Shown in pieces: positions 1-64,000 of a DNA stretch of 64,000 bases. The position numbers and the translations under genes were made by a program. Below the pieces are notes generated by a model, which worked only from the letters and a program-made list of their open reading frames with translations, ran no database searches and was not told the DNA's origin. The stretch spans positions 1,178,001 to 1,242,000 of the forward strand of contig CANNEA010000001.1 in the NCBI GenBank assembly GCA_947503525.1, given 5' to 3'. The first letter of the stretch is position 1; every line of letters begins with the position of its first letter. This DNA is from an uncultured Carboxylicivirga sp. GTDB taxonomy: Bacteria; Bacteroidota; Bacteroidia; Bacteroidales; Marinilabiliaceae.

Positions 1-2984
1 TCGCTGATGAGCATGTTGAAGAAATCATTGACTCTGGTGCTAAAACCATTCTATTGCACAAGGAAAATCAGAACTTGTCTGATTTTGCAATCATCTATAA
101 TACTCTACAGAAAGATCCTTGTAACTCTGAGAAAGAGGCTGTAGTTCATATCTATCGACAATTAAGAAATGCTGAGCCACCTGATGAGGCTACGGCACGT
201 GACGTTATTGATAAGTTATTCTTCTCTGATAAGCGATATGACTTGGGAGAAGTTGGGCGTTACAGATTAAATAAAAAATTGAATCTGAGTGCTGATTGGG
301 AAAGTAAAGTTCTTTCTCGTGCTGATATAATTGCCATTATTAAGCACCTTATTCAGTTGATCAATTCAAAAACTGACGTTGATGATATTGACCACTTAAG
401 TAACCGTCGTGTTAGAACGGTAGGTGAACAAATGGCTAATCAATTTGGTGTTGGTTTAGCACGTATGGCACGTACTATTCGTGAACGTATGAACGTTCGC
501 GATAATGAAGTATTTACTCCAATAGATTTGATTAATAGTAAGACACTATCGTCTGTTATTAATAGTTTCTTCGGAACAAATGCTTTATCTCAGTTTATGG
601 ATCAAACCAATCCATTAGCCGAGATTACGCACAAACGTCGTATGTCGGCATTAGGACCAGGTGGTCTGTCACGTGAGCGTGCAGGTTTTGAGGTTCGAGA
701 TGTACACTATACGCATTATGGACGTCTATGTCCAATTGAGACACCAGAGGGACCAAACATTGGTTTGATTTCTTCATTGTGTGTTTATGCAAAAATTAAT
801 GACCTTGGCTTTATCGAAACTCCTTACCGTCAGGTAGAAGAAGGAAAAGTAGATTTAAGTAATGAAGGTGTTTCATATTTAACTGCTGAAGAAGAAGAAG
901 AAAAAATTATTGCTCAGGCAAATGCGCCGGTGGGTGAAGATGGATTTTTCATTAACGAAAGAGTTAAGGCACGTGAAGAAGGTGATTTCCCGGTTGTAGA
1001 ACCTAAGGAAGTTCACATGATGGACGTTGCTCCTAACCAGATTGCTTCTGTAGCAGCCTCATTAATTCCTTTCCTTGAGCATGATGATGCCAACCGTGCA
1101 TTGATGGGATCCAACATGATGCGTCAGGCAGTTCCATTATTACAGCCTCAGGCACCTATTGTTGGTACAGGATTGGAAGGAAAATTAATTCAGGATTCAC
1201 GAACTCATATTGTTGCTGAAGGTAATGGTGTGATTGAGTATGTAGATGCTGATGAGATAGTAATTCGTTACGAATATACCGATAATGAGCGTTTTGTTAG
1301 CTTCGAAGGAGAAACTAAGCGTTATGCAATTACAAAGTACCAAAAGACGAATCAAAATACTTGTATCGATGTTAAACCATTGGTAAGTAAAGGTCAGAAG
1401 GTAACTGCTGGTCAGATTTTGACTGATGGTTATTCTACTGAAGATGGTGAACTTGGTCTTGGACGTAACCTTAAAGTAGCATTTATGCCTTGGAAAGGGT
1501 ATAACTTTGAGGATGCGATTGTAATTTCGGAAAAAGTTGTTCGCGATGATGTATTTACATCTGTTCACATCGATGAATATTCTTTAGAAGTAAGAGACAC
1601 TAAACGAGGATTAGAAGAATTAACTTCTGACATTCCTAACGTTAGTGAAGAAGCTACTAAGGATCTTGATGAGAATGGTTTGATTCGAATCGGTGCTCAT
1701 GTAACTCCTGGTGATATCTTAATTGGTAAGATTACACCTAAGGGAGAAAGTGATCCAACACCAGAAGAAAAGTTACTTCGTGCTATTTTTGGTGAAAAAG
1801 CAGGTGATGTAAAAGATGCATCATTAAAAGCTTCTCCATCATTAAAAGGAGTTGTAATTAATAAGAAGTTGTTCTCACGTATCGTTAAGGATCGTAAATC
1901 ACGCACTTCTGAGAAGAGCCAGATTACGAAAATTGATGAAGATTTCGCAAGGTCAGCTGAGGAGTTGAAAGGTAGATTAATTGATAAATTGTTTACTCAG
2001 GTTAATGGTAAAACATCGCAAGGTGTTAAAGATTATCTTGAAGTAGATATTGTTTCTAAGGGAACTAAATTTACCCAGAAAATCCTTAATGACATTGACT
2101 ACTTGAATGTTAATCCAAACAAGTGGACAACAGATAAAGATAGAAACGAACTTGTAGCTAAGGTAATTCATAATTACCGAATGAAATACAAGGAGTTGGA
2201 AGCAACTGAAAAACGTCAAAAGTACAATGTTACTATTGGTGATGAGCTTCCAGCTGGTATTGTTCAATTAGCTAAAGTTTATATAGCCAAGAAGCGTAAG
2301 ATAACAGTAGGTGATAAAATGGCGGGTCGTCACGGTAATAAGGGTATTGTTTCCCGTATTGTTCGTGCCGAAGACATGCCTTTCCTTGAAGATGGAACTC
2401 CTGTTGATATCGTACTTAACCCGCTTGGTGTACCATCAAGGATGAACCTTGGACAGATTTATGAAACTGTTTTGGCGTGGGCCGGTCAAAATTTGGGTGT
2501 GAAATTCGCTACTCCGATTTTCGATGGTGCTAAGATGGAAGACATGAACGAGTGGACTGATAAAGCAGGTGTTCCTCGCTACGGTCGTACTTATTTGTAC
2601 GATGGTGGTACAGGAGAGCGCTTCCATCAGCCAGCTACAGTAGGTATTATTTACATGCTGAAACTGGGTCACATGGTTGAAGATAAGATGCACGCTAGAT
2701 CGATTGGACCTTACTCATTGATTACGCAACAGCCATTAGGTGGTAAAGCACAGTTTGGTGGACAGCGTTTTGGTGAGATGGAGGTTTGGGCATTGGAAGC
2801 GTTTGGTGCTGCCAATATCCTACAAGAAATCTTGACTGTGAAATCGGATGATGTAATAGGACGAGCTAAAGCTTACGAAGCAATTGTTAAAGGAGATCCA
2901 CTTCCGCAAGCGGGTATTCCGGAATCATTGAACGTATTGCTTCACGAAATGCGTGGTCTCGGACTAAGTGTGAACTTAGATTAA
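1..2984 (+). CDS. rpoB: RNA polymerase beta subunit, 5' truncated by window edge
   Basis: This is the C-terminal three quarters of the beta subunit of DNA-directed RNA polymerase. It forms much of the active-site wall and the rifampicin pocket, and it pairs with RpoC. The reading frame is open from base 3, giving 993 visible residues; the usual Bacteroidota length is near 1270, so the missing N-terminus lies outside the window and the gene is not broken. Clear family motifs are [18 protein letters not shown] and [11 protein letters not shown] (the rifampicin/fork region), [12 protein letters not shown] (active-site lysines), and the C-terminal [13 protein letters not shown] clamp helix. The codon usage is that of a highly expressed gene. 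It is followed after 80 bases by rpoC, with a strong hairpin in the gap. Confidence 0.98.
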
Positions 2985-2995
2985 TAGTCTGATCG

Positions 2996-3024
2996 AAGAG
3001 AATAGGGCCTAGCTCTATTCTCTT
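2996..3024 (+). terminator. Hairpin between rpoB and rpoC (attenuator or processing site)
   Basis: Arms 2996-3008 and 3012-3024 pair over 13 positions, with one G-U and a 3-base loop. They are followed by a short, weak T-rich stretch (tttatat). The structure is as strong as an intrinsic terminator, but it lies inside an operon that must be co-expressed. Partial termination, mRNA processing or 3'-end protection are therefore more likely than full termination. Confidence 0.6.
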
Positions 3025-3064
3025 TATATCCATATTATATAATTTACAAAATATTCTAAGCTAT

Positions 3065-6000
3065 ATGGCATTTAGAAGAGATCAGAAAGCAAAGACTAGT
3101 TTCAAAAATATCACTATTGGTTTGGCTTCTCCAGAAGAGATTCTGGAAATGTCGAGTGGAGAAGTGCTTAAACCTGAAACTATCAACTACCGTACTTATA
3201 AGCCAGAGCGCGACGGTCTATTCTGCGAAAGAATATTCGGTCCTGTAAAGGATTATGAGTGTCATTGTGGTAAATATAAGCGTATCAGATATCGTGGTAT
3301 CGTCTGCGACCGTTGTGGTGTAGAAGTTACTGAGAAGAAGGTACGTCGTGAGCGTATGGGACACATTTCATTGGTTGTGCCTGTTGCTCATATTTGGTAT
3401 TTCAAATCGTTGCCAAATAAAATTGGTTACTTATTAGGATTACCAACAAAAAAATTGGATACTATTATTTATTACGAGCGTTATGTTGTTATTAATGCTG
3501 GTATTAAAGCTGAAGATGGTATCACTAAAATGGATTTCTTGACAGAAGAGGAATATTTAGATATTCTTGAAACTCTTCCAAAGGATAACCAACATTTAGA
3601 TGATGATGATCCAAACAAGTTTATTGCAAAAATGGGTGCTGATGCACTTCATATGTTGCTTGGACGTATTGAGTTGGATACTTTATCATATGACTTACGT
3701 CATAAAGCCAATACAGAAACTTCACAGCAGCGTAAAAACGAGGCTTTGAAGCGTTTGCAGGTTGTTGAGTCATTCCGTGATTCACAAGGGATTAATCGTC
3801 CTGAATGGATGATTGTAAAAGTAGTTCCGGTAATTCCACCAGAATTACGTCCATTGGTGCCACTTGATGGTGGTCGATTTGCAACATCTGATTTAAATGA
3901 CCTTTATCGTCGTGTAATTATTCGTAACAATCGTCTTAAGCGATTAATTGAAATCAAAGCTCCAGAAGTGATCTTACGTAATGAAAAACGTATGTTACAG
4001 GAAGCTGTGGATTCATTATTTGATAATTCACGTAAATCAAATGCTGTAAAAACGGATTCCAACCGTCCACTTAAATCATTAAGTGATAGTTTGAAAGGTA
4101 AGCAAGGTCGTTTCCGTCAGAACTTACTTGGTAAGCGTGTTGATTATTCTGCACGTTCAGTTATTGTAGTAGGCCCTGAGTTAAACATGCATGAGTGTGG
4201 TTTACCAAAGGATATGGCTGCTGAATTATTCAAACCGTTTGTTATCCGTAAGCTTATTGAGCGTGGCGTGGTAAAAACTGTTAAATCAGCAAAAAAGATT
4301 GTTGACCGTAAGGATCCTGTGGTTTGGGATATCCTTGAAAACGTGTTGAAAGGGCATCCGGTATTACTTAACCGTGCACCAACTCTTCACCGTTTAGGTA
4401 TTCAGTCTTTCCAGCCTAAGATGATTGAAGGTAAAGCTATTCAATTACATCCACTGGCTTGTGCTGCATTTAACGCGGATTTTGATGGTGACCAGATGGC
4501 TGTTCACTTACCATTAGGTAATGCTGCCATATTGGAAGCCCAAATGTTGATGTTAGCTTCTCAAAATATTCTTAACCCTGCCAATGGTGCTCCTATTACG
4601 GTACCATCACAGGATATGGTTTTGGGACTATATTATATGACTAAACATCGTGAAGGTGCTAAAGGGGAAGGATTAATGTTCTATTCTCCGGAGGAATCTA
4701 AAATTGCCTATAACGAGAAGAAAGTTGATTTACATGCCATCGTTAAAGTTAAAACTCAGGATACAAATGCTGAGGGTGAGATTGAGACGACCATTATTGA
4801 AACTACAGTTGGACGTATTTTATTTAATGAATTTGTTCCTACTGAAGCTGGATATATCAATGAATTGCTAACTAAGAAAGCACTTCGTGATATTATTGGT
4901 AATGTACATAAAGTATGTGGTACACCACGTACGGCTGCTTTCCTTGATGATATCAAAAACCTTGGATACCGCATGGCATTCGAAGGAGGATTATCGTTTA
5001 ATCTTGGTGATGTAATTATCCCTGCTGAAAAAGAAACTCTTGTTCAGGAAGGATATGATGAAGTTGCTGAAGTAGTGAATAACTACAACATGGGTTTCAT
5101 TACCAACAACGAACGTTACAATCAGATTATCGATATCTGGACGCATGTTAATGCTCGTCTGACTCAAACATTAATGAATCAGTTGACTTCAGATAGACAA
5201 GGATTTAACTCAGTGTTCATGATGCTTGATTCTGGAGCGAGGGGTTCTAAGGAACAGATTCGTCAGTTATCAGGTATGAGGGGACTGATGGCTAAGCCAC
5301 AGAAATCCGGAGCTGAAGGTGGTCAGATTATTGAAAACCCGATTCTTTCGAACTTTAAGGAAGGATTATCAGTATTGGAGTACTTTATTTCAACTCACGG
5401 TGCTCGTAAAGGTTTGGCTGATACGGCACTTAAAACTGCCGATGCGGGTTACTTAACTCGTCGTTTGGTAGATGTGTCTCAAGATGTTGTTATTCTGGAA
5501 GACGATTGTGGTACCTTAAGAGGATTAACTGCGACCGACATTAAGAATAATGAAGAGATTGTAGCATCATTGTACGAGCGTATTCTAGGTCGTGTAACTG
5601 TTCATGATATCTATCACCCAAGTACGGGCGAGAAATTGATCGGATCAGGAGAAGAGATCTCTGAAGAATTAGCTAAAGTAATTGATGAGTCTCCAATCGA
5701 ACGTGTTGAAATTCGTTCTGTATTAACTTGTGAATCTAAAAAAGGTGTTTGTGGTAAATGTTACGGACGTAACCTTGCTACCGGCCGTATGGTTCAGACG
5801 GGAGAATCAGTTGGCGTTATTGCGGCACAGTCAATTGGTGAGCCGGGTACACAGTTAACACTTCGTACATTCCATGTAGGGGGTACAGCTGGTAACATAA
5901 CTTCTGAGAACAATATCCTTGCTAAATACGATGGTATTGCTGAAATAGAAGAGTTACGTACAGTTCCTGCAACTACTGAAGAAGGACAAAAGGTCGATGT

Positions 6001-7330
6001 AGTAATTGGTCGTTTGGCTGAATTACGAATCATTGATAAGAATACTAATATTGCATTGACTACTCACCCAATTCCTTATGGTGCTAAACTATTCATTAAG
6101 AATGGTCAGGACATCAAAAAAGGTGATGTGATTTGTGAATGGGATCCATATAATGCCTTGATCATTACCGAAAAGGCCGGTAAGGTTGCATTCGATAATA
6201 TGATTGAAGGTGTTACTTACAAAGAAGAGTCTGATGAGCAAACTGGTTTCCGTGAAAAGGTAATCATTGAAACTCGTGATAAGACTAAGAATGCGGCATT
6301 ACGTGTGTTGAACAAAGACGGTGAGGTACTTAAGACCTACAACTTACCGGTAGGAGCTCACATGTCAGTTGACGAAGGTGATGACGTAATTACGGGACAG
6401 ATTTTAGCTAAGATACCTCGTGCTGTTGGTAAAGCTGGTGATATCACCGGTGGTCTTCCTCGAGTAACAGAGTTATTTGAAGCTCGTAATCCAAGTAACC
6501 CGGCTGTTGTATCTGAAGTTGATGGTGAGGTTACATTTGGTAAGATTAAGCGTGGTAACCGTGAGATTTTGGTAACTACCAAAAACGACGAAGTTAAAAA
6601 GTACCTTGTATCTCTTTCTAAACAGATATTGGTGCAGGAAAATGACTACGTTCGTGCAGGTACTCCTCTTTCTGATGGAGCAACTACGCCTTCTGATATT
6701 CTTAGTATTAAAGGACCTACAGCTGTTCAGGAATACATTGTAAATGAAGTACAGGATGTATATCGTTTACAAGGTGTGAAAATCAATGATAAGCACTTTG
6801 AGATCATCGTACGTCAGATGATGCGTAAAGTGGATATTGCTGATCCGGGTGATACTAAATTCCTGGAGAAACAAATCGTTGATAAGTTGGAGTTCATGGA
6901 AGAGAACGACAATATCTGGAGTAAGAAAGTTGTTGAGGATGCAGGTGATTCTACTACTTTGAAAGAAGGAATGATAGTTACTGCGCGTCGCTTACGTGAT
7001 GAAAACTCTCAGTTAAAACGTCGTGACTTGAAACTGGTTACTGCTCGTGAAGCAATTCCGGCTACATCTAGTCAGGTACTGCAAGGTATTACACGTGCAG
7101 CACTTCAAACGAAGAGTTTCATGTCTGCAGCATCTTTCCAGGAAACAACTAAAGTTCTGAATGAAGCAGCTATTCAAGGTAAAGTTGATAAGCTTGACGG
7201 ATTGAAAGAAAACGTTATCTGTGGTCACTTAATTCCAGCTGGTACTGGTATTCGTACCATTAGAAATGTTGTAGTTGGGTCTAAAGAAGAATTCGATCGC
7301 CTTGTAAGTAAAGAGACGATTGCTGAATAA
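3065..7330 (+). CDS. rpoC: RNA polymerase beta' subunit
   Basis: Catalytic largest subunit of RNA polymerase, 1421 residues, which is full length for Bacteroidota. The first zinc site is C66-x-C68...C81-x2-C84. The active-site magnesium loop [12 protein letters not shown] has its three aspartates at 472, 474 and 476. The second zinc site includes C889, C896 and C899 in [11 protein letters not shown]. The trigger-loop neighbourhood reads [15 protein letters not shown]. The start is the ATG at 3065, where the family N-terminus (MAFRRDQK) begins. It is co-directional with rpoB upstream and a DUF3467 gene downstream, the usual Bacteroidota arrangement. Confidence 0.99.
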
Positions 7331-7356
7331 ATAGATTAAAACTATTATTTTAGATA

Positions 7357-7397
7357 AAGGAGAGAGGGGGAGCACAATTGTGTCTTCCCCTTTTCTT
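7357..7397 (+). terminator. GC-rich hairpin after rpoC
   Basis: A G-rich left arm (7357-7372) can pair with TCTTCCCCTTTTCTT (7383-7397) around the perfect palindrome CACAATTGTG (7373-7382), using G-U pairs and a bulge. A short T-rich tract lies in the right arm. It could be a partial terminator separating rpoBC from the DUF3467 gene. Confidence 0.45.
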
Positions 7398-7414
7398 AAT
7401 TAAGATACACTGTT

Positions 7415-7738
7415 ATGGAAGAGAAGAAGAATCAAAATCAACTTAATATTGAGTTGAACGAAGAAGTAGCTCAAGGAACATATTCAAACCTGGCAATCAT
7501 TACGCATTCACCATCAGAGTTTGTTTTGGACTTTGTAAGAATTATGCCTGGTGTACCCAAGGCACAGGTTAAGTCAAGAATTGTGATTACGCCTGAACAT
7601 GCTAAGCGTTTAATGAATGCCTTAAAAGATAATATTGTGCGATATGAGTCCATCCATGGACCTGTTAAACAGACTGATGAAGGACCGGGAGGAGGCCCTA
7701 CAATGCCTATGAATTTCGGTCCTACAGGACAAGCTTAA
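7415..7738 (+). CDS. DUF3467 family protein
   Basis: A small soluble protein of 107 residues. The core (residues about 10-85), with AQGTYSNLAIITHSPSEFVLDF and later ITPEHAKRLMNALKDN, is the DUF3467 signature. That family is found directly behind rpoC across Bacteroidota and also in archaea. Its biochemical role is not established as far as I know; the genetic position suggests a transcription or housekeeping link, which is inference. The C-terminal tail is glycine/proline-rich (GPGGGPTMPMNFGP) and probably disordered. It is followed immediately by an intrinsic terminator, so it closes the rpoBC transcription unit. Confidence 0.9.
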   Translation: MEEKKNQNQLNIELNEEVAQGTYSNLAIITHSPSEFVLDFVRIMPGVPKAQVKSRIVITPEHAKRLMNALKDNIVRYESIHGPVKQTDEGPGGGPTMPMNFGPTGQA

Positions 7739-7742
7739 ATTA

Positions 7743-7771
7743 AACGGGGCAATACTGCTCCGTTTTTTTTA
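7743..7771 (+). terminator. Intrinsic terminator of the rpoBC unit
   Basis: Stem AACGGGGC (7743-7750) and GCTCCGTT (7757-7764), 6-base loop, then an uninterrupted T run. It ends the rpoB-rpoC-DUF3467 unit 15 bases before the next start codon. Confidence 0.85.
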
Positions 7772-7786
7772 TTTTTACAAGAAAAA

Positions 7787-8962
7787 ATGATTTATCAGCT
7801 AAGGATCGTAGCCTGCATTTTTATTTTGAATATTGGTTTTACATCGTGTGATACTCAAGCAATGAAGGAAAACATTGTGTTGGGTTGTGAACGATTTGAT
7901 AAATACCTTCCTTTAATTGAAAATAAACGAGTTGGTCTATTAGTCAACCATACCTCTTTAGTTCAAACTACCCACCTTATTGATACATTAATTGCATTGG
8001 ATATTAATGTATGCAAAGTATTTGCCCCCGAACATGGTTTCCGGGGAACTGCAGATGCCGGAGAACATGTAAAAAGCGATATTGATCCTGTAACCGGCTT
8101 ACCGGTAATTTCAATGTATGGTAAGTCAAAAAAACCTTCTGCCGAATCACTTTTGGATGTCGATGTTGTTATTTTCGATATTCAGGATGTGGGTGTTCGA
8201 TTCTATACATACATATCGTCGATGCATTACATGATGGAGGCCTGTGCCGAAAATAACATTGAGTTTATTGTTTTGGATCGACCTAATCCTAATGGTGATT
8301 GTTTTGACGGTCCAGTCTTAAAATTGGAATTTAGTTCATTTGTTGGGATGCACCCAATACCAGTAGTTCATGGTTTAACGGTCGGTGAATTGGCTCAGAT
8401 GGTTAATGGAGAGCTTTGGTTAAAGGATGGGCTAAAGTGTAAGCTTAAGATTGTTGAGATGGATAATTATAACCATGCTAAGCCTTATGTGCTGCCGATA
8501 AAGCCTTCACCTAACCTGCCAAATAATACTTCTGTTAGATTATATCCGTCCTTATGTTTTTTCGAAGCCACACAAGTAAGTATTGGACGTGGTACCCGGA
8601 TGCCATTTCAGATTATTGGATATCCCGATAGTTGTATGGGTTCCTTTCATTTTACGCCACAATCCATTGATGGTATGTCCAAAAATCCCAAACACAAGGA
8701 TAAAGTATGTTATGGAATTGATTTAAGAAATGCTTCGGACGATAGCACATTTACTTTAAAGTATTTACTGGATTTTATGAATAAATGTGTACCTCAAGAG
8801 CTTTTACTCGATAATGAAAGATGGTTCAATCTCCTTGCCGGAAATGACACCCTACTTCAAAAAGTAAAGGATAATTGGAGTGAGGAGCAGATAAAAGAGA
8901 GCTGGAAAGCAGAACTATCTGAATATGCTAAATTGCGTTCGAAGTACCTACTTTATAAATAG
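7787..8962 (+). CDS. NamZ-like exo-beta-N-acetylmuramidase (DUF1343), lipoprotein
   Basis: 391 residues. An N-terminal signal ends in the lipobox GFTSC with Cys21, so this is probably a lipoprotein. The body matches the DUF1343 family, whose characterised Bacillus member NamZ (GH171) releases MurNAc from the non-reducing end of peptidoglycan fragments. Family landmarks are VGLLVNHTSL near residue 50, the FAPEHGFRG block near 85, IFDIQDVGVRFYTYISSMHY near 130, and LDRPNPNG near 165. It lies 19 bases upstream of the GH3/serine-hydrolase gene and is probably co-transcribed with it. Together they would strip MurNAc and GlcNAc in turn from wall fragments. The substrate is inferred from the family, not visible in the sequence. 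Confidence 0.85.
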   Translation: MIYQLRIVACIFILNIGFTSCDTQAMKENIVLGCERFDKYLPLIENKRVGLLVNHTSLVQTTHLIDTLIALDINVCKVFAPEHGFRGTADAGEHVKSDIDPVTGLPVISMYGKSKKPSAESLLDVDVVIFDIQDVGVRFYTYISSMHYMMEACAENNIEFIVLDRPNPNGDCFDGPVLKLEFSSFVGMHPIPVVHGLTVGELAQMVNGELWLKDGLKCKLKIVEMDNYNHAKPYVLPIKPSPNLPNNTSVRLYPSLCFFEATQVSIGRGTRMPFQIIGYPDSCMGSFHFTPQSIDGMSKNPKHKDKVCYGIDLRNASDDSTFTLKYLLDFMNKCVPQELLLDNERWFNLLAGNDTLLQKVKDNWSEEQIKESWKAELSEYAKLRSKYLLYK

Positions 8963-8981
8963 ACTGACATAGATCAACTGT

Positions 8982-11903
8982 ATGCGATTAATTCGATTAT
9001 TTTCGATTTTTACGTTCTTATTGCTTAAAACACCATCTGTAGATGGGCAATGTAATTTTAACATTGATGAGAATGGAATTGAATGGGTAGATAGTATATA
9101 CTCTTCACTCACAATGGAAGAGCGAATTGCTCAGCTCTTCTGGATTGCGATTGAACCAAAGAATCAATTGTTACAAGCCAAAAATATTGATTGGATTAAT
9201 AGTTATCAGCCTGGAGGTATTATATTCTTTAAAACCCAAGCTGAGGAACTGGTTGATCTTAGTAATACCTATCAGAAGCTTTCAATGGTTCCGCTCACAG
9301 TTGCTATTGACGGAGAATGGGGGCTGGGTATGAGATTGACTGATGTTCCATCATTTCCATTCCAAATGACTCTGGGCGCTATTCAGAATGATAGTTTGAT
9401 TTATGAAATGGGTATGCAAGTTGGACATCAGATGAAGGCTATGGGCATCCATGTTAATTTGGCTCCTGTTGTTGATGTTAATAATAATGCTGATAATCCG
9501 GTTATCGGTAAGCGATCATTTGGTGAGCTTCCTTTGAATGTTGCTCTTAAATCATGGGCATATGCCAAAGGAATGCAGGAAGCAGGTATAATAGCCGTTG
9601 CTAAGCATTTTCCTGGTCATGGCGATACGAATAAGGATTCGCATCATACTTTGCCATTGATTAGCCATGATTTTAACCGTTTGGATTCTGTTGAACTAAT
9701 TCCTTTCAAGCATGTAATTGATAGCGGTATTATGGGCGTAATGACGGCGCACCTTTCAATTCCTTCTCTAGAAACAGAGTTGAATCGACCATCGGGCCTT
9801 TCTAAAGCTATTGTTTCTGATTTATTAAAGGATTCATTAGGTTTTGATGGCTTAGTTGTAAGCGATGCGATGAATATGCGTGGAGTAAGTCAATTTGCAA
9901 AAAGAGGAGAGCTGGAATTGCAAGCTTTGTTAGCGGGTAATGATGTAGTTGAATTTACAAGCGATTTACCTTTAGCCATTAAAGTAATCATGGAGGCCAT
10001 TGAGATAGGAAGATTTGATAAATCGGAGCTTGAAGCAAAGTGCAAAAAAGTATTAGCCTTGAAATACTGGAGTGGCTTGGCTAATTATAAGCTTATTGAC
10101 AAAGACGCCATTACTGAAGCTACTGATTCTCCTGAAGCAGGTTTTTTGAACCATCGTTTGCATGCGGCATCAATAACTGTATTAAAAAACTCGAAGGATT
10201 TATTACCTTTTCGTCATTTGGATACACTAAGAGCTGTTGCTTTATGCTTTGATAATAAAAGTGAATGGCAAGATAATTTCTGGCGATTCAAACAAATAGA
10301 TGTACACCAATTCGGTGGTTCGGAGTACCAACAGTGGCTAAGCCAGAAGAAAGATGAATATGTCATTATTTTACTCAAAGATTTTAAGACTTATAAAAAG
10401 AATAAGGCTGCTATAGACGAGTTGTTGGAGAATCGAAGGTGTATACTTGCCTTTTCAGGTAATGCATATAAGCTTGAGGGTATTACTAAGCTTGGAAAAG
10501 CACAGTCAATCGTGTTAACTTATCAAAACAATTCCACATCAAGAGATGTATTGACCCAAATGTTATTTGGTGCTATTTCTGCCAACGGTAAATTGCCGGT
10601 CACTATTAACGCTAAATACCCGGCAGGAAGCGGATTAAATGTGAAAGCATTAAACAGGCTTTCCCATTCCTTTCCTGAAGCTGTTGGGATGGATTCGAAA
10701 CTAATTAATAAGCAAGTCGATTCCATTGCAAATGCGGGAATTGAAATGGGAGCCTTTCCCGGATGTAGAGTATTGGTGGCGTTGCGAGGTCAGGTTATTT
10801 TTAATCAAGCATACGGCTATCATACCTATAAAAAAAAACATCAAGTTCAAATTCATGATGTATTTGACTTAGCTTCAGTTACGAAAATAACCGGCCCTTT
10901 GCCTTTATTAATGAAAGGTGTAGACGAAGGTTTAATTAATCTGGATGCTCCATTTTCTGATTATTGGCCGGATTGGCAAAATCGATTATTTCATCGATCC
11001 AATAAGAAGAATTTAATTTTTCGTGATGTATTAGCTCATCAGGCAGCTTTAACGCCATATATCAATTATTATCCAATGACGATGGTTAATGGAGCTTATC
11101 AACCCAAATACTATAGTTCAGAGCTTAGCGAAAAGTATGATCTGGCCATTAGTAATCATCTTTATTTAAGCTCTAAATTCAAGAAGGTTGTGTACAAAGC
11201 CATAAGGAAATCACCCATGCTTGAGAAGAAAGAATACAAATACAGCGGGCTTTCTTTTATGATTTATCCAGAATTACTAACGGAGTTGTTTGGGGAGGAG
11301 TATGAGGCGCATTTATATCAATATTTCTATCAGCCATTAGGGGCTTCTTCCTTAGGATATAATCCATTGAGTCGAATAAATGAGGAAAGAATTCTGCCGA
11401 CAGAAGAGGATTTTAATTTTCGCTATCAATTGAGTAAAGGTAGAGTGCATGACGAAGCGGCTGCCATAATGGGAGGAGTTTCGGGTAATGCAGGATTGTT
11501 TTCTACTGCCGTTGATTTGGCTAAAATGATGCAGATGTATTTGCAAAAAGGAAGCTATGGTGGGGTTCGATATTTAAGTGAGAATGTGGTAAATGAATTT
11601 ATTAAAGTGCAGTTTCCAGAGAACAATAATAGGAGAGGACTTGGTTTTGACAAGCCATTATTTGGTAATGATACATTAAGCATTGAAAAAAGCTACCCGG
11701 CACCTGGAGTTAGCGCTTCAAGTTTTGGACATAGTGGATACACGGGAACATTTGTTTGGATTGATCCTGAATATCAATTGGTTTATATTTTTCTTTCCAA
11801 TCGAGTTTATCCCACGCGAGAAAATCCATTAATTTATCGAAAAAATATCCGTCCTTCTATACAGCAAGTTTTCTATAATGCTTTGGAGAGTCAAAAGAAC
11901 TAA
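8982..11903 (+). CDS. GH3 beta-N-acetylglucosaminidase fused to class C beta-lactamase-family serine hydrolase
   Basis: A 973-residue two-domain exported protein with an N-terminal signal peptide. Residues about 35-380 are a GH3 domain of the NagZ type: KHFPGHGDTNKDSHH (K208-H209) is the NagZ signature loop and D295 in VVSDAM is the expected nucleophile. A middle domain (about 390-560) resembles the GH3 C-terminal domain. Residues about 575-970 are a beta-lactamase/D-aminopeptidase-like serine hydrolase with S632-x2-K635 (SVTK), Y754-S-G and H917-S-G. The fusion recurs in Bacteroidota. It should remove GlcNAc from muropeptides while the second domain acts on peptide or D-amino-acid bonds. Its stop overlaps the stop of the convergent downstream gene by four bases (CTAA). 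Confidence 0.88.
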   Translation: MRLIRLFSIFTFLLLKTPSVDGQCNFNIDENGIEWVDSIYSSLTMEERIAQLFWIAIEPKNQLLQAKNIDWINSYQPGGIIFFKTQAEELVDLSNTYQKLSMVPLTVAIDGEWGLGMRLTDVPSFPFQMTLGAIQNDSLIYEMGMQVGHQMKAMGIHVNLAPVVDVNNNADNPVIGKRSFGELPLNVALKSWAYAKGMQEAGIIAVAKHFPGHGDTNKDSHHTLPLISHDFNRLDSVELIPFKHVIDSGIMGVMTAHLSIPSLETELNRPSGLSKAIVSDLLKDSLGFDGLVVSDAMNMRGVSQFAKRGELELQALLAGNDVVEFTSDLPLAIKVIMEAIEIGRFDKSELEAKCKKVLALKYWSGLANYKLIDKDAITEATDSPEAGFLNHRLHAASITVLKNSKDLLPFRHLDTLRAVALCFDNKSEWQDNFWRFKQIDVHQFGGSEYQQWLSQKKDEYVIILLKDFKTYKKNKAAIDELLENRRCILAFSGNAYKLEGITKLGKAQSIVLTYQNNSTSRDVLTQMLFGAISANGKLPVTINAKYPAGSGLNVKALNRLSHSFPEAVGMDSKLINKQVDSIANAGIEMGAFPGCRVLVALRGQVIFNQAYGYHTYKKKHQVQIHDVFDLASVTKITGPLPLLMKGVDEGLINLDAPFSDYWPDWQNRLFHRSNKKNLIFRDVLAHQAALTPYINYYPMTMVNGAYQPKYYSSELSEKYDLAISNHLYLSSKFKKVVYKAIRKSPMLEKKEYKYSGLSFMIYPELLTELFGEEYEAHLYQYFYQPLGASSLGYNPLSRINEERILPTEEDFNFRYQLSKGRVHDEAAAIMGGVSGNAGLFSTAVDLAKMMQMYLQKGSYGGVRYLSENVVNEFIKVQFPENNNRRGLGFDKPLFGNDTLSIEKSYPAPGVSASSFGHSGYTGTFVWIDPEYQLVYIFLSNRVYPTRENPLIYRKNIRPSIQQVFYNALESQKN

Positions 11904-12580
11904 AAACCCTCCGGTAATTCTTGATCTGTTTGTTGTGGTTGAACTGGATTAGAATTCATTTTATAGAATATCTGCCTTTCAGTAATATCCATCTCAAGCA
12001 CCTTCATATGTATTAAGTTTATCAGGATCTTCTCTGCTTTGCGTGGACTAATTCTCGCCATTCCACAGAATTTTGAAAAAGTGATATATCCGTTTAGCTC
12101 AAGATAAGTCAGGAGTTTACTTTCCGCATACTTTATCTTAAGCATTCCACCACTTCCTTCACGCTCCAATCGCCACACTTCTATCATGATGCGATTAGCT
12201 ACCTGATTTTCGTCCTTAACACGAATGTATGCTGTAGGTTGTCCGTCTTTATCTGGCGCTCGATGAGGCCTTTTCTTGCTTTTTGCAACAATGATTTCAA
12301 GTACAGTCTTACCATCAACTTCCCATTTACGTGTTTCAAAAGGTACTTTAGGTTTACAATGCATATTAGCGGCTGCTTCTATCATGTAATATTCCTCGTC
12401 TGATTCTACACCTGCAATTTTTCCATTGTCTTTAACTCCAAGTAATAGTCGTCCACCATCTGTGTTGGCAAATGCAGATAGAGATCGCGAAATTTTTTTA
12501 GAATCGTTAATGGCAAATTTGAAATCCTGGGTCTGGTGTTCGCCTTCCCCGATCATACTAAGTAACTCTTTTGAACTCAC
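11900..12580 (-). CDS. AlbA_2 (Schlafen-like) domain protein with C-terminal winged helix
   Basis: 226 residues. Residues about 10-130 form an AlbA_2/Schlafen-type domain: GEGEHQTQDFKF, the SRSLSAFANTDGGRLLLGV block and later PTAYIRVKDENQVAN. Members are variously annotated as putative DNA-binding regulators or ATP-binding proteins. The C-terminal 70 residues (LLTYLELNGYITFSKFCGMA) look like a winged helix. The target is unknown. It runs divergently from hydrogenase operon 1, with a 261-base shared upstream region, so regulation of that operon is possible but unproven. No toxin or restriction genes adjoin it. Confidence 0.75.
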   Translation of the reverse strand: MSSKELLSMIGEGEHQTQDFKFAINDSKKISRSLSAFANTDGGRLLLGVKDNGKIAGVESDEEYYMIEAAANMHCKPKVPFETRKWEVDGKTVLEIIVAKSKKRPHRAPDKDGQPTAYIRVKDENQVANRIMIEVWRLEREGSGGMLKIKYAESKLLTYLELNGYITFSKFCGMARISPRKAEKILINLIHMKVLEMDITERQIFYKMNSNPVQPQQTDQELPEGF

Positions 12581-12743
12581 AAGTAAATGTTTTGTACAAA
12601 GTTCGGAAAAAAGAATTTAGCACGGAAATTCTATCAATTTATAGTTTCAAAGCTTTTGAAAAAAGAGAATCCAATTTTTTTGTCTCAAAATACTGATAAG
12701 TAACTATTAAGAATAAGTCTTAATAATACTTAAATTAATAAAT

Positions 12744-12824
12744 AGTGATAATTGTCATGTGATAAAAACGTTAAAAAATATTAAATTACAGAAAATAATC
12801 TCTAATTAAGAGAGCGTTTATCAC
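12744..12824. promoter_or_regulatory. Inverted-repeat region upstream of hydrogenase operon 1
   Basis: Between the AlbA_2 gene and operon 1 there is a Crp/Fnr-like imperfect palindrome AGTGATAATTGTCATG (12744-12759). There is also a widely spaced inverted pair, GTGATAAAAACG (12759-12770) and CGTTTATCAC (12815-12824); the second lies 18 bases before the start codon and could be an operator or part of a leader structure. No clear TAnnTTTG -7 element was found here. Assignment is weak. Confidence 0.3.
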
Positions 12825-12841
12825 CTTTAAATCGATCAACT

Positions 12842-13321
12842 ATGACAGAAGTGAAACAACTGGTTAAAGGTTTGGCCGATCAATATGGTCGGAATGAAGA
12901 ATGCCTTTTACCTATTCTCCAAGGAATTGTTACCAGTGAGCAACACATCTCCGAAGATGCAATGGTGGAAGTAGCCCGCGAGCTTAATATTTCAGCAGCT
13001 CAAGTATACGGTACTGCTACTTTCTATTCCTTTTTGCACACTAAGCCGCTGGGTAAGTATGTTATTCGTGTATGTAAAACCATTACCTGCATGATGCATG
13101 GAAAAAATCAAATTATCAAAGAATTAGAATCTTTGCTTAAAGTGAATCTTGGTGAGACTACCCATGATGGCAAATTCACGCTAATGGAAACCAACTGTCT
13201 GGGTCAATGTCATAAAGGACCCGCTATGCTTATTAACGATAAGCCTTATACCGACCTAACTCCAGAAAAGGTGCGAGAAATAGTAATGATGTACAGAAAC
13301 AAGGAACTCCGTTCAAATTAA
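12842..13321 (+). CDS. Hydrogenase 1 NuoE/HydC-like [2Fe-2S] subunit
   Basis: 159 residues, the usual NuoE/HydC length. A helical N-terminal part (about 1-75) is followed by a thioredoxin-like [2Fe-2S] domain. The cluster cysteines are in CKTITC (C-x4-C) and TNCLGQCHKG (C-x3-C). YGTATFYSF is the family's conserved helix. In NADH-linked [FeFe]-hydrogenases this subunit docks on the flavin subunit. It is the first gene of operon 1 and is followed after 11 bases by the NuoF-like gene. It is clearly diverged from the second HydC at 28118, so the two operons are not a recent duplication. Confidence 0.92.
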   Translation: MTEVKQLVKGLADQYGRNEECLLPILQGIVTSEQHISEDAMVEVARELNISAAQVYGTATFYSFLHTKPLGKYVIRVCKTITCMMHGKNQIIKELESLLKVNLGETTHDGKFTLMETNCLGQCHKGPAMLINDKPYTDLTPEKVREIVMMYRNKELRSN

Positions 13322-13332
13322 TTCTCTAGATT

Positions 13333-14514
13333 ATGAAAAAGAAGCATCTGCAACGACTCGACCTTATCTTTAAAAATGAGCACGATATAGAAGCCATTCT
13401 TGAAAAAACACTTAAGAGAGGCAATGATGAAATTATAAATGACCTGATCAGTTCAGGTTTAAAGGGACGTGGAGGAGCTGGTTTTCCCACAGGATTAAAG
13501 TGGAAATTAGCCTCTGAGGAACAAACCGATGAGAAATATGTAATCTGTAATGCCGATGAAGGTGAACCGGGTACATTTAAAGATCGCGAGATTTTGCAAA
13601 GTGTTCCACACAAGGTATTAAGCGGAATGGCAGTTTGTGCCCGTATTATTGGTGCCAAAAAAGGATATATTTATTTACGTGGTGAATATTTGTTTTTAAA
13701 ACCACAGCTACTTGAGGTGATTGATGAGTTTCATAGTACATTGGACAAGATGGGTCTTGATTTCAGAGTTGAGATTTTCTTAGGCAGTGGCGCTTATATA
13801 TGTGGTGAAGAAAGCGCCTTGTTTGAAAGTATGGAAGGTAAACGCGGAGAGCCGCGCAATAAGCCTCCGTTTCCAACTGTTCAGGGATATAAAAGTAAGC
13901 CAACAGTTATTAACAATGTTGAAACACTTGCCCATACCTATTCCATATTTAAATATGGTCCCGATAAATTTAAGGATCTTGGTATTCAGGATTCCAGAGG
14001 ATCAAAAGTGTTTTCCGTATCAGGCGATACTCCCATACCTGGTATTTACGAATTAGAATTTGGAATGTCTGTACAGCGCTTTGTTGATGATTTTGGCGAT
14101 GGTGATGCCAAGGCCGTTCAGGTTGGTGGAGCTTCCGGATTTTGTGTGCCACGCAAGCGATTCGATAAAACAGTAATAGGATATCAAGGAAAGTTAAGAG
14201 GAACATCATTACCAACAGGAGGTTCAATGATGATTTTTAATTCTTCCCGATCAATGTATAACGTATTACACAACTACCTTGATTTCTTTGTTGAAGAATC
14301 GTGTGGACAGTGCACACCTTGCCGGGTTGGTACACAACAATTGCTGTTGGGTATCGAAGCAGTTAAAAAAGGTGATCAGCCATCCTCGTATCTCGATCGT
14401 TTAATGGACTTGGCAGAAGGGATGAGAGTAACCGCTAAGTGTGGATTAGGGCAATCTGTTGCCAACTCTTTCTCATCCATTGTTGAGAATTTTAAAGAGG
14501 AAATGATTTACTAA
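13333..14514 (+). CDS. Hydrogenase 1 NuoF/HydB-like flavin subunit, short form
   Basis: NADH-oxidising FMN subunit, 393 residues. Visible motifs in order: the NADH/FMN-binding glycine loop GLKGRGGAGFPTGLKW (about residue 45), ADEGEPGTFKDRE (about 75), the GSGAYICGEESAL FMN-binding block (about 155), an SLBB region, and the [4Fe-4S] motif ESCGQCTPCRVGT with a fourth Cys in AKCGLGQS. Unlike the 597-residue HydB of operon 2, it has no N-terminal thioredoxin-like [2Fe-2S] domain and no C-terminal two-[4Fe-4S] ferredoxin domain. Those extra clusters belong to the ferredoxin branch of bifurcating enzymes, so this enzyme may use NADH alone. The start is the ATG at 13333, 11 bases after the previous gene. 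Confidence 0.92.
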   Translation: MKKKHLQRLDLIFKNEHDIEAILEKTLKRGNDEIINDLISSGLKGRGGAGFPTGLKWKLASEEQTDEKYVICNADEGEPGTFKDREILQSVPHKVLSGMAVCARIIGAKKGYIYLRGEYLFLKPQLLEVIDEFHSTLDKMGLDFRVEIFLGSGAYICGEESALFESMEGKRGEPRNKPPFPTVQGYKSKPTVINNVETLAHTYSIFKYGPDKFKDLGIQDSRGSKVFSVSGDTPIPGIYELEFGMSVQRFVDDFGDGDAKAVQVGGASGFCVPRKRFDKTVIGYQGKLRGTSLPTGGSMMIFNSSRSMYNVLHNYLDFFVEESCGQCTPCRVGTQQLLLGIEAVKKGDQPSSYLDRLMDLAEGMRVTAKCGLGQSVANSFSSIVENFKEEMIY

Positions 14515-14529
14515 CCTAAACTAAAAATC

Positions 14530-16320
14530 ATGGCTGAAAAAATTAATCTTAAAATAGATAATATAGCGGTTAATATTGATGAAGGATCAACAATATTAGA
14601 GGCTGCTCGAAAAATCAATATCAGAATTCCCACCTTATGTCATCATGAAGACCTATGCGTAGCTGGTAATTGCCGGGTTTGTATGGTTGAGCAGGTAGAT
14701 AGCGATCGTTTATTGCCATCCTGTGCTATGCCCGTTTCTGAAGGTATGGAAATATTAACCAATAGCTTAAAAGTGCGCAGTGCCCGTAAGCAAGTTGTTG
14801 AATTGTTGGTTAGCGAGCATCGCGCGGATTGTACACGCTGTTACAAAAATGGCAAGTGCGAACTTCAGGAACTATCTTCTGAATATATTGTTGGTGAGAA
14901 TGGTTTTATTGACCTTGTACCATTGAAGAATTACAGTATTGATAACTTTTCTCCTTCCATCATTAAAGACGACAGCAAATGTATTCGATGTCAGCGTTGC
15001 GTTAGAACTTGCAATCAATTGCAGAATATTGGTGCCCTATCCGTGGCCTATAAAGGTGAACATATGAAAGTTTCATCCTTTTACGAAAAGCCAATGTACG
15101 AGGTGGTATGTACAAATTGTGGGCAATGTATTAATCGCTGTCCAACAGGAGCTTTAACTGAGAAGACTTATTTTGATGAAGTATGGTCAGCTTTAAATTC
15201 AGAAAAGAAACATGTAGTGGTTCAGACTGCACCTGCTGTGCGTATTGCATTAGGTGAAGCTTTAGGTATGCCTGCTGGTGAAATTGTAACTGGTAAGTTA
15301 GTGTCTGCCCTGCGTCGTTTAGGGTTTAATTCTGTTCTGGATACGGACTTTACTGCCGATTTAACAATTATAGAAGAAGGTAATGAGTTATTACAACGAC
15401 TAAAGAAAGCTTTGGTTGACGGTGATACCAGTGTGAAATTACCAATGACAACTTCGTGTTCACCAGGTTGGGTTAAGTTTATTGAACATGCATTTCCAGA
15501 GTATTTAGAAAATGTATCAACGGCTAAATCGCCTCAGCAAATGTTTGGAGCCCTGGCAAAAACATTTTATGCTAAGAAAATTGGAGTTGAGCCGGAAAAT
15601 ATGGTAAGTATTTCAGTTATGCCTTGTACGGCTAAAAAATACGAAGCCGATCGTCCAGAAATGCGCAGTAGCGGATATAAAGATGTAGATTATGTATTGA
15701 CTACACGTGAACTGGCCTTGATGATTAAGCAGGCGGGTATTGATTTTGCATCCTTACCGGATGATGAATATGATAGCATAATGGGAGAATCTTCAGGTGC
15801 CGCTGTGATATTTGGTGCTACCGGAGGTGTAATGGAGGCTGCTTTACGTACAGCTTATGAGGTTGTTACCGGTCGTGAAGTTCCTTTTGAGAACTTAAAT
15901 ATTACACCAGTCAGAGGAATGGAAGATGTTAAGGAAGCTACTATTAAAATAGAAAATGTTCTTCCTGAATGGAGTTTCCTTGAAGGTGCAGAATTAAAAA
16001 CATGTGTGGCTCATGGGCTGAGTAATGCCAAAAAAGTGATGGAAGCAGTTAAGGCTGGCACGGCAGAATATCACTTTATAGAGATAATGGCTTGTCCTGG
16101 TGGTTGCCTTGGTGGAGGAGGTCAACCTATTCCTACCTCGCCGGCTATTCGTAAGAAGCGGAGTGAAGCCATCTATAGAGAAGATGCTTTAAAGCCAATT
16201 CGAAAGTCGCATGAGAATCCGGAAGTTGTTCATATTTACGAAGAATTCTTGAAAGAACCACTCGGTAAGAAGTCACATGAATTATTACATACGCATTATA
16301 CCGAAAGAAATCGTTATTAA
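14530..16320 (+). CDS. [FeFe]-hydrogenase 1 catalytic subunit
   Basis: 596 residues. The order is: N-terminal [2Fe-2S] domain (C37, C48, C51 plus a further Cys in LLPSC), the His-ligated cluster HRADCTRCYKNGKC (H-x3-C-x2-C-x5-C), two ferredoxin clusters (KCIRCQRCVRTC and CTNCGQCINRCP), the H-cluster domain (about 215-560), and a small-subunit-like tail (KSHENPEVVHIYEEFL). The H-cluster motifs are L1 TTSCSPGW (C310, S311), L2 VMPCTAKKYE (C366) and L3 MACPGGCLGGGGQP (C522, C526). In the usual TSCCPxW the second Cys holds the cubane and the first relays protons; here the second is Ser. It is the last gene of operon 1, before a terminator. The predicted reaction is proton reduction coupled to NADH through the HydB-like subunit. 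Confidence 0.93.
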   Translation: MAEKINLKIDNIAVNIDEGSTILEAARKINIRIPTLCHHEDLCVAGNCRVCMVEQVDSDRLLPSCAMPVSEGMEILTNSLKVRSARKQVVELLVSEHRADCTRCYKNGKCELQELSSEYIVGENGFIDLVPLKNYSIDNFSPSIIKDDSKCIRCQRCVRTCNQLQNIGALSVAYKGEHMKVSSFYEKPMYEVVCTNCGQCINRCPTGALTEKTYFDEVWSALNSEKKHVVVQTAPAVRIALGEALGMPAGEIVTGKLVSALRRLGFNSVLDTDFTADLTIIEEGNELLQRLKKALVDGDTSVKLPMTTSCSPGWVKFIEHAFPEYLENVSTAKSPQQMFGALAKTFYAKKIGVEPENMVSISVMPCTAKKYEADRPEMRSSGYKDVDYVLTTRELALMIKQAGIDFASLPDDEYDSIMGESSGAAVIFGATGGVMEAALRTAYEVVTGREVPFENLNITPVRGMEDVKEATIKIENVLPEWSFLEGAELKTCVAHGLSNAKKVMEAVKAGTAEYHFIEIMACPGGCLGGGGQPIPTSPAIRKKRSEAIYREDALKPIRKSHENPEVVHIYEEFLKEPLGKKSHELLHTHYTERNRY

Positions 16321-16364
16321 AATTAGAATGAATGCCTAATAGTCCGTCGAGGATTGAACCTTTG

Positions 16365-16390
16365 AACCGGGACTTGTTCCCGGTTTTTTA
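16365..16390 (+). terminator. Terminator of hydrogenase operon 1
   Basis: Stem AACCGGGA (16365-16372) and TCCCGGTT (16378-16385), 5-base loop, then six Ts. It separates operon 1 from the sensor block, whose first gene starts about 190 bases later. Confidence 0.9.
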
Positions 16391-16547
16391 TTTCTTCACA
16401 ATTATTTACTGATGTTTATACCAATGATGTGTTTGTACATTGTATTATATCAGTAGGTTGAATGTTAATTGTGATTAAAGAATTATTTAGTTTATCTATA
16501 AATTAGCAGAACTTGATTGTAAGCATTTATGATTTAAGATAAATTAA

Positions 16548-16555
16548 TTACTTTG
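16548..16555 (+). promoter_or_regulatory. Possible -7 element of the sensor block
   Basis: TTACTTTG resembles the Bacteroidota -7 element TAnnTTTG in 7 of 8 positions or with a one-base shorter spacing. It lies 23 bases before the start codon of the next gene. No convincing -33 TTTG is seen. A promoter is expected here because a terminator lies upstream. Confidence 0.35.
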
Positions 16556-16577
16556 AAAAAAATTAGATAGTCCAATC

Positions 16578-16838
16578 ATGGATAATAAAAGCGAAATAAC
16601 CATTTGTTTAGGCAGTTCCTGTTTTTCCAGAGGTAATAAGGAGGTCTTACAGATTATTAAAACCTTTATTGCTGAACATAAACTAGAAGCTGAAGTTTTT
16701 TTTCATGGCGATTTATGTGGTGGTCGTTGCGATGAAGGACCTGTGCTTAAGATTGATGATAAATCCTATTCACGAATTAGCGTAGATAACATTTATGAGA
16801 TTTTAAGCGACTATTTTGAAATTAAAGAGAATTTGTAG
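16578..16838 (+). CDS. Small thioredoxin-like [2Fe-2S] protein of the sensor block
   Basis: 86 residues, essentially the thioredoxin-like [2Fe-2S] domain of NuoE on its own. The probable ligands are CLGSSC (C-x4-C) near residue 11 and LCGGRCDEG (C-x3-C) near residue 47. It could pass electrons to or from the H-cluster-domain protein encoded 13 bases downstream, although this partnership is inferred from position only. Similar small [2Fe-2S] proteins sit next to hydrogenase-linked regulators in Thermotoga and clostridia, as I recall. Confidence 0.85.
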   Translation: MDNKSEITICLGSSCFSRGNKEVLQIIKTFIAEHKLEAEVFFHGDLCGGRCDEGPVLKIDDKSYSRISVDNIYEILSDYFEIKENL

Positions 16839-16851
16839 AAGGATATAAGCT

Positions 16852-18711
16852 ATGGGTCAGTTAATTGTCACAGATAAAGATAAATGTAATCTTAGTTATA
16901 CTTGCGTGCGTGTTTGTCCGGCCAAGGCCATTAAGATTGCTGATAAGCATGCTCAGATTTTACCGGATAGATGCATAGGTTGTGGGCACTGTGTTACCAT
17001 GTGCTCGCAGGAAGCCATTAGTTACCGTGATGAAAAATCTAAGGTCTTATCCATGTTGCAATCAGGTGAAAAGATTGCGGCAGTCTGTGATTCGGCTATA
17101 TCTGGTGAGTTTACTGATGTTACTGATTACAGAAAGTTTGTGGCAATGACCAGAGCCCTCGGTTTTGAGGTGGTTACTGAAATGTCTTTTGCGGTTGATT
17201 TAATTGCCTATCGATATAAGGAGTTGGTAGATAATTTTCAGGGCAAGCACTTTATTTCAACCAAGTGCCCTGCGGTAGTGAAATATATCGAACGACATGA
17301 GCCTGAATTGGTAGAAAATCTGGCCAACATTGTTCCACCTTATGTAGCAATGACCAAAGTCGTAAAAAAGCGATATGGCGATGCGACCAAGGTAGTTTAT
17401 CTTACTGCCTGCACAGCTTCTAAAGATGATGTAACCCGATTTCATGGTACCGATGGACAAATTGATGCTGTTCTCACTTTTGTTGAATTACGAGAGTTAT
17501 TTAAGCAGCAAAGAATAACGGAAAATACGGTTGAGTATAGCGAGTTTGATGCTCCTTTAGGGCGAAAAGGTGGACTATTCCCCATAGCACATGGTTTGTT
17601 TCAGGCGGTTGATATTAATCAAGGCCTGCTCGAAGGAAATATTCTTATTACAGAAGGTCGAACCAATTTTTTACAATCGATACGAGAGTTTAAAGAAGAA
17701 ACAGAAATGCATCAGCATCTCGATCTTTTTTACTGTAAAGGATGTATTATGGCTCCTGGAATGTCTACGGGAGGTAAAAAGTTTACGAGGCGCTCACAGG
17801 TTATAAAATATGTAGATAAGAGAATGAAAGCCATCGATGTCTATCAGTGGCGTCTCGATATAGAAGAATTCAAGTCCCTGGATTTAGACAGGAAATTTAA
17901 AACTGTTGATCTTCGTTTAGTTCAACCGGAAAATGCTCAAGTAGATAAGGTGCTTGAGGATATGGGCAAAAAGAAACGTGAGGATCAATTAGGCTGCGGA
18001 GCATGCGGTTATCCTACGTGCAGGGAGTTTGCTGTGGCTCATATTCAGGGATTAACGGATTATGAACAATGTTATACCTACTCCTTGAAGACTATGCGTT
18101 CCTATGTGAATAAGCTAAATGCTTCAAACGATAAATACAAAACGACACAGGAGGCGCTGCAGAGGAGCGAAGAGAAAGCCAGAAAAGAAGAGAGTGCAGC
18201 TCGAGCAGCCGCTGAAACCACAACATCAATGCTGAATAAATTACGAGCAGGAGTTGTAATGGTTGATGCTAGTTTAAAAGTGGTTGAGGCCAACAGGCGC
18301 TTTATTGAAATGATAGGCGAAGATGCAGAGGAAATTGCCGAATTAGTGCCAGGGTTAAAGGGTGCAGAGCTTACCACTTTAGTCGAATTTCATAAGGTGT
18401 TTACAACGGTACTTCAGTCCGGTCAGGATGTTTTGGATCGCGATGTCGTATTTAAAAATTCCATATTTAATGTATCTGTCTTTACCATTAAGAAAAATGA
18501 AGTTGTTGGTGGTATTATTCGTGATTTGGTGACTCCGGAGGTACGAAAAGAAGAAGTGATTAAGCGTGCACGAGATGTAATTAAAGAGAACTTACAAACC
18601 GTGCAGCAGATAGCGTTTTTGTTAGGGGAGAGTGCTTCAAAAACAGAAAAGACATTGAACAGTATTATTGAAGCTCAACAGTTAGGCGAAGCAAATGAAT
18701 CAGGAAAATAG
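16852..18711 (+). CDS. HydS-like sensory [FeFe]-hydrogenase-domain protein with PAS domain
   Basis: 619 residues. Residues 1-60 hold two ferredoxin motifs; the first reads C12-NL-S15-YT-C18-VRV-C22-P, with Ser where the second Cys is normal, and the second (CIGCGHCVTMC) is complete. An H-cluster-like domain follows (about 70-360): L1 is STKCP (C139, with Lys in place of the proton-relay Cys), L2 is TACTASK (C187), and L3 is CKGCIMAPGM (C295, C298). Then come an FeS domain (C382, C385, C390, C407), an alanine-rich coiled coil (about 420-455) and a PAS domain (about 460-560). This is the layout of group C, presumed H2- or redox-sensing, hydrogenases rather than a turnover enzyme. Its stop overlaps the start of the phosphatase gene by 17 bases, so the two are probably translationally coupled. 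Confidence 0.88.
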   Translation: MGQLIVTDKDKCNLSYTCVRVCPAKAIKIADKHAQILPDRCIGCGHCVTMCSQEAISYRDEKSKVLSMLQSGEKIAAVCDSAISGEFTDVTDYRKFVAMTRALGFEVVTEMSFAVDLIAYRYKELVDNFQGKHFISTKCPAVVKYIERHEPELVENLANIVPPYVAMTKVVKKRYGDATKVVYLTACTASKDDVTRFHGTDGQIDAVLTFVELRELFKQQRITENTVEYSEFDAPLGRKGGLFPIAHGLFQAVDINQGLLEGNILITEGRTNFLQSIREFKEETEMHQHLDLFYCKGCIMAPGMSTGGKKFTRRSQVIKYVDKRMKAIDVYQWRLDIEEFKSLDLDRKFKTVDLRLVQPENAQVDKVLEDMGKKKREDQLGCGACGYPTCREFAVAHIQGLTDYEQCYTYSLKTMRSYVNKLNASNDKYKTTQEALQRSEEKARKEESAARAAAETTTSMLNKLRAGVVMVDASLKVVEANRRFIEMIGEDAEEIAELVPGLKGAELTTLVEFHKVFTTVLQSGQDVLDRDVVFKNSIFNVSVFTIKKNEVVGGIIRDLVTPEVRKEEVIKRARDVIKENLQTVQQIAFLLGESASKTEKTLNSIIEAQQLGEANESGK

Positions 18712-19885
18712 GTTTTACATAGATATTGAATGTCGTCAAAATAATCATGTTGGCGAGCTGATATGCGGCGATGTCTTTCTTTCGAAACGGATAAAGGAAG
18801 AAGGCAGGACAGTGGCTGTTTTATCGGATGGGATGGGTAGTGGTGTTAAAGCCAATGTACTGGCTACATTAACAGCTTCGATGGCCATGAACTTCACGGT
18901 TGAGCATCGTGAGGTAAGGAAAACTGCTGAGATAATAATGAATACCCTGCCAGTATGCAGTGTGCGTAAAGTTAGCTATAGTACCTTTACTATAATAGAT
19001 ATTGAAGACGATGGCACAACTACAATAGTGGAATACGACAACCCGATTTGTACTATAATGCGTGGTGCAGAGTTGTTTGATCCGCTTTGGTCCGATATTG
19101 AATTGGAGAGTGAACAGAACAAGGGCAAGAAAATTCGCACCTGCAAATTTAAAGCCCAACGCGAAGATCGTATTTTCTTTTGGTCCGATGGAATTATGCA
19201 ATCCGGAATGGGAAGCAGGGCCTTCCCTTTTGGATGGGGAGAAGAGGCTATGGGTGAGTATGTCAAGAAATTAGTCAGATACACGCCTTTTGCATCTTCG
19301 GGAAAACTAGGACAGAAGGTGGTTAATATGGCTCTTCAACATGACGGTGAAAAACCAAAGGATGATTCATCGTGTGGTGTCATTTACTTTAGAGAACCAC
19401 GAAAGTTGTTGTTGGTTACAGGTCCTCCATTCGAAGATGTGAATGATTTTGATTTTGCCCTTAAAGTTCAGCACTTTAAAGGTAAGCGAATAATTGCTGG
19501 TGGAACCACCGCTGAGGTGATATCCCGGGAATTAGCATTGAAGTTTGATGCCGGCTTGGAATCTGATGATCCGGATTTACCTCCTATAGCTCACATGCAG
19601 GATATTAACCTGGTTACTGAGGGTATTCTGACCCTTGGTAAAGTAGCTAAATTGCTCGAGGTGTATGACAAAGATACCCGCTTAAGAAATGGTCCCGCCG
19701 ATCAGATTATAAAGATGCTTTTGGAGAGTGATAAAATCCACATTATTAATGGCACCAGAATCAATGTAGCGCATCAGGATCCCAATCTCCCGGTTGAACT
19801 CGAAATCAGAAGAACAGTAGTTAAACGGATCGTTCGTATATTGGAGGAAAAATTCCTTAAAGAGGTTGATGTAGAGTATATGTAA
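18695..19885 (+). CDS. SpoIIE/PP2C-family serine phosphatase with unknown C-terminal domain
   Basis: 396 residues. Residues about 1-230 are a SpoIIE-type PP2C phosphatase: LSDGMGSG (metal aspartate, near 48), FFWSDGIMQSG (near 165) and DDSSCGVIYF (near 225) are the metal-binding loops. The last 160 residues, with LLLVTGPPFE and IIAGGTTAEVISREL, do not belong to any domain I can name. Dephosphorylation of a Ser/Thr-phosphorylated partner is expected. The usual partner, a STAS anti-anti-sigma factor, is not encoded nearby. Translation starts inside the end of the HydS-like gene, which argues that the sensor controls this phosphatase. It ends operon segment B; about 270 bases without an evident gene follow. 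Confidence 0.88.
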   Translation: MNQENRFYIDIECRQNNHVGELICGDVFLSKRIKEEGRTVAVLSDGMGSGVKANVLATLTASMAMNFTVEHREVRKTAEIIMNTLPVCSVRKVSYSTFTIIDIEDDGTTTIVEYDNPICTIMRGAELFDPLWSDIELESEQNKGKKIRTCKFKAQREDRIFFWSDGIMQSGMGSRAFPFGWGEEAMGEYVKKLVRYTPFASSGKLGQKVVNMALQHDGEKPKDDSSCGVIYFREPRKLLLVTGPPFEDVNDFDFALKVQHFKGKRIIAGGTTAEVISRELALKFDAGLESDDPDLPPIAHMQDINLVTEGILTLGKVAKLLEVYDKDTRLRNGPADQIIKMLLESDKIHIINGTRINVAHQDPNLPVELEIRRTVVKRIVRILEEKFLKEVDVEYM

Positions 19886-20157
19886 GTCAAGCTTTTACTA
19901 CTGATAAAAATCATAAATCCCCTATGGTTTCAATTTGAAACTTGTGCCTTCCTATAGCTTATATTTTAATATCATTATCCCTTGTTTTTGCATTGAACTG
20001 TTGAGGTTTAATTTAGATTTGATATGTATTATCGAAAAAGAAGATCTTCATTTTTTTTTTTCATAATATTAGATTTCATTTGTGTTTTAAATCGGGAAAA
20101 TTTTCTTTAATGGAAGTTTTCAAGAACCAAAATCTAAGAAAAAACAAGTGGTCGAGA

Positions 20158-20502
20158 ATGAAAGTAAAAGAGATTGCGGAGATAATAGATGCTAAAGTTG
20201 TTTGCGGTGAAGAATTTATCAACAGAGAAATTTGTTGTGGGTTTGCAAGCGACTTGATGAGCGATGTTTTGACCTTAGACTCAGAGCAATTGGCCCTAAT
20301 TACAGGCTTAGCTAACATGCAAGTGGTTCGCACAGCAGAAATGGCTGATGTGAATTGTATCGTGTTTGTTCGGGATAAAAGTGTTAGTCCTGAGATGATG
20401 GAAGTGGCTGAAGATAATGAGATGGTTCTTTTAGAGTGTAAGTATTCAATGTTCAATGCAATTGGCAGACTTTTTCAAGCTGGTCTCCAACCTGTATATT
20501 GA
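20158..20502 (+). CDS. DRTGG-domain protein 1
   Basis: About 114 residues from the ATG at 20158 (MKVKEIAEIID). The frame is open back to 20080, but the paralogue at 22303 also starts MKVSDI, which supports the shorter start. It is a stand-alone DRTGG-type domain, with CGFASDLMSDVL near residue 25 and a hydrophobic C-terminal strand pattern. DRTGG domains also occur in phosphotransacetylases and CBS proteins; their ligand is unknown, with a regulatory nucleotide often proposed. The upstream gap (19886-20157) holds an inverted repeat GTTTCAATTTGAAAC but no clear promoter. Confidence 0.78.
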   Translation: MKVKEIAEIIDAKVVCGEEFINREICCGFASDLMSDVLTLDSEQLALITGLANMQVVRTAEMADVNCIVFVRDKSVSPEMMEVAEDNEMVLLECKYSMFNAIGRLFQAGLQPVY

Positions 20503-20510
20503 TTAATGAT

Positions 20511-20927
20511 ATGGAGTTTAACTACGAAGTTGAAGGTGGCAATTTTGCAAAAGCAGGCAATGCAGCCAGTAGTGTTAAAAAAGTCTTAAAGCAACTTAAT
20601 GTTGATCCCAAGGTGATCAAGCGAGTTGTAGTTGCTCTTTACGAAGGTGAAGTGAATGTAGTAGCTCATGCCTATAAGGGTAATATCATGGTGGATATTG
20701 ATACGGAAAGAATTTTTATAAAAATAAGTGATGAAGGCCCGGGGATACCGGATATAGATTTGGCCATGACAGTTGGGTATTCGACTGCATCAGCTATGGT
20801 TAGAGAAATGGGTTTTGGAGCAGGCATGGGACTGCCAAATATGAAACGAAATGCAGATTCATTAAACTTAACGAGTAAAGTTGGCAAAGGAACGGTTGTA
20901 GAATTAACCACCAATTTACCAAAATAG
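20511..20927 (+). CDS. HATPase_c protein, anti-sigma-factor-kinase-like
   Basis: About 138 residues from the ATG at 20511; a TTG at 20499 overlaps the previous stop and is less likely. It is a single GHKL ATPase domain like RsbW/SpoIIAB: the N-box region EGEVNVVAHAYKG, the G1 box SDEGPGIPD and the G2 box GFGAGMGLPNM. A serine kinase acting against the SpoIIE-like phosphatase gene upstream would make a partner-switching pair, but no STAS substrate or sigma factor is encoded in the block. It lies 8 bases after DRTGG protein 1 and 9 bases before the second H-cluster-domain gene, which indicates one transcript. Confidence 0.85.
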   Translation: MEFNYEVEGGNFAKAGNAASSVKKVLKQLNVDPKVIKRVVVALYEGEVNVVAHAYKGNIMVDIDTERIFIKISDEGPGIPDIDLAMTVGYSTASAMVREMGFGAGMGLPNMKRNADSLNLTSKVGKGTVVELTTNLPK

Positions 20928-20936
20928 ATTCAAGGT

Positions 20937-22316
20937 ATGAGCGAACAGCAGTTTTATCATGCATTAAAAGTCGACGAAGACAAGTGTTACGGATGCACTC
21001 ATTGTATGAATGTGTGTCCAACTGATGCCATCCGAATAAGGGAAGGTATCGCAAGGATTCGTAAAGACTGGTGTGTGGACTGTGGCGAATGCATGAAGGC
21101 TTGTCCTGTTGATGCCATTTACGTTGAGCAAGATGATTTTGAAAGAATATTTGACTTCAAACACAGAGTTGCCGTTTTGCCTTCGGTGTTTATAGGTCAG
21201 TTCTCAAAGCAAATCCAGGAAAGTGAAATAATAGATGTCCTTCATAATTTGGGCTTTACCCATGTAGTTCCGGCAGAAGCAACTGTAGATACTATTAATG
21301 AGGCGATGTTAGATGAGTACACGTCTGATCGTGATAAACCCTTAATTTCGTCATTCTGCCCTTCAATTGTTCGCCTTATACAAGTTAAATTCCCGGGATT
21401 AGTAAATAATATTATTCCCATTAAACCGCCTATTGACAGTACGGCCATTTATTATCGGCAAATGCTTCTGGATGAAGGTAACAAAGCAGAGGAGATTGGA
21501 ATTTTCTACGTAACGCCTTGTGCTTCTAAAATTGCAACTGTTAAGGATCCGGTTGGTGAATCAGAATCATTTGTTGATGGGGTAATCAACATGGATTTCT
21601 TGTATAATAAGGTTTACCATATTCTAAATAACAGAAATCAGGAAGCCACCAAGGAAAGTAAGGCTGTTCCGTATGTAACACCTAAAGGATTACGTTGGAG
21701 TTTAACCGAAGGTGAATCAAGCCATATGGAAGGTAGATGTTTGGCGATTGATGAAATACATAATGTCATCAAGTTCCTGAATAAAGTGGAGAACGATGAA
21801 ATCATTAATGTTGATTTTCTGGAGTTAAGGGCTTGCGACCAAAGTTGTGCAGGCGGTGTTTTACTTTCTGAGAATCGTTTTCTAACGGTGGAACGATTGA
21901 AGAAAAGAGCCGAACGAATTGAGCAGAATAATGGTGAGGTCAACTTTTTTAGTTTTGATCAAAAGGAATATATCAAACAGAATCTTGAGTTAGGCAAAAT
22001 TGAACCACGTTCAATGATGAGCTTAGATAACGACATGGCTACAGCCATTAAGAAGATGGAACGTGTACGCAGCATCATGTGTTATCTGCCGGGCATTGAT
22101 TGTGGAGCATGTGGTTCTCCGAGTTGTGAAAGCCTTGCCAGAGATATTGTGTTAAAGGACGGACATATTTCCAATTGTGTGTTTATGCAACGGATGATGG
22201 AGAAAACTAAAAAGTTAGATCCAATGCATTCCATCCGAATTATTGAAAAAACATGGGGTAAGGATCGTCTGGATAAGGACTGTTATAAAAAAGGAGCAAA
22301 AAATGAAGGTATCTGA
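20937..22316 (+). CDS. Second H-cluster-domain iron-sulfur protein (group D-like)
   Basis: 459 residues. Two complete ferredoxin motifs (C17, C20, C23, C27 and WCVDCGECMKACP) are followed by an H-cluster-like domain with L1 SSFCPS (C141), L2 VTPCASK (C195) and L3 RACDQSC (C300, C304). The four cubane/bridge cysteines therefore remain, while the proton-relay Cys and the GGGQP tail are gone. A C-terminal FeS domain (CGACGSPSC...C) follows near residue 390. There is no PAS domain or kinase. It probably senses or relays electrons rather than turning over H2. The 3' end overlaps DRTGG gene 2 by 14 bases, which implies translational coupling. Confidence 0.85.
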   Translation: MSEQQFYHALKVDEDKCYGCTHCMNVCPTDAIRIREGIARIRKDWCVDCGECMKACPVDAIYVEQDDFERIFDFKHRVAVLPSVFIGQFSKQIQESEIIDVLHNLGFTHVVPAEATVDTINEAMLDEYTSDRDKPLISSFCPSIVRLIQVKFPGLVNNIIPIKPPIDSTAIYYRQMLLDEGNKAEEIGIFYVTPCASKIATVKDPVGESESFVDGVINMDFLYNKVYHILNNRNQEATKESKAVPYVTPKGLRWSLTEGESSHMEGRCLAIDEIHNVIKFLNKVENDEIINVDFLELRACDQSCAGGVLLSENRFLTVERLKKRAERIEQNNGEVNFFSFDQKEYIKQNLELGKIEPRSMMSLDNDMATAIKKMERVRSIMCYLPGIDCGACGSPSCESLARDIVLKDGHISNCVFMQRMMEKTKKLDPMHSIRIIEKTWGKDRLDKDCYKKGAKNEGI

Positions 22317-22638
22317 TATAGTTAAATTACTTAAACTTAAGGTAATTGGAGGTGAAGAAGGTCTGGATAATGAAGTCTGTGGTGGTTACACTTCAGATTT
22401 ATTGAGCGACGTCATGGGTAATGCTGATGAAGGTCAAGTATGGATTACTTTGCAAACGCACCGAAATGTTATGGCCGTTGCATCACTTAAAGAAGTGGCT
22501 GCTGTAATTATAGTTAAAGGTCTAGAAGCAGAAGAAAATACGATAAATCAGAGCAATGATGAAGGGATTCCACTTTTAAGTACGGATTTAGAAGCCTTCG
22601 AGTTGTCTGGTCAGTTATATAAAATATTGAATCCATGA
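22303..22638 (+). CDS. DRTGG-domain protein 2
   Basis: 111 residues. The start is the ATG at 22303, preceded by a good ribosome-binding site (AAGGAGC) inside the previous gene. It is paralogous to the protein at 20158: both begin MKV, share GGEE near residue 20 and share a CGG/CCG-x-x-SDLLSDVM-like motif near residue 30. Differences elsewhere suggest the two bind different partners. The PHP gene starts two bases after its stop. The function is unknown. Confidence 0.78.
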   Translation: MKVSDIVKLLKLKVIGGEEGLDNEVCGGYTSDLLSDVMGNADEGQVWITLQTHRNVMAVASLKEVAAVIIVKGLEAEENTINQSNDEGIPLLSTDLEAFELSGQLYKILNP

Positions 22639-22639
22639 T

Positions 22640-23380
22640 ATGAACCAGTTTAAGGCCGATTTACACATGCATACGGTGCTTTCCCCCTGCGGTAGCTTGG
22701 AGATGAACCCTTCGGTAATAGTAGATGAGGCATTAAAACAAGGTTTAGATATTATTGGAATTACCGACCACAATACTACGAAACAATGTAAAGTGGTGTT
22801 TGAATTGGGTAAAGAAAAAGGATTAGTAGTGATCTGTGGGGCAGAGGTCACAACAAAAGAAGAAGTGCACTGCCTGACGTTCTTTGAAAATTTTGAGAAA
22901 TTGGAAAAATTCGAAAGCTATCTGGATAATTATCTGCCGGATGTTCCGAATGATACCGAAATGTTTGGTCACCAGGTTTGGGTGAATCGTGAAGAGGAGA
23001 TAGTTGGAGAAGAAAGTCGCTTATTAATAAGTGGTATTGATCAAAGCATTGAGGAGGTAGAAGCTAAGGTTAGAAGTCTGGGTGGATTATTTATACCTGC
23101 CCATGTTGATAAAGGACGGTTTAGTTTGTACAGTCAACTTGGATTTATGCCATTCGACCTTAAGCCCGATGCAATAGGCTTAAGTGCCAATGTTAAGGAT
23201 GAATTTCTGGCTAATCACAAAGAGTTGGAGAACTACACGCTTTTAAGATCATCCGATGCACATCAGCCGGATTTAATAGGCTCGCATTACAGCATATTTG
23301 AAATGGAGCACCGAACTTTTGAAGAGATCAGGATGGCACTGCATCAAACAAATGGAAGGAGGGTTTGCCGCACGGTATGA
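22640..23380 (+). CDS. PHP-domain phosphoesterase
   Basis: 246 residues with the full set of PHP metal-binding motifs: DLHMHTVLSPCG (near residue 7), ITDHNTT (near 39), AEVTT plus EVHCL (near 69), PAHVDKG (near 153) and SSDAHQPD (near 205). Relatives such as TrpH/RNase AM (YciV) hydrolyse 3',5'-bisphosphonucleotides or RNA 5' ends. A nucleotide second messenger read by the adjacent DRTGG proteins would be an attractive substrate, but this is speculation from position. Its stop overlaps the next start (ATGA), so it is coupled to the HATPase gene. Confidence 0.85.
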   Translation: MNQFKADLHMHTVLSPCGSLEMNPSVIVDEALKQGLDIIGITDHNTTKQCKVVFELGKEKGLVVICGAEVTTKEEVHCLTFFENFEKLEKFESYLDNYLPDVPNDTEMFGHQVWVNREEEIVGEESRLLISGIDQSIEEVEAKVRSLGGLFIPAHVDKGRFSLYSQLGFMPFDLKPDAIGLSANVKDEFLANHKELENYTLLRSSDAHQPDLIGSHYSIFEMEHRTFEEIRMALHQTNGRRVCRTV

Positions 23381-23922
23381 GAGATTTATCAATGCATATA
23401 ACTGATATCATTCAGAATTCTGTACGAGCCAAGGCTAAGTTGGTTCAACTCACCATTGAAGAAGATGGCGATAAGTTGAAAATGACATTTACAGATGACG
23501 GTACAGGAATGGATGCTGAAACAGTTCAAAGGGTAAGTGATCCTTTTTATACATCACGAACAACACGGAAAGTAGGGATGGGTATTCCGCTGTTTAAGCA
23601 AAATGCGGAGCTTACAGATGGATCGCTTGACATTGAATCGGAATTAGGTGAAGGCACTGTGGTACAAGTGGAATTGGGACTCAATCATATTGATCGTCCT
23701 CCCATGGGTGATTTATCATCAACAGTGGCCATGCTAATCACCGGTAATCCTGAGGTGGAGATGATCTTTTGCTATAAGAAAGATGCTGATGAATTTAAGT
23801 TGGATAGCCGCGAGGTTAAAGAAATATTGGATGGAGTGGATGTTCGATTGCCTAAGGTGACCAATTTCTTAAAAGAAATGATTGAAGAGAATTTAAAGGA
23901 ATTAAAAATAGAGAGTGACTGA
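23377..23922 (+). CDS. Second GHKL/HATPase_c protein
   Basis: About 181 residues from the ATG at 23377, which forms an ATGA overlap with the PHP stop; a TTG at 23365 is an alternative. It shows the N-box MHITDIIQNSVRAKA, the G1 box TDDGTGMD, DPFYTSR and the G2 box GMGIPLFKQN, so it is a histidine-kinase/MutL-like ATPase fold without a phosphoacceptor domain. A C-terminal 80-residue extension has no recognised domain. It is the last gene of this tightly packed segment. Confidence 0.82.
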   Translation: MRDLSMHITDIIQNSVRAKAKLVQLTIEEDGDKLKMTFTDDGTGMDAETVQRVSDPFYTSRTTRKVGMGIPLFKQNAELTDGSLDIESELGEGTVVQVELGLNHIDRPPMGDLSSTVAMLITGNPEVEMIFCYKKDADEFKLDSREVKEILDGVDVRLPKVTNFLKEMIEENLKELKIESD

Positions 23923-24018
23923 AAGAGTGGTGTTTAGTCGAGGAAGTGTCGCTATGAACTCGACCTGACAACAGCGAATTAAATAAAAGGAATGTGTAAT
24001 TAATAATAATGAATTGCT

Positions 24019-24426
24019 ATGACAAAAGTTAAATCACTTGCCGACCTTCGGAAAATGAAGGAAGAGCTGGCCAATAAGGTTCAGCTGCGCGAAAAAAGTG
24101 ACAGCCCTGAGAAATTAGTTCAGGTGAAAGTGTCAATGGCTACCTGTGGTATTGCTTCAGGTGCTAAGGAAATCATGAACCACATGATTGACGAAATGGA
24201 TCGTCAGGCTATAGAGGCTTTAGTGACTCAAACCGGTTGTATGGGTTTTTGCCATGCTGAACCAACCATTGAAGTAACCTTACCTAATAATGAACCTGTT
24301 GTTTTTGGTCATGTAGACTCTAAAAAAGCAGATGAAATAATTACTAAGTACATTATTCGAGGTGAATTGGTGGATGGAATCATCCCGGTGAATTACGAAA
24401 CAGTTAAAGAAAACAAGAACGACTAG
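24019..24426 (+). CDS. Thioredoxin-like [2Fe-2S] ferredoxin-domain protein
   Basis: 135 residues. After a basic N-terminal helix (about 1-35) comes a thioredoxin-like [2Fe-2S] domain with MATCGIASGA (one Cys) and TGCMGFCHAEP (C-x3-C). The C-x4-C of NuoE is reduced here to a single Cys in the first loop, so the ligand set looks incomplete or unusual. It is encoded 11 bases before hydB of operon 2 and probably belongs to the bifurcating hydrogenase as an accessory electron carrier. A 96-base gap separates it from the regulatory genes. Confidence 0.8.
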   Translation: MTKVKSLADLRKMKEELANKVQLREKSDSPEKLVQVKVSMATCGIASGAKEIMNHMIDEMDRQAIEALVTQTGCMGFCHAEPTIEVTLPNNEPVVFGHVDSKKADEIITKYIIRGELVDGIIPVNYETVKENKND

Positions 24427-24437
24427 TTTTATACGCT

Positions 24438-26231
24438 ATGGCTAAATTTAAGAATCATGTCCTTGTATGCGGCGGAACAGGTTGTCGTGCTTCGCAAGGA
24501 GAAGAGATTGTACAAAACCTGAATCAGGTCATTGAAGAAAATGGCATTGAGCAAGATGTTCAGGTGGTAAGAACCGGATGTTTCGGTTTTTGTGAAAAAG
24601 GTCCTGTTGTAAAAATGGTACCTGACAATACTTTCTATGTTCAGGTTACACCAGATGATGCAACTGAAATAGTAAAAGAACATTTAGTAAAAGGACGTAA
24701 AGTAGAGCGTCTTTTATATACCGACCCTGAAACCAAAGAGCGTGTTTCGGAATCAAAAGATATGGGTTTCTATAAGAAGCAGATTCGTATAGCTTTACGT
24801 AACTGTGGATTTATTAATCCTGAAAATATCGACGAGTATATCGCTCGCGATGGTTATGCTGCCCTTGGTAAAGCTTTAACCGAAATGAAACCTGAAGAGG
24901 TTATCAAAGAAATTTTAGATTCAGGTCTTCGCGGTAGAGGTGGAGGAGGTTTCCCAACTGGTTTAAAGTGGGAGCTGACTCGCAAGGTTGATGCTGATCA
25001 AAAATATGTAGTGTGTAATGCCGATGAGGGTGACCCTGGGGCATTTATGGATCGTTCAATTCTTGAAGGTGATCCGCATGCTGTACTGGAAGCTATGGCC
25101 ATTAATGGATTCTGTACTGGAGCCAGTATTGGTTTAATCTACATTCGTGCTGAGTACCCATTGGCTATTTCACGTTTGAAAATTGCCATTGAGCAAGCTC
25201 GCGAATATGGATTGTTAGGTAAAGATATCTTAGGTACTGGTTTCGACTTTGATGTTGAAATGCGTTATGGCGCAGGTGCTTTTGTTTGTGGTGAGGAAAC
25301 TTCTTTGATTCACTCAATGGAAGGTTTACGTGGAGAACCTACTGTTAAGCCTCCATTCCCATCAGAGAGTGGTTACAAAGGCAAACCTACAAACGTAAAT
25401 AATGTTGAAACATACGCTAATATTCCGGTAATATTATTGGAAGGTGCTAAATGGTTCAGTAGTATTGGTACCGATAAGAGTAAGGGAACAAAAGTATTTG
25501 CCCTTGCAGGTAAGGTAAATAATGTAGGACTTATTGAAGTTCCTATGGGTACTACCCTTCGTGAAGTAATTTTCGATATTGGTGGTGGTATCAAAGATGG
25601 TAAAGGCTTTAAGGCTGTTCAAACCGGTGGTCCTTCAGGTGGATGTTTAACTGAGAAACACCTTGATATTCCTATCGATTACGATAACTTATTAGCCTGC
25701 GGTTCTATGATGGGATCAGGTGGTATGATCGTAATGGACGAGGATGACTGTATGGTGTCAATGGCTAAGTTTTACTTAGACTTTACTGTTGAAGAATCAT
25801 GTGGTAAGTGTGCTCCTTGCCGTATCGGTAATAAGCGTCTTTACGAAATGTTGGACAAAATTACTGAAGGTAAAGGAACTGATGAAGATCTTGGACACTT
25901 GAGAAACTTAAGTAACGTTATCAAGGATACTTCTTTATGTGGATTGGGGCAAACATCTCCAAACCCGGTGCTTTCTACAATGGAAAACTTCTGGGATGAG
26001 TATGTAGCTCACGTTAAAGATGATAAATGTCCGGCTGGTCAATGTAAATCATTAATGCAGTATGTAATTGTTGAGGACAAATGTGTGGGTTGTACCCTGT
26101 GTTCTCGAGTTTGTCCTGTTGATTGTATTGTGGGTGACAAAAAAGCACCACATGTTATCACTCAGGATATCTGTATTAAGTGTGGGGCTTGTTATGATAA
26201 GTGTAAGTTTGGTGCCATCAGCATTCAATAA
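24438..26231 (+). CDS. hydB: Bifurcating hydrogenase 2 flavin subunit HydB
   Basis: 597 residues, full length for HydB of electron-bifurcating [FeFe]-hydrogenases. The domains are: an N-terminal thioredoxin-like [2Fe-2S] domain (CGGTGCRAS and RTGCFGFCEKG), a NuoF NADH/FMN core (GLRGRGGGGFPTGLKW near 165; ADEGDPGAF near 195; GAGAFVCGEETSL near 275), an SLBB region, the [4Fe-4S] ESCGKCAPCRIG...C near 455, and a C-terminal two-cluster ferredoxin domain (CVGCTLCSRVCP and CIKCGACYDKC). The last domain is absent from the operon 1 homologue. It is predicted to exchange electrons with NAD(H), ferredoxin and HydA. Confidence 0.95.
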   Translation: MAKFKNHVLVCGGTGCRASQGEEIVQNLNQVIEENGIEQDVQVVRTGCFGFCEKGPVVKMVPDNTFYVQVTPDDATEIVKEHLVKGRKVERLLYTDPETKERVSESKDMGFYKKQIRIALRNCGFINPENIDEYIARDGYAALGKALTEMKPEEVIKEILDSGLRGRGGGGFPTGLKWELTRKVDADQKYVVCNADEGDPGAFMDRSILEGDPHAVLEAMAINGFCTGASIGLIYIRAEYPLAISRLKIAIEQAREYGLLGKDILGTGFDFDVEMRYGAGAFVCGEETSLIHSMEGLRGEPTVKPPFPSESGYKGKPTNVNNVETYANIPVILLEGAKWFSSIGTDKSKGTKVFALAGKVNNVGLIEVPMGTTLREVIFDIGGGIKDGKGFKAVQTGGPSGGCLTEKHLDIPIDYDNLLACGSMMGSGGMIVMDEDDCMVSMAKFYLDFTVEESCGKCAPCRIGNKRLYEMLDKITEGKGTDEDLGHLRNLSNVIKDTSLCGLGQTSPNPVLSTMENFWDEYVAHVKDDKCPAGQCKSLMQYVIVEDKCVGCTLCSRVCPVDCIVGDKKAPHVITQDICIKCGACYDKCKFGAISIQ

Positions 26232-26268
26232 TTTACCATTGTAGTTTTGAACAGTAAAAGATAAAAGA

Positions 26269-28035
26269 ATGGAAATCGTTCAATTAACCATAGATAATAA
26301 AAAGGTAGTTGTTGAAAAAGGCACTACCATCTTAGAAGCTGCTAAATCAATCGGGGTGGATATTCCTACCCTGTGTTATATGAAGCTTCATGACACTAAT
26401 TTCGAGAACAAGCCGGGCGGATGTCGTGTGTGTGTTGTTGAGGTTGAAGGTCGTCGTAACCTTGCTCCGTCATGTAAATCAACATGTGAGGAAGGAATGA
26501 AAATTAATACGCACTCGGTACGTGTTGTAAATGCACGTCGTACAGTTATGGAGTTGATCTTATCTGATCACCCATTCGAGTGTTTGGTTTGTGCCAAGTC
26601 CGGCGATTGTGAATTACAATCATTGGCTCAAAATTTGGGTATTCGTGAAGTGAAGTACCAGGGCGAGAAAAACAAATACAAGAGTGATGAATCTCCGGCT
26701 ATCATTCGAGAAATGGAGAAATGTATCATGTGTCGCCGATGCGAAACAGCTTGTAACGACGTACAGACAGTAGGCGTACTTTCTGCTATCAATCGTGGAT
26801 TTGAGTCTGTTGTTGCGCCAGCCTTCGAAATGGATTTAGATCACTCTACTTGTACCTTCTGTGGTCAATGTGTGGCTGTTTGTCCAACAGGAGCTTTAAC
26901 TGAGCGCGATAGCTCATCTAAAGTAATGGATGCTATTGTTGATCCTAATAAAACAGTTATTGTCAATACTGCTCCTGCAGTACGTGCCGCTTTAGGTGAA
27001 GAATTTGGTATGGATGCCGGTACTCTGGTAACTGGTAAAATGGTTTCGGCTCTACGTAAACTTGGTTTCGATCATGTATTTGATACTGACTTTGCTGCCG
27101 ACCTTACCATTATGGAAGAAGGTACTGAGTTGTTGGGCCGTTTAGGAAAACATTTAGCCGGTGATAAAGATGTGAAATTACCAATCCTGACTTCTTGTTG
27201 TCCGGGATGGGTTAACTTCTTTGAGCATCAGTTTCCTGATATGTTAGATATTCCATCTACAGCTAAATCTCCTCAGCAGATGTTTGGTGCTATTGCCAAA
27301 ACTTATTTTGCTGATCAGTTGGAGAAGAAACGTGAGGACGTTGTTGTTGTTTCGGTAATGCCTTGTTTGGCTAAGAAGTATGAATGTTCACGTGATGAAT
27401 TTAAAGTTGATGGCGATCCTGATGTGAATCTGTCTATCTCAACGCGTGAGTTAGCTCAAATGATTCGTAATGCCAATTTAAATTTTGAAGCGCTTGAGGA
27501 TGATGATTTCGATCAGCCAATGGGTGAGTCAACAGGTGCCGCTGTTATTTTTGGTACTACCGGCGGTGTAATTGAAGCAGCTGTTCGTACAGCTTACGAA
27601 GTACATACTAAAAAGACGCTTGAGCGTTTAGACTTTGAAGAGCTGCGTGGAATGGAAGGTATCCGTTCGGCAACCATCGATTTTGATGGTCTACCAATCA
27701 ATATTGGTATTGCTCATGGTTTGGGTAATGCACGTAAGTTGCTTGAAGATATTAAAGCAGGTAAGTCGGAATTCCATGCCATTGAAATTATGGCTTGTCC
27801 TGGTGGATGTATTGGTGGTGGCGGTCAGCCTTATCACCATGGTGATGTTGAAATTCTTAAGAAGCGTCAACGCGCCATCTACGAAGAGGATAAAGGTAAA
27901 ATCTTGCGTAAGTCGCATGAGAATCCATTTATACAAAAGCTGTATAAGGAGTTCTTAGGTGAGCCATGTGGAGAAAAATCTCATGAGCTGTTGCATACAC
28001 ACTATTACGACAAGAAAAAGAAGATTGAAATTTAG
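26269..28035 (+). CDS. hydA: Bifurcating [FeFe]-hydrogenase 2 catalytic subunit HydA
   Basis: 588 residues. The domain order is the same as hydrogenase 1: [2Fe-2S] domain, His-ligated cluster (HPFECLVCAKSGDC), two ferredoxin clusters (CIMCRRCETACN, CTFCGQCVAVCP) and the H-cluster domain. The motifs are fully canonical: L1 LTSCCPGW (C310, C311), L2 VMPCLAKKYE (C366) and L3 MACPGGCIGGGGQP (C510, C514). It catalyses H2 formation or uptake, probably coupled to both NADH and ferredoxin through HydB and HydC. It lies 37 bases after hydB; an 82-base gap with a hairpin separates it from hydC. Confidence 0.96.
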   Translation: MEIVQLTIDNKKVVVEKGTTILEAAKSIGVDIPTLCYMKLHDTNFENKPGGCRVCVVEVEGRRNLAPSCKSTCEEGMKINTHSVRVVNARRTVMELILSDHPFECLVCAKSGDCELQSLAQNLGIREVKYQGEKNKYKSDESPAIIREMEKCIMCRRCETACNDVQTVGVLSAINRGFESVVAPAFEMDLDHSTCTFCGQCVAVCPTGALTERDSSSKVMDAIVDPNKTVIVNTAPAVRAALGEEFGMDAGTLVTGKMVSALRKLGFDHVFDTDFAADLTIMEEGTELLGRLGKHLAGDKDVKLPILTSCCPGWVNFFEHQFPDMLDIPSTAKSPQQMFGAIAKTYFADQLEKKREDVVVVSVMPCLAKKYECSRDEFKVDGDPDVNLSISTRELAQMIRNANLNFEALEDDDFDQPMGESTGAAVIFGTTGGVIEAAVRTAYEVHTKKTLERLDFEELRGMEGIRSATIDFDGLPINIGIAHGLGNARKLLEDIKAGKSEFHAIEIMACPGGCIGGGGQPYHHGDVEILKKRQRAIYEEDKGKILRKSHENPFIQKLYKEFLGEPCGEKSHELLHTHYYDKKKKIEI

Positions 28036-28051
28036 TATTAGTATCAAGATA

Positions 28052-28085
28052 AAAGTATCAGGATACTAGACTGTCTTGATACTTT
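28052..28085 (+). other. Intra-operon hairpin between hydA and hydC
   Basis: Arms AAAGTATCA (28052-28060) and TGATACTTT (28077-28085) are perfectly complementary, with a 16-base loop. There is no long T run after it. It may tune the level of hydC mRNA or protect the upstream transcript. Confidence 0.5.
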
Positions 28086-28117
28086 ATACTTGAATCTTTT
28101 ATCTTAAAAAAAATAAA

Positions 28118-28594
28118 ATGGCTGATATAAAATTACCCGCTGCTAAAGTGGAAGAGTTAAAAGAAGTATGTAAGAAGTTCAACAACGAACCTGGTGAACT
28201 GATTAATGTACTTCATGCGGCTCAAGAATTATTTGGTTACTTACCTGCCGAGGTGCAGGAAGTGGTGGCCAACGAAATGAACGTATCTGTAGCTCACGTA
28301 TACGGAGTGGTTACTTTCTATTCATTCTTTTCAATGATTCCTAAGGGCGAGCACCCGATCTCTATTTGTATGGGAACGGCTTGTTATGTTCGTGGAGCTG
28401 AAAAAGTATTGGATGAATTTAAGCGTCATTTGGATGTGAAGGTTGGTGAAACAACCGAAGATGGTAAATTCTCAATTAGCTGCTTACGCTGTGTTGGAGC
28501 CTGTGGTTTAGCACCGGTTGTGACAGTAGGAGAGAAAGTATACGGTCGTATTGCACCTGAAGATGTTAAAGGCATTTTAGCTGAATATATGTAG
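28118..28594 (+). CDS. hydC: Bifurcating hydrogenase 2 subunit HydC (NuoE-like)
   Basis: 158 residues. A helical N-terminus (residues about 1-75, ending VAHVYGVVTFYSFFS) is followed by a thioredoxin-like [2Fe-2S] domain with CMGTACYVRG (C-x4-C) and LRCVGACGLAP (C-x3-C), all four ligands intact. It completes the HydABC trimer. The order here is HydB-HydA-HydC, whereas operon 1 is ordered C-B-A. An intrinsic terminator follows, closing the hydrogen island. Confidence 0.93.
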   Translation: MADIKLPAAKVEELKEVCKKFNNEPGELINVLHAAQELFGYLPAEVQEVVANEMNVSVAHVYGVVTFYSFFSMIPKGEHPISICMGTACYVRGAEKVLDEFKRHLDVKVGETTEDGKFSISCLRCVGACGLAPVVTVGEKVYGRIAPEDVKGILAEYM

Positions 28595-28618
28595 AGCATA
28601 TTGACCAAAATATATGGA

Positions 28619-28650
28619 AACCGTCTTAATTCAGTTTAAGGCGGTTTTTT
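28619..28650 (+). terminator. Terminator of hydrogenase operon 2
   Basis: Stem AACCGTCTTAA (28619-28629) and TTAAGGCGGTT (28636-28646) with one G-U pair and a 6-base loop, followed by a run of Ts. Confidence 0.88.
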
Positions 28651-28820
28651 TTATTGGATATTTATATTGTTTAGTATGGTTTTAATATCGAATATAAAGT
28701 ATCTAATATCACAGCTATTGAGCGATTGCATCGTGTTAAGTCAAACCAAGGCTATAGTTAGACGCAAAAAATATACGAGATGATGTAGGATAGTTTGATA
28801 ATAACTCACATTCATAATCT

Positions 28821-29512
28821 ATGAAGAAACAAATATTGATAAGCTTATTTTTAATAATGAGTTGCCTTTTAATTGCGCAAAACGATAAGTCTGTCAGATA
28901 CTTTAAAAGTAGATCGCAGAATAAAGAAGTGAATAAAGATGAAGCAAAATACATTGAAAAAACCACTTATAGGGCCGATCTAAAGATTGTTACCTTAACA
29001 AAGGTGAAGAATCAGCAACTCATCTGGAAAAAAGAATTCCGTAAGGAAGACAATGAGTGGCTTCATCTTAAAACATATGACACGAATGGAAACCTGGAGT
29101 TTTGCAATGTGTTAACAGGTTATCGAAATCCGGATAATTACTTAGCCTACGACTATAAAAACAATAAAATTGATACTCAACTTAATTCGCCCAAGGACTT
29201 TATTCCCCCAAAGTTTGAAAAAGAAAACAATATGTCTTTTGAATCAGCGCTTAAGAAATGGGTTGGGACTATAATATCTATTATCCTTCTCAAGCTCAAT
29301 TGGAAGGGATTCAAGGGGTGGTATTTGTGCAATTTACAATTAGTCCAAACGGTACGGTTGACAATGTTAGGGTTTTAAAGGGAGTACATGAGCTACTTAA
29401 TAAAGCCGCATTTATAACAATCAGTAAGCTGCCTCCATTTGATCCTGCTGTATTAAATGGTAATAAGATAGGGGTTTATGTCGTTGATGAAATTGATTTC
29501 TCATTGCAGTAA
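28821..29512 (+). pseudogene. TonB C-terminal-domain protein, frameshifted
   Basis: The first part (28821 to about 29262) has a signal peptide (SLFLIMSCLLIAQ) and a hydrophilic region that is typical of Bacteroidota periplasmic TonB-like proteins. The TonB C-terminal domain (YPSQAQLEGIQGVVFVQFTI and PNGTVDNVRVLKG) is in a different frame, from about 29258 to 29512. A single lost base, most simply one T of GTT(T)GGGAC near 29263, restores a continuous protein of about 230 residues. No slippery site is obvious. It is either a recent pseudogene or an assembly error. If intact, it would resemble periplasmic energy-transducer relatives used with TonB receptors. Confidence 0.75.
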
Positions 29513-29541
29513 TAAACGATCAATATTGTAAATGGAAAAAT

Positions 29542-30135
29542 ATGTATAAAACCTTATTTCGGAAGCTGATTTGGATGTTGATGGCTTTCATACTAACTGT
29601 CTTCTCGATTAGCATTATAGAAATAGGATATAATGATGTTAATGATATTGGAAGAGCAGAGATCTCCCTTATTGTTATTTGTGCTTTATCAATGTTTATG
29701 GTTCCCGTTTTAAAATACTTTATCCAACAAGATAGGGTGCTGAAGAAGGAATTAAGAGTGTATGGAAATGGGATATATTGGGATTGGATGGGTTATGGAT
29801 TTATTGTTATGGGAGTCGTTTGGTTTATTCCAATTTTTATTTTCGACGATTCTCAATTTTATCAAATAATTAATGGGGCAATTTGGTTGATTTTAGGACT
29901 TACCGCTGCAAAAAAAGGATATATTATTTTACAGAAAAAAACCTTAACAATAAAAGGGAAGGATTTTAGACCTAAAAATACCCAAACCATAGACTACAAC
30001 GATAATAAACTAATTATCACTCATAATTACACCATTTACAAATATAGCCTCGATAAGCTAAGTGATAATGAGTTGGAAAAGTTTTGGAAGGACTTTAACA
30101 ATTCAGTATTTGCAGAACATTTAAACCAGGCCTAA
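29542..30135 (+). CDS. Unknown four-helix membrane protein
   Basis: 197 residues, not recognised. Four hydrophobic segments are visible (about residues 8-27, 41-60, 89-107 and 113-130), followed by a soluble C-terminal part of about 65 residues with alternating hydrophobic and charged residues (KKTLTIKGKDFRPK, KLIITHNYTIYKYS) that suggests beta strands. This shape recalls small PH-like membrane proteins, but no function can be assigned. It starts 29 bases after the broken TonB-like gene, so the two may have shared a transcript. Low sequence complexity is not apparent. Confidence 0.6.
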   Translation: MYKTLFRKLIWMLMAFILTVFSISIIEIGYNDVNDIGRAEISLIVICALSMFMVPVLKYFIQQDRVLKKELRVYGNGIYWDWMGYGFIVMGVVWFIPIFIFDDSQFYQIINGAIWLILGLTAAKKGYIILQKKTLTIKGKDFRPKNTQTIDYNDNKLIITHNYTIYKYSLDKLSDNELEKFWKDFNNSVFAEHLNQA

Positions 30136-30163
30136 TTTATAGAAATGAAAAGGTTCTCTGCTC

Positions 30164-30210
30164 GGCGAAGTTTATAACTTCGTCGCAATAAGATGTAGTT
30201 TTTAAACTAC
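30164..30210. repeat. REP-like double palindrome, copy 1
   Basis: Two perfect hairpins in tandem: CGAAGTT-TAT-AACTTCG (30166-30182) and GTAGTTT-TT-AAACTAC (30195-30210), joined by TCGCAATAAGAT. The linker and second hairpin recur in degenerate form at 34189-34230. The arrangement resembles interspersed palindromic repeats mobilised by REP-associated transposases; no such transposase is in the window. Confidence 0.6.
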
Positions 30211-30440
30211 TGTTGTAATCAAGCGCACCTGAAGAATCTGACATGGTTGGTTGTAATGCAGACCATACTATAAATTAGAGCATATAAAAATGAATAGAAA
30301 ATATCTAATACTTGTAACAGCATACACAATGCTCAGCGTTTTATTATGTGACCGGGGTTTCTGTTAAGACGTGGACTAATATGACTTTTCCAGGATTAAA
30401 ATAATTATAAAAAATCCGTTAGCCATTGAAAGTATGATAG

Positions 30441-30469
30441 TTTAAAATTTGAAATAAGGTTTAGTTTTG
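30441..30469 (+). promoter_or_regulatory. Candidate promoter of the PL8 gene
   Basis: -7 element TAGTTTTG (30462-30469) matches the Bacteroidota consensus TAnnTTTG. A weak -33 TTTA lies at 30441-30444 with a 17-base spacer. It lies about 40 bases before the start codon. Confidence 0.45.
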
Positions 30470-30507
30470 TGTTAGCTAGAATCTATAAAGAACATTTGAA
30501 ATAATTT

Positions 30508-32556
30508 ATGAGAAATTTAATCATCCTGCTTGCTTTAGTTTTTTCTTCTTCTGCTACAAAAGCACCGAAAAGTCAACTTTCAATTCTGGAAAATAACTGG
30601 GTGAATTATCTGTTTAATGAAGAGGTAAATCAAGAAATGGTACCCTATTTTTTCAATCTTAATCCTGATGGAACCTGGGACGATTTGGATTATACCAATA
30701 GGCAAAGAGGAAATTGGCCGCTAAGAAATCACCTTTTTCGAATCGTTGAAATGGCTAAGGCCTACCATCAAAAAGGAAATCAATACTATAAGAATGAAGA
30801 CCTTGGCGACAATATACATCTGGCGTACAATTATTGGGTCAACAAAGATCTTGTGAATCCTAACTGGTGGTATCCTCAAATTGGCGTGCCGCAAAATATT
30901 GGTGTAATTATGCTGTTGATGCAAGATGAGATTAATGCAGAGCAGTGGCAAAAGGGCATGACCATTATGGATCGTGTCGTGTTTGGGAAAAATACCGGAC
31001 AAAATCTGGTTTGGGTTTCTTCAAACATAGTTTTGCGTAGCATTCTAAAAAATGATACGACTCTGCTTACCGAAGCTACTGAGAAGATCCGTAATGAAAT
31101 GCAAATGGCAAACGATGTTGAAGGGCTGCAGCCGGACTACTCATTTCACCAACATGGACGACAATTACAATTTGGAAACTATGGTCTGCACTTTCTCGAA
31201 GATCAGGTAAAATGGATGTTCATATTGAAAGATTCAGAATACGATTATGCACCAGATCAAATTGAATTGATGCGAGATTACTTTGCCCAGGGACAGCGCT
31301 GGGTGATATGGAAAGGTGTGTACGATATCAACAGCAGTGGTCGCCAGCTTTTCCCAAACGAGCAAGTCAAAAAATACAAGCGGGTATACAAAGCCGCAGT
31401 AGAGATGAAAAAAAATGACCCGAATCATAGTGATTTATACAAAACGATAAGTAAAGGAAATGAATTGATCGGAGTTAAGCACTTTCCTTTTTCAGAGCTA
31501 ACAGTTCAACGCACAGAGCAATATATTTCTACAATTAGAATGTGTTCCAGTCGCATTAAAGGCTCAGAATCGGGTAACGGCGAAAATCTAAGTGGCTACT
31601 ATCTTGCCGATGGCGCTATGTATGTAATGAAAACCGGTAAGGAGTATCTTAATATTTACCCTTATTGGGATTGGCGTAAAATACCAGGAACAACTTCGGT
31701 ACGCGATACAGTGAAACTACCGGAAATTGGCTGGGGCAGTTACAATATTGCTAGCGATTTTGTAGGAGGATTGACCTATGATGATTGTGCTATCACGAGT
31801 ATGCAATACAAACGTGACGGCATTACTGCCAATAAATCGTATTTTCTGTTTCCCGAGTTTACTGTATGTTTAGGATCGGGAATCAGTGGGCAAAGCAATC
31901 AACACTTACAAACTACCATTGAGCAATGTTTCAGTACAAGTCCCTTGTATAATAGTAATGGCAAGGTTTTGAGCAAAGACAGAACTGCAAATGCTGCTAG
32001 TTTCTGGCATCAGGAGTCTGGATACATCATAAATCAAGGTAAGGATATAGTTGTGGATGTAGAAAAAAAGGCGGCCAATTGGAGCAATGTTATCGATTGG
32101 TGGTCGGAAAAGGAAGAAGCGAAAAACGTTTTCACCTTAAGCATTGATCATGGAAAAGACATCAAGAACGATAAATATGCCTACGCTGTATTTCCAAATA
32201 TGAAGAAAGAAAACCTCGCTAAAATTGATCAGGAACAGGCTTACCAAATAATTTCGAATACAGAAGAGATTCAAGCTGTTCAATTCGATAATTATACCGC
32301 GATTGTTTTCCATAAGCCTGGGACAATAAAAATCAATAATTCAATAGAGATTGCATGTAATGTCCCTGCAATTTTATCGTGCAAAGAAGACCACAATCAG
32401 TTGCAAATTGCAATATGCGACCCAACACAAAAATTGGAATCGGGTCAAATTACGGTATCTCGAATTCACATAGCTGATATAGTATCATCAACACATGTAA
32501 TAAGCTTTCCAATAGGAATTGAAAAGGGAAAGCCAGCAATATTGAGTAAAATATAA
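30508..32556 (+). CDS. Polysaccharide lyase family 8 protein (hyaluronate/chondroitin-type lyase)
   Basis: 682 residues with an N-terminal signal peptide (LIILLALVFSSSATKA). It has the PL8 layout of an alpha/alpha-toroid (about 25-340) followed by an antiparallel beta-sandwich region. The catalytic set is visible: N119 in NPNWWY, H214 or H216 and Y225 in FHQHGRQLQFGNYG, and R279 in SSGRQLFP. The family cleaves uronic-acid-containing polymers (chondroitin, hyaluronan, xanthan, alginate) by beta-elimination. The substrate cannot be decided from sequence alone. It has its own promoter and no SusC/SusD pair or sulfatase beside it, so it is a lone enzyme rather than part of a polysaccharide utilisation locus. 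Confidence 0.85.
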   Translation: MRNLIILLALVFSSSATKAPKSQLSILENNWVNYLFNEEVNQEMVPYFFNLNPDGTWDDLDYTNRQRGNWPLRNHLFRIVEMAKAYHQKGNQYYKNEDLGDNIHLAYNYWVNKDLVNPNWWYPQIGVPQNIGVIMLLMQDEINAEQWQKGMTIMDRVVFGKNTGQNLVWVSSNIVLRSILKNDTTLLTEATEKIRNEMQMANDVEGLQPDYSFHQHGRQLQFGNYGLHFLEDQVKWMFILKDSEYDYAPDQIELMRDYFAQGQRWVIWKGVYDINSSGRQLFPNEQVKKYKRVYKAAVEMKKNDPNHSDLYKTISKGNELIGVKHFPFSELTVQRTEQYISTIRMCSSRIKGSESGNGENLSGYYLADGAMYVMKTGKEYLNIYPYWDWRKIPGTTSVRDTVKLPEIGWGSYNIASDFVGGLTYDDCAITSMQYKRDGITANKSYFLFPEFTVCLGSGISGQSNQHLQTTIEQCFSTSPLYNSNGKVLSKDRTANAASFWHQESGYIINQGKDIVVDVEKKAANWSNVIDWWSEKEEAKNVFTLSIDHGKDIKNDKYAYAVFPNMKKENLAKIDQEQAYQIISNTEEIQAVQFDNYTAIVFHKPGTIKINNSIEIACNVPAILSCKEDHNQLQIAICDPTQKLESGQITVSRIHIADIVSSTHVISFPIGIEKGKPAILSKI

Positions 32557-32697
32557 ACTTTTTGCGTTCCAAGGAAGTACATTGCTTTGAAGAAAAGAAC
32601 ATTAGAAATAAAGAAAAATCAATAGGGCTAAGTCAATATATAGTGTAAACCCTAATGTTTAACTTTTGTAAACGATGTATCTTAACGAACATTTAAT

Positions 32698-33324
32698 ATG
32701 ACCAAAACATTGTATATAATATCAATTGTATTATTCTTTTATAGCTGTAAGAGCAAACAAGAGGTAAACATGCAATTTAAGGCTGCTCCTATAAGTGAAT
32801 GGACTTTAGAAAACTTGTCTAATGATAGGTTTGAAAATTGTAAAACAATTACTGAGTGGAATTATAAGAAATTTACTGATTGTAAAAATATTTTTTCAAT
32901 ACAGATTCCAAGTTTATGGCATATCGTTGAAGATATTGTAGAAGATACGCATGGAATAGTATCTTCTGATACAACTAAATCATTAATTAATAGTGAACTC
33001 ATTATCGTTACTGAAATAGAAAATGATTCTTTAGAATTAGACGAATATTTTAGAACTGCTATTTTTCAATTATTCACCACTGAAACTAAGTTTGAGTTTA
33101 TGGAAGCTGGTGAAAGTAAAATAGGAGGAAAAGAATCCTTTTGGTTATCATATGTAGATAATTCTGATTCAATAAATTACACTGCATATTTATATTATTT
33201 AAAAAACAATAATAAGAATAGAAACTTCTATTTAATTGAGTCTGGAACATATGGCTCTGATAATATAGAACAGAAACAATGTATGCTTAGACAAGTAGTA
33301 GGAACATTTACTTTTCTTGATTAA
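32698..33324 (+). CDS. Unknown lipoprotein
   Basis: 208 residues. Signal sequence with lipobox-like FFYSC (Cys17), so probably a lipoprotein. The rest contains no motif I recognise; it is rich in Asp, Glu and aromatic residues and reads like a single soluble domain (SIQIPSLWHIVEDIVED; KESFWLSYVDNSDSINYTAY), perhaps of the PsbP/beta-sandwich type. The DNA is more AT-rich than its neighbours and flanked by gaps, which fits acquired or fast-evolving DNA. No operon partner is apparent. Confidence 0.6.
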   Translation: MTKTLYIISIVLFFYSCKSKQEVNMQFKAAPISEWTLENLSNDRFENCKTITEWNYKKFTDCKNIFSIQIPSLWHIVEDIVEDTHGIVSSDTTKSLINSELIIVTEIENDSLELDEYFRTAIFQLFTTETKFEFMEAGESKIGGKESFWLSYVDNSDSINYTAYLYYLKNNNKNRNFYLIESGTYGSDNIEQKQCMLRQVVGTFTFLD

Positions 33325-33479
33325 AGCACTCTGCACAACTAACTCCATTCATTGGATGAAGAGTATTTATTTAATTGCTTAGCTCCGCATGCTTAGTTGG
33401 TATGCTTAAATCAATGAACAAATAGTATTATGAAACATTAATATGTAAGTATTTATCATTTGCATCAAAGATTTAATTA

Positions 33480-34135
33480 ATGGACGAAAAACAAGGCAGA
33501 TACTGGGCGTTGATGAAAACCAGCCCAACGCTTGGTTTGAAACACTCTATGCCTCATCGAATTCAGAAGGCGAGGGGGTACCCTAGGCCAATATGGCGCC
33601 TCATCCGGTATTTAAATCCTGGATGGATCAGCATCAAGGCATCGGGAAGGGTAAAACAGCTCTGGTAATTGGTTGCGGTATGGGGGACGATGCCATTGAG
33701 CTAAGCCAACAAGGTTTTATGGTTACAGCCTTTGATGTGGCATCAAGTGCCATAGAATTATGCAAAAAGCGATTCTCCAATTCAAGTGTTAAGTTTGTAC
33801 AAGCCGATTTGCTGGCCGGAATTCCTGAGTGGCACGGTCAATTTGATTTTGTGCTTGAGATCTTTACGATTCAAGCTTTGCCACCCAAGTATGAAGCTAC
33901 CCTTATTCAGCATATTTCAGACTTTGTTGCTGAAAACGGACAGCTATTGCTGATTACTGAAATGCAGAAAGCCAAACGAACTTTTGAAAATGGACCTCCC
34001 TGGCTTTTAAATAGCAATTATATCAGTTCTTTTGAAGCTTATGGCTTAAAACAACTTAGCTTATCACGGTCTAATGACAGTCATCTAGGTGATGAAATTC
34101 ATTTATGCTTGTTTGAAAAAGTAGCTAATAAATAG
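33480..34135 (+). pseudogene. Class I SAM-dependent methyltransferase with disrupted 5' end
   Basis: The body from the ATG at 33593 (180 residues) has the SAM-binding motif VIGCGMGDDAIEL, an acidic motif VTAFDVASSAIELC and FDFVLEIFTIQALP, typical of thiopurine-type or TehB-like small-molecule methyltransferases. The first 37 codons lie upstream from 33480 (DEKQGRYWALMK). Two lesions separate them: one C missing from a C run near 33524-33526, and an in-frame TAG at 33584-33586 where TGG (Trp) would restore the family sequence. A product from the internal ATG 33593 would lack about 38 N-terminal residues but keep the whole SAM fold, so residual function is possible. Confidence 0.75.
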
Positions 34136-34188
34136 ATGGAATTAGCTCATAAGCATTTTAGCTGTTTTTTTAACCCATTGTTCTGAGA

Positions 34189-34230
34189 GTACTATAATTC
34201 GGTTGCAATAAGAGGTTTTTTTAAAACTAC
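34189..34230. repeat. REP-like palindrome, degenerate copy 2
   Basis: This stretch (TATAATTCGGTTGCAATAAG followed by a T run and AAAACTAC) aligns with the repeat at 30171-30210, sharing GCAATAAGA and the AAACTAC end. The hairpins are imperfect, so this looks like an older copy. It lies just after the broken methyltransferase gene. Confidence 0.5.
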
Positions 34231-34344
34231 GTTATATTCAAATGAAGTCGAGAACATCCCGTAGCTATAGTGAATACCTTAATGCGATACCTTTATGTAT
34301 TGTATGTTCTTAGCGAATAATAGTGTGTGTTATTGTTTTAATTA

Positions 34345-34830
34345 TCATTTCTTTAAATGATACATTTTTGCTCCATGACGGCTAAATAAACTTGCTATAG
34401 CATCATAAAAGTAAATGCATTTTGTAAATAGAAATGAATCAAGTTTCCTTAAACAGGGACCGTCAAAATTAATCAGATCTTCTTCGTAATACTTAACCAA
34501 TACTTTTTTTAGTTCTTGCCGAAGAATCAGCTCCTTTTTATAAAATTTTTCATCTAGCCTTGAGGAGTCGCCGTCTGATTGACTTGAGTCATTAGAATTA
34601 CTGCTATAAGCATAATCAAAACAATCAAAAACTTCGCGAGTATATTCTTTTAGAATAGGTTCTAGATAGTTGTCTCTGGACTCTTTATGCTCTTTAAATA
34701 GAGGAAATAAGGCTAAGGCAGATTGTGCTAATGTTTTTTCAACATCTTTAAGAAAGGCTTTGCCCTTGGCCTCGGCCTTATCTAATCGATCAAAATTGGC
34801 CTTAAAGCGGTAGTAGCTTTCTTCTTTCAT
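34345..34830 (-). CDS. Unknown soluble helical protein
   Basis: 161 residues, not recognised. No signal peptide or membrane segment. The sequence is strongly charged and probably mostly helical (RFKANFDRLDKAEAKGKAFL, KKELILRQELKKVLVKYYEE), with a serine/aspartate-rich linker near residue 78 (SNSNDSSQSDGDSS). It is isolated, in the same direction as the AraC regulator upstream but with about 90 bases between. The gene could be spurious, though the amino-acid composition looks like a real protein. Confidence 0.5.
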   Translation of the reverse strand: MKEESYYRFKANFDRLDKAEAKGKAFLKDVEKTLAQSALALFPLFKEHKESRDNYLEPILKEYTREVFDCFDYAYSSNSNDSSQSDGDSSRLDEKFYKKELILRQELKKVLVKYYEEDLINFDGPCLRKLDSFLFTKCIYFYDAIASLFSRHGAKMYHLKK

Positions 34831-34923
34831 CGATATGATTTTATAATTGATTTAATACCTATGGTTTACACGACTAAAGTTAAAGAAAAAACTGCACTGC
34901 TGCCTTCTTGAATGGTTAAGTGC

Positions 34924-35775
34924 CTACCATCCCAATAATTTCTTCCGATATTCCCTTGGGGTAAAGGTTGTATAGCGTTTAAATATACGCGTAAAGTGAG
35001 CTGGTTCAATAAAACCTGATTGAGTCATTACTTCTGCAATGATGGGCTTTTGGTCCGCTAATAGAGTGCAGGCTTTTTGAACTCTGAATTCATTTAGGAA
35101 GCTGATAAAGGTTTTACCGGTTACTTTTTTAAAAAAACGGCTAAATGAGGTTTCTGTCAATCCACATAAATCAGCCAGTTCTTTTATTTGAATGGCTCTG
35201 GCATAATGTTCCGAAATATAATTGTTGATAAGGTTGATGCGCGAATAATCATTAGACCTAACCTCAAGAGCGGCTTCGTTCGCATTTAATAAGCTGTAAT
35301 CACTTGTATTCGCTAAAGATTGCAATATTTCTATCAAGGCCATCAATTTATCAAATGCTGATAGTTCGAGTAGATGCTTTATTGAAGATCCCAATTTAGC
35401 TTTGGTTGCTGGTCCAAAGGAAATACCATGGCTCGAACGTTCCATTAGTTTGGTGATTGGTGCGAACTCTGGAAATGTTGTGATTTGCTGATCGATAAAT
35501 GCAGGACTCATCTGAATTACCACTTCGAAATTGTCTTCATGCTCTTGATTACCAAGGTTGGAGTGGGGAATATTACTCCCAATTAACAATAAGTCGCCAT
35601 CTTGATAGCGTGAAACATTACTTCCTACATGTCTTTCAGCGCTTCCTGATTTAATGTAAACCAATTCATATTCAGGGTGAATATGCCAGAAGGGTTCGCA
35701 GCAGCCTGGCGAACTGCTATGGATATAGAATGAACTACCATGATTGGCTTGTATGTTTTCGTATATGGGTTGCAT
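34924..35775 (-). CDS. AraC-family transcriptional regulator with cupin domain
   Basis: 283 residues. An N-terminal cupin-like ligand domain (about 10-110; CCEPFWHIHPEYELVYIKSG has the metal/ligand-type histidines) is followed by two AraC helix-turn-helix motifs (about 180-280; IKELADLCGLTETSFSRFFK, then ARIFKRYTTFTPREYRKK). AraC proteins of this type usually respond to a sugar or small ligand. It is divergent from the MFS transporter gene, with 178 bases between the start codons, so it probably controls that transporter and its own gene. Confidence 0.88.
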   Translation of the reverse strand: MQPIYENIQANHGSSFYIHSSSPGCCEPFWHIHPEYELVYIKSGSAERHVGSNVSRYQDGDLLLIGSNIPHSNLGNQEHEDNFEVVIQMSPAFIDQQITTFPEFAPITKLMERSSHGISFGPATKAKLGSSIKHLLELSAFDKLMALIEILQSLANTSDYSLLNANEAALEVRSNDYSRINLINNYISEHYARAIQIKELADLCGLTETSFSRFFKKVTGKTFISFLNEFRVQKACTLLADQKPIIAEVMTQSGFIEPAHFTRIFKRYTTFTPREYRKKLLGW

Positions 35776-35896
35776 TTTATTGAAAAGAGGCTTTATTGGT
35801 ATTGCTTAAGTTGAAATGATACCATCGTAATTGATGTCGCTTCCAGATGATAGATATTTCAATGATATAAAAAGTCAAATATTCGATAATAATAGG

Positions 35897-35928
35897 CAAA
35901 AATAAACATTTTATATGACTTAAGTTTG
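35897..35928. promoter_or_regulatory. Divergent -7 elements between araC-type and MFS genes
   Basis: On the plus strand TAAGTTTG (35921-35928) and on the minus strand TATTTTTG (35904-35897) both match TAnnTTTG exactly. They are 16 bases apart and face away from each other, towards the MFS gene and the regulator gene respectively. Clear -33 boxes are not visible, as expected if activators are needed. Confidence 0.45.
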
Positions 35929-35953
35929 CAATGTTAAAAAGAGTGATTGAATT

Positions 35954-37126
35954 ATGATGAAGTTGAGTGAGCAAAGAATGGCTTTTATGGCGTCGGCACA
36001 ATTGTTTTTGTCGCTTAGTTTATTGTTTGGGACCTGGGTCATTTATATTCCTCATATTACCGATAAACTAAACATGAGTGAAAGCCAATTGGGGATAGCC
36101 TTATTTTTTGGGGCCATTGGTTCTTTGTTTGGTACTACCCTTGGAAAAGGCATGGTGGGGAAATATGGAGAAGGTAAAGTGTCCACGCTTAGTATGCTAA
36201 TGCAATCGGTTTTTATGTTTAGTATGTTTTTAGCTCCTTCTTTTTACTTGTTGAGTGCAGCGTTCTTTTTGTATGGTTTTAGCGGCGGACTTTTTCAGGT
36301 TGGTGCAAATGCAATGGTTATAAGTCTGGAGAAGCAATATGGCATATCTATCATGTCCAGTTGTCATGGGTTTTTTAGCCTGGGTGCCTTAATTGCTTCC
36401 GGGTTTGGCACGTTTTTATTAATCGCTTTGGACAATGCTACGTTGCATATCATATTGTCGGTAAGTACGGTTGTAATACTTCAAATACTCTTTTCTAAAG
36501 TGATTATACCAATCAGAAGTAAGGCAGAACCGAAGCAAAAAAGTGAGACTTCTAATTTAAAGCGGAATGCTGTACTCTTATGGTTAGCCTTTATTGCCAT
36601 GAGTGTTATGATTACGGAAGGAGCAATAGCCGATTGGAGTGGTTTGTACATGCAGGATGTGGTAAAAGCAAATAAAAATTGGCTTGGTTTGGCCTATGCT
36701 GCCTTTTCTTTGTCAATGACTGCTGGACGATTTATTGGTGATTATTTTAGTCGTCGATTTGGACCCTTGCAAATTATAATTGCAGGATTCGTTTTAGGTT
36801 TAATTGGCTTCTTATTAGTTTTTAGCCAGCATTTTGCAATAGTTATAATTGGCTTTTTTGTAATCGGAACTGGTTTTTCTGTTATTATTCCTGAAATATA
36901 TCGGGTTTCTGCCAATCTTGAAGGCATCAATTCAGCCTATGGAATTGCATTTATGGCCAGCGCCGGTTATGTTGGCTTCCTGGTAGGTCCTGTAATATTG
37001 GGTATCCTTGCCGAAAGCTTTGGCCTGTCTGTAAGTTTTATGGTATTGTTTGCATTGGTTGGTATGGGTGCTATACTCGTTACTTTATTGCAATTAGGTT
37101 CACGAATAAAGTTAGTAAAGAGCTAA
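35954..37126 (+). CDS. MFS transporter
   Basis: 390 residues, about 12 hydrophobic segments, cytoplasmic-membrane transporter. The pattern (GIALFFGAIGSLFGTTLGKG in loop 2-3, and RFIGDYFSRRFGPLQI as the equivalent loop between helices 8 and 9) is that of a major-facilitator protein of the YbjJ/FucP-like group. The substrate is unknown; divergent transcription from a cupin-AraC regulator suggests a sugar or other small organic ligand. The start is ATG 35954 (a second ATG follows directly). The stop abuts the stop of convergent larE with no gap. Confidence 0.85.
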   Translation: MMKLSEQRMAFMASAQLFLSLSLLFGTWVIYIPHITDKLNMSESQLGIALFFGAIGSLFGTTLGKGMVGKYGEGKVSTLSMLMQSVFMFSMFLAPSFYLLSAAFFLYGFSGGLFQVGANAMVISLEKQYGISIMSSCHGFFSLGALIASGFGTFLLIALDNATLHIILSVSTVVILQILFSKVIIPIRSKAEPKQKSETSNLKRNAVLLWLAFIAMSVMITEGAIADWSGLYMQDVVKANKNWLGLAYAAFSLSMTAGRFIGDYFSRRFGPLQIIIAGFVLGLIGFLLVFSQHFAIVIIGFFVIGTGFSVIIPEIYRVSANLEGINSAYGIAFMASAGYVGFLVGPVILGILAESFGLSVSFMVLFALVGMGAILVTLLQLGSRIKLVKS

Positions 37127-37945
37127 CTACTTATATAATTTCAAATCTAATACCCGATTTAATTTACCAGATACAAACCCTTCTGAATCGATTTCAATGG
37201 ATTTGAATCCTAGTTGAATCAATTTTTTGTCAATGATAGATTCATGCGACTTCACTTTCTTAATCTCATGACTTGGCACTTCAATTTTGGCTGTACCATT
37301 AAAATAGCGTACCCGGCAATTTGTATAACCCAGTTCATATAAAAATGACTCCGCATTTTCAATAAGGCTTAACTTCTCTTTATTTATGCTTTCTCCATAG
37401 GGGAAACGACTACTCAAACAAGGACTGGCTGGTTTGTCCCACACCTCAAGATTAAAGTGTTTGGCTAAGGCTCTTACTTCCTGCTTTGTTATTTCACACT
37501 CCAAAAGCGGACTATACGAATCGTTCTCTTTGGCCGCTTCCATGCCAGGACGGTAATCTCCCCGGTCATCATAGTTATTTCCGTTAAGTAGAGTAAAATC
37601 TTGATAATGATTGGATTTAAGCTCAAGCATTGCATCATATAATGCACTTTTGCAATAGTAACAACGATTGGCAGGGTTTGCGGCATAACTTGGATTACTC
37701 AGTTCGTTGGGATGAATAATGGTATAAGCAATGTCGTGTTGTGTACAAAAATGCTTTGCTATGTCAAAGTCACGGCGTTTTAAACTGGGTGAGTCGCCAA
37801 TAACAGCCAAACTATTTTCCTTTCCTAAAAAGTGACGGCTAAGGTAAGCTACTAAACAGGAATCAACACCACCCGATAGGGCAACCATTGTCTTTGATCG
37901 TTTATCGTACCAGGATTTAAGTTTGTTTAATGAGTTTTCGATCAT
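37127..37945 (-). CDS. larE: LarE-type ATP-dependent sacrificial sulfur transferase
   Basis: 272 residues. The PP-loop SGGVDSCL (near residue 24), NRCYYCKSALYD (near 87) and PASPCLSSRFPYG (near 165) are the LarE signatures. LarE adenylates and sulfurates the pyridinium precursor of the nickel-pincer cofactor of lactate racemase; in Lactobacillus it sacrifices a cysteine, probably the one in the CLSSR block. No larB or larC is present in this window, and the neighbours are unrelated, so either the cofactor genes lie elsewhere or this is a free-standing homologue with another substrate. Confidence 0.85.
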   Translation of the reverse strand: MIENSLNKLKSWYDKRSKTMVALSGGVDSCLVAYLSRHFLGKENSLAVIGDSPSLKRRDFDIAKHFCTQHDIAYTIIHPNELSNPSYAANPANRCYYCKSALYDAMLELKSNHYQDFTLLNGNNYDDRGDYRPGMEAAKENDSYSPLLECEITKQEVRALAKHFNLEVWDKPASPCLSSRFPYGESINKEKLSLIENAESFLYELGYTNCRVRYFNGTAKIEVPSHEIKKVKSHESIIDKKLIQLGFKSIEIDSEGFVSGKLNRVLDLKLYK

Positions 37946-38110
37946 AGCATTGATATTATAGTCTTCATTAATAATGCGGTGTTAGCCTATTTGTTCAATA
38001 ATACCAATAGATATTTTTGAATCCTGAAAAATAAGTGATGTAAGTTGACAAATCTCTTTGTTTAATACTTTTTTATTGCAGAAATTTGTCTTTAATAATT
38101 AGGTAGTTTC

Positions 38111-38142
38111 TTGCTTAAATTAAAAGAATAATCCTAATTTTG
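38111..38142 (+). promoter_or_regulatory. Promoter of hydG
   Basis: -7 element TAATTTTG (38135-38142) fits TAnnTTTG; a TTG at 38111-38113 lies about 21 bases upstream as the -33 element. Transcription would start about 38148, leaving only 12 bases before the first ATG (38160), which favours the second ATG at 38184 as the true start. Confidence 0.6.
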
Positions 38143-38159
38143 CACAGCCAAATGGCTAA

Positions 38160-39617
38160 ATGAAGCAACAGAAAAACAACGCTATGTCCATTATATACAA
38201 TCCTCAGAAATATGCATTGCCTGATCGACCAATGGAAAATTTCATTGACGATAATGAAATTTGGTCTATTTTAAAAGATCAGGATAAACCAACAATGGAG
38301 CAGGTTGATGAGGTAATTACCAAATCGCTTCAAAAGCAACGTTTAAGCCTGCAGGAAACTGCAGTTTTAGTAAATGCTTCTGAGCCTGCAATGGTGGATA
38401 AAATCAAATTGGCCGCTAAACAACTGAAGGAGCAGATATATGGAAAACGGATTGTTTTGTTTGCACCTTTATACATAGGTAATTTATGCATAAACGATTG
38501 TACATATTGTGGATTTAGGTCGACCAATAAAAAGCAGGAACGCCTTACGTTGGGTAAGCAAGATATTGTTGATCAGGTGGTGGCTTTGGAAGATACCGGT
38601 CATAAAAGGTTGATATTGGTATATGGTGAACATCCACGCTATGATGCTAAATTTATTGCAGATACCGTAAAGATTGTTTATGATGTAAAACATGAAAACG
38701 GAGAAATTCGTCGTGTAAATATAAATGCTGCACCACTTGAGATAGACGGTTTCAAAACCGTAAAAGAAGCTGGAATTGGCACTTATCAAATCTTTCAGGA
38801 AACCTATCACCGCGAGACCTATGCAAATGTACATAAGGCTGGTACTAAAAAACATTACGACTGGCGTGTAACAGGTTTGGATAGAGCTCAGGAAGCGGGA
38901 ATTGATGATGTCGGAATTGGAGCTTTACTAGGGCTATACGACTGGCGTTATGAGATGTTAGGCCTGGTTCGGCACGTTAATCATTTTGAAGCAGTTTATA
39001 ATGTAGGACCACATACCATATCTTTCCCACGTATTCAATCTGCATCGGGTTTTGAGGTGGATAAAAACTATGAGGTAAGCGATGAGGAGTTTACACGATT
39101 TGTTGCTATTTTGCGTCTGGCTGTACCTTACACGGGTCTCATACTTACTGCTCGTGAACCAGAACATATTCGTGATGAAATTATGGAGTATGGTATCTCG
39201 CAAATCGATGGTGGTACCAATATTGAAATGAAAGGTTATACCAGCCATAAAGAAGAACAAAATCTGGATCATGAACAGTTCGAGATTAGTGATAATCGCT
39301 CGCTAAATGAAGTGATGGAAGAATTGGTTGGTAATGGTTATATCCCTTCTTTCTGTACGGCATGCTATCGATTAAACCGGACAGGAGAGCACTTTATGGA
39401 ATTTTCTGTTCCCGGATTTATCAAGCGTTTCTGTCAGCCAAATGCCATGTTGACTTTGGCAGAATACCTTGAAGATTATGCTCCCGGAGAAACGAAAGAT
39501 AAAGGTTATCAACTCATAAAAGACAACCTTGAAAATTACGAAGATGAGCGTTTCAAATCAAAGCTAATAGAACGTCTGGAGAAAATTAAGCAAGGGGAGA
39601 GGGATTTATATTTCTAA
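38160..39617 (+). CDS. hydG: [FeFe]-hydrogenase maturase HydG (tyrosine lyase)
   Basis: Radical SAM enzyme that cleaves tyrosine to supply CO and cyanide for the hydrogenase H-cluster; needed by both hydrogenases in the island upstream. The radical SAM cluster motif is C110-x3-C114-x2-C117 (CINDCTYC) and the C-terminal auxiliary-cluster motif C399-x2-C402-x22-C425 is complete. The length is 485 residues from ATG 38160; the ATG at 38184 (MSIIYNPQ) fits the promoter and family start better and would give 477. It stands alone, about 10 kb from the hydrogenase genes; hydE and hydF are not in the window. Its stop overlaps the convergent TonB-receptor stop by four bases. Confidence 0.95.
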   Translation: MKQQKNNAMSIIYNPQKYALPDRPMENFIDDNEIWSILKDQDKPTMEQVDEVITKSLQKQRLSLQETAVLVNASEPAMVDKIKLAAKQLKEQIYGKRIVLFAPLYIGNLCINDCTYCGFRSTNKKQERLTLGKQDIVDQVVALEDTGHKRLILVYGEHPRYDAKFIADTVKIVYDVKHENGEIRRVNINAAPLEIDGFKTVKEAGIGTYQIFQETYHRETYANVHKAGTKKHYDWRVTGLDRAQEAGIDDVGIGALLGLYDWRYEMLGLVRHVNHFEAVYNVGPHTISFPRIQSASGFEVDKNYEVSDEEFTRFVAILRLAVPYTGLILTAREPEHIRDEIMEYGISQIDGGTNIEMKGYTSHKEEQNLDHEQFEISDNRSLNEVMEELVGNGYIPSFCTACYRLNRTGEHFMEFSVPGFIKRFCQPNAMLTLAEYLEDYAPGETKDKGYQLIKDNLENYEDERFKSKLIERLEKIKQGERDLYF

Positions 39618-42052
39618 AATGCCAATGCCAGTTTAAGGTTAATTCTTCTCGAAGTTAAGTAGTTGGGTACAGCATATTGTCGTCCATTAACATCATTTAC
39701 CCAAGTGTATGAAATGGTATTGCTGATATTAAATAAGTTGAATACTTCCAGTGCAATAAATGCATTTTTAATGGTTTTACTTTTTAATATATTCTTTAGG
39801 TCTTTCGCAAAACCTATATCAACACGTCGGTAACTGGGCATCCGGTGTATGGCTTTGTAGCGTTCAGCCTGTGGAGGCCCAAAGGGAAGGCCACTTCCAT
39901 AATACAGACTAAGGTTGACACTAAAAGTAGGGTTGTTGGGTAAATAGTCCTGAAAGAAAATGGAAAAATTAACGCGTTGATCTGATGGTCGGGGAATGTA
40001 TCCCGGATAGACAATTTGTTCTTCTCCGTTTTCATCTTCAACGGTATAGAAATCGTCCAGAATATCCTCTTCCGTTTTCATAACGGAAAGGTTAACCCAA
40101 GAGTCGATTCCTTCTACAAACTCACCATTTAGCTTAAAGTCAATTCCGGTTGCATAACCCTTCGCATTGTTTTTGCCTGAATAGCGAATTCGTACATTAT
40201 CAATTTGATAAGGATTCAGGTCGGTTAAATGTTTGTAGTATGCTTCTGATGTGAATTTGAAGGGACGTTCAAATACTTCAAATAATTTGTCGTAGCCCAA
40301 TACAAGCTGAACCGATTTCTGAGATTTAATATTCTCGTTTAACTCACCTTCAGGAGTTCTTAATTCCCGGTAAAAAGGCGACTGATAATAGATGCCTGTC
40401 GCCAGTCGATATCTTGTCCGTTTATTATTGTTGGGATGAAGCAATACATTCACCCTTGGACTAAAAAGGAATTCATTATTATAATCCCAATAAGCAGTAC
40501 GAATTCCTGCGTTAAATAATAAGGTACCTATACCTGTATTTACGGCAAATTCATCTTGTATATAAGCTGTAAGCCGATTGGTATTGGTTTCTAAATCTGC
40601 ATTTAAACTATAATGAAGCTTTACATGTGTATCAACATATGGAATGGAGTATCCCGCTGAATCTCTCATTTCCCATTCGTTAATGTGGTCTTTAAATCGC
40701 TCATGTTGATACTTAACTTCCCAAGTGAGTAATTGATTGTTGATTTGGTGTTTGCCCTGAAAAGCTACGTTTTGCACTACTCCTAATAAATCGTTTCTGG
40801 CATGTTCAAGATTACTGCCCACTCCAATATTTTGGACTCCATCTTCGGGCTTGGGCGTTGATCCATCAGTCGGCTCTACATCTTGCAACCAATATTGACC
40901 AAGAATATCGTAGGTTTCCTCTTCAAATGTTCTATATCCCATCGCAGTAATCTTATACTGGTTAAATGCGTTGGGATTAAATTTAAGTGAGATGGCACCA
41001 AGTCCGTTCTGAAACAAATCACGTTCCTGTCCTTCAAAATATATCCTTAAACTTTTGGCTTCATTGATGGTGCCAAAAACGGTATTTCTGTCTTCAGGTA
41101 CAAAATCATAGGCATTGTAGGAATAGTAGCCTAAAGCTTCTAATTGTAAACGATCATTTAATCTATAAGTCAAAAAGGTTTGAGCATCAAAAAATGTCGG
41201 ATTATAATCTCCACTAACATCCAGGGTACCTAGCAAGTATTTATTCGTTTTATAACGAATTCCTGCAATAGCTCTGAATTTTTCATTTTTCGAACTGCCT
41301 TCAATATGACCAGACGCTCCCAATAAACTGGCGCTAATACTTCCTCTTAGTTGTTTTGGTTGTTTGTATCTAACGTCTAAAACGGAGGACATCTTATCTC
41401 CATATTGGGCCTCAAATCCTCCGGGAGAGAACTTAAGTGAAGATATTAAATTAGGATTCACAAAGCTTAATCCTTCCTGTTGTCCTGATCTAATCAGAAA
41501 AGGGCGATATATTTCAATGTCGTTGACATAAACCAGGTTTTCATCATAGTTTCCACCTCTAACCCTGTATTGTGAGCTTAGCTCATTATTAGAAGCTACT
41601 CCCATCTGACTTTTTACTAATCCTTCGATATTCCCTCCTCCGGCATCCGGAAGTCGGTTGATTAGTTTGGGATCCAGCACAGTAAAAGATTGATCTTTAA
41701 TATTACCTTCCACGTCTACCTGATCTATTTGCTCGGCTTTAGACTTCAGAATTATCTTTAGATCTTTAAGGTCGGATTGAGACGATATTTTTTTCTGCTT
41801 GTCTTCAAACCCTATTGAAGATAAGGCAAGAGTCATTGGAAAACTGGCTCTGGTGTAAAACAAAAAGTGGCCCTGATCATCCGTTACTCCACCTTCATTA
41901 CTCTCAATAATGGTAATGTTTACAAAAGATAAAGGCATGTTTAAGCTATCTACAACCTGGCCCTTAATTTCAATGCGATTATTCTGCGCCAGAGTAAAAT
42001 GACAAAATATTAACTGAGAGCATATTAATAGAAGGTAGAAGTATTTTTTCAT
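39614..42052 (-). CDS. TonB-dependent receptor with carboxypeptidase-like regulatory domain
   Basis: 812 residues, outer-membrane transporter. A signal peptide (LLLICSQLIFCHFTLAQ) is followed by a carboxypeptidase-regulatory-like domain (residues about 28-110; IKGQVVDSLNMPLSFVNITI), a plug domain (about 120-225; QYRVRGGNYDENLVYVNDIE) and a 22-strand barrel to the C-terminus (ending KLALAF, aromatic last residue). No SusD partner follows, so it is not a classic SusC; a ferric or other small ligand is possible. It is convergent with hydG (four-base overlap) and has its own upstream region of about 100 bases. Confidence 0.9.
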   Translation of the reverse strand: MKKYFYLLLICSQLIFCHFTLAQNNRIEIKGQVVDSLNMPLSFVNITIIESNEGGVTDDQGHFLFYTRASFPMTLALSSIGFEDKQKKISSQSDLKDLKIILKSKAEQIDQVDVEGNIKDQSFTVLDPKLINRLPDAGGGNIEGLVKSQMGVASNNELSSQYRVRGGNYDENLVYVNDIEIYRPFLIRSGQQEGLSFVNPNLISSLKFSPGGFEAQYGDKMSSVLDVRYKQPKQLRGSISASLLGASGHIEGSSKNEKFRAIAGIRYKTNKYLLGTLDVSGDYNPTFFDAQTFLTYRLNDRLQLEALGYYSYNAYDFVPEDRNTVFGTINEAKSLRIYFEGQERDLFQNGLGAISLKFNPNAFNQYKITAMGYRTFEEETYDILGQYWLQDVEPTDGSTPKPEDGVQNIGVGSNLEHARNDLLGVVQNVAFQGKHQINNQLLTWEVKYQHERFKDHINEWEMRDSAGYSIPYVDTHVKLHYSLNADLETNTNRLTAYIQDEFAVNTGIGTLLFNAGIRTAYWDYNNEFLFSPRVNVLLHPNNNKRTRYRLATGIYYQSPFYRELRTPEGELNENIKSQKSVQLVLGYDKLFEVFERPFKFTSEAYYKHLTDLNPYQIDNVRIRYSGKNNAKGYATGIDFKLNGEFVEGIDSWVNLSVMKTEEDILDDFYTVEDENGEEQIVYPGYIPRPSDQRVNFSIFFQDYLPNNPTFSVNLSLYYGSGLPFGPPQAERYKAIHRMPSYRRVDIGFAKDLKNILKSKTIKNAFIALEVFNLFNISNTISYTWVNDVNGRQYAVPNYLTSRRINLKLALAF

Positions 42053-42156
42053 CGATGTAAAAATAGGAAGTTAATCCAAATAATAAAATGCATATTTGCT
42101 GTATTTATTGTTTTGTAAGCAATGAATAGTGCTTATTTTTTCGTATTTTTAAATAT

Positions 42157-42324
42157 ATGGAGATGAATGTGATTGACAAGCACCCATCGTTAAAAAGGGT
42201 TGAGGAGAGGTTTGGTAAAACAGTAGCTGCAATGGTGTCTTCATTTCAAATTGAAGGCATCGAGTTTAGTGCTGAAGAATTGGAAACCATGGTTCAGGAT
42301 ATTAAGGATGATCTTAAAATATAG
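42157..42324 (+). CDS. VbhA-like Fic antitoxin, 55 residues
   Basis: A small gene on the plus strand, 55 codons from ATG 42157 to TAG 42322-42324. The protein contains S29-F-Q-I-E33-G34, an exact match to the Fic-inhibitory helix motif (S/T)xxxE(G/N), and the flanking pattern (AAMVSSFQIEGIEFSAEELE) closely resembles that of the Bartonella antitoxin VbhA around its own SQRLEG. The Fic gene lies convergently on the other strand, with the two 3' ends overlapping by 11 bases. The Fic protein itself has no such motif, so an external antitoxin is expected. Convergent instead of operonic order is unusual. The start could also be the internal ATG two codons later. Confidence 0.72.
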   Translation: MEMNVIDKHPSLKRVEERFGKTVAAMVSSFQIEGIEFSAEELETMVQDIKDDLKI

Positions 42325-42916
42325 CGCTAATGATTTTTCGCATCGGCTCATAGTTTTCTTCAGCAGCCGACTGTACAGCATAAATATATGAGGTGAATTG
42401 ACGTTGGGTTATTTTATAAAAACCTAAAAAATCAAATCCTTGTTTAACAGCCATTAAGTTAGCAAGCACCCTGGCCACTCTTCCGTTGGCTTCCCTAAAC
42501 GGATGTATAAATAATAGTTCGGCATGTACTTTTGCAATATCAATGATTAGTTCTTCCTTTTGTTTGTATGCATGAGGTAACTTTAAAAGTACAGACTGGT
42601 CAAATTTGTCAAGTATCGTAGGTAAGAATTTTGCTGTTGGAAAAAGAAATCCCCCTTTAGTCATGTTAACTATCCGCAGTTGTCCGGCAAAATCATAAAT
42701 GTCTTTTAAAGCCATGAAATGGATTTTCTTAATGTAGCCAATGTCAAATTTTGTATTGGTATTAAGCTGATCCAGCAATAGATATTGTGTTTTTACAAAA
42801 CCTTCAAATTCGAGTTTGTGAATGGTTTTAATATCAGTTATGCCAAGTTTGTTGGGTAGCACCTCATGCTGGTTTTTATCATCCGGGGTATCATATTTGG
42901 AATGAAGAATTGGCAT
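42314..42916 (-). CDS. Fic-family AMP-transferase (toxin)
   Basis: 200 residues. The Fic core motif reads HPFREANGRVAR near residue 138, matching HPFx(D/E)GNGRxxR except that the first Gly is Ala; the flap-like hairpin GGFLFPTAKFLP (near 88) is the target-docking loop. Fic proteins transfer AMP (or other groups) to hydroxyls of proteins such as gyrase or topoisomerase IV. No SxxxEG inhibitory motif is seen in the protein itself, so it should be a class I Fic controlled in trans, fitting the small gene on the opposite strand at 42157. The Ala substitution might lower activity. Confidence 0.88.
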   Translation of the reverse strand: MPILHSKYDTPDDKNQHEVLPNKLGITDIKTIHKLEFEGFVKTQYLLLDQLNTNTKFDIGYIKKIHFMALKDIYDFAGQLRIVNMTKGGFLFPTAKFLPTILDKFDQSVLLKLPHAYKQKEELIIDIAKVHAELLFIHPFREANGRVARVLANLMAVKQGFDFLGFYKITQRQFTSYIYAVQSAAEENYEPMRKIISAIF

Positions 42917-43062
42917 ACTAATTATTTTTAACTCTAAGGGCTAATTAATTTAAGGCATAAATTACATTTTAGCAAGAGTTTAATATTCTGTTGTTTGAAA
43001 TTGAGTTTAATGTAGGAATAAACAAGCCTTCAATTTTCTGGATGGAATATCATTTTACTTGT

Positions 43063-43070
43063 TATTTTTG
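43063..43070 (+). promoter_or_regulatory. -7 element of the hydroxyacid dehydrogenase gene
   Basis: TATTTTTG matches TAnnTTTG; transcription from about 43077 would leave a leader of roughly 37 bases to ATG 43114. This supports that start over the upstream in-frame one at 42991. Confidence 0.5.
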
Positions 43071-43113
43071 TTGGTACATCAAAGTAGTGTTTTTACCATT
43101 TAATGTTATTCAA

Positions 43114-44064
43114 ATGAAAAAAGTCCTGGTAATGATGGCTGTACCACGCCATGAAATTGAAGAGGTTTTAACGAATTGGACATTGGTATATCCAAACAAC
43201 GAAAAGTTTACCACCAAGGAGATGCTTGAAAAAGTGGTGGATTGTGAAGCCATTATCACGGTCTATGGGAATAAATTGGAAAACTCAGTAATTGATGCAG
43301 CTCCTCAATTAAAAATGATTGCCAATTTTGGAGCAGGATACGATAATATTGATGTGGCCTACGCCAGCTCAAAAGGAATTGTAATTACGAATAGTCCTGA
43401 TCCTGTGACTGAACCTACCGCGGAATTGGCAATGGGATTGATGATTGCATGTGCCCGACGAATGACTGAAATGGATAGAAAGCTGCGCGAAGAAAAGGTC
43501 ACCTGGGGCGTGATGCGTAATCTAAGCACTACTCTGGTTGGTAAACGGATTGGAATAATAGGTATGGGTGCCATTGGTAAAGCACTTGCTCGACGTGCTG
43601 TGGCTTCGGGAATGGAAGTGGTTTATTACAATAGAAACAGAGTGAATGATGCTACTGAAAGTGAGCTAAAAGCGAGCTACCTAAGCATGGATGAATTATT
43701 GGCAACTTCTGATGTGGTTTCGCTTAATGTGCCACTTACACCGGAAACAAAAGGGTTAATTGGCGGGGAAGAATTAGGTAAAATGAAAAGTTCTGCCTAT
43801 TTAATCAATACGGCCCGAGGACCTGTTGTGGAAGAAAAAGCTTTGATTGAGGCTCTTAAAACTAATGCTATTGCAGGGGCAGGCTTAGATGTTTATGAAA
43901 ATGAACCGAATGTGCCAAAAGAATTATTGGGAATGGATAATGTGGTGTTGATTCCTCACTTGGGAACTGCTACCCATGAAACAAGAGGTGAGATGTCTAC
44001 TTTGGTGGCTAAAAATATCAAAAGTTTTTTTGCCGGTAATGTACCTCCAAATAAGGTGAATTAA
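43114..44064 (+). CDS. D-isomer-specific 2-hydroxyacid dehydrogenase
   Basis: 316 residues from ATG 43114 (MKKVLVMM). The frame is open back to 42991, but the extra 41 residues are unlike the family and include the promoter. The NAD(P)-binding motif is GIIGMGAIGKALARR (near 147). The catalytic set is Arg in NTARGPVVEE (near 230), Glu in DVYENEP (near 259) and His in PHLGTATHETR (near 280). The family reduces 2-keto acids such as glyoxylate, hydroxypyruvate or phenylpyruvate. The specific substrate is not clear; IorAB two genes downstream handles arylpyruvates, which makes an aryl or branched 2-keto acid plausible. Confidence 0.88.
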   Translation: MKKVLVMMAVPRHEIEEVLTNWTLVYPNNEKFTTKEMLEKVVDCEAIITVYGNKLENSVIDAAPQLKMIANFGAGYDNIDVAYASSKGIVITNSPDPVTEPTAELAMGLMIACARRMTEMDRKLREEKVTWGVMRNLSTTLVGKRIGIIGMGAIGKALARRAVASGMEVVYYNRNRVNDATESELKASYLSMDELLATSDVVSLNVPLTPETKGLIGGEELGKMKSSAYLINTARGPVVEEKALIEALKTNAIAGAGLDVYENEPNVPKELLGMDNVVLIPHLGTATHETRGEMSTLVAKNIKSFFAGNVPPNKVN

Positions 44065-44096
44065 TTGAATTGTAAGTTTGATAAAGTATTGAAAAT

Positions 44097-44507
44097 ATGA
44101 TTGATCAATATGAAATTGTAATGCCTGCGTGTCGAAGAGGTTTCCATTTGCTTACCAATGATATTTTAAGGCAGATTGGGAATTTGCCGGATAAGGGCAT
44201 TATGCAGATTTTTATTAAGCATTCATCGGCGGGTTTAACGCTTAATGAAAATGCTGATTATACAGTTCGCACGGATTTTGAAACTGTATTTAATAAATTA
44301 GTTCCTGAAGGAGATCCTGACTATGAGCATGTTTTGGAAGGTTTAGATGATATGCCGGCTCATATTAAGGCTTCGTTAGTGGGATCTTCCGTTAGTATTC
44401 CTATAACAAATGGGCGATTAAATCTAGGCACATGGCAAGGTATTTATCTATGTGAATTCAGAAATAATGGGGGTTCAAGAAAACTTGTAGTTACAATTTA
44501 TTATTAA
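44097..44507 (+). CDS. YjbQ/UPF0047 family protein
   Basis: 136 residues, matching the YjbQ family along its whole length: IFIKHSSAGLTLNENAD (His and Asn of the presumed metal/active site, near 41), PAHIKASLVGSSVSIPI (near 86) and LGTWQGIYLCEFR (near 112). Some members have weak thiamine-phosphate-synthase activity; the true role remains uncertain. It starts 32 bases after the dehydrogenase stop, with its own possible -7 element TAAGTTTG at 44073-44080. Confidence 0.88.
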   Translation: MIDQYEIVMPACRRGFHLLTNDILRQIGNLPDKGIMQIFIKHSSAGLTLNENADYTVRTDFETVFNKLVPEGDPDYEHVLEGLDDMPAHIKASLVGSSVSIPITNGRLNLGTWQGIYLCEFRNNGGSRKLVVTIYY

Positions 44508-44535
44508 GAATAGTTTCAAATTGTAAGCTTTGATT

Positions 44536-44565
44536 TTTGTCATGAATAAAGGGTTAGTATCTTTG
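44536..44565 (+). promoter_or_regulatory. Promoter of iorAB
   Basis: -33 TTTG (44536-44539), 18-base spacer, -7 TATCTTTG (44558-44565), a full match to the Bacteroidota promoter consensus. The leader to the iorA start would be about 47 bases. Confidence 0.7.
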
Positions 44566-44618
44566 TTACTTAGCAATCCGAAAACTATAAGTAATAAAAT
44601 ATAACCAAATATCGCAGA

Positions 44619-46232
44619 ATGCAAAAGTTACTATTATTAGGAGATGAGGCGATTGCACAAGGTGCTATAGATGCAGGGATGTCAGGTGTGTATGCATACC
44701 CTGGTACTCCGTCTACGGAAATAACTGAATATATACAAGGATCGCGTATTGCCAAGGAACGTAATATTCATAGTAAATGGTCATCAAATGAGAAGACAGC
44801 TATGGAATCGGCACTTGGTATGTGTTATGCCGGTAAACGGTCAATGACATGTATGAAACATGTTGGACTGAATGTTGCTGCTGATGCTTTTATAAATGCT
44901 GCAATAACAGGTGTTAATGGTGGTTTTGTGGTTGTAGCTGCAGATGATCCATCGATGCATTCGAGCCAAAATGAGCAGGATAGTCGTGTATATGGTAAAT
45001 TTGCTATGATTCCAATTTTGGAGCCTGTAAATCAGCAGGAAGCGTATGATATGGCTTATAGCGCTTTCGAATTGTCAGAAACTTATAATGTGCCTGTTAT
45101 GATTCGTCTGACAACACGTTTAGCTCACTCAAGAGCAGGTGTTGTTCGTAAACCTTTACTTGATGAGAAGGCAACTAGTTTGCCTAAAGATCCAACTCAA
45201 TTTGTGCTATTGCCTTCAATAGCTCGTAGAAATTACAAAAACCTCTTGTCTACTCGTCCTGATTTGGAAGCGGTTTCTATGGATTCGGTTTATAATAAGT
45301 ATATCGAAGGCTCTGATAAATCACTTGGTATCGTTGCATGTGGTTTAGCTCATAATTATTTAATGGAGAATTTTCAGGATAAGGAATTGAAACATCCTGT
45401 TTTGAAACTATCACAATACCCGATGCCACGAAAAGATGTGGAGCGTATGATCGAGGAGTGTGATAAAATATTGGTTCTGGAAGATGGATATCCTGTAATT
45501 GAGGAATTACTTAAAGGCTATCAGGAGGCAGGAACACCTGTAATAGGTCGATTGGATGGAACAATTCCTCGCGACGGTGAATTAACGCCAAATATTGTTG
45601 CAAAGGCCTTTGGCTTAACAATTGAGGAAGGTGCTGATGTGCCTGATTTGGTTGAGGCCCGTCCTCCGGCAATGTGCAAAGGATGTGGACATATCGATGC
45701 TTACGAAGCTTTAAATATTGCTTTGGAAGAATATGGTCCGGGTCGAGTTTTTGCGGATATAGGTTGTTATACTTTAGGAGCTCTTCCTCCGTATAATGCG
45801 GTCAACTCATGTGTTGATATGGGTGCTTCAATTACAATGGCTAAAGGAGCTTCAGATGCAGGTTTGCAGCCGGCTGTTGCCGTTATTGGTGATTCTACGT
45901 TTACGCACTCAGGTATGACAGGTCTGTTGGATGCCGTTAATGAAAAAACTCCTCTTACGGTTATTGTATCTGATAATTATACAACCGGAATGACCGGTGG
46001 TCAAGACTCTCAGGCCTTAGGCCATCTGGAGAATATTATTGAAGGTATAGGCGTAGATCCTAAACATATTCGTGTATTTAAGCCAACATCTGCCAACTTA
46101 AATGAGATGGTTAATATCATCAAAGAGGAGTTTGAGTATGAAGGTGTATCGGTAATTATTCCGCGTCGCCAGTGTATTCAAACTATGAGAAATAAGAGTT
46201 TGGTTCTGAAAGTGAAAGAACTTGGTTTATAG
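44619..46232 (+). CDS. iorA: Indolepyruvate:ferredoxin oxidoreductase alpha subunit
   Basis: 537 residues. It oxidatively decarboxylates aryl 2-keto acids to acyl-CoA with ferredoxin as acceptor, or runs in reverse. The N-terminal half is the pyrimidine-binding domain (GVYAYPGTPSTEITEY; KWSSNEKTAMESALG). The C-terminal half binds thiamine diphosphate (IGDSTFTHSGMTGLLDA with the metal ligands, DNYTTGMTGGQDS). The protein stops at KVKELGL and lacks the C-terminal two-[4Fe-4S] domain of the archaeal enzyme; only isolated cysteines such as CKGCGH remain. Electrons may therefore leave by a separate ferredoxin. It forms a pair with iorB, 99 bases downstream. Confidence 0.93.
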   Translation: MQKLLLLGDEAIAQGAIDAGMSGVYAYPGTPSTEITEYIQGSRIAKERNIHSKWSSNEKTAMESALGMCYAGKRSMTCMKHVGLNVAADAFINAAITGVNGGFVVVAADDPSMHSSQNEQDSRVYGKFAMIPILEPVNQQEAYDMAYSAFELSETYNVPVMIRLTTRLAHSRAGVVRKPLLDEKATSLPKDPTQFVLLPSIARRNYKNLLSTRPDLEAVSMDSVYNKYIEGSDKSLGIVACGLAHNYLMENFQDKELKHPVLKLSQYPMPRKDVERMIEECDKILVLEDGYPVIEELLKGYQEAGTPVIGRLDGTIPRDGELTPNIVAKAFGLTIEEGADVPDLVEARPPAMCKGCGHIDAYEALNIALEEYGPGRVFADIGCYTLGALPPYNAVNSCVDMGASITMAKGASDAGLQPAVAVIGDSTFTHSGMTGLLDAVNEKTPLTVIVSDNYTTGMTGGQDSQALGHLENIIEGIGVDPKHIRVFKPTSANLNEMVNIIKEEFEYEGVSVIIPRRQCIQTMRNKSLVLKVKELGL

Positions 46233-46331
46233 TGTTCCGTGTTTAGTGGTTAATTGATAATGAGATAGAATTATTATTTAACAGGAACTAAATACATCGT
46301 ACCATTATATTTATTAGTAAAAATTGAAATT

Positions 46332-46925
46332 ATGAAATCAGATATAGTTTTAGCAGGTGTTGGTGGCCAGGGTATATTATCCATTGCTGCAACCATTGGT
46401 ATGGCAGCTGTAGAAAAGGATCTTCACCTAAAGCAAGCTGAAGTACATGGAATGAGTCAGCGTGGGGGGGATGTGCAATCGCATCTACGCGTAAGTTCAA
46501 ATCCAATTGCTTCCGATTTAATTCCAAAAGGTAAGGCTGACTTAATTTTATCGGTTGAGCCAATGGAGTCTTTGCGTTATTTACCATTCTTGTCCAAAAA
46601 TGGATGGTTAGTGACCAATACTACTCCGTTTGTAAATATTTCGAATTATCCTGAAATGGAAGAGGTAATAACTAAGATAAAAGAACAGCCTCGTCATATT
46701 GCAATTGATGCAGATAAAATTGCCGGTGAAATTGGAAGTAAACGTTCATCCAACATCGTTATGCTCGGCGCAGCTTCGCCATTTATTGACATCGACTTCG
46801 CTGCCTTAGAACAAGGTATTCGCACCATTTTTGACCGTAAGGGTGAAAAGGTAGTTGATTTAAATCTTAAAGCTCTTCAGGCTGGCAGAAAAGCTACGGA
46901 AGAAGTAATGGCGAAAATGAATTAG
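46332..46925 (+). CDS. iorB: Indolepyruvate:ferredoxin oxidoreductase beta subunit
   Basis: 197 residues, the gamma-type domain of 2-oxoacid oxidoreductases: GVGGQGILSIAATIGMAA (residues about 8-25), EVHGMSQRGGDVQSHLR (near 37) and the ADLILSVEPMESLRYL block (near 72). It completes the active site with IorA. Both genes form an operon ended by a terminator 25 bases after the stop. Its role is amino-acid fermentation or salvage of aryl acids, producing reduced ferredoxin that hydrogenase 2 could use together with NADH. Confidence 0.93.
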   Translation: MKSDIVLAGVGGQGILSIAATIGMAAVEKDLHLKQAEVHGMSQRGGDVQSHLRVSSNPIASDLIPKGKADLILSVEPMESLRYLPFLSKNGWLVTNTTPFVNISNYPEMEEVITKIKEQPRHIAIDADKIAGEIGSKRSSNIVMLGAASPFIDIDFAALEQGIRTIFDRKGEKVVDLNLKALQAGRKATEEVMAKMN

Positions 46926-46950
46926 CCCAACAGTTCATAATATATTCCTG

Positions 46951-46985
46951 AAGGCCGGCCGGATTAGTTTCTGGCTGGCCTTTTT
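46951..46985 (+). terminator. Terminator of iorAB
   Basis: Stem AAGGCCGGCC (46951-46960) and GGCTGGCCTT (46973-46982), one G-U pair, 12-base loop, followed by a T run. Confidence 0.88.
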
Positions 46986-47040
46986 ATGTGGTATCCAATA
47001 ATAGCAATATAACGCGGATATCATTTTATGAGGCCATAAA

Positions 47041-47706
47041 CTAAAATTTATCGCTTGTCACTTGCATTAACTCAACTGTACTTTCAAATAATTCATCCGC
47101 TCCAGCATCAAGTAGTACTTGACCGTTCAGTTTACCTGTATTTACAGCTATTGAATAAATTCCCGCTGCTTTAGCAGACTCCACTCCAAGAGGTGCATTT
47201 TCCACCACAATACATTCTTCCTTCTTGAATCCCGATTTCTCCAAGGCAATCAAGTAAGGTTCGGGATGAGGTTTACCTTGTTTTACATCATTACCTGAAA
47301 CAATATTTGATTTTGGGACTCCAAAGTCATTGAGTAGTTTATCGATTAGAATGGGTTGTTTTGAGCCTGTTACTACGTATATGTCAATTCCAGAGTTTCT
47401 TAGTTGATTGATTAAATCTTGCATGCCAGGTAAAATTTTGGCTTTAGGACAATCCTTAATCAATGCTGTCTTTCGATTGTAAACCAAATGTTGCTCATCA
47501 ATGCTTGCTTCTCTACCCAAATACTTTTTGTAAGCGTAACGAATAGTTGAGAATCCTGTTCTGCCTTCATTCAAATAAGCTTCCTCAGACGGAAAATCAA
47601 TTCCGACCGTTTTAAAGCTTTTAATCCATGTGTATTCATGATTAGGCATGGAATCGTATAAAACACCATCCATATCAAAAAAGAAGGCCTTGATTTTATT
47701 TAGCAT
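47041..47706 (-). CDS. HAD-family phosphatase, beta-phosphoglucomutase-like
   Basis: 221 residues. HAD motif I is FFFDMDGVLYDSMP (nucleophile Asp near residue 10), motif II is VVTGSKQP near 117, a Lys appears in DVKQGKPHPEPYL near 145, and motif IV is ECIVVENAPLGVESAKAAG near 168. The cap after motif I is helical, so it is a subfamily I enzyme acting on a sugar phosphate or related compound. The substrate is unknown. It is isolated and divergent from the next gene. Confidence 0.85.
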   Translation of the reverse strand: MLNKIKAFFFDMDGVLYDSMPNHEYTWIKSFKTVGIDFPSEEAYLNEGRTGFSTIRYAYKKYLGREASIDEQHLVYNRKTALIKDCPKAKILPGMQDLINQLRNSGIDIYVVTGSKQPILIDKLLNDFGVPKSNIVSGNDVKQGKPHPEPYLIALEKSGFKKEECIVVENAPLGVESAKAAGIYSIAVNTGKLNGQVLLDAGADELFESTVELMQVTSDKF

Positions 47707-47781
47707 CTCTTAATTTTAGTTTCACAAAAATGGATAAAAATTTATTATTTACTTTGTACTCTCATAATCAATTTCCCTTTT

Positions 47782-48444
47782 ATGACAATCAATATCGAAA
47801 ATGTAATCAAAGAACGCTTACCTGATTTAATATTAGGAGCTTGTTTATTTGATGTTAAAGTAGATGAAGGCAAAGAAGAGCTACTTGAGTTAATGAAGAC
47901 TGAGATTAAGTTGTTGGAACCTCAATTAACGCCTGAATCCATTCGCGAAATGTCAACTGTTAAAGCCAATAAGCAAGCCTATCGTGCTTTAGGTAAAGAT
48001 CCTAATCGTTACCGCCCTTCCGCCGAATCATTGCTTCGAAGGGTAGCCAATGGGAAGGGTTTATACCACATCAACAATGTGGTTGATATTCTCAATCTGA
48101 TTTCAGTAAAAACGGGTTATTCCATCTGTGGTTATGATTACGATATGATAGTTGGCGATGTATCATTGGGAAAGGGGCAAACTGATGAGCCATATGAAGG
48201 TATTGGTCGAGGAACTTTAAATATAGAGAATTTACCGGTATTCAGAGATGAAAAAGGGGCGTTTGGTTCGCCTACAAGTGATTCGGTGAGAACCATGGTG
48301 AATGAAAATACAAAGCGGTTTTTAATGATTATAATTGGTTTTGAAAACCAGGAGAAAATTGAAAAGGCTTTAGATGAAGCCAAGCAATTGTACACGCAAT
48401 ATGCCTTTGGCGAAGAACTTGAAAGCTTTATAATTCGTCCATAG
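47782..48444 (+). CDS. B3/B4 (tRNA-editing-like) domain protein
   Basis: 220 residues resembling the stand-alone B3/B4 domain of phenylalanyl-tRNA synthetase beta chain: KANKQAYRALGKDPNRYRPS near 60 and NNVVDILNLISVKTGYSI near 100. Such free-standing proteins are common in bacteria and may edit or bind mischarged tRNA or amino acids; the exact role is unknown. It is not a fragment of pheT: it has complete ends and lies in an unrelated context. A possible weak -7 element (TTACTTTG, 47749-47756) precedes it. Confidence 0.82.
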   Translation: MTINIENVIKERLPDLILGACLFDVKVDEGKEELLELMKTEIKLLEPQLTPESIREMSTVKANKQAYRALGKDPNRYRPSAESLLRRVANGKGLYHINNVVDILNLISVKTGYSICGYDYDMIVGDVSLGKGQTDEPYEGIGRGTLNIENLPVFRDEKGAFGSPTSDSVRTMVNENTKRFLMIIIGFENQEKIEKALDEAKQLYTQYAFGEELESFIIRP

Positions 48445-48535
48445 GACAATTTGCCATTGCAAATGTACCATAGGTTAATAATTAATGTAGATCATTAGTG
48501 GCTGAAAGCTACTAACTAAAAGCTAAAACAAAAGA

Positions 48536-49345
48536 ATGATTCAATATTGTGCGCTGGCATCGGGTAGTAATGGAAATTGCTACTATGTGGGAAATGAGAC
48601 AGAAGCGGTTTTGATTGATGCGGGCATAAGCCGAAAGCAGGTATTGAAGCGCATGAAAGAAGTGAAATTAGATATTGAAAAAGTAAAAGCTGTATTTATC
48701 ACACATGAGCATTCCGATCATATTCGTGGCTTTCGGGTTTTAGCTGATTTGCACGAGCTAAAGGGATATATCTCAAAGACAACATTAACTAAAACCAGAG
48801 TTGATCGTCAACCGGCTAAAGTCAATGTTTTTGAGCCCGGAGATAGCATTGACGTGGGTGGAATAAAAGTTCATTCTTTTTCTAAAAAGCATGATGCCAT
48901 TGATCCTGTAAGTTTTCGGGTTGAGTTGGATGGAAAAAGCATAGGAGTAATGACCGATATCGGAGCATCTTGTTCCAATGTTAAAGAACACCTTAAGCTT
49001 TGTGAAGCGGTATTTTTGGAAAGTAATTACGATGTAGACCTACTTCGTGACGGTCCCTACCCAGCGCACCTAAAGAGTAGAGTTAAATCCGATCATGGTC
49101 ATCTGAGTAATGAACAGGCACTTAAATTAGTAGAACGTTTAAATGGGTCACCATTAAAAACCATTTTGTTATCGCATATATCAGCCGATAACAACAGACC
49201 TGATATAGCATTAAAAGCCTTTCAGAATATAAGTGATCGTTATGATATTTTTGCTACTTCGCGTTATGCCCCTTCTGCTGTTTTTGAAATAAAGGGGGAA
49301 GACAAGGATAATGAGAGCGCAGATCAATTAAGTCTGTTTTCTTAG
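48536..49345 (+). CDS. Metallo-beta-lactamase-fold hydrolase, YycJ/WalJ-like
   Basis: 269 residues. The metal motif FITHEHSDHIRGF (HxHxDH, near residue 59), Asp in MTDIGASCSNVKEHL near 140, a further His in KSDHGHLSN near 185 and LSHISADNNRPD near 207 place it in the YycJ/WalJ branch, thought to act as a nuclease (reported 5'-3' exonuclease activity for some members). It starts about 90 bases after the B3/B4 gene and its stop is 15 bases from the convergent recQ stop. Confidence 0.85.
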   Translation: MIQYCALASGSNGNCYYVGNETEAVLIDAGISRKQVLKRMKEVKLDIEKVKAVFITHEHSDHIRGFRVLADLHELKGYISKTTLTKTRVDRQPAKVNVFEPGDSIDVGGIKVHSFSKKHDAIDPVSFRVELDGKSIGVMTDIGASCSNVKEHLKLCEAVFLESNYDVDLLRDGPYPAHLKSRVKSDHGHLSNEQALKLVERLNGSPLKTILLSHISADNNRPDIALKAFQNISDRYDIFATSRYAPSAVFEIKGEDKDNESADQLSLFS

Positions 49346-49360
49346 AACCTTAGGATACGT

Positions 49361-51271
49361 TTATATTGTGATGCTGTTTTGTACATCTTTAAACTTATAA
49401 TTTTCATATTTACCAAAGCCACTTAGCTTCGAAGCTTTATTTGAACTCAAAAAAGGTGAAGATATCCCACATAAAAATCGCGCGATAGTCGTATGTGAGG
49501 GGCTGCTTTTACAGTGATCAATTAATACCTTTGAATCGTTCAGTATTTCATCTTTATTAATTTCAGGAAGTTGTCTTGTTAATTTAAGATTTACCTGACC
49601 CTTAACGCAAACAGAACAAGTACCACAGTTATCCCAATTGTTGTCTTCACCAAAATAGAGGGCTAATTGCTTAGATAGGCATTCTTTACTTGAGAAAAAG
49701 GAAGTCATGTTAGTGATTCTATTAATTTCATTATTCTCCTTACTAACGAATTTGTTGTGGATTTCTTCCGCCAAGAGCTCAGTATCAAAATTCATATCTA
49801 TCACATCGAATGATTCAACCATCTGTTTAGCCTCTAATTCAATCCAGTTTTGTTCGTTTAAATAATCCAGAGCAGAGCTTATTCTTTTTCGATCCGTTCC
49901 GTAGTGACTGAGGATCACATTAAAATCTACGGTTGACCAGGTTCTTGCTTTTGTTGAATGTTCTAAAATGGCTTGAATAAACTGTTGTCGTTCGCCTTTG
50001 AAATTACCAATAATCTCTTCATCCTCAATCCGGTTTTTATAGCGATACGAGCTGAAATAACTGTATTTAGGGCGAATAATATTTAAGGTTTCCAGATAAA
50101 CCAATAGTGTTTTTAGAGGCAGACTTCTGATATCAGTTTCTTTTGAAAGCTGTAATAATTTAACTTCCCAAAGTGAGCCTGCTTTTTGAATGGATTGCAG
50201 GACTTTTTTAATTCCGTCTAATTCCGGAGTGTCTCCGTAAACAAAGTTTTCAAGCGTATGAATTCCATCCAGATTGCCCAGAACAGTACATTCACTAATC
50301 TCATTGTCACGACCTGCGCGACCAATTTCTTGCGAGTAATTCTCTAGTGATTTAGGCATGTCGTAATGAATAACACGGCGAATGTCACTTTTATCTATTC
50401 CCATTCCAAAGGCAATGGTGGCCACAATAATTGGTGTTTCTCCGTTCATAAAACTCTGTTGAATTGTTTCTCTTTTGGCCATAGGTAGCCCGGCGTGATA
50501 GGCTATTGCGTTTATATTGTTTAGAGCAAGTGTATTGGCCACATATTCAGCTGTTTTTTGGAGAGTAACATATACGATACTTGTTTGCTCAGGATTTGAT
50601 AAAAGTAGTTGAACCAGATGATTTACCTTTTTATTTTCTTCTACAGAAAGAACTTTTAGATGCAGATTTGAGCGATGAAAGCCAGTAATTGTAATATTAT
50701 CATTAGGTATATCAAATTCTCGTTTCATGTCCTCAACCACTTTTGGTGTAGCTGTAGCTGTCAGAAGCAAAACTTGCGGAATATTAAACTCTTTACGGTA
50801 TTGGGGTAATTTAAGGTAGTCAGGTCGGAAATTGTGCCCCCATTCTGATATGCAGTGTGCTTCATCAACTACCATCATCGATAGCTTTGTCTGACCTAAA
50901 AACTGTCGAAATCTCTCATTCTTAAAACGCTCTACAGAGATAAACAGGACTTTGGTTTCGCCCGATTTAATGTTGTTTTGAACCTGTTTTAACTCTTCAT
51001 AAGTCAAAGTTGAATCAATCCGTGCTGATGGAATATTTTTCGATTTCAGAAAACTTAGCTGATCGCTAATTAATGCCAGTAATGGTGAAACCACCAATGT
51101 AAGGTGAGGCAGGTGTATAGAAGGTAATTGATAACATAAAGATTTACCCGAACCTGTTGGAAAAATGGCTGCCGCAGATTCTGATGCAAGTATTTTATGA
51201 ATAACTTCTGCTTGTCCAAGATTGAAATTATCAAAGCCAAAATTGCGTTTTAAACTGTCAATTACATTCAT
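49361..51271 (-). CDS. recQ: RecQ-family DNA helicase
   Basis: 636 residues. Helicase motifs: Walker A PTGSGKSLCYQLP (near residue 38), DEAH (near 135), LLTATATP (near 165), and motif VI QEIGRAGRDNEI (near 318). A Zn-binding domain (CLSKQL...NCGTCSVC) follows near 530. A C-terminal winged-helix region is present, but the HRDC domain looks absent or greatly reduced, as in several Bacteroidota RecQ paralogues. It unwinds DNA 3'-5' in recombination and repair. A minus-strand TACTTTTG (51284-51277) lies just upstream of the start and, if used, would give a nearly leaderless mRNA. Confidence 0.93.
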   Translation of the reverse strand: MNVIDSLKRNFGFDNFNLGQAEVIHKILASESAAAIFPTGSGKSLCYQLPSIHLPHLTLVVSPLLALISDQLSFLKSKNIPSARIDSTLTYEELKQVQNNIKSGETKVLFISVERFKNERFRQFLGQTKLSMMVVDEAHCISEWGHNFRPDYLKLPQYRKEFNIPQVLLLTATATPKVVEDMKREFDIPNDNITITGFHRSNLHLKVLSVEENKKVNHLVQLLLSNPEQTSIVYVTLQKTAEYVANTLALNNINAIAYHAGLPMAKRETIQQSFMNGETPIIVATIAFGMGIDKSDIRRVIHYDMPKSLENYSQEIGRAGRDNEISECTVLGNLDGIHTLENFVYGDTPELDGIKKVLQSIQKAGSLWEVKLLQLSKETDIRSLPLKTLLVYLETLNIIRPKYSYFSSYRYKNRIEDEEIIGNFKGERQQFIQAILEHSTKARTWSTVDFNVILSHYGTDRKRISSALDYLNEQNWIELEAKQMVESFDVIDMNFDTELLAEEIHNKFVSKENNEINRITNMTSFFSSKECLSKQLALYFGEDNNWDNCGTCSVCVKGQVNLKLTRQLPEINKDEILNDSKVLIDHCKSSPSHTTIARFLCGISSPFLSSNKASKLSGFGKYENYKFKDVQNSITI

Positions 51272-51299
51272 AAATGCAAAAGTATACTATTCTATCAAA

Positions 51300-51332
51300 A
51301 AAGAGGTCACTGTCATGGACAGTAACCTCTTT
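51300..51332 (-). terminator. Terminator of the TonB receptor gene (minus strand)
   Basis: Arms 51300-51314 (AAAGAGGTCACTGTC) and 51318-51332 (GACAGTAACCTCTTT) pair over 14 of 15 positions around a 3-base loop; on the minus strand the stem is followed by a run of six Ts. It closes the gene at 51373-53586 just before recQ. Confidence 0.9.
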
Positions 51333-51372
51333 AGATTTTAGATTGGTATTTTGAACTTAGAGTCCAGTTCCT

Positions 51373-53586
51373 TTATAAGTTAATGTTCGCACCAACCAAG
51401 AATAATGCAGCTCGTTGGTCTGCAAAACCAAATTCAGGTTTGCTGGTGCCAAACAAGTTTCGAGCATTCACAAAAACAGAATTGTTCTTATAAACTTTAT
51501 ACGAAATCTTAGCATTTACGTTGGTTTGAGCTTCAACAGTAGCAGTTCCGGATCCCATATAATTTGGATCCATGGCTGGGCCGACAATCATGTGCATTTG
51601 AGAAACTGAATAGTCATGACGATAAGTTTGTTCGCCTACAAAATTTAGTCCTGCAAAAATGTTCAATTTACTCATTGGAGTATAGTTGGCCGTAATTCCT
51701 CCAAAGTAGGTTGGAGTTTGCTCATGTGTTTCCGTTGTTGTTTGATAAGTTGGATTTAGGAAAGTCATACTTCCCGGGTCAATTATCATTGGTGTAACCT
51801 TCTTATCATGATCTTGTAATTCTGTTTTTTGAACAGTTGCAAAAGCTCTTACTTTCAACTTAGTGTTTGGAGCGTATAATAATGAAGCTGTAGCTCCCGT
51901 TTGAGCAACTTTTGCAGGTATGTTATCATATTTGAAAAATACATGCACATATGGTTGTTCCGGAGTCGGTGTTTCAACATGTGGCTCAAAAGAAGGGAAA
52001 TTTTCTGTCACAGAATAAAAGCCTTCTAAATCTAACTGTAGTTTTGAAGATAATTGACCTCTGTAACCTAGTTCAAATACATGACTGGTAGGTAATTTCA
52101 TATGGTCATTACCAATGTATTCAAAAACTGATCCGCTTTCCGGAGAACCATCAATAAAGCTTGTGTAAGAATCAATCATCACAGGACCGCGATTTGCTTT
52201 AGCATAAGAAGCGCGAATCAAATGGTTTTTGCTTGGCTTGTAAGTTCCTATAAACTGGTAAGTGAAATAGTCTTCAGATGGTTTGTTATAATGATCAACA
52301 CGTAAAGCAGCAATTAACCTTAGCTTTTCAGTTGCTTTATAATCACCACGCAAGTAATAGGCAAAATTACTTAATTCTGTCTCTGCATTCAATAAACCGT
52401 TTCCTACCTTATCCGTGGCATATGGTAAATCGGTGTAAATGATGTCCTGATAGCTAAGTCCTGGACGTAGAGTTAAATTACCAAAATTAAAGTCATATTC
52501 GGCGATAAAATCCAAATGTTGGAAATCAAATTTGGTTCCGATGCTCGTTCCAGTATTAATATCCTGTGTTCCAAAATTACCGGCAACCTGAAGGTTAAAA
52601 CCATAAATCTGACTGATCGTGTTAAAGAAATAGGATTCTGATTCTCTAAAGCTTAAAGGAGTTACGCTGGTTTCCATAAAAACCGTATTGGCTTTTGAGT
52701 TTTGAAGGCCACCGGATACATGAAAATTAATATTATCATTGACATCATACATCAGCGATGCATTAATACCACTACGGTCTTTGGCTAATTCACGTTCAGC
52801 ATAAGTTCTGGCTCCTTCACTTACTGAACCTCCGGTCATGTAATCAACCAGATCAGTATAATGACCATATTTACCTGTTGTATAGCCGTAATAGTCTTCA
52901 GTAAAACGATCTCTTTTTTCATAGTTAGCACTTACACGAGCTTTAAATTTATTATCAGCAGATGAGGTATTAACCGCAAAATCACCAATTAATGTGTTTG
53001 CCGAACCTCCCTGGATATTACCATCAACAGCAATTGTTTTATCCGGTGATTTTTTAGTTATAATGTTAACAACACCAGTTACTGCATTTGGGCCATATAA
53101 GGCTGTAGACGCGCCTCTGATAATCTCAATACGTTCAACGTCGGTAATACTTACAGGAAGAGATTCCCAAAGTGTTCCACCATTTAAGTTGTTGAAAACT
53201 TTACGCCCATCAACCATAATTAATGACATAGAGTTTTCGCTAAAAAATGTAAAATTTCCAGGAGGTACATTATCATTACCTCGAACATGAATATCATAGT
53301 TACCATTAGTTTCTTCACGCACAATAAAACCTGGAACTAGTCTAAATGCTTCCTCGATAGTTGTTGCTCCTGAATTGATAATCTCATCTTTAGTTATAAT
53401 CGATGATGATAATGGTGCGTCAAATGAGCTTTCAGCTTTTTTTGATACAGCTACAATTTCAAGATTCATTAGGTCTTCCAGCGACATGTCGAAATAATCA
53501 ACGGTGTCTTGCTCAATAGACTTTGCAAAAGTGTTCCCCATTCCCATGAATATTAGACATAGGAGTACCCCGATACTCTTTTTCAT
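51373..53586 (-). CDS. TonB-dependent receptor (plug and barrel type)
   Basis: 737 residues, outer membrane. Signal peptide (VLLCLIFMGMGNTFA), then DMSLEDLMNLEIVAVSKK, a motif seen just before the plug in many such receptors. Plug domain about residues 55-175 (IEEAFRLVPGFIV; VDGRKVFNN; RIEIIRGASTALYGPNAVTG), then the barrel. No carboxypeptidase-like N-domain, so it is closer to siderophore, vitamin or metal receptors than to SusC. The ligand is unknown. A perfect inverted repeat at 53646-53665 lies upstream and may be its operator; a good terminator ends the gene. Confidence 0.9.
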   Translation of the reverse strand: MKKSIGVLLCLIFMGMGNTFAKSIEQDTVDYFDMSLEDLMNLEIVAVSKKAESSFDAPLSSSIITKDEIINSGATTIEEAFRLVPGFIVREETNGNYDIHVRGNDNVPPGNFTFFSENSMSLIMVDGRKVFNNLNGGTLWESLPVSITDVERIEIIRGASTALYGPNAVTGVVNIITKKSPDKTIAVDGNIQGGSANTLIGDFAVNTSSADNKFKARVSANYEKRDRFTEDYYGYTTGKYGHYTDLVDYMTGGSVSEGARTYAERELAKDRSGINASLMYDVNDNINFHVSGGLQNSKANTVFMETSVTPLSFRESESYFFNTISQIYGFNLQVAGNFGTQDINTGTSIGTKFDFQHLDFIAEYDFNFGNLTLRPGLSYQDIIYTDLPYATDKVGNGLLNAETELSNFAYYLRGDYKATEKLRLIAALRVDHYNKPSEDYFTYQFIGTYKPSKNHLIRASYAKANRGPVMIDSYTSFIDGSPESGSVFEYIGNDHMKLPTSHVFELGYRGQLSSKLQLDLEGFYSVTENFPSFEPHVETPTPEQPYVHVFFKYDNIPAKVAQTGATASLLYAPNTKLKVRAFATVQKTELQDHDKKVTPMIIDPGSMTFLNPTYQTTTETHEQTPTYFGGITANYTPMSKLNIFAGLNFVGEQTYRHDYSVSQMHMIVGPAMDPNYMGSGTATVEAQTNVNAKISYKVYKNNSVFVNARNLFGTSKPEFGFADQRAALFLVGANINL

Positions 53587-53645
53587 TGCAATTTTTTTAA
53601 AATTTAGATATAAGTTATTTTAATTATAAACATGTTTGTATTCTG

Positions 53646-53665
53646 GTTTAGCAATAGTGCTAAAC
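53646..53665. promoter_or_regulatory. Inverted repeat upstream of the TonB receptor
   Basis: GTTTAGCA (53646-53653), ATAG, TGCTAAAC (53658-53665): perfect 8-base arms, 60 bases upstream of the receptor start. This is the size of a dimeric repressor operator, but it could also form a small mRNA hairpin in the leader. No Fur- or TetR-type gene is adjacent. Confidence 0.45.
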
Positions 53666-54260
53666 TTGATAAATGAAATTGATAGAAATAATAAAGGGAT
53701 TAACCGACTCTTCGCAGTTGCTTTCTAAATTAGAGTATTTACATAAATAGTAAGCACTCATGTTTTTCTCTCCCAATTCATTTTATTACCCATTTTTTAT
53801 ACAGTATTTGCCCCCCAGCGTACTGTTCTACTTGTTTCGAATCAAATACGAGCTTCCTTAACCTTTGTTACATTTTTGTAAGAGTTCACAAGTAATAGAA
53901 ATGTCTGCATTGTTGTATATTAAAGTAAATTAAGTAGTTAAATAGTATAAATGGCAAGTGTTAAAAATAGTTATTTATAGAATCTATTTGTTTGTGTGGG
54001 TGTTATTTCTTGGTATTTAGTACATTGTATTTCGACCGGTAGATCTATGTAGTCGATTTGTCATGCCTTTATATATTTATCTAATTCATTTAAATATTTA
54101 ATATTATCTCAATTTTATAGTTCATAATATAATGTTTTAATGTAATCAGACGGCGTTAACGAGAAATGTAAAATGAGGTTGCAAATGCAGCTATTATTTA
54201 CACCAATAAACACATAAAGATGATCAGCGAATCTTTTGGTCAAAAGGCTTAATCTGCATA

Positions 54261-54276
54261 TGTGACATATGTCACA
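54261..54276. promoter_or_regulatory. Perfect Crp/Fnr-family binding-site palindrome
   Basis: TGTGACATATGTCACA, a perfect 16-base palindrome that fits the CRP consensus TGTGA-N6-TCACA exactly. It lies 205 bases before the EamA start and 675 bases before the receptor start, so it is closer to the former. Related Crp/Fnr regulators exist in Bacteroidota; which one binds here is unknown. Confidence 0.6.
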
Positions 54277-54481
54277 ACAAACGAAGTGTAACAGTATTTC
54301 TAATGGTGAACCTTCTTCAACTTATTTGTTATAGGCATTATTACGAGCTTTCGATCAATTATTAATATATACCTTTAGTGTAAGAATGCCTAATCAATCA
54401 AGGTAAATAGAGCAATACCCTACGGTACTGCTAATTCAATATTCTAATAATATTAATAACTTCGAGCCATTATCCGAATAT

Positions 54482-55345
54482 ATGAAGAAAGAAGGCACAG
54501 CTTATGGTATTTTATTAATGGTCTTATCCGTTGTTGCATTTTCGATTATGGCTAGTCTGGTTAAATCCATGTCTCATGTTAGCACATTCGTAACTGTATT
54601 TGTCCGATTTTCCGTTGGTATTGGAATACTAGGGATACTTGCTCTGTTTCGAAAAATTGATCTTAATTTCGTTCGTAGTCCATTATTATTTCTCAGGGGG
54701 ATAACTGGTGCTGTATCCGTTGCTCTGTTCTATTTGGCCATTGTTAAAATTGGAATGGGGAAGGGTTCAGTATATTCGTATTCGTACCCGGTGTTTGCCT
54801 CACTATTAAGTGCAATTGTCTTAAAGGAACGAATTAAAAATGCCAATTGGTTATTGATCCTTTCTGCTTTTGTTGGAATTGTATTGGTATCATTGAAATC
54901 CGGATCATCTAATGGTGGATGGGTATTTGGCTTTTACGATATTCTAGCCATTTGCAGTGCTTTTACCAATGCGATATCCATATTGATCGTTAAGAAATTA
55001 CATGGTACAGATACTTCATATGCCATATTTTTTGCTCAGAGCATCGTCGGGTTTTGGGTGTTTTTAATACCTTCAAATCTTCCTGAACTAACAGGGCCTG
55101 TATCTGGAAGTTACGTTCTGATTATTATTGGAATAGTCTCTGCAGCGGCCCAACTTTTAAATACCGAAGGGTATCGTCATGTTTCAATTGCAACCGGCTC
55201 TCCTTTCCATATGCTTATACCAATAGTTAATGTTCTGATTGGTGTTTTTATTTTTAAAGAAAGTTTTAGCATGATTGAGATTATTGGCTCATCGCTGGTT
55301 GTTTTATCTTGTTTGGGAATCATGCTCCTTAATATTAAAAAGTAA
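54482..55345 (+). CDS. EamA/DMT-family transporter
   Basis: 287 residues with ten hydrophobic segments in two EamA repeats (about 10-140 and 150-285). Typical motifs are FVRFSVGIGILGI (helix 2), AIVLKERIKNANWL at the end of the first repeat and GVFIFKESFSMIEIIGSSLV at the end of the second. It probably exports or imports amino acids, nucleosides or similar small metabolites; the substrate is unknown. The next gene begins ten bases after its stop, so the two form an operon. Confidence 0.88.
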   Translation: MKKEGTAYGILLMVLSVVAFSIMASLVKSMSHVSTFVTVFVRFSVGIGILGILALFRKIDLNFVRSPLLFLRGITGAVSVALFYLAIVKIGMGKGSVYSYSYPVFASLLSAIVLKERIKNANWLLILSAFVGIVLVSLKSGSSNGGWVFGFYDILAICSAFTNAISILIVKKLHGTDTSYAIFFAQSIVGFWVFLIPSNLPELTGPVSGSYVLIIIGIVSAAAQLLNTEGYRHVSIATGSPFHMLIPIVNVLIGVFIFKESFSMIEIIGSSLVVLSCLGIMLLNIKK

Positions 55346-55355
55346 TTACCATTTC

Positions 55356-57539
55356 ATGTCTAAAGTATTGCTAATAACGCCCCCCTTTACTCAATTAAAT
55401 ACGCCATATCCAGCAACGGCATATCTAAAGGGCTATCTGAATACAATTGATGTTAAATCTTTTCAATGCGATTTAGGGATTGAACTTATTGATCATTTAT
55501 TTTCAAAACGAGGTGTTTATGACTTATTTGTTAGTACTGATTTTTGTAATGACTGGAGCAGCAATGCCAAACGTATTTTTAAATTAAAAGATGACTATAC
55601 TGACGTGGTTGATCTAGTCATGTCTTATTTGCGTTTTCCAAAAATTGAACAAGCCTATACCATATGTGAAACAGAATTTCTTCCAAAGGCATCACGTTTT
55701 GATCAATTGGCTGATCTGGATTGGTCTTTCGGGAATATGGGTGTAATGGATAAGGCTAAATATTTATGTACGCTTTTTCTTGAGGATTTGGCAGACTTTA
55801 TAAGCGAAGTGATCGATCCCCATTTTGGATTTAGCAAATATGCTGAACGTTTGGCTCGTTCGGCTTCTTCGTTTGATAATTTGGATAAAGCATTATCTAT
55901 GCCCTTATCTTTTATTGATAATGCATTAATTTCAATTCTGGAAAACAGAATTAATGAAATAAATCCGGGCATTGTTGCCATTACCATTCCATTTCCGGGT
56001 AATGTATATGGAGCTTTAAGGATTGGACAGTGGATAAAAGAAAATAAACCTGAAGTTAAAATAACCATAGGTGGCGGTTATGTGAATACTGAATTACGAG
56101 CTTTAAAAGATACACGAATATTTAGATACCTTGATTTTATAACTTTAGATGATGGTGAATTGCCTTTAAAATCACTGATTAATTATTTGGATGAAAGTAA
56201 TAACAAGAATCATTTAAAAAGAACCTTTATCGCCTTGAATGGTGAAGTTAAATATGTTGATGACGCTGAAGAAAAGGAAGTTAATCAAGAGGAAGTAGGT
56301 GTTCCGGATTATTCGGATTTAGAGCTTGATAAGTACCTTTCAGTTCTTGAGATTGCTAACCCAATGTTTAGACATTGGAGTGATGGAAAATGGCTTAAAT
56401 TGACATTGGCACATGGATGTTATTGGGCAAAGTGTACATTTTGTGATGGTTCGCTGGATTATATAGGTCGTTATGAACCAAGTAAAGTGAAGGCTATTGT
56501 TGATAAGATGGAAGCTATGATGGCTCAGATGGGATTAAACGGCTTTCATTTTGTAGATGAAGCTGCACCACCTGCTTTACTTCGTGAAGTAGCACTAGAA
56601 ATCATTAAGCGAAAGTTGAAGCTTATTTGGTGGACTAATATCCGTTTCGAAAAAAACTTTACCTATGACTTATGCCGTCTCTTAAAGAAGAGTGGCTGCA
56701 TAGCTGTTTCGGGGGGACTGGAAGTGGCTTCGGATCGAATCTTGAAATTAATTAATAAAGGCGTGGACCTTGCCCAGGTTACGCAGGTGGCTTCTAATTT
56801 TAAAGAGGCCGGTATTATGATCCATGCCTATTTAATGTATGGATTCCCGACACAAACTGAGCAAGAAACCATTGATTCACTTGAGGTGGTTAGGCAGCTG
56901 TTTGAAATGGAATTGCTTACCTCGGCTTTTTGGCATCAATTTGCCATGACTGCTCATAGTGATGTAGGCTTAAATCCAGAGAAATATAACGTGCAAATAA
57001 CAGGTGGATTAAATGGAACATTTGCCAACAATGATTTGCAACATAGCGATCCTTCAGGTGCACACCATGAATTATATGGAGCAGGTTTAAAAAAGGCTTT
57101 ATATAACTATATGCATGGTATCTGCTTTGAATTTCGCCTTGAAGAGTGGTTTGATTTTAAAGTGACTCCAACGAGTTTGCCTACGCATTATTTGCAGAGT
57201 TTCCTGAAAGGTGACGTCGTTAACCGAAAAAGTCGTGTTGTTTGGTTGGAACAAATACCGGAATTCAGATATTTTGATAAAAAAAAGCAAAAGAAGACAG
57301 TAGCAATGTGCGAAGTGAGCATATACACCAAAAGTGAAACCATCAGATTAAGTGTTAAGGAAGCTCTTGGTAAATGGTTCGAAACAGTCATGCCTAAACT
57401 AACAGTTAACGAAAATCTCCTGGTTTCTCTAGAGGAATTGGAAAAGAGTTTTGTTGATAACCAGCTCGGTAATTTTGAAATATTTTTGAGTAGTTATACC
57501 TTCAAACAATTGCAAAAAAACAGTCTTGTTTTAATTTAA
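55356..57539 (+). CDS. B12-binding-type radical SAM protein
   Basis: 727 residues from ATG 55356 (MSKVLLITPPF). The frame is open upstream to 55275, but that part overlaps the transporter gene. The N-terminal region (about 5-260) resembles a cobalamin-binding Rossmann domain (AYLKGYLN; IVAITIPFPGN; KITIGGGYVNTEL), without a DxHxxG lower-ligand motif. The radical SAM core follows, with GCYWAKCTFC, a C-x4-C-x2-C cluster motif rather than C-x3-C-x2-C. A C-terminal 200 residues are not recognised. The relatives carry out unusual methylations, C-C bond or ring formation. Linkage to the EamA transporter could mean that the product is exported, an inference only. Confidence 0.85.
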   Translation: MSKVLLITPPFTQLNTPYPATAYLKGYLNTIDVKSFQCDLGIELIDHLFSKRGVYDLFVSTDFCNDWSSNAKRIFKLKDDYTDVVDLVMSYLRFPKIEQAYTICETEFLPKASRFDQLADLDWSFGNMGVMDKAKYLCTLFLEDLADFISEVIDPHFGFSKYAERLARSASSFDNLDKALSMPLSFIDNALISILENRINEINPGIVAITIPFPGNVYGALRIGQWIKENKPEVKITIGGGYVNTELRALKDTRIFRYLDFITLDDGELPLKSLINYLDESNNKNHLKRTFIALNGEVKYVDDAEEKEVNQEEVGVPDYSDLELDKYLSVLEIANPMFRHWSDGKWLKLTLAHGCYWAKCTFCDGSLDYIGRYEPSKVKAIVDKMEAMMAQMGLNGFHFVDEAAPPALLREVALEIIKRKLKLIWWTNIRFEKNFTYDLCRLLKKSGCIAVSGGLEVASDRILKLINKGVDLAQVTQVASNFKEAGIMIHAYLMYGFPTQTEQETIDSLEVVRQLFEMELLTSAFWHQFAMTAHSDVGLNPEKYNVQITGGLNGTFANNDLQHSDPSGAHHELYGAGLKKALYNYMHGICFEFRLEEWFDFKVTPTSLPTHYLQSFLKGDVVNRKSRVVWLEQIPEFRYFDKKKQKKTVAMCEVSIYTKSETIRLSVKEALGKWFETVMPKLTVNENLLVSLEELEKSFVDNQLGNFEIFLSSYTFKQLQKNSLVLI

Positions 57540-57556
57540 GGAATAGTTCACAAAAG

Positions 57557-57630
57557 AAGGAGCAAGCATTACCATTAAGTCAATTTAACGGAAAGCTATC
57601 GTTTATCAAAAAGATACGTGCCTGCTCCTT
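57557..57630. terminator. Bidirectional terminator between convergent genes
   Basis: AAGGAGCAAGCA (57557-57568) pairs with TGCCTGCTCCTT (57619-57630) with one mismatch across a long loop, with T runs on both outer sides. It serves the radical SAM gene and the convergent hydrolase gene. Confidence 0.6.
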
Positions 57631-57638
57631 TTTAATTA

Positions 57639-59261
57639 CTAACGGTGTTTTTTTGAATGATCAACTAACCAATCGTACAATGGACTCCAAACCATTTGCT
57701 TAGCATTTTTAGCCATCCATATATCGGCATGGCCAAAATCAACTTCAGTAGGCATTGCCGGATCATCTACATGGATACGCTGTATATCTTTACTCTTAGT
57801 TAAACTGCTTGTATAGTCAGGATCACTTGAGTCGCTACCTTCAGCACTAATGTACAGAATAGGTAGTTTTATCTTTGTTAGATAATCATCAAAACTTACA
57901 TCTAAGTCTGGACAACCTGATGCAGCCATTTCGTAAAACATTTGCCTTGGCATATAAGGTGCCAATTCAACCGATAGTCGTACAAATCGCATTGGATCGG
58001 TGTAGTTCAGCTCGAATGGATTACCTCCCAGAAAATGCCAGCCTGCACCATGGTCCGAACCAATGGCATTCATGACTTGTAAATTTGTCAAACCCGCAAA
58101 ATCAGGTACCGGAGATGCTTCATCAGGCGCTGCGAGAGCCATAATACCCAATTGGATTAAACCTACACCCCAAGGGTTATGATGCATACCTTCATTAATC
58201 AATCCCATTTGTAGTTCCGCATCTGCACAATTGTTGGCAATAAAATCAGGATCATTACCTTTAATTTGGCTGTCTACCGGAATGATCCCTTTAATATCGC
58301 GACAAACTTTTTTAATTTGCGTTTCAGCGCCGCTTGCTCCATAAGCAACACTGACGCCATAACTAAATCCTAGTAGGTTCATTTTACCAAAACCTTGCCC
58401 GCTAAGTGCTCTGATTAATCTGGCAATTGACATTGCTCTTAATGTATGATCGATATCTTTTTCTACTCCCCAACCTTCCATAAAGCTAAAATCAGTGCAT
58501 TCCATAGGCACCATATTCCAGGCGAGATCAATTCCCCAAACATCAATTCCTCTACTTGCTAAATAAAAAGGAGCTGAAGTTTGAGCATTAATAACGGTGG
58601 CTCCAGCTGTTAAAAAGATATCATCAAAATCCTGAATTGCACCATGCACCATAAATACATCACCACAAGTCCGAATTGGTCGATATGCACGGCGTTCTTT
58701 TACAATTCGATGCACTTTAACCACATCATACACACCATTACCATTTATTATTTCAAATGTATAATGGGCAATGTCATCACCAAGTATTTCTCTTGTCATC
58801 TTACGGAGCATACAACGATGACTTCTTCGTTTATGTTTTAACTGGCTAACAATCTCTCCATTTAGTAAGCTAATGTTGTAAATTTCTGCATTCGCTCGTT
58901 CAATTGCTTTAATTATGACCTGATCTCCTTCTGAACTGTCCAGACCAATTAAGGTAATGTTGGGTTTTTCAATAGAAATGGATTCGTCATATAAACCGGG
59001 TTCAATGTAAATAATATCACCGTCGATACTTGCGTCAATTGCGTCTTGAATAGAATTACCATTCTCAACGAGTAAAATACCACTTTCAACATCAATTTGA
59101 TTGAGCGTTTCCTCCACATCAATTAACTCATTATTTGAAACGGCATCATCCGGTTCAACCGGTGTCATTTCTGTCTTATTACAAGTAATTGCAATTGCAC
59201 ATACAATTATACTAGCAATAAGGATTTTGAAATGTCCAAAGTACTTCTGCTTTGTTTTCAT
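57639..59261 (-). CDS. Lipoprotein alpha/beta hydrolase with beta-helix-like N-terminus
   Basis: 540 residues. A signal sequence ends in a lipobox-like AIAITC (Cys27). Residues about 60-115 (GNSIQDAIDASIDGDIIYIE; PGLYDESISIEKPNITLIGL) read as the first turns of a right-handed parallel beta-helix of the NosD/pectate-lyase type, but the repeats stop there. A serine alpha/beta hydrolase domain follows (about 170-535): HG of the oxyanion hole in VFMVHGAIQDF, nucleophile elbow LLGFSYGVS (G-x-S-x-G), a possible acid in LYISAEGSD and the catalytic His in DFGHADIW. It is probably a surface or periplasmic esterase or lipase. The combination of the two parts is unusual. Confidence 0.7.
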   Translation of the reverse strand: MKTKQKYFGHFKILIASIIVCAIAITCNKTEMTPVEPDDAVSNNELIDVEETLNQIDVESGILLVENGNSIQDAIDASIDGDIIYIEPGLYDESISIEKPNITLIGLDSSEGDQVIIKAIERANAEIYNISLLNGEIVSQLKHKRRSHRCMLRKMTREILGDDIAHYTFEIINGNGVYDVVKVHRIVKERRAYRPIRTCGDVFMVHGAIQDFDDIFLTAGATVINAQTSAPFYLASRGIDVWGIDLAWNMVPMECTDFSFMEGWGVEKDIDHTLRAMSIARLIRALSGQGFGKMNLLGFSYGVSVAYGASGAETQIKKVCRDIKGIIPVDSQIKGNDPDFIANNCADAELQMGLINEGMHHNPWGVGLIQLGIMALAAPDEASPVPDFAGLTNLQVMNAIGSDHGAGWHFLGGNPFELNYTDPMRFVRLSVELAPYMPRQMFYEMAASGCPDLDVSFDDYLTKIKLPILYISAEGSDSSDPDYTSSLTKSKDIQRIHVDDPAMPTEVDFGHADIWMAKNAKQMVWSPLYDWLVDHSKKHR

Positions 59262-59433
59262 AATTAAATTGCTTTAGATGGATACTGTTTTAATTAGTAG
59301 ATTTTGATAAACGATTATCTAAAGGCAATCTAAGAGGAATAGGGCCTGAAGGCATAGCATTTTTGTTGCAATTACTTGTAGAAATGGCGATAAAAATGTT
59401 GCATTAAATCAATTTGGACAATGAAATATACAA

Positions 59434-61323
59434 TTATTGGGCAGTCAATAGTTTTTGAACTATGGGCAGGTTCATTTTTCTTAATAGATCTTGGTATTTT
59501 GGATCATGGCGTATAGGAATGGTATTGGGATAAAAATTCAAATAAATGATAGGGTAACTTTTGGTTTCTACAGCTTCGTTTAAATAATTAAATGCGATAT
59601 CGGAATAACCTAAGCATGAAGCCATCATTCCCATATAACAAGGATTGGTGCTTTCGTGTAATGAAGTTCGCTGCATTTCATTCCATAATTCCTGGGCCTT
59701 ATTTCTGTTCCCGGTTTCTACATAGGCATAAGCTAATAGTGTTTTCCAATAGGCTTGTTTAATTGGTAATTTCAAATGGTATTCAATGGCCTTGTCATAG
59801 TTTTGCCGATGTAGATTGATCCATCCCATCGAAAGATTACCATAAGGAATGTTTTCTTGCTGTTTTAAAGCTTTTTGCGCCCAAATTTCTGCTTTGTCAA
59901 ATTCATTGTTGTGGCAATATAGAAGTGCAAGCCAGGAACTATAAGCTGCTGATAAGGGTTCAATTAAGGTTGCCTGACGCCCGTGGTAAATCGATTTTTC
60001 CATATCGTTGTACAAGATATGGTACCAGGCATAATTAGCATGCGCTACAGCATTATTCGGATTATTAATTAAAGCTTGTTCAAATGCAGCTTTGGCCTTA
60101 GGTAAATCAAATGATGTATATAGGTATATATTTGACAAGGCAACATAAGATTCATAAATACTTGCATCCAATTTAATTGCTTTATTGGCCGCTACTTCAG
60201 CTGTTATGAATGCATCCTCGCCAGATAATTGCCCATGTCCGACCAAAGAATAACCTACTGCTAATCCAGCATATGCAAAGGCGTCACCCGGATCTTTATC
60301 AATTGCAGATTGTAAATATTGAATTCCTTTTTCATGAGATTCAACAGTGCCTTGATTAAGATGGTACATGCCGCGTAAATAACTCTTGTAGGTTTCAGGA
60401 TTAACTTTTCTTTCTTGTTGCAGATAATCTTTTTCTTTTTTCGTTAGCTTAATACTGATATTTGATGCAATATCATTTACTAAATTAGATTGCAAGGACA
60501 GGATATTTGACATTTCATTCGTGTAGTCTTTCGATAACACATGACTTTCTTTAGGGTATACATCGATAAGCTGTATAATTATTCTTAAGCTATCGCCAAC
60601 CTGTAATACTGAACCTTCCACAATGAATTTCACTCCAAGGTCTTGAGCTATATCCTTCATTGAAAGTTCACTATCCCGATATTGAAGAGTTGAGGTTCTT
60701 GAGATAACCCTCAAGGATGAAATTCGTCCTAGCTCACCAATTAAAGCATCATGAAATCCATCCACCAGGTAATCTTGATTGCTTACGCCCGTCAGATTGT
60801 GAAGCGGTAATACAGCAACTGATTTTAAAGTCCGGTTTGGACGCAGAAAGAATATTAGGGTTGATATCAACGCCATACCAAAGAAAAAAAGCAGAATTAG
60901 ATGTGATTTATTAAGCGCAATTCTTTTTTTTATTTCCTTATTATCTGATTTTAATTCGTCTGAAAGATGACGAACTTCAATTTTTTTACCTTTCCGAATT
61001 TCTCCCGGTGAAATTCCATAATGCTTTTTAAACACTTTGTTGAAATAACTTGGACTTTTAAATCCCACACGATAAGCAACCTCAGAGGCAGTTGCGATAT
61101 CTTTTTCAAGAAGTTGTTTAGCACGGTTTAATCGTGTTTCGGTAATTAAATCACTGGCAGATTTGCCTTCAATTTTAATTAATTTTCGATGGAGCATCGA
61201 CCTGCTAAGACCTGCCAATTCTGCCAATTGCTCCACGCCGAAGTCTTCACTATCAATGTGTTCATCGATAATGTGATGGATTCTTTCCATAAATTGACCG
61301 TTCATGGATAATTTACTTTCCAT
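59434..61323 (-). CDS. Membrane-bound AraC-TPR one-component regulator
   Basis: About 629 residues from the ATG at 61323 (MESKLSMNGQ). The frame is open to 61401, but a -7 element lies in that extension. An AraC helix-turn-helix domain (residues about 10-110; VEQLAELAGLSRSMLHRKLI, SPSYFNKVFKKHYGIS) comes first, then a single membrane helix (LILLFFFGMALISTLIFFL), a FlgO/TolB-like periplasmic domain (KSVAVLPLHNL...GELGRISSLRVISRTS) and about six TPR repeats to the C-terminus. It thus has cytoplasmic DNA binding and an extracytoplasmic sensor. It is divergent from the amylase lipoprotein gene, a likely target, and faces the hydrolase gene in the same direction. Confidence 0.82.
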   Translation of the reverse strand: MESKLSMNGQFMERIHHIIDEHIDSEDFGVEQLAELAGLSRSMLHRKLIKIEGKSASDLITETRLNRAKQLLEKDIATASEVAYRVGFKSPSYFNKVFKKHYGISPGEIRKGKKIEVRHLSDELKSDNKEIKKRIALNKSHLILLFFFGMALISTLIFFLRPNRTLKSVAVLPLHNLTGVSNQDYLVDGFHDALIGELGRISSLRVISRTSTLQYRDSELSMKDIAQDLGVKFIVEGSVLQVGDSLRIIIQLIDVYPKESHVLSKDYTNEMSNILSLQSNLVNDIASNISIKLTKKEKDYLQQERKVNPETYKSYLRGMYHLNQGTVESHEKGIQYLQSAIDKDPGDAFAYAGLAVGYSLVGHGQLSGEDAFITAEVAANKAIKLDASIYESYVALSNIYLYTSFDLPKAKAAFEQALINNPNNAVAHANYAWYHILYNDMEKSIYHGRQATLIEPLSAAYSSWLALLYCHNNEFDKAEIWAQKALKQQENIPYGNLSMGWINLHRQNYDKAIEYHLKLPIKQAYWKTLLAYAYVETGNRNKAQELWNEMQRTSLHESTNPCYMGMMASCLGYSDIAFNYLNEAVETKSYPIIYLNFYPNTIPIRHDPKYQDLLRKMNLPIVQKLLTAQ

Positions 61324-61369
61324 CTTATCTGTTTGTTCTAAGTCCGTAAGAAAGATTGTAGTGTAAATG

Positions 61370-61377
61370 CAAATATA
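61370..61377 (-). promoter_or_regulatory. -7 element of the AraC-TPR gene
   Basis: On the minus strand TATATTTG matches TAnnTTTG. Transcription from about 61363 excludes the upstream ATG at 61401 and supports ATG 61323. Confidence 0.5.
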
Positions 61378-61616
61378 CAACTGACACAAAGGCAATGGCA
61401 ATACTTATAATGGGATATTTAAATTGTTACTACTTCAAACTTTTCGCAAACCGTTTCGATAAGCTATGTTCAAGGAATTCAATAAACTTGTTTTTTTGTA
61501 AAACGCAGGTAATTAACTGTGTAGGTGCTTTGGGTAGTTCTTGATTATATTGACCCGTAGTAATTTATGATGTAACTTTCTTATTTTTACAATTCTAACT
61601 AACATTTAAGCTTAAA

Positions 61617-63284
61617 ATGAAAAATCTACTTTTTCTTGGTCTAATATTATTTATTGGCATTAATGCTTGCCAAACTCCTGTTGAGGAAGTTAAGCAAAAG
61701 CAGCAAGCACCTTTTCTTTGGGAAAATGCTAACGTTTACTTCATGTTAACTGATCGTTTCAATAACGGTAATCCTTCAAATGATGTTAATTTCAATCGAA
61801 CCAAAGAAACCGCTATTCTTAGGGGTTTTGAAGGGGGAGATTTTGCAGGTATAACACAAAAAATTAAAGAAGGTTATTTTACCGAATTAGGTATTAACGC
61901 CTTATGGTTTAGTCCTGTTGTTGAACAAATACATGATGCTGTTGATGAAGGTACTGGTGTTACTTATGGTTTTCATGGTTACTGGGCTAAGGATTGGACT
62001 GCATTTGAACCCAATTATGGAACGGAACAAGAATTTGCCGAATTGGTAGAGATGGCGCATTCAAAAGGTATTCGTATTCTGATGGATGTTGTTATAAATC
62101 ACACAGGTCCTGTAACGCCAATGGATCAGGTTTGGCCAAATGACTGGGTTAGAACTTCACCGCAATGTAAATATCAGGATTATGAAAGTACAGTTACTTG
62201 TACTTTGGTTGAAAATTTGCCTGATGTGCTGACAGGAAGCACAGAAGAAGTAGACTTACCAAAACATTTAACTGAGAAATGGGCTGCGGAGGGCCGTTTA
62301 GAGCAAGAAGTAAACGAGCTGAATGCCTTTTTTGAAGCAACAGGGTATCCTCGAACTCCACGTAATTATATTATTAAATGGTTAACTGATTATATTCGCA
62401 AGTATGGTATTGATGGCTATCGCATTGATACAGCAAAACATACTGAAGAAGATGTTTGGGGTGATCTTTGGAAGGAAGCCTTTAAAGCCTTTGCAGAATG
62501 GAAAAAGTCGAATCCTGATAATGTCTTAGATTCGAATGATTTTTTTATGGTTGGAGAGGTTTATAATTATGGTATTTCAGGAGGGCGCTTGTTTGATTTC
62601 GGAGATCGAAAAGTTGACTACTTTGCTCAAGGCATGAAAAGTCTGATAAACTTTGATTTTAAAGGTGATGCCAATAAGGGTTATGAAGAGTTATTTGCTT
62701 CGTATAGTAAAACACTAAATGGACCAATGAAGGGATTAAGTGTAATGAATTATACCACTTCACACGATGATGGTTCTCCTTTTGATAAAGAGCGCAAACG
62801 TACCATGGAAGCAAGTACAAAACTTCTTTTATGTCCTGGGTCTTCACAGGTTTATTACGGTGATGAATCGGCCAGGAATCTTATTGTAGAAGGAGCTGTA
62901 GGTGATGCAACCCTTCGAACATTTATGAATTGGGATGAAATACAGAATAATAAGTCAATAAATGGAGTAGAAATAAAAACACTCTCTGAACATTATAAGA
63001 AACTGGGCCAATTCAGATCTTCTCATCCATCAGTTGGAGCTGGTGTACATACAATGATTCAGGAAAACCCGTATTACTTTAAACGCGAATATAATTCAAA
63101 CAACTATTCAGATAAAGTTGTAATTGGTTTGGATTTAGTAGCTGGATTAAAGACTATTCCTGTTAAAGATATATATGAAGATGGAACTATGCTAACTGAT
63201 CATTATTCCGGAGTAACGGTAAAAGTTAAAAACGGGAAAGCAAAGCTTGATACTCAGTTTAATTATGTACTTCTATCTGAATAA
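61617..63284 (+). CDS. GH13 alpha-amylase-family lipoprotein
   Basis: 555 residues. Signal with lipobox INAC (Cys18), so probably lipid-anchored. The GH13 regions are in order: I DVVINHT (near 160), II DGYRIDTAKH (nucleophile Asp near 267), III FMVGEVYN (acid/base Glu near 315) and IV YTTSHDDGSPF (the transition-state Asp near 387). A C-terminal beta domain closes the protein (KVVIGLDLVAGLKTIPV). It hydrolyses alpha-1,4-glucans or maltodextrins. It is divergent from the AraC-TPR regulator, with about 290 bases between the starts, and it is followed by a terminator. No susR/susCD genes adjoin it. Confidence 0.9.
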   Translation: MKNLLFLGLILFIGINACQTPVEEVKQKQQAPFLWENANVYFMLTDRFNNGNPSNDVNFNRTKETAILRGFEGGDFAGITQKIKEGYFTELGINALWFSPVVEQIHDAVDEGTGVTYGFHGYWAKDWTAFEPNYGTEQEFAELVEMAHSKGIRILMDVVINHTGPVTPMDQVWPNDWVRTSPQCKYQDYESTVTCTLVENLPDVLTGSTEEVDLPKHLTEKWAAEGRLEQEVNELNAFFEATGYPRTPRNYIIKWLTDYIRKYGIDGYRIDTAKHTEEDVWGDLWKEAFKAFAEWKKSNPDNVLDSNDFFMVGEVYNYGISGGRLFDFGDRKVDYFAQGMKSLINFDFKGDANKGYEELFASYSKTLNGPMKGLSVMNYTTSHDDGSPFDKERKRTMEASTKLLLCPGSSQVYYGDESARNLIVEGAVGDATLRTFMNWDEIQNNKSINGVEIKTLSEHYKKLGQFRSSHPSVGAGVHTMIQENPYYFKREYNSNNYSDKVVIGLDLVAGLKTIPVKDIYEDGTMLTDHYSGVTVKVKNGKAKLDTQFNYVLLSE

Positions 63285-63304
63285 TAAAATAAAATAGTAA
63301 ATTG

Positions 63305-63331
63305 AATCCGGGCTAGTCCCGGATTTTTTTT
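63305..63331 (+). terminator. Terminator of the amylase gene
   Basis: Stem AATCCGGG (63305-63312) and CCCGGATT (63318-63325), 5-base loop, long T run. Confidence 0.92.
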
Positions 63332-63349
63332 GCCATTTAAATTCCAAAT

Positions 63350-64000
63350 ATGGGTGTAATTAAAATGTATCAGATCGATGCTTTTACCAATGAATTGTTT
63401 AAAGGGAATCCTGCAGCAGTTTGTCTTATGGAAGAATTATTATCTGACAAAGAAATGCAGAATATTGCCATGGAGAATAATTTGGCTGAGACAGCTTTTG
63501 TGAGGCAGATTGAAGGGACAAAGTATTCCATTCGTTGGTTTACTCCGAAAGCAGAAGTCGATTTGTGTGGCCATGCCACATTGGCCAGTGCCTATGTTTT
63601 ATTTTCAAAGAAGCACTATGGCGATAATCAAATCAGTTTTATGAGTTTGAATAGTGGGGAGTTAATTGTGACCAAGTCTGGCGATTTATTAGAAATGGAT
63701 TTCCCGCAAGATCATATTGAACAGGCAGAGCTAAGCAATGATTTGCTAAATGCTATGGGAATTAGACCCGAATCTGTTTTTAAAGGAAAGACGGATTACT
63801 TGATGGTTTATAGTTCAGAGAAACAGATTCAATTATTAGAACCTAATCTGGAAGTACTTTCAAAATTGGACGCCAGAGGAGTTATTGTTACATCAAAAGG
63901 GGATGAAGTTGATTTTGTTTCGCGTTTTTTTGCGCCTCAAATTGGGATAGATGAAGACCCTGTTACCGGTTCAGCTCATACTACATTAATGCCATATTGG
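63350..64000 (+). CDS. PhzF-family isomerase, 3' truncated by window edge
   Basis: 217 codons visible, running off the window in frame. The start is ATG 63350 (MGVIKMYQIDAF) or the internal ATG at 63365. PhzF-fold landmarks: MYQIDAFTNELFKGNPAAV at the N-terminus, MENNLAETAF with the catalytic Glu near residue 46, IRWFTPKAEVDLCGHATLAS near 65, and DPVTGSAHTTL at the visible end. PhzF enzymes isomerise trans-2,3-dihydro-3-hydroxyanthranilate; most homologues outside phenazine clusters have other, unknown substrates. No other phenazine genes are visible, so phenazine synthesis is unlikely here. Confidence 0.9.
   Translation, partial: MGVIKMYQIDAFTNELFKGNPAAVCLMEELLSDKEMQNIAMENNLAETAFVRQIEGTKYSIRWFTPKAEVDLCGHATLASAYVLFSKKHYGDNQISFMSLNSGELIVTKSGDLLEMDFPQDHIEQAELSNDLLNAMGIRPESVFKGKTDYLMVYSSEKQIQLLEPNLEVLSKLDARGVIVTSKGDEVDFVSRFFAPQIGIDEDPVTGSAHTTLMPYW

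Follow-up and report, generated by a model that had tools for sequence, protein, structure and literature searches.

A conserved gene module of DRTGG proteins, a GHKL kinase and a PHP phosphoesterase beside bifurcating-type hydrogenase genes of an uncultured Carboxylicivirga

Two gene units between hydrogenase operons

The window analyzed here is a stretch of 64,000 nucleotides from an uncultured Carboxylicivirga sp. (contig CANNEA010000001.1). Ten open reading frames, all on the + strand, form a block at positions 16578..24426, and Pfam matches support the gene content given for it in a preliminary description. The block lies, as also described there, between two hydrogenase operons, one on each flank, and the coupled starts are present as overlaps of 17 bp (18695-18711), 14 bp (22303-22316, where the DRTGG2 ATG at 22303 falls within S) and 4 bp (23377-23380).

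12842..16320, +, upstream hydrogenase operon: NuoE-like, HydB-like and HydA1
16364..16386, +, terminator-like hairpin 3' of HydA1 (4 such sites in the region versus 5.0 expected by chance)
16578..16838, +, Fd1, small thioredoxin-like [2Fe-2S] protein, unit A (PF01257, 4.6e-9)
16852..18711, +, HydS, PAS-containing H-domain protein, HfsB/group C-like, unit A (Fe_hyd_lg_C PF02906, 8.8e-34; PF04060, 2.6e-8; PAS, 7.5e-4, below cut-off)
18695..19885, +, SpoIIE/PP2C-type phosphatase, HfsC-like, unit A, overlapping HydS by 17 bp (PF07228, 7e-8)
19886..20157, +, gap of 272 bp between SpoIIE (unit A) and DRTGG1 (unit B); weak promoter-like match inside it, 19987-20021
20158..20502, +, DRTGG1 (d1), stand-alone DRTGG domain, 114 aa (PF07085, 8.1e-6; AF2 pLDDT 96.2; Foldseek 2ioj, TM 0.80)
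20511..20927, +, W, RsbW/SpoIIAB-like GHKL kinase with catalytic residues kept (PF13581, HATPase_c_2, 1.5e-11; profile match to SpoIIAB in PDB, 3.9e-12)
20937..22316, +, S (Hyd2), PAS-less, group D-like H-domain protein (Fe_hyd_lg_C PF02906, 1.1e-20; PF04060, 3.7e-10)
22303..22638, +, DRTGG2 (d2) (PF07085, 7e-5, below cut-off; own-genome search)
22640..23380, +, P, PHP phosphoesterase with metal-ligand motifs kept (PF02811, 9.7e-9; conservation)
23377..23922, +, H, GHKL ATPase, HydE/hisK-like by place, with an additional C-terminal domain (PF02518, HATPase_c, 1.5e-15; AF2 pLDDT 91.7)
24019..24426, +, F, thioredoxin-fold [2Fe-2S] protein, HydD-like by place (PF01257, 1e-4, below cut-off; operon place)
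24438..26231, +, HydB2 of the downstream bifurcating-type hydrogenase
26269..28035, +, HydA2, H-cluster subunit (TSCCPGW in translation)
28118..28594, +, HydC

Against the curated PF07085 cut-off of 25.2 bits, DRTGG1 scores 26.1 and DRTGG2 just below it at 23.0; F, at 22.6 bits, is just below its cut-off of 24.8. The block is better read as two units, A (Fd1, HydS and SpoIIE) and B (d1, W, S, d2, PHP and H), because of the gap between SpoIIE and DRTGG1, the promoter-like match inside it and the hairpin after HydA1. The promoter signal is weak, since 6 matches to what we take to be the Bacteroidota-type consensus occur in the window and 4.2 are expected.

Unit A is a known gene set of the hfsABC type: its H-domain protein, whose PAS match is below cut-off, adjoins a serine phosphatase. 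Passages on the hfsABCD or HydS-phosphatase set of Thermoanaerobacterium describe a PAS H-domain protein with a serine phosphatase (PMC11837493, PMC5707799), and the likeness to unit A is one of gene plan, not of Hfs protein homology. Unit B is separate from hfsABCD, and in most loci it occurs without HydS and without SpoIIE.

Unit B across anaerobic genomes

Unit B is a real and widespread module, common to many anaerobes, and we found no description of it in the literature searched. Its membership, gene order, fusions, conserved active sites, sensor exchange and occurrence beside non-hydrogenase enzymes were all computed from the genomes compared. Among the genomes sampled, its DRTGG profile matched 174/398 Bacillota, 10/201 Chloroflexota and 5/296 Bacteroidota. 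We collected 159 loci with d1, and in all 139 that hold d1, W, d2 and PHP these genes stand in the same order on one strand; the gene set is therefore conserved beyond chance. Except where repeats are stated to be included, locus counts leave out 28 repeated short loci (L152-L179). The sample is non-random: L112-L151 are top-ranked matches together with frames chosen for length, which favors d1-W fusions, and L180-L239 are further, nearly consecutive ranks of one match list. The module is often inside an enzyme operon and in some genomes stands apart from such genes.

Natural fusions join d1 to W (10 loci), PHP to H (5), S to d2 (2), H to HydD (1) and d1 to S (1, at L047, where a contig end carries the genes in the different order W-d2-d1~S). 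One example each of four of these five types was checked by Pfam. For the d1-W, S-d2 and PHP-H fusions, one change each suffices on the W tree (one FastTree, with changes counted by parsimony); the other two types occur once each. In five genomes the operon is split, with d1-d2-PHP-H standing without W or S nearby, in four cases directly behind Rex. Loss of W in these Rex-type genomes was considered and rejected, since in all five W is present elsewhere, beside S.

The preliminary description read all ten genes as one signaling block. As a circuit, HydS would set SpoIIE, which would remove phosphate from DRTGG, and the HATPase proteins would add it. Units A and B do adjoin in this genome. HydS and SpoIIE are both present in 10/159 loci (HydS in 12), once divergently (L040). 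SpoIIE, however, was not found in 149/159, and in 132 of these 149 the sequence upstream of DRTGG1 covers 3.6 kb or more; restricting the count to the 142 of 159 loci with that much upstream sequence still leaves 10/142. In addition, the 272-bp gap separates the units, and this genome has another HydS-SpoIIE pair at L061, outside the window, while its DRTGG matches number two, both inside the window. The expectation that the genes travel together thus holds for d1, W, d2 and PHP and fails for SpoIIE. We reject a single ten-gene circuit on the absence of SpoIIE from most unit B loci, and regard the proposed chain from HydS to DRTGG as highly improbable.

Kinase partners, sensors and enzyme context

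Among proteins of solved structure, W is closest to SpoIIAB chains, and it matches TIGR01925 at 6e-17, below cut-off. Glu45, Asn49, Asp74 and the glycines, which we take to have catalytic roles, are kept in 151/151 sequences. W is therefore a sequence relative of SpoIIAB with the residues aligned to the catalytic Glu and the nucleotide boxes retained. The rest of the SpoIIAB/RsbW-SpoIIAA/RsbV-SpoIIE arrangement was not seen in the module: among its genes there is no STAS substrate, no PP2C/SpoIIE phosphatase and no sigma gene, and DRTGG1, of DRTGG fold, and a PHP enzyme stand where STAS and PP2C would be. A STAS profile positive in 5/5 spoIIA-type control loci gave a single match in 188 loci (repeats included), lying at the outer end of L247, in agreement with the earlier statement that the block lacks a STAS gene; five STAS matches, potential partners for W, lie elsewhere in this genome. 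DRTGG, put forward in the preliminary description as a possible stand-in for STAS, accompanies the RsbW-like kinase constantly at the level of gene partnership, including the d1-W fusions.

The DRTGG1 fold is assigned both by sequence profile and by structure match, and a STAS-like fold was rejected, no entry among the top 50 Foldseek matches being named STAS. Serine S35 is kept in 159/159 sequences. It aligns with a serine of the canonical DRTGG protein AF1212, and its conservation is therefore not specific evidence for phosphorylation; S35 may instead have a structural or ligand-related role. Direct coupling analysis of d1 and W, on 175 pairs with repeated loci included (Neff 98), speaks neither for nor against their pairing.

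The remaining enzymes are similarly conserved. PHP shows the pattern HxH, DH, E, H, H, DxH, presumably its metal ligands; H9 is kept in 141/142 sequences and the other eight residues checked are fully kept (n=139 to 143). Its relatives, 3',5'-nucleoside bisphosphate phosphatase and RNase RNM, both match far below cut-off. H keeps Asp10 and Asn14, to which we likewise assign catalytic roles, in 138/138, and its predicted structure matches MutL/ParE-like and histidine-kinase-like ATPases. H and F occupy the operon places of HydE and HydD in Acetobacterium, from which we infer equivalence: the A. woodii operon is given as hydC-hydE-hydD-hydB-hydA1 (PMC10472528), and in A. mobile hisK and hydD are in the operon but outside the enzyme (PMC9304861). 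The passages of these papers concerning HydE and HydD do not mention DRTGG, W, S or PHP genes.

S has an invariant set of four H-domain cysteines, which we take to be cubane ligands, a C-terminal FeS motif and no PAS domain. It is thus group D-like among [FeFe] hydrogenases, by domain plan only. Passages on group D give N-terminal 4Fe-4S clusters, an H-domain, a C-terminal FeS motif and no PAS, and place TamHydS, which shares the plan of S, upstream of a bifurcating hydrogenase and beside a histidine-kinase-like ATPase; DRTGG, PHP and an RsbW-like kinase go unmentioned in them (PMC8163306, PMC3608648). S, compared with TamHydS, is also present where no HydF was detected. In 21 loci a CBS pair is fused to W, and S is missing nearby in 18 of them, while S accompanies 123 of the 130 W without the pair; these are raw locus counts, with too few independent pairs for a pairs test.

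H2 or redox state had been proposed as the signal. HydF, the H-cluster maturase, is present in this genome (5.4e-146) and matched in 53/80 module-bearing genomes. Several genomes that carry S without detected HydF have a putative Sec-containing FdhA beside HydB/HydC-like genes, in the operon of the module or within about 10 kb, so that H2 as a general signal finds no support. A part of the missing HydF matches may reflect gaps, and the two groups do not separate cleanly: an H-cluster HydA occurs in four genomes that are HydF-negative (G001, G004, G006, G793), and a Sec-type gene in one that is HydF-positive (G223). In many of the 80 genomes HydF was scored on only 20 first-pass candidates, among the negatives in G004, G006, G103, G109, G126, G143, G198, G246, G005, G715, G785, G816 and G872, and on all candidates in G185, G040, G307, G235, G581 and G589; completeness figures cover five of the 80 genomes. 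Loss of Lys198 in S was rejected as an unambiguous sign that the H-cluster is lost: Gln replaces it in 4/16 HydF-negative and 0/38 HydF-positive genomes' S, and Lys198 is kept beside formate-dehydrogenase-type genes at L131, L145, L146, L185 and L190. Outside this tally, L021 has Gln and L207 has Arg.

Full-length HydA is found in 9/20 genomes without a DRTGG1 match, and the module is therefore not required for HydA. What its loci share looks to be the bifurcating (Bfu/HydBC) enzyme and not H2, with the enzyme type known for part of the genomes, as many of the retrieved stretches stop short of the catalytic A gene.

Possible modes of action

Our preferred reading, held tentatively, is that unit B is a redox or energy switch for electron-bifurcating flavoenzymes of the HydABC/BfuABC type, with DRTGG replacing STAS and PHP replacing PP2C. 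S would sense redox state as an iron-sulfur H-domain protein, through reduced ferredoxin or, where an H-cluster can be built, H2; in other lineages the CBS pair on W would give an adenylate-type input instead. The DRTGG proteins would be adaptors keeping S and W together, and W most likely phosphorylates or binds DRTGG1, its candidate partner, where a STAS protein would otherwise stand. Together with H, the HydE-like ATPase, PHP would reverse or read the state of DRTGG1, and H would relay it to HydD and the HydB/HydC enzyme. The direction of signaling, the phosphorylation, the PHP substrate and the effect on the enzyme are what we infer here.

A different role for the same genes would be binding of an adenine nucleotide (AMP, Ap4A) by DRTGG, with CBS, and hydrolysis of a small nucleotide signal by PHP, W and H acting as ATP-gated adaptors without protein phosphotransfer. 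CBS and DRTGG domains occur together in pyrophosphatases that, in the passages concerned, are regulated by AMP and Ap4A (PMC7705103), and these share the DRTGG fold with unit B (3l2b, 3l31). The CBS-W fusions and the distant nucleotidase kinship of PHP are consistent with such a ligand, as are the conserved DRTGG Asp, Ser and Thr, which in the AF2 model lie near strand ends and a helix start and may line a pocket. Unlike the pyrophosphatases, unit B encodes DRTGG as a small protein of its own, and any CBS pair is on the GHKL kinase; W moreover keeps its kinase residues, the catalytic Glu in 151/151, and the ligand is itself a candidate. We consider this account unlikely.

Two further alternatives seem less probable still. 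The module might build, repair or load the cofactors of HydB/HydC-type enzymes through H (a MutL-like GHKL ATPase), PHP, DRTGG and S, with no signaling. Its frequent place within the enzyme operon, the MutL/ParE-like fold of H and the position of HydD and hisK outside the A. mobile holoenzyme, in the passages of PMC9304861, fit such a role. Its occurrence apart from enzyme genes in some genomes, four times behind Rex, does not, nor do CBS domains in the place of S in 18 loci. CBS domains are usually sensors, and an assembly function is improbable. It is also doubtful, to a slightly greater degree, that W acts like SpoIIAB as an ordinary anti-sigma factor, directed at a sigma factor encoded at an unlinked site and countered by DRTGG1 as anti-anti-sigma factor. 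The SpoIIAB relatives of W and its TIGR01925 match point that way, though the latter is below cut-off, but five genomes searched have separate SpoIIAB-like genes, each adjoining a STAS gene and matched by the W profile at ~1e-12 to 1e-15, and no sigma gene is seen among the module genes themselves.

Returning to the redox or energy switch, its widest form would make DRTGG a new class of kinase partner in place of STAS, with PHP for PP2C and an exchangeable sensor (FeS H-domain protein or CBS pair), controlling bifurcation in general; the PAS-less H-domain proteins of the module, group D by plan, would then be H-cluster-optional redox sensors, not H2 sensors. We think it rather unlikely that all of this holds.

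The module bears on the open question of how anaerobes tune electron bifurcation, and with it the balance of H2, formate, NADH and ferredoxin, and we know of no established downstream pathway for putative sensory [FeFe] hydrogenases. The module offers named, purifiable candidates that adjoin the enzymes in many Bacillota. Because its group D-type proteins persist without a detected H-cluster maturase, it also allows a test of whether such proteins sense H2 at all.

Two units in the gene block

The genome is 6.56 Mb and, judged by its best relatives, close to Marinilabiliaceae/Carboxylicivirga. All ten genes of the preliminary description were found in the block (16578..24426, forward strand), on a single strand and with overlaps of 17, 14, and 4 bp. 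Mapping the window's proteins onto the loci of a first DRTGG1 scan, together with profile searches on further loci, split the block in two. Unit A comprises Fd1 (a 2Fe-2S protein), HydS (a PAS-type H-domain protein), and a SpoIIE phosphatase. Unit B runs d1 (DRTGG1), W (an RsbW-like kinase), S (a PAS-less H-domain protein), d2 (DRTGG2), PHP, and H (a HydE-like ATPase), followed by the HydD-like [2Fe-2S] protein F and then HydB, HydA, and HydC. A gap of 272 bp containing a weak promoter-like match lies between SpoIIE and the first DRTGG gene, and a terminator-like hairpin follows HydA1 of the upstream operon. The first H-cluster motif of HydA1 (14530-16320) reads TSCSPGW, against TSCCPGW in HydA2, and TSCSPGW is found in 21 of 21 HydA1 sequences, the window's own among them. 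A large open reading frame at 30508-32556 looks polysaccharide-lyase-like by eye.

The first scan gave 46 loci, 45 of them recognised by the DRTGG1 profile; HydS and SpoIIE both occur in 10 of these 45 and Fd1 in 9, with the pair divergent and without Fd1 in L040. SpoIIE was found in none of 114 further loci (40 + 60 Bacillota, 10 Chloroflexota, and 4 Bacteroidota), two of which carry a fusion of HydS with a kinase-like domain. In 142 of 159 loci the sequence covers 3.6 kb or more ahead of DRTGG1, which suffices to reveal unit A as placed here. A second HydS-SpoIIE pair lies elsewhere in the same genome (L061, G000:C11), where the frames after it match hydrogenase subunits weakly and in part, and the genome's only DRTGG matches are the two within the window. 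The non-STAS kinase module proposed earlier is real, and the SpoIIE phosphatase counted as its member is assigned to the other unit. Unit A shares the plan of hfsABC: passages of the literature describe HfsB as a PAS-bearing, [FeFe] hydrogenase-like protein and HfsC as homologous to serine phosphatases (PMC11837493), and report that ethanol yield goes up, alongside adhE expression, when hfsA or hfsB is deleted (PMC5707799).

Order, fusions, and putative sensors of unit B

At a threshold of E <= 1e-6, the d1 profile matched 174 of 398 genomes of Bacillota (the phylum of a Clostridiales genome), 10 of 201 of Chloroflexota (that of an Anaerolineae genome), and 5 of 296 of Bacteroidota, this genome counted. 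All of d1, W, d2, and PHP are present in 139 of the 159 fetched loci, in that order on one strand in 139/139; contig ends and split operons are among the remaining 20. One locus cut by a contig end (L047) has W, d2, and then d1 fused to S, and in most Bacillota loci HydC precedes H. The literature searched (open papers, judged by titles, abstract starts, and passages) yielded no description of the module. Parts of it have been noticed in published work, as far as the passages seen go: a histidine kinase plus a group D-type hydrogenase encoded ahead of bifurcating hydrogenases in Thermoanaerobacter (PMC3608648), a histidine-kinase-like ATPase adjoining TamHydS (PMC8163306), and a spoIIAB label in a Sporomusa gene-cluster figure legend (PMC12003927).

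Natural fusions join d1 to W in ten loci (L112-L121), PHP to H in five (L145, L185, L190, L194, L216), S to d2 in two (L148, L199), and H to HydD (L214) and d1 to S (L047) in one each; for d1-W, PHP-H, S-d2, and d1-S, one example of each type was borne out by Pfam. On a FastTree phylogeny of W, the d1-W, PHP-H, and S-d2 fusions require one change each, so they represent few events seen in several genomes. Five split loci (L193, L202, L205, L224, L231) have d1, d2, PHP, and H, with W and S missing nearby. Rex (Pfam) lies immediately upstream in L193, L205, L224, and L231; the upstream protein tested in L202 gave no Pfam match. W stands beside S at another site in 5/5 of these genomes, which indicates that the parts stay together even when unlinked. 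The Rex-d1 group has valS-, maf-, radC-, and mreCD-type genes around it in L205 and is flanked by an mreB-type gene in L224.

Among the 21 loci whose W has a CBS pair at its N-terminus (identified by Pfam on one example), 18 showed no S nearby, and S is present in 123 of 130 loci with W lacking CBS; CBS-W requires four changes on the W tree. The seven plain-W loci without S are six from Bacteroidota and L230. A search of five of these six Bacteroidota genomes gave HydS-type proteins as the top hits of the S profile, and in four genomes the protein carries a fused kinase-like ATPase domain. Hybrids of a HydS-type H-domain with a histidine-kinase-like ATPase domain were seen in L076-L079, L148, and L199.

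The predicted structure of DRTGG1 (pLDDT 96.2) matches 2ioj (DRTGG), HPr kinase/phosphatase, and a CBS-DRTGG pyrophosphatase, with no STAS-named entry among its best 50 structure matches. Both d1 (159/159) and d2 (149/149) have S35 without exception. W matches SpoIIAB in the PDB (3.9e-12), and its Glu45, Asn49, Asp74, and the glycines examined are unchanged in 151/151. The PHP motif residues are conserved, H9 in 141 of 142 sequences and the others in all of 139 to 143. Cysteine 17 of PHP (22640-23380; L008 numbering), just after the HxH motif, is invariant in 143/143. H (pLDDT 91.7) belongs to the GHKL ATPases and carries an additional domain; its closest structure matches are to MutL, ParE, and ATPase domains of histidine kinases, and Asp occupies the acidic N-box position in 138/138. 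H and F (24019..24426) occupy operon places corresponding to those of HydE and HydD of A. woodii, as a passage of PMC10472528 presents them. The genome has 9 SpoIIE, 13 HATPase_c_2, and 5 STAS matches, those of the window included.

Enzymes beside the module

Of 80 module-bearing genomes searched for HydF, the H-cluster maturase, 53 (the present genome included) gave a match, and 27, among which are all ten Chloroflexota, did not. In S from HydF-negative genomes (n=16), the four H-domain cysteines are retained in 16/16, and the lysine after the second cysteine in 12, the other four having Gln. In the stretches examined of ten HydF-negative genomes, the A-type gene stops at an in-frame TGA after CARL, as it does in HydF-positive G223 and in G023, whose HydF status lies outside the survey. 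Reading through the TGA in eight loci gives proteins of ~900 residues with the context CARLUH, which we take for putative selenocysteine formate dehydrogenases. Three pre-TGA sequences hit both Fdh-alpha (TIGR01591) and NuoG (TIGR01973), the latter with the stronger scores and all below whole-protein cut-offs, and Pfam found molybdopterin oxidoreductase domains in the three CARL-TGA sequences tested.

Such putative genes with HydB/HydC/HydD-like neighbours were seen in L266, L267, L270-L273, L281, and L282. They lie downstream of PHP, HydC, H, F, and HydB in the same direction in L266 and L267, ~10 kb from the module in L270-L273, and on the opposite strand, in a neighbouring operon, in L281 and L282. 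Below cut-off, the A protein is HdrA-like in L268 and NuoG-like in L276 and L277.

H-cluster HydA is present in four HydF-negative genomes, so some HydF absences may be false. A search for full-length HydA found none in 4 of 13 module-bearing genomes (G185, G040, G307, G235) and recovered it from 9 of 20 genomes that lack a DRTGG1 match; across genomes, H2 and the module are not strictly linked in either direction. The idea of H2 as the general signal was thus not borne out, with HydF not detected in 27/80 and the module beside other HydB/HydC-type enzymes, and the earlier interpretation holds in part, for the non-STAS kinase module and not for SpoIIE or H2. The varied A proteins and the HydF/HydA distribution leave the HydB/HydC (BfuBC) core as the feature in common; passages of PMC9304861 describe the Bfu-type enzymes as a family with many third substrates.

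Proposed working of unit B

We propose that S or the CBS pair would sense, that the DRTGG adaptors would link this sensor to W, and that W would act on DRTGG. PHP together with H may then reverse or read the state, which H would pass on to HydD and the enzyme. Phosphorylation is the weak point of this mechanism, since S35 is invariant, yet AF1212 also has a serine there in the profile alignment. The computation shows a module with its own order, fusions, conserved active sites, and exchange of sensors, occurring beside different HydB/HydC-type enzymes.
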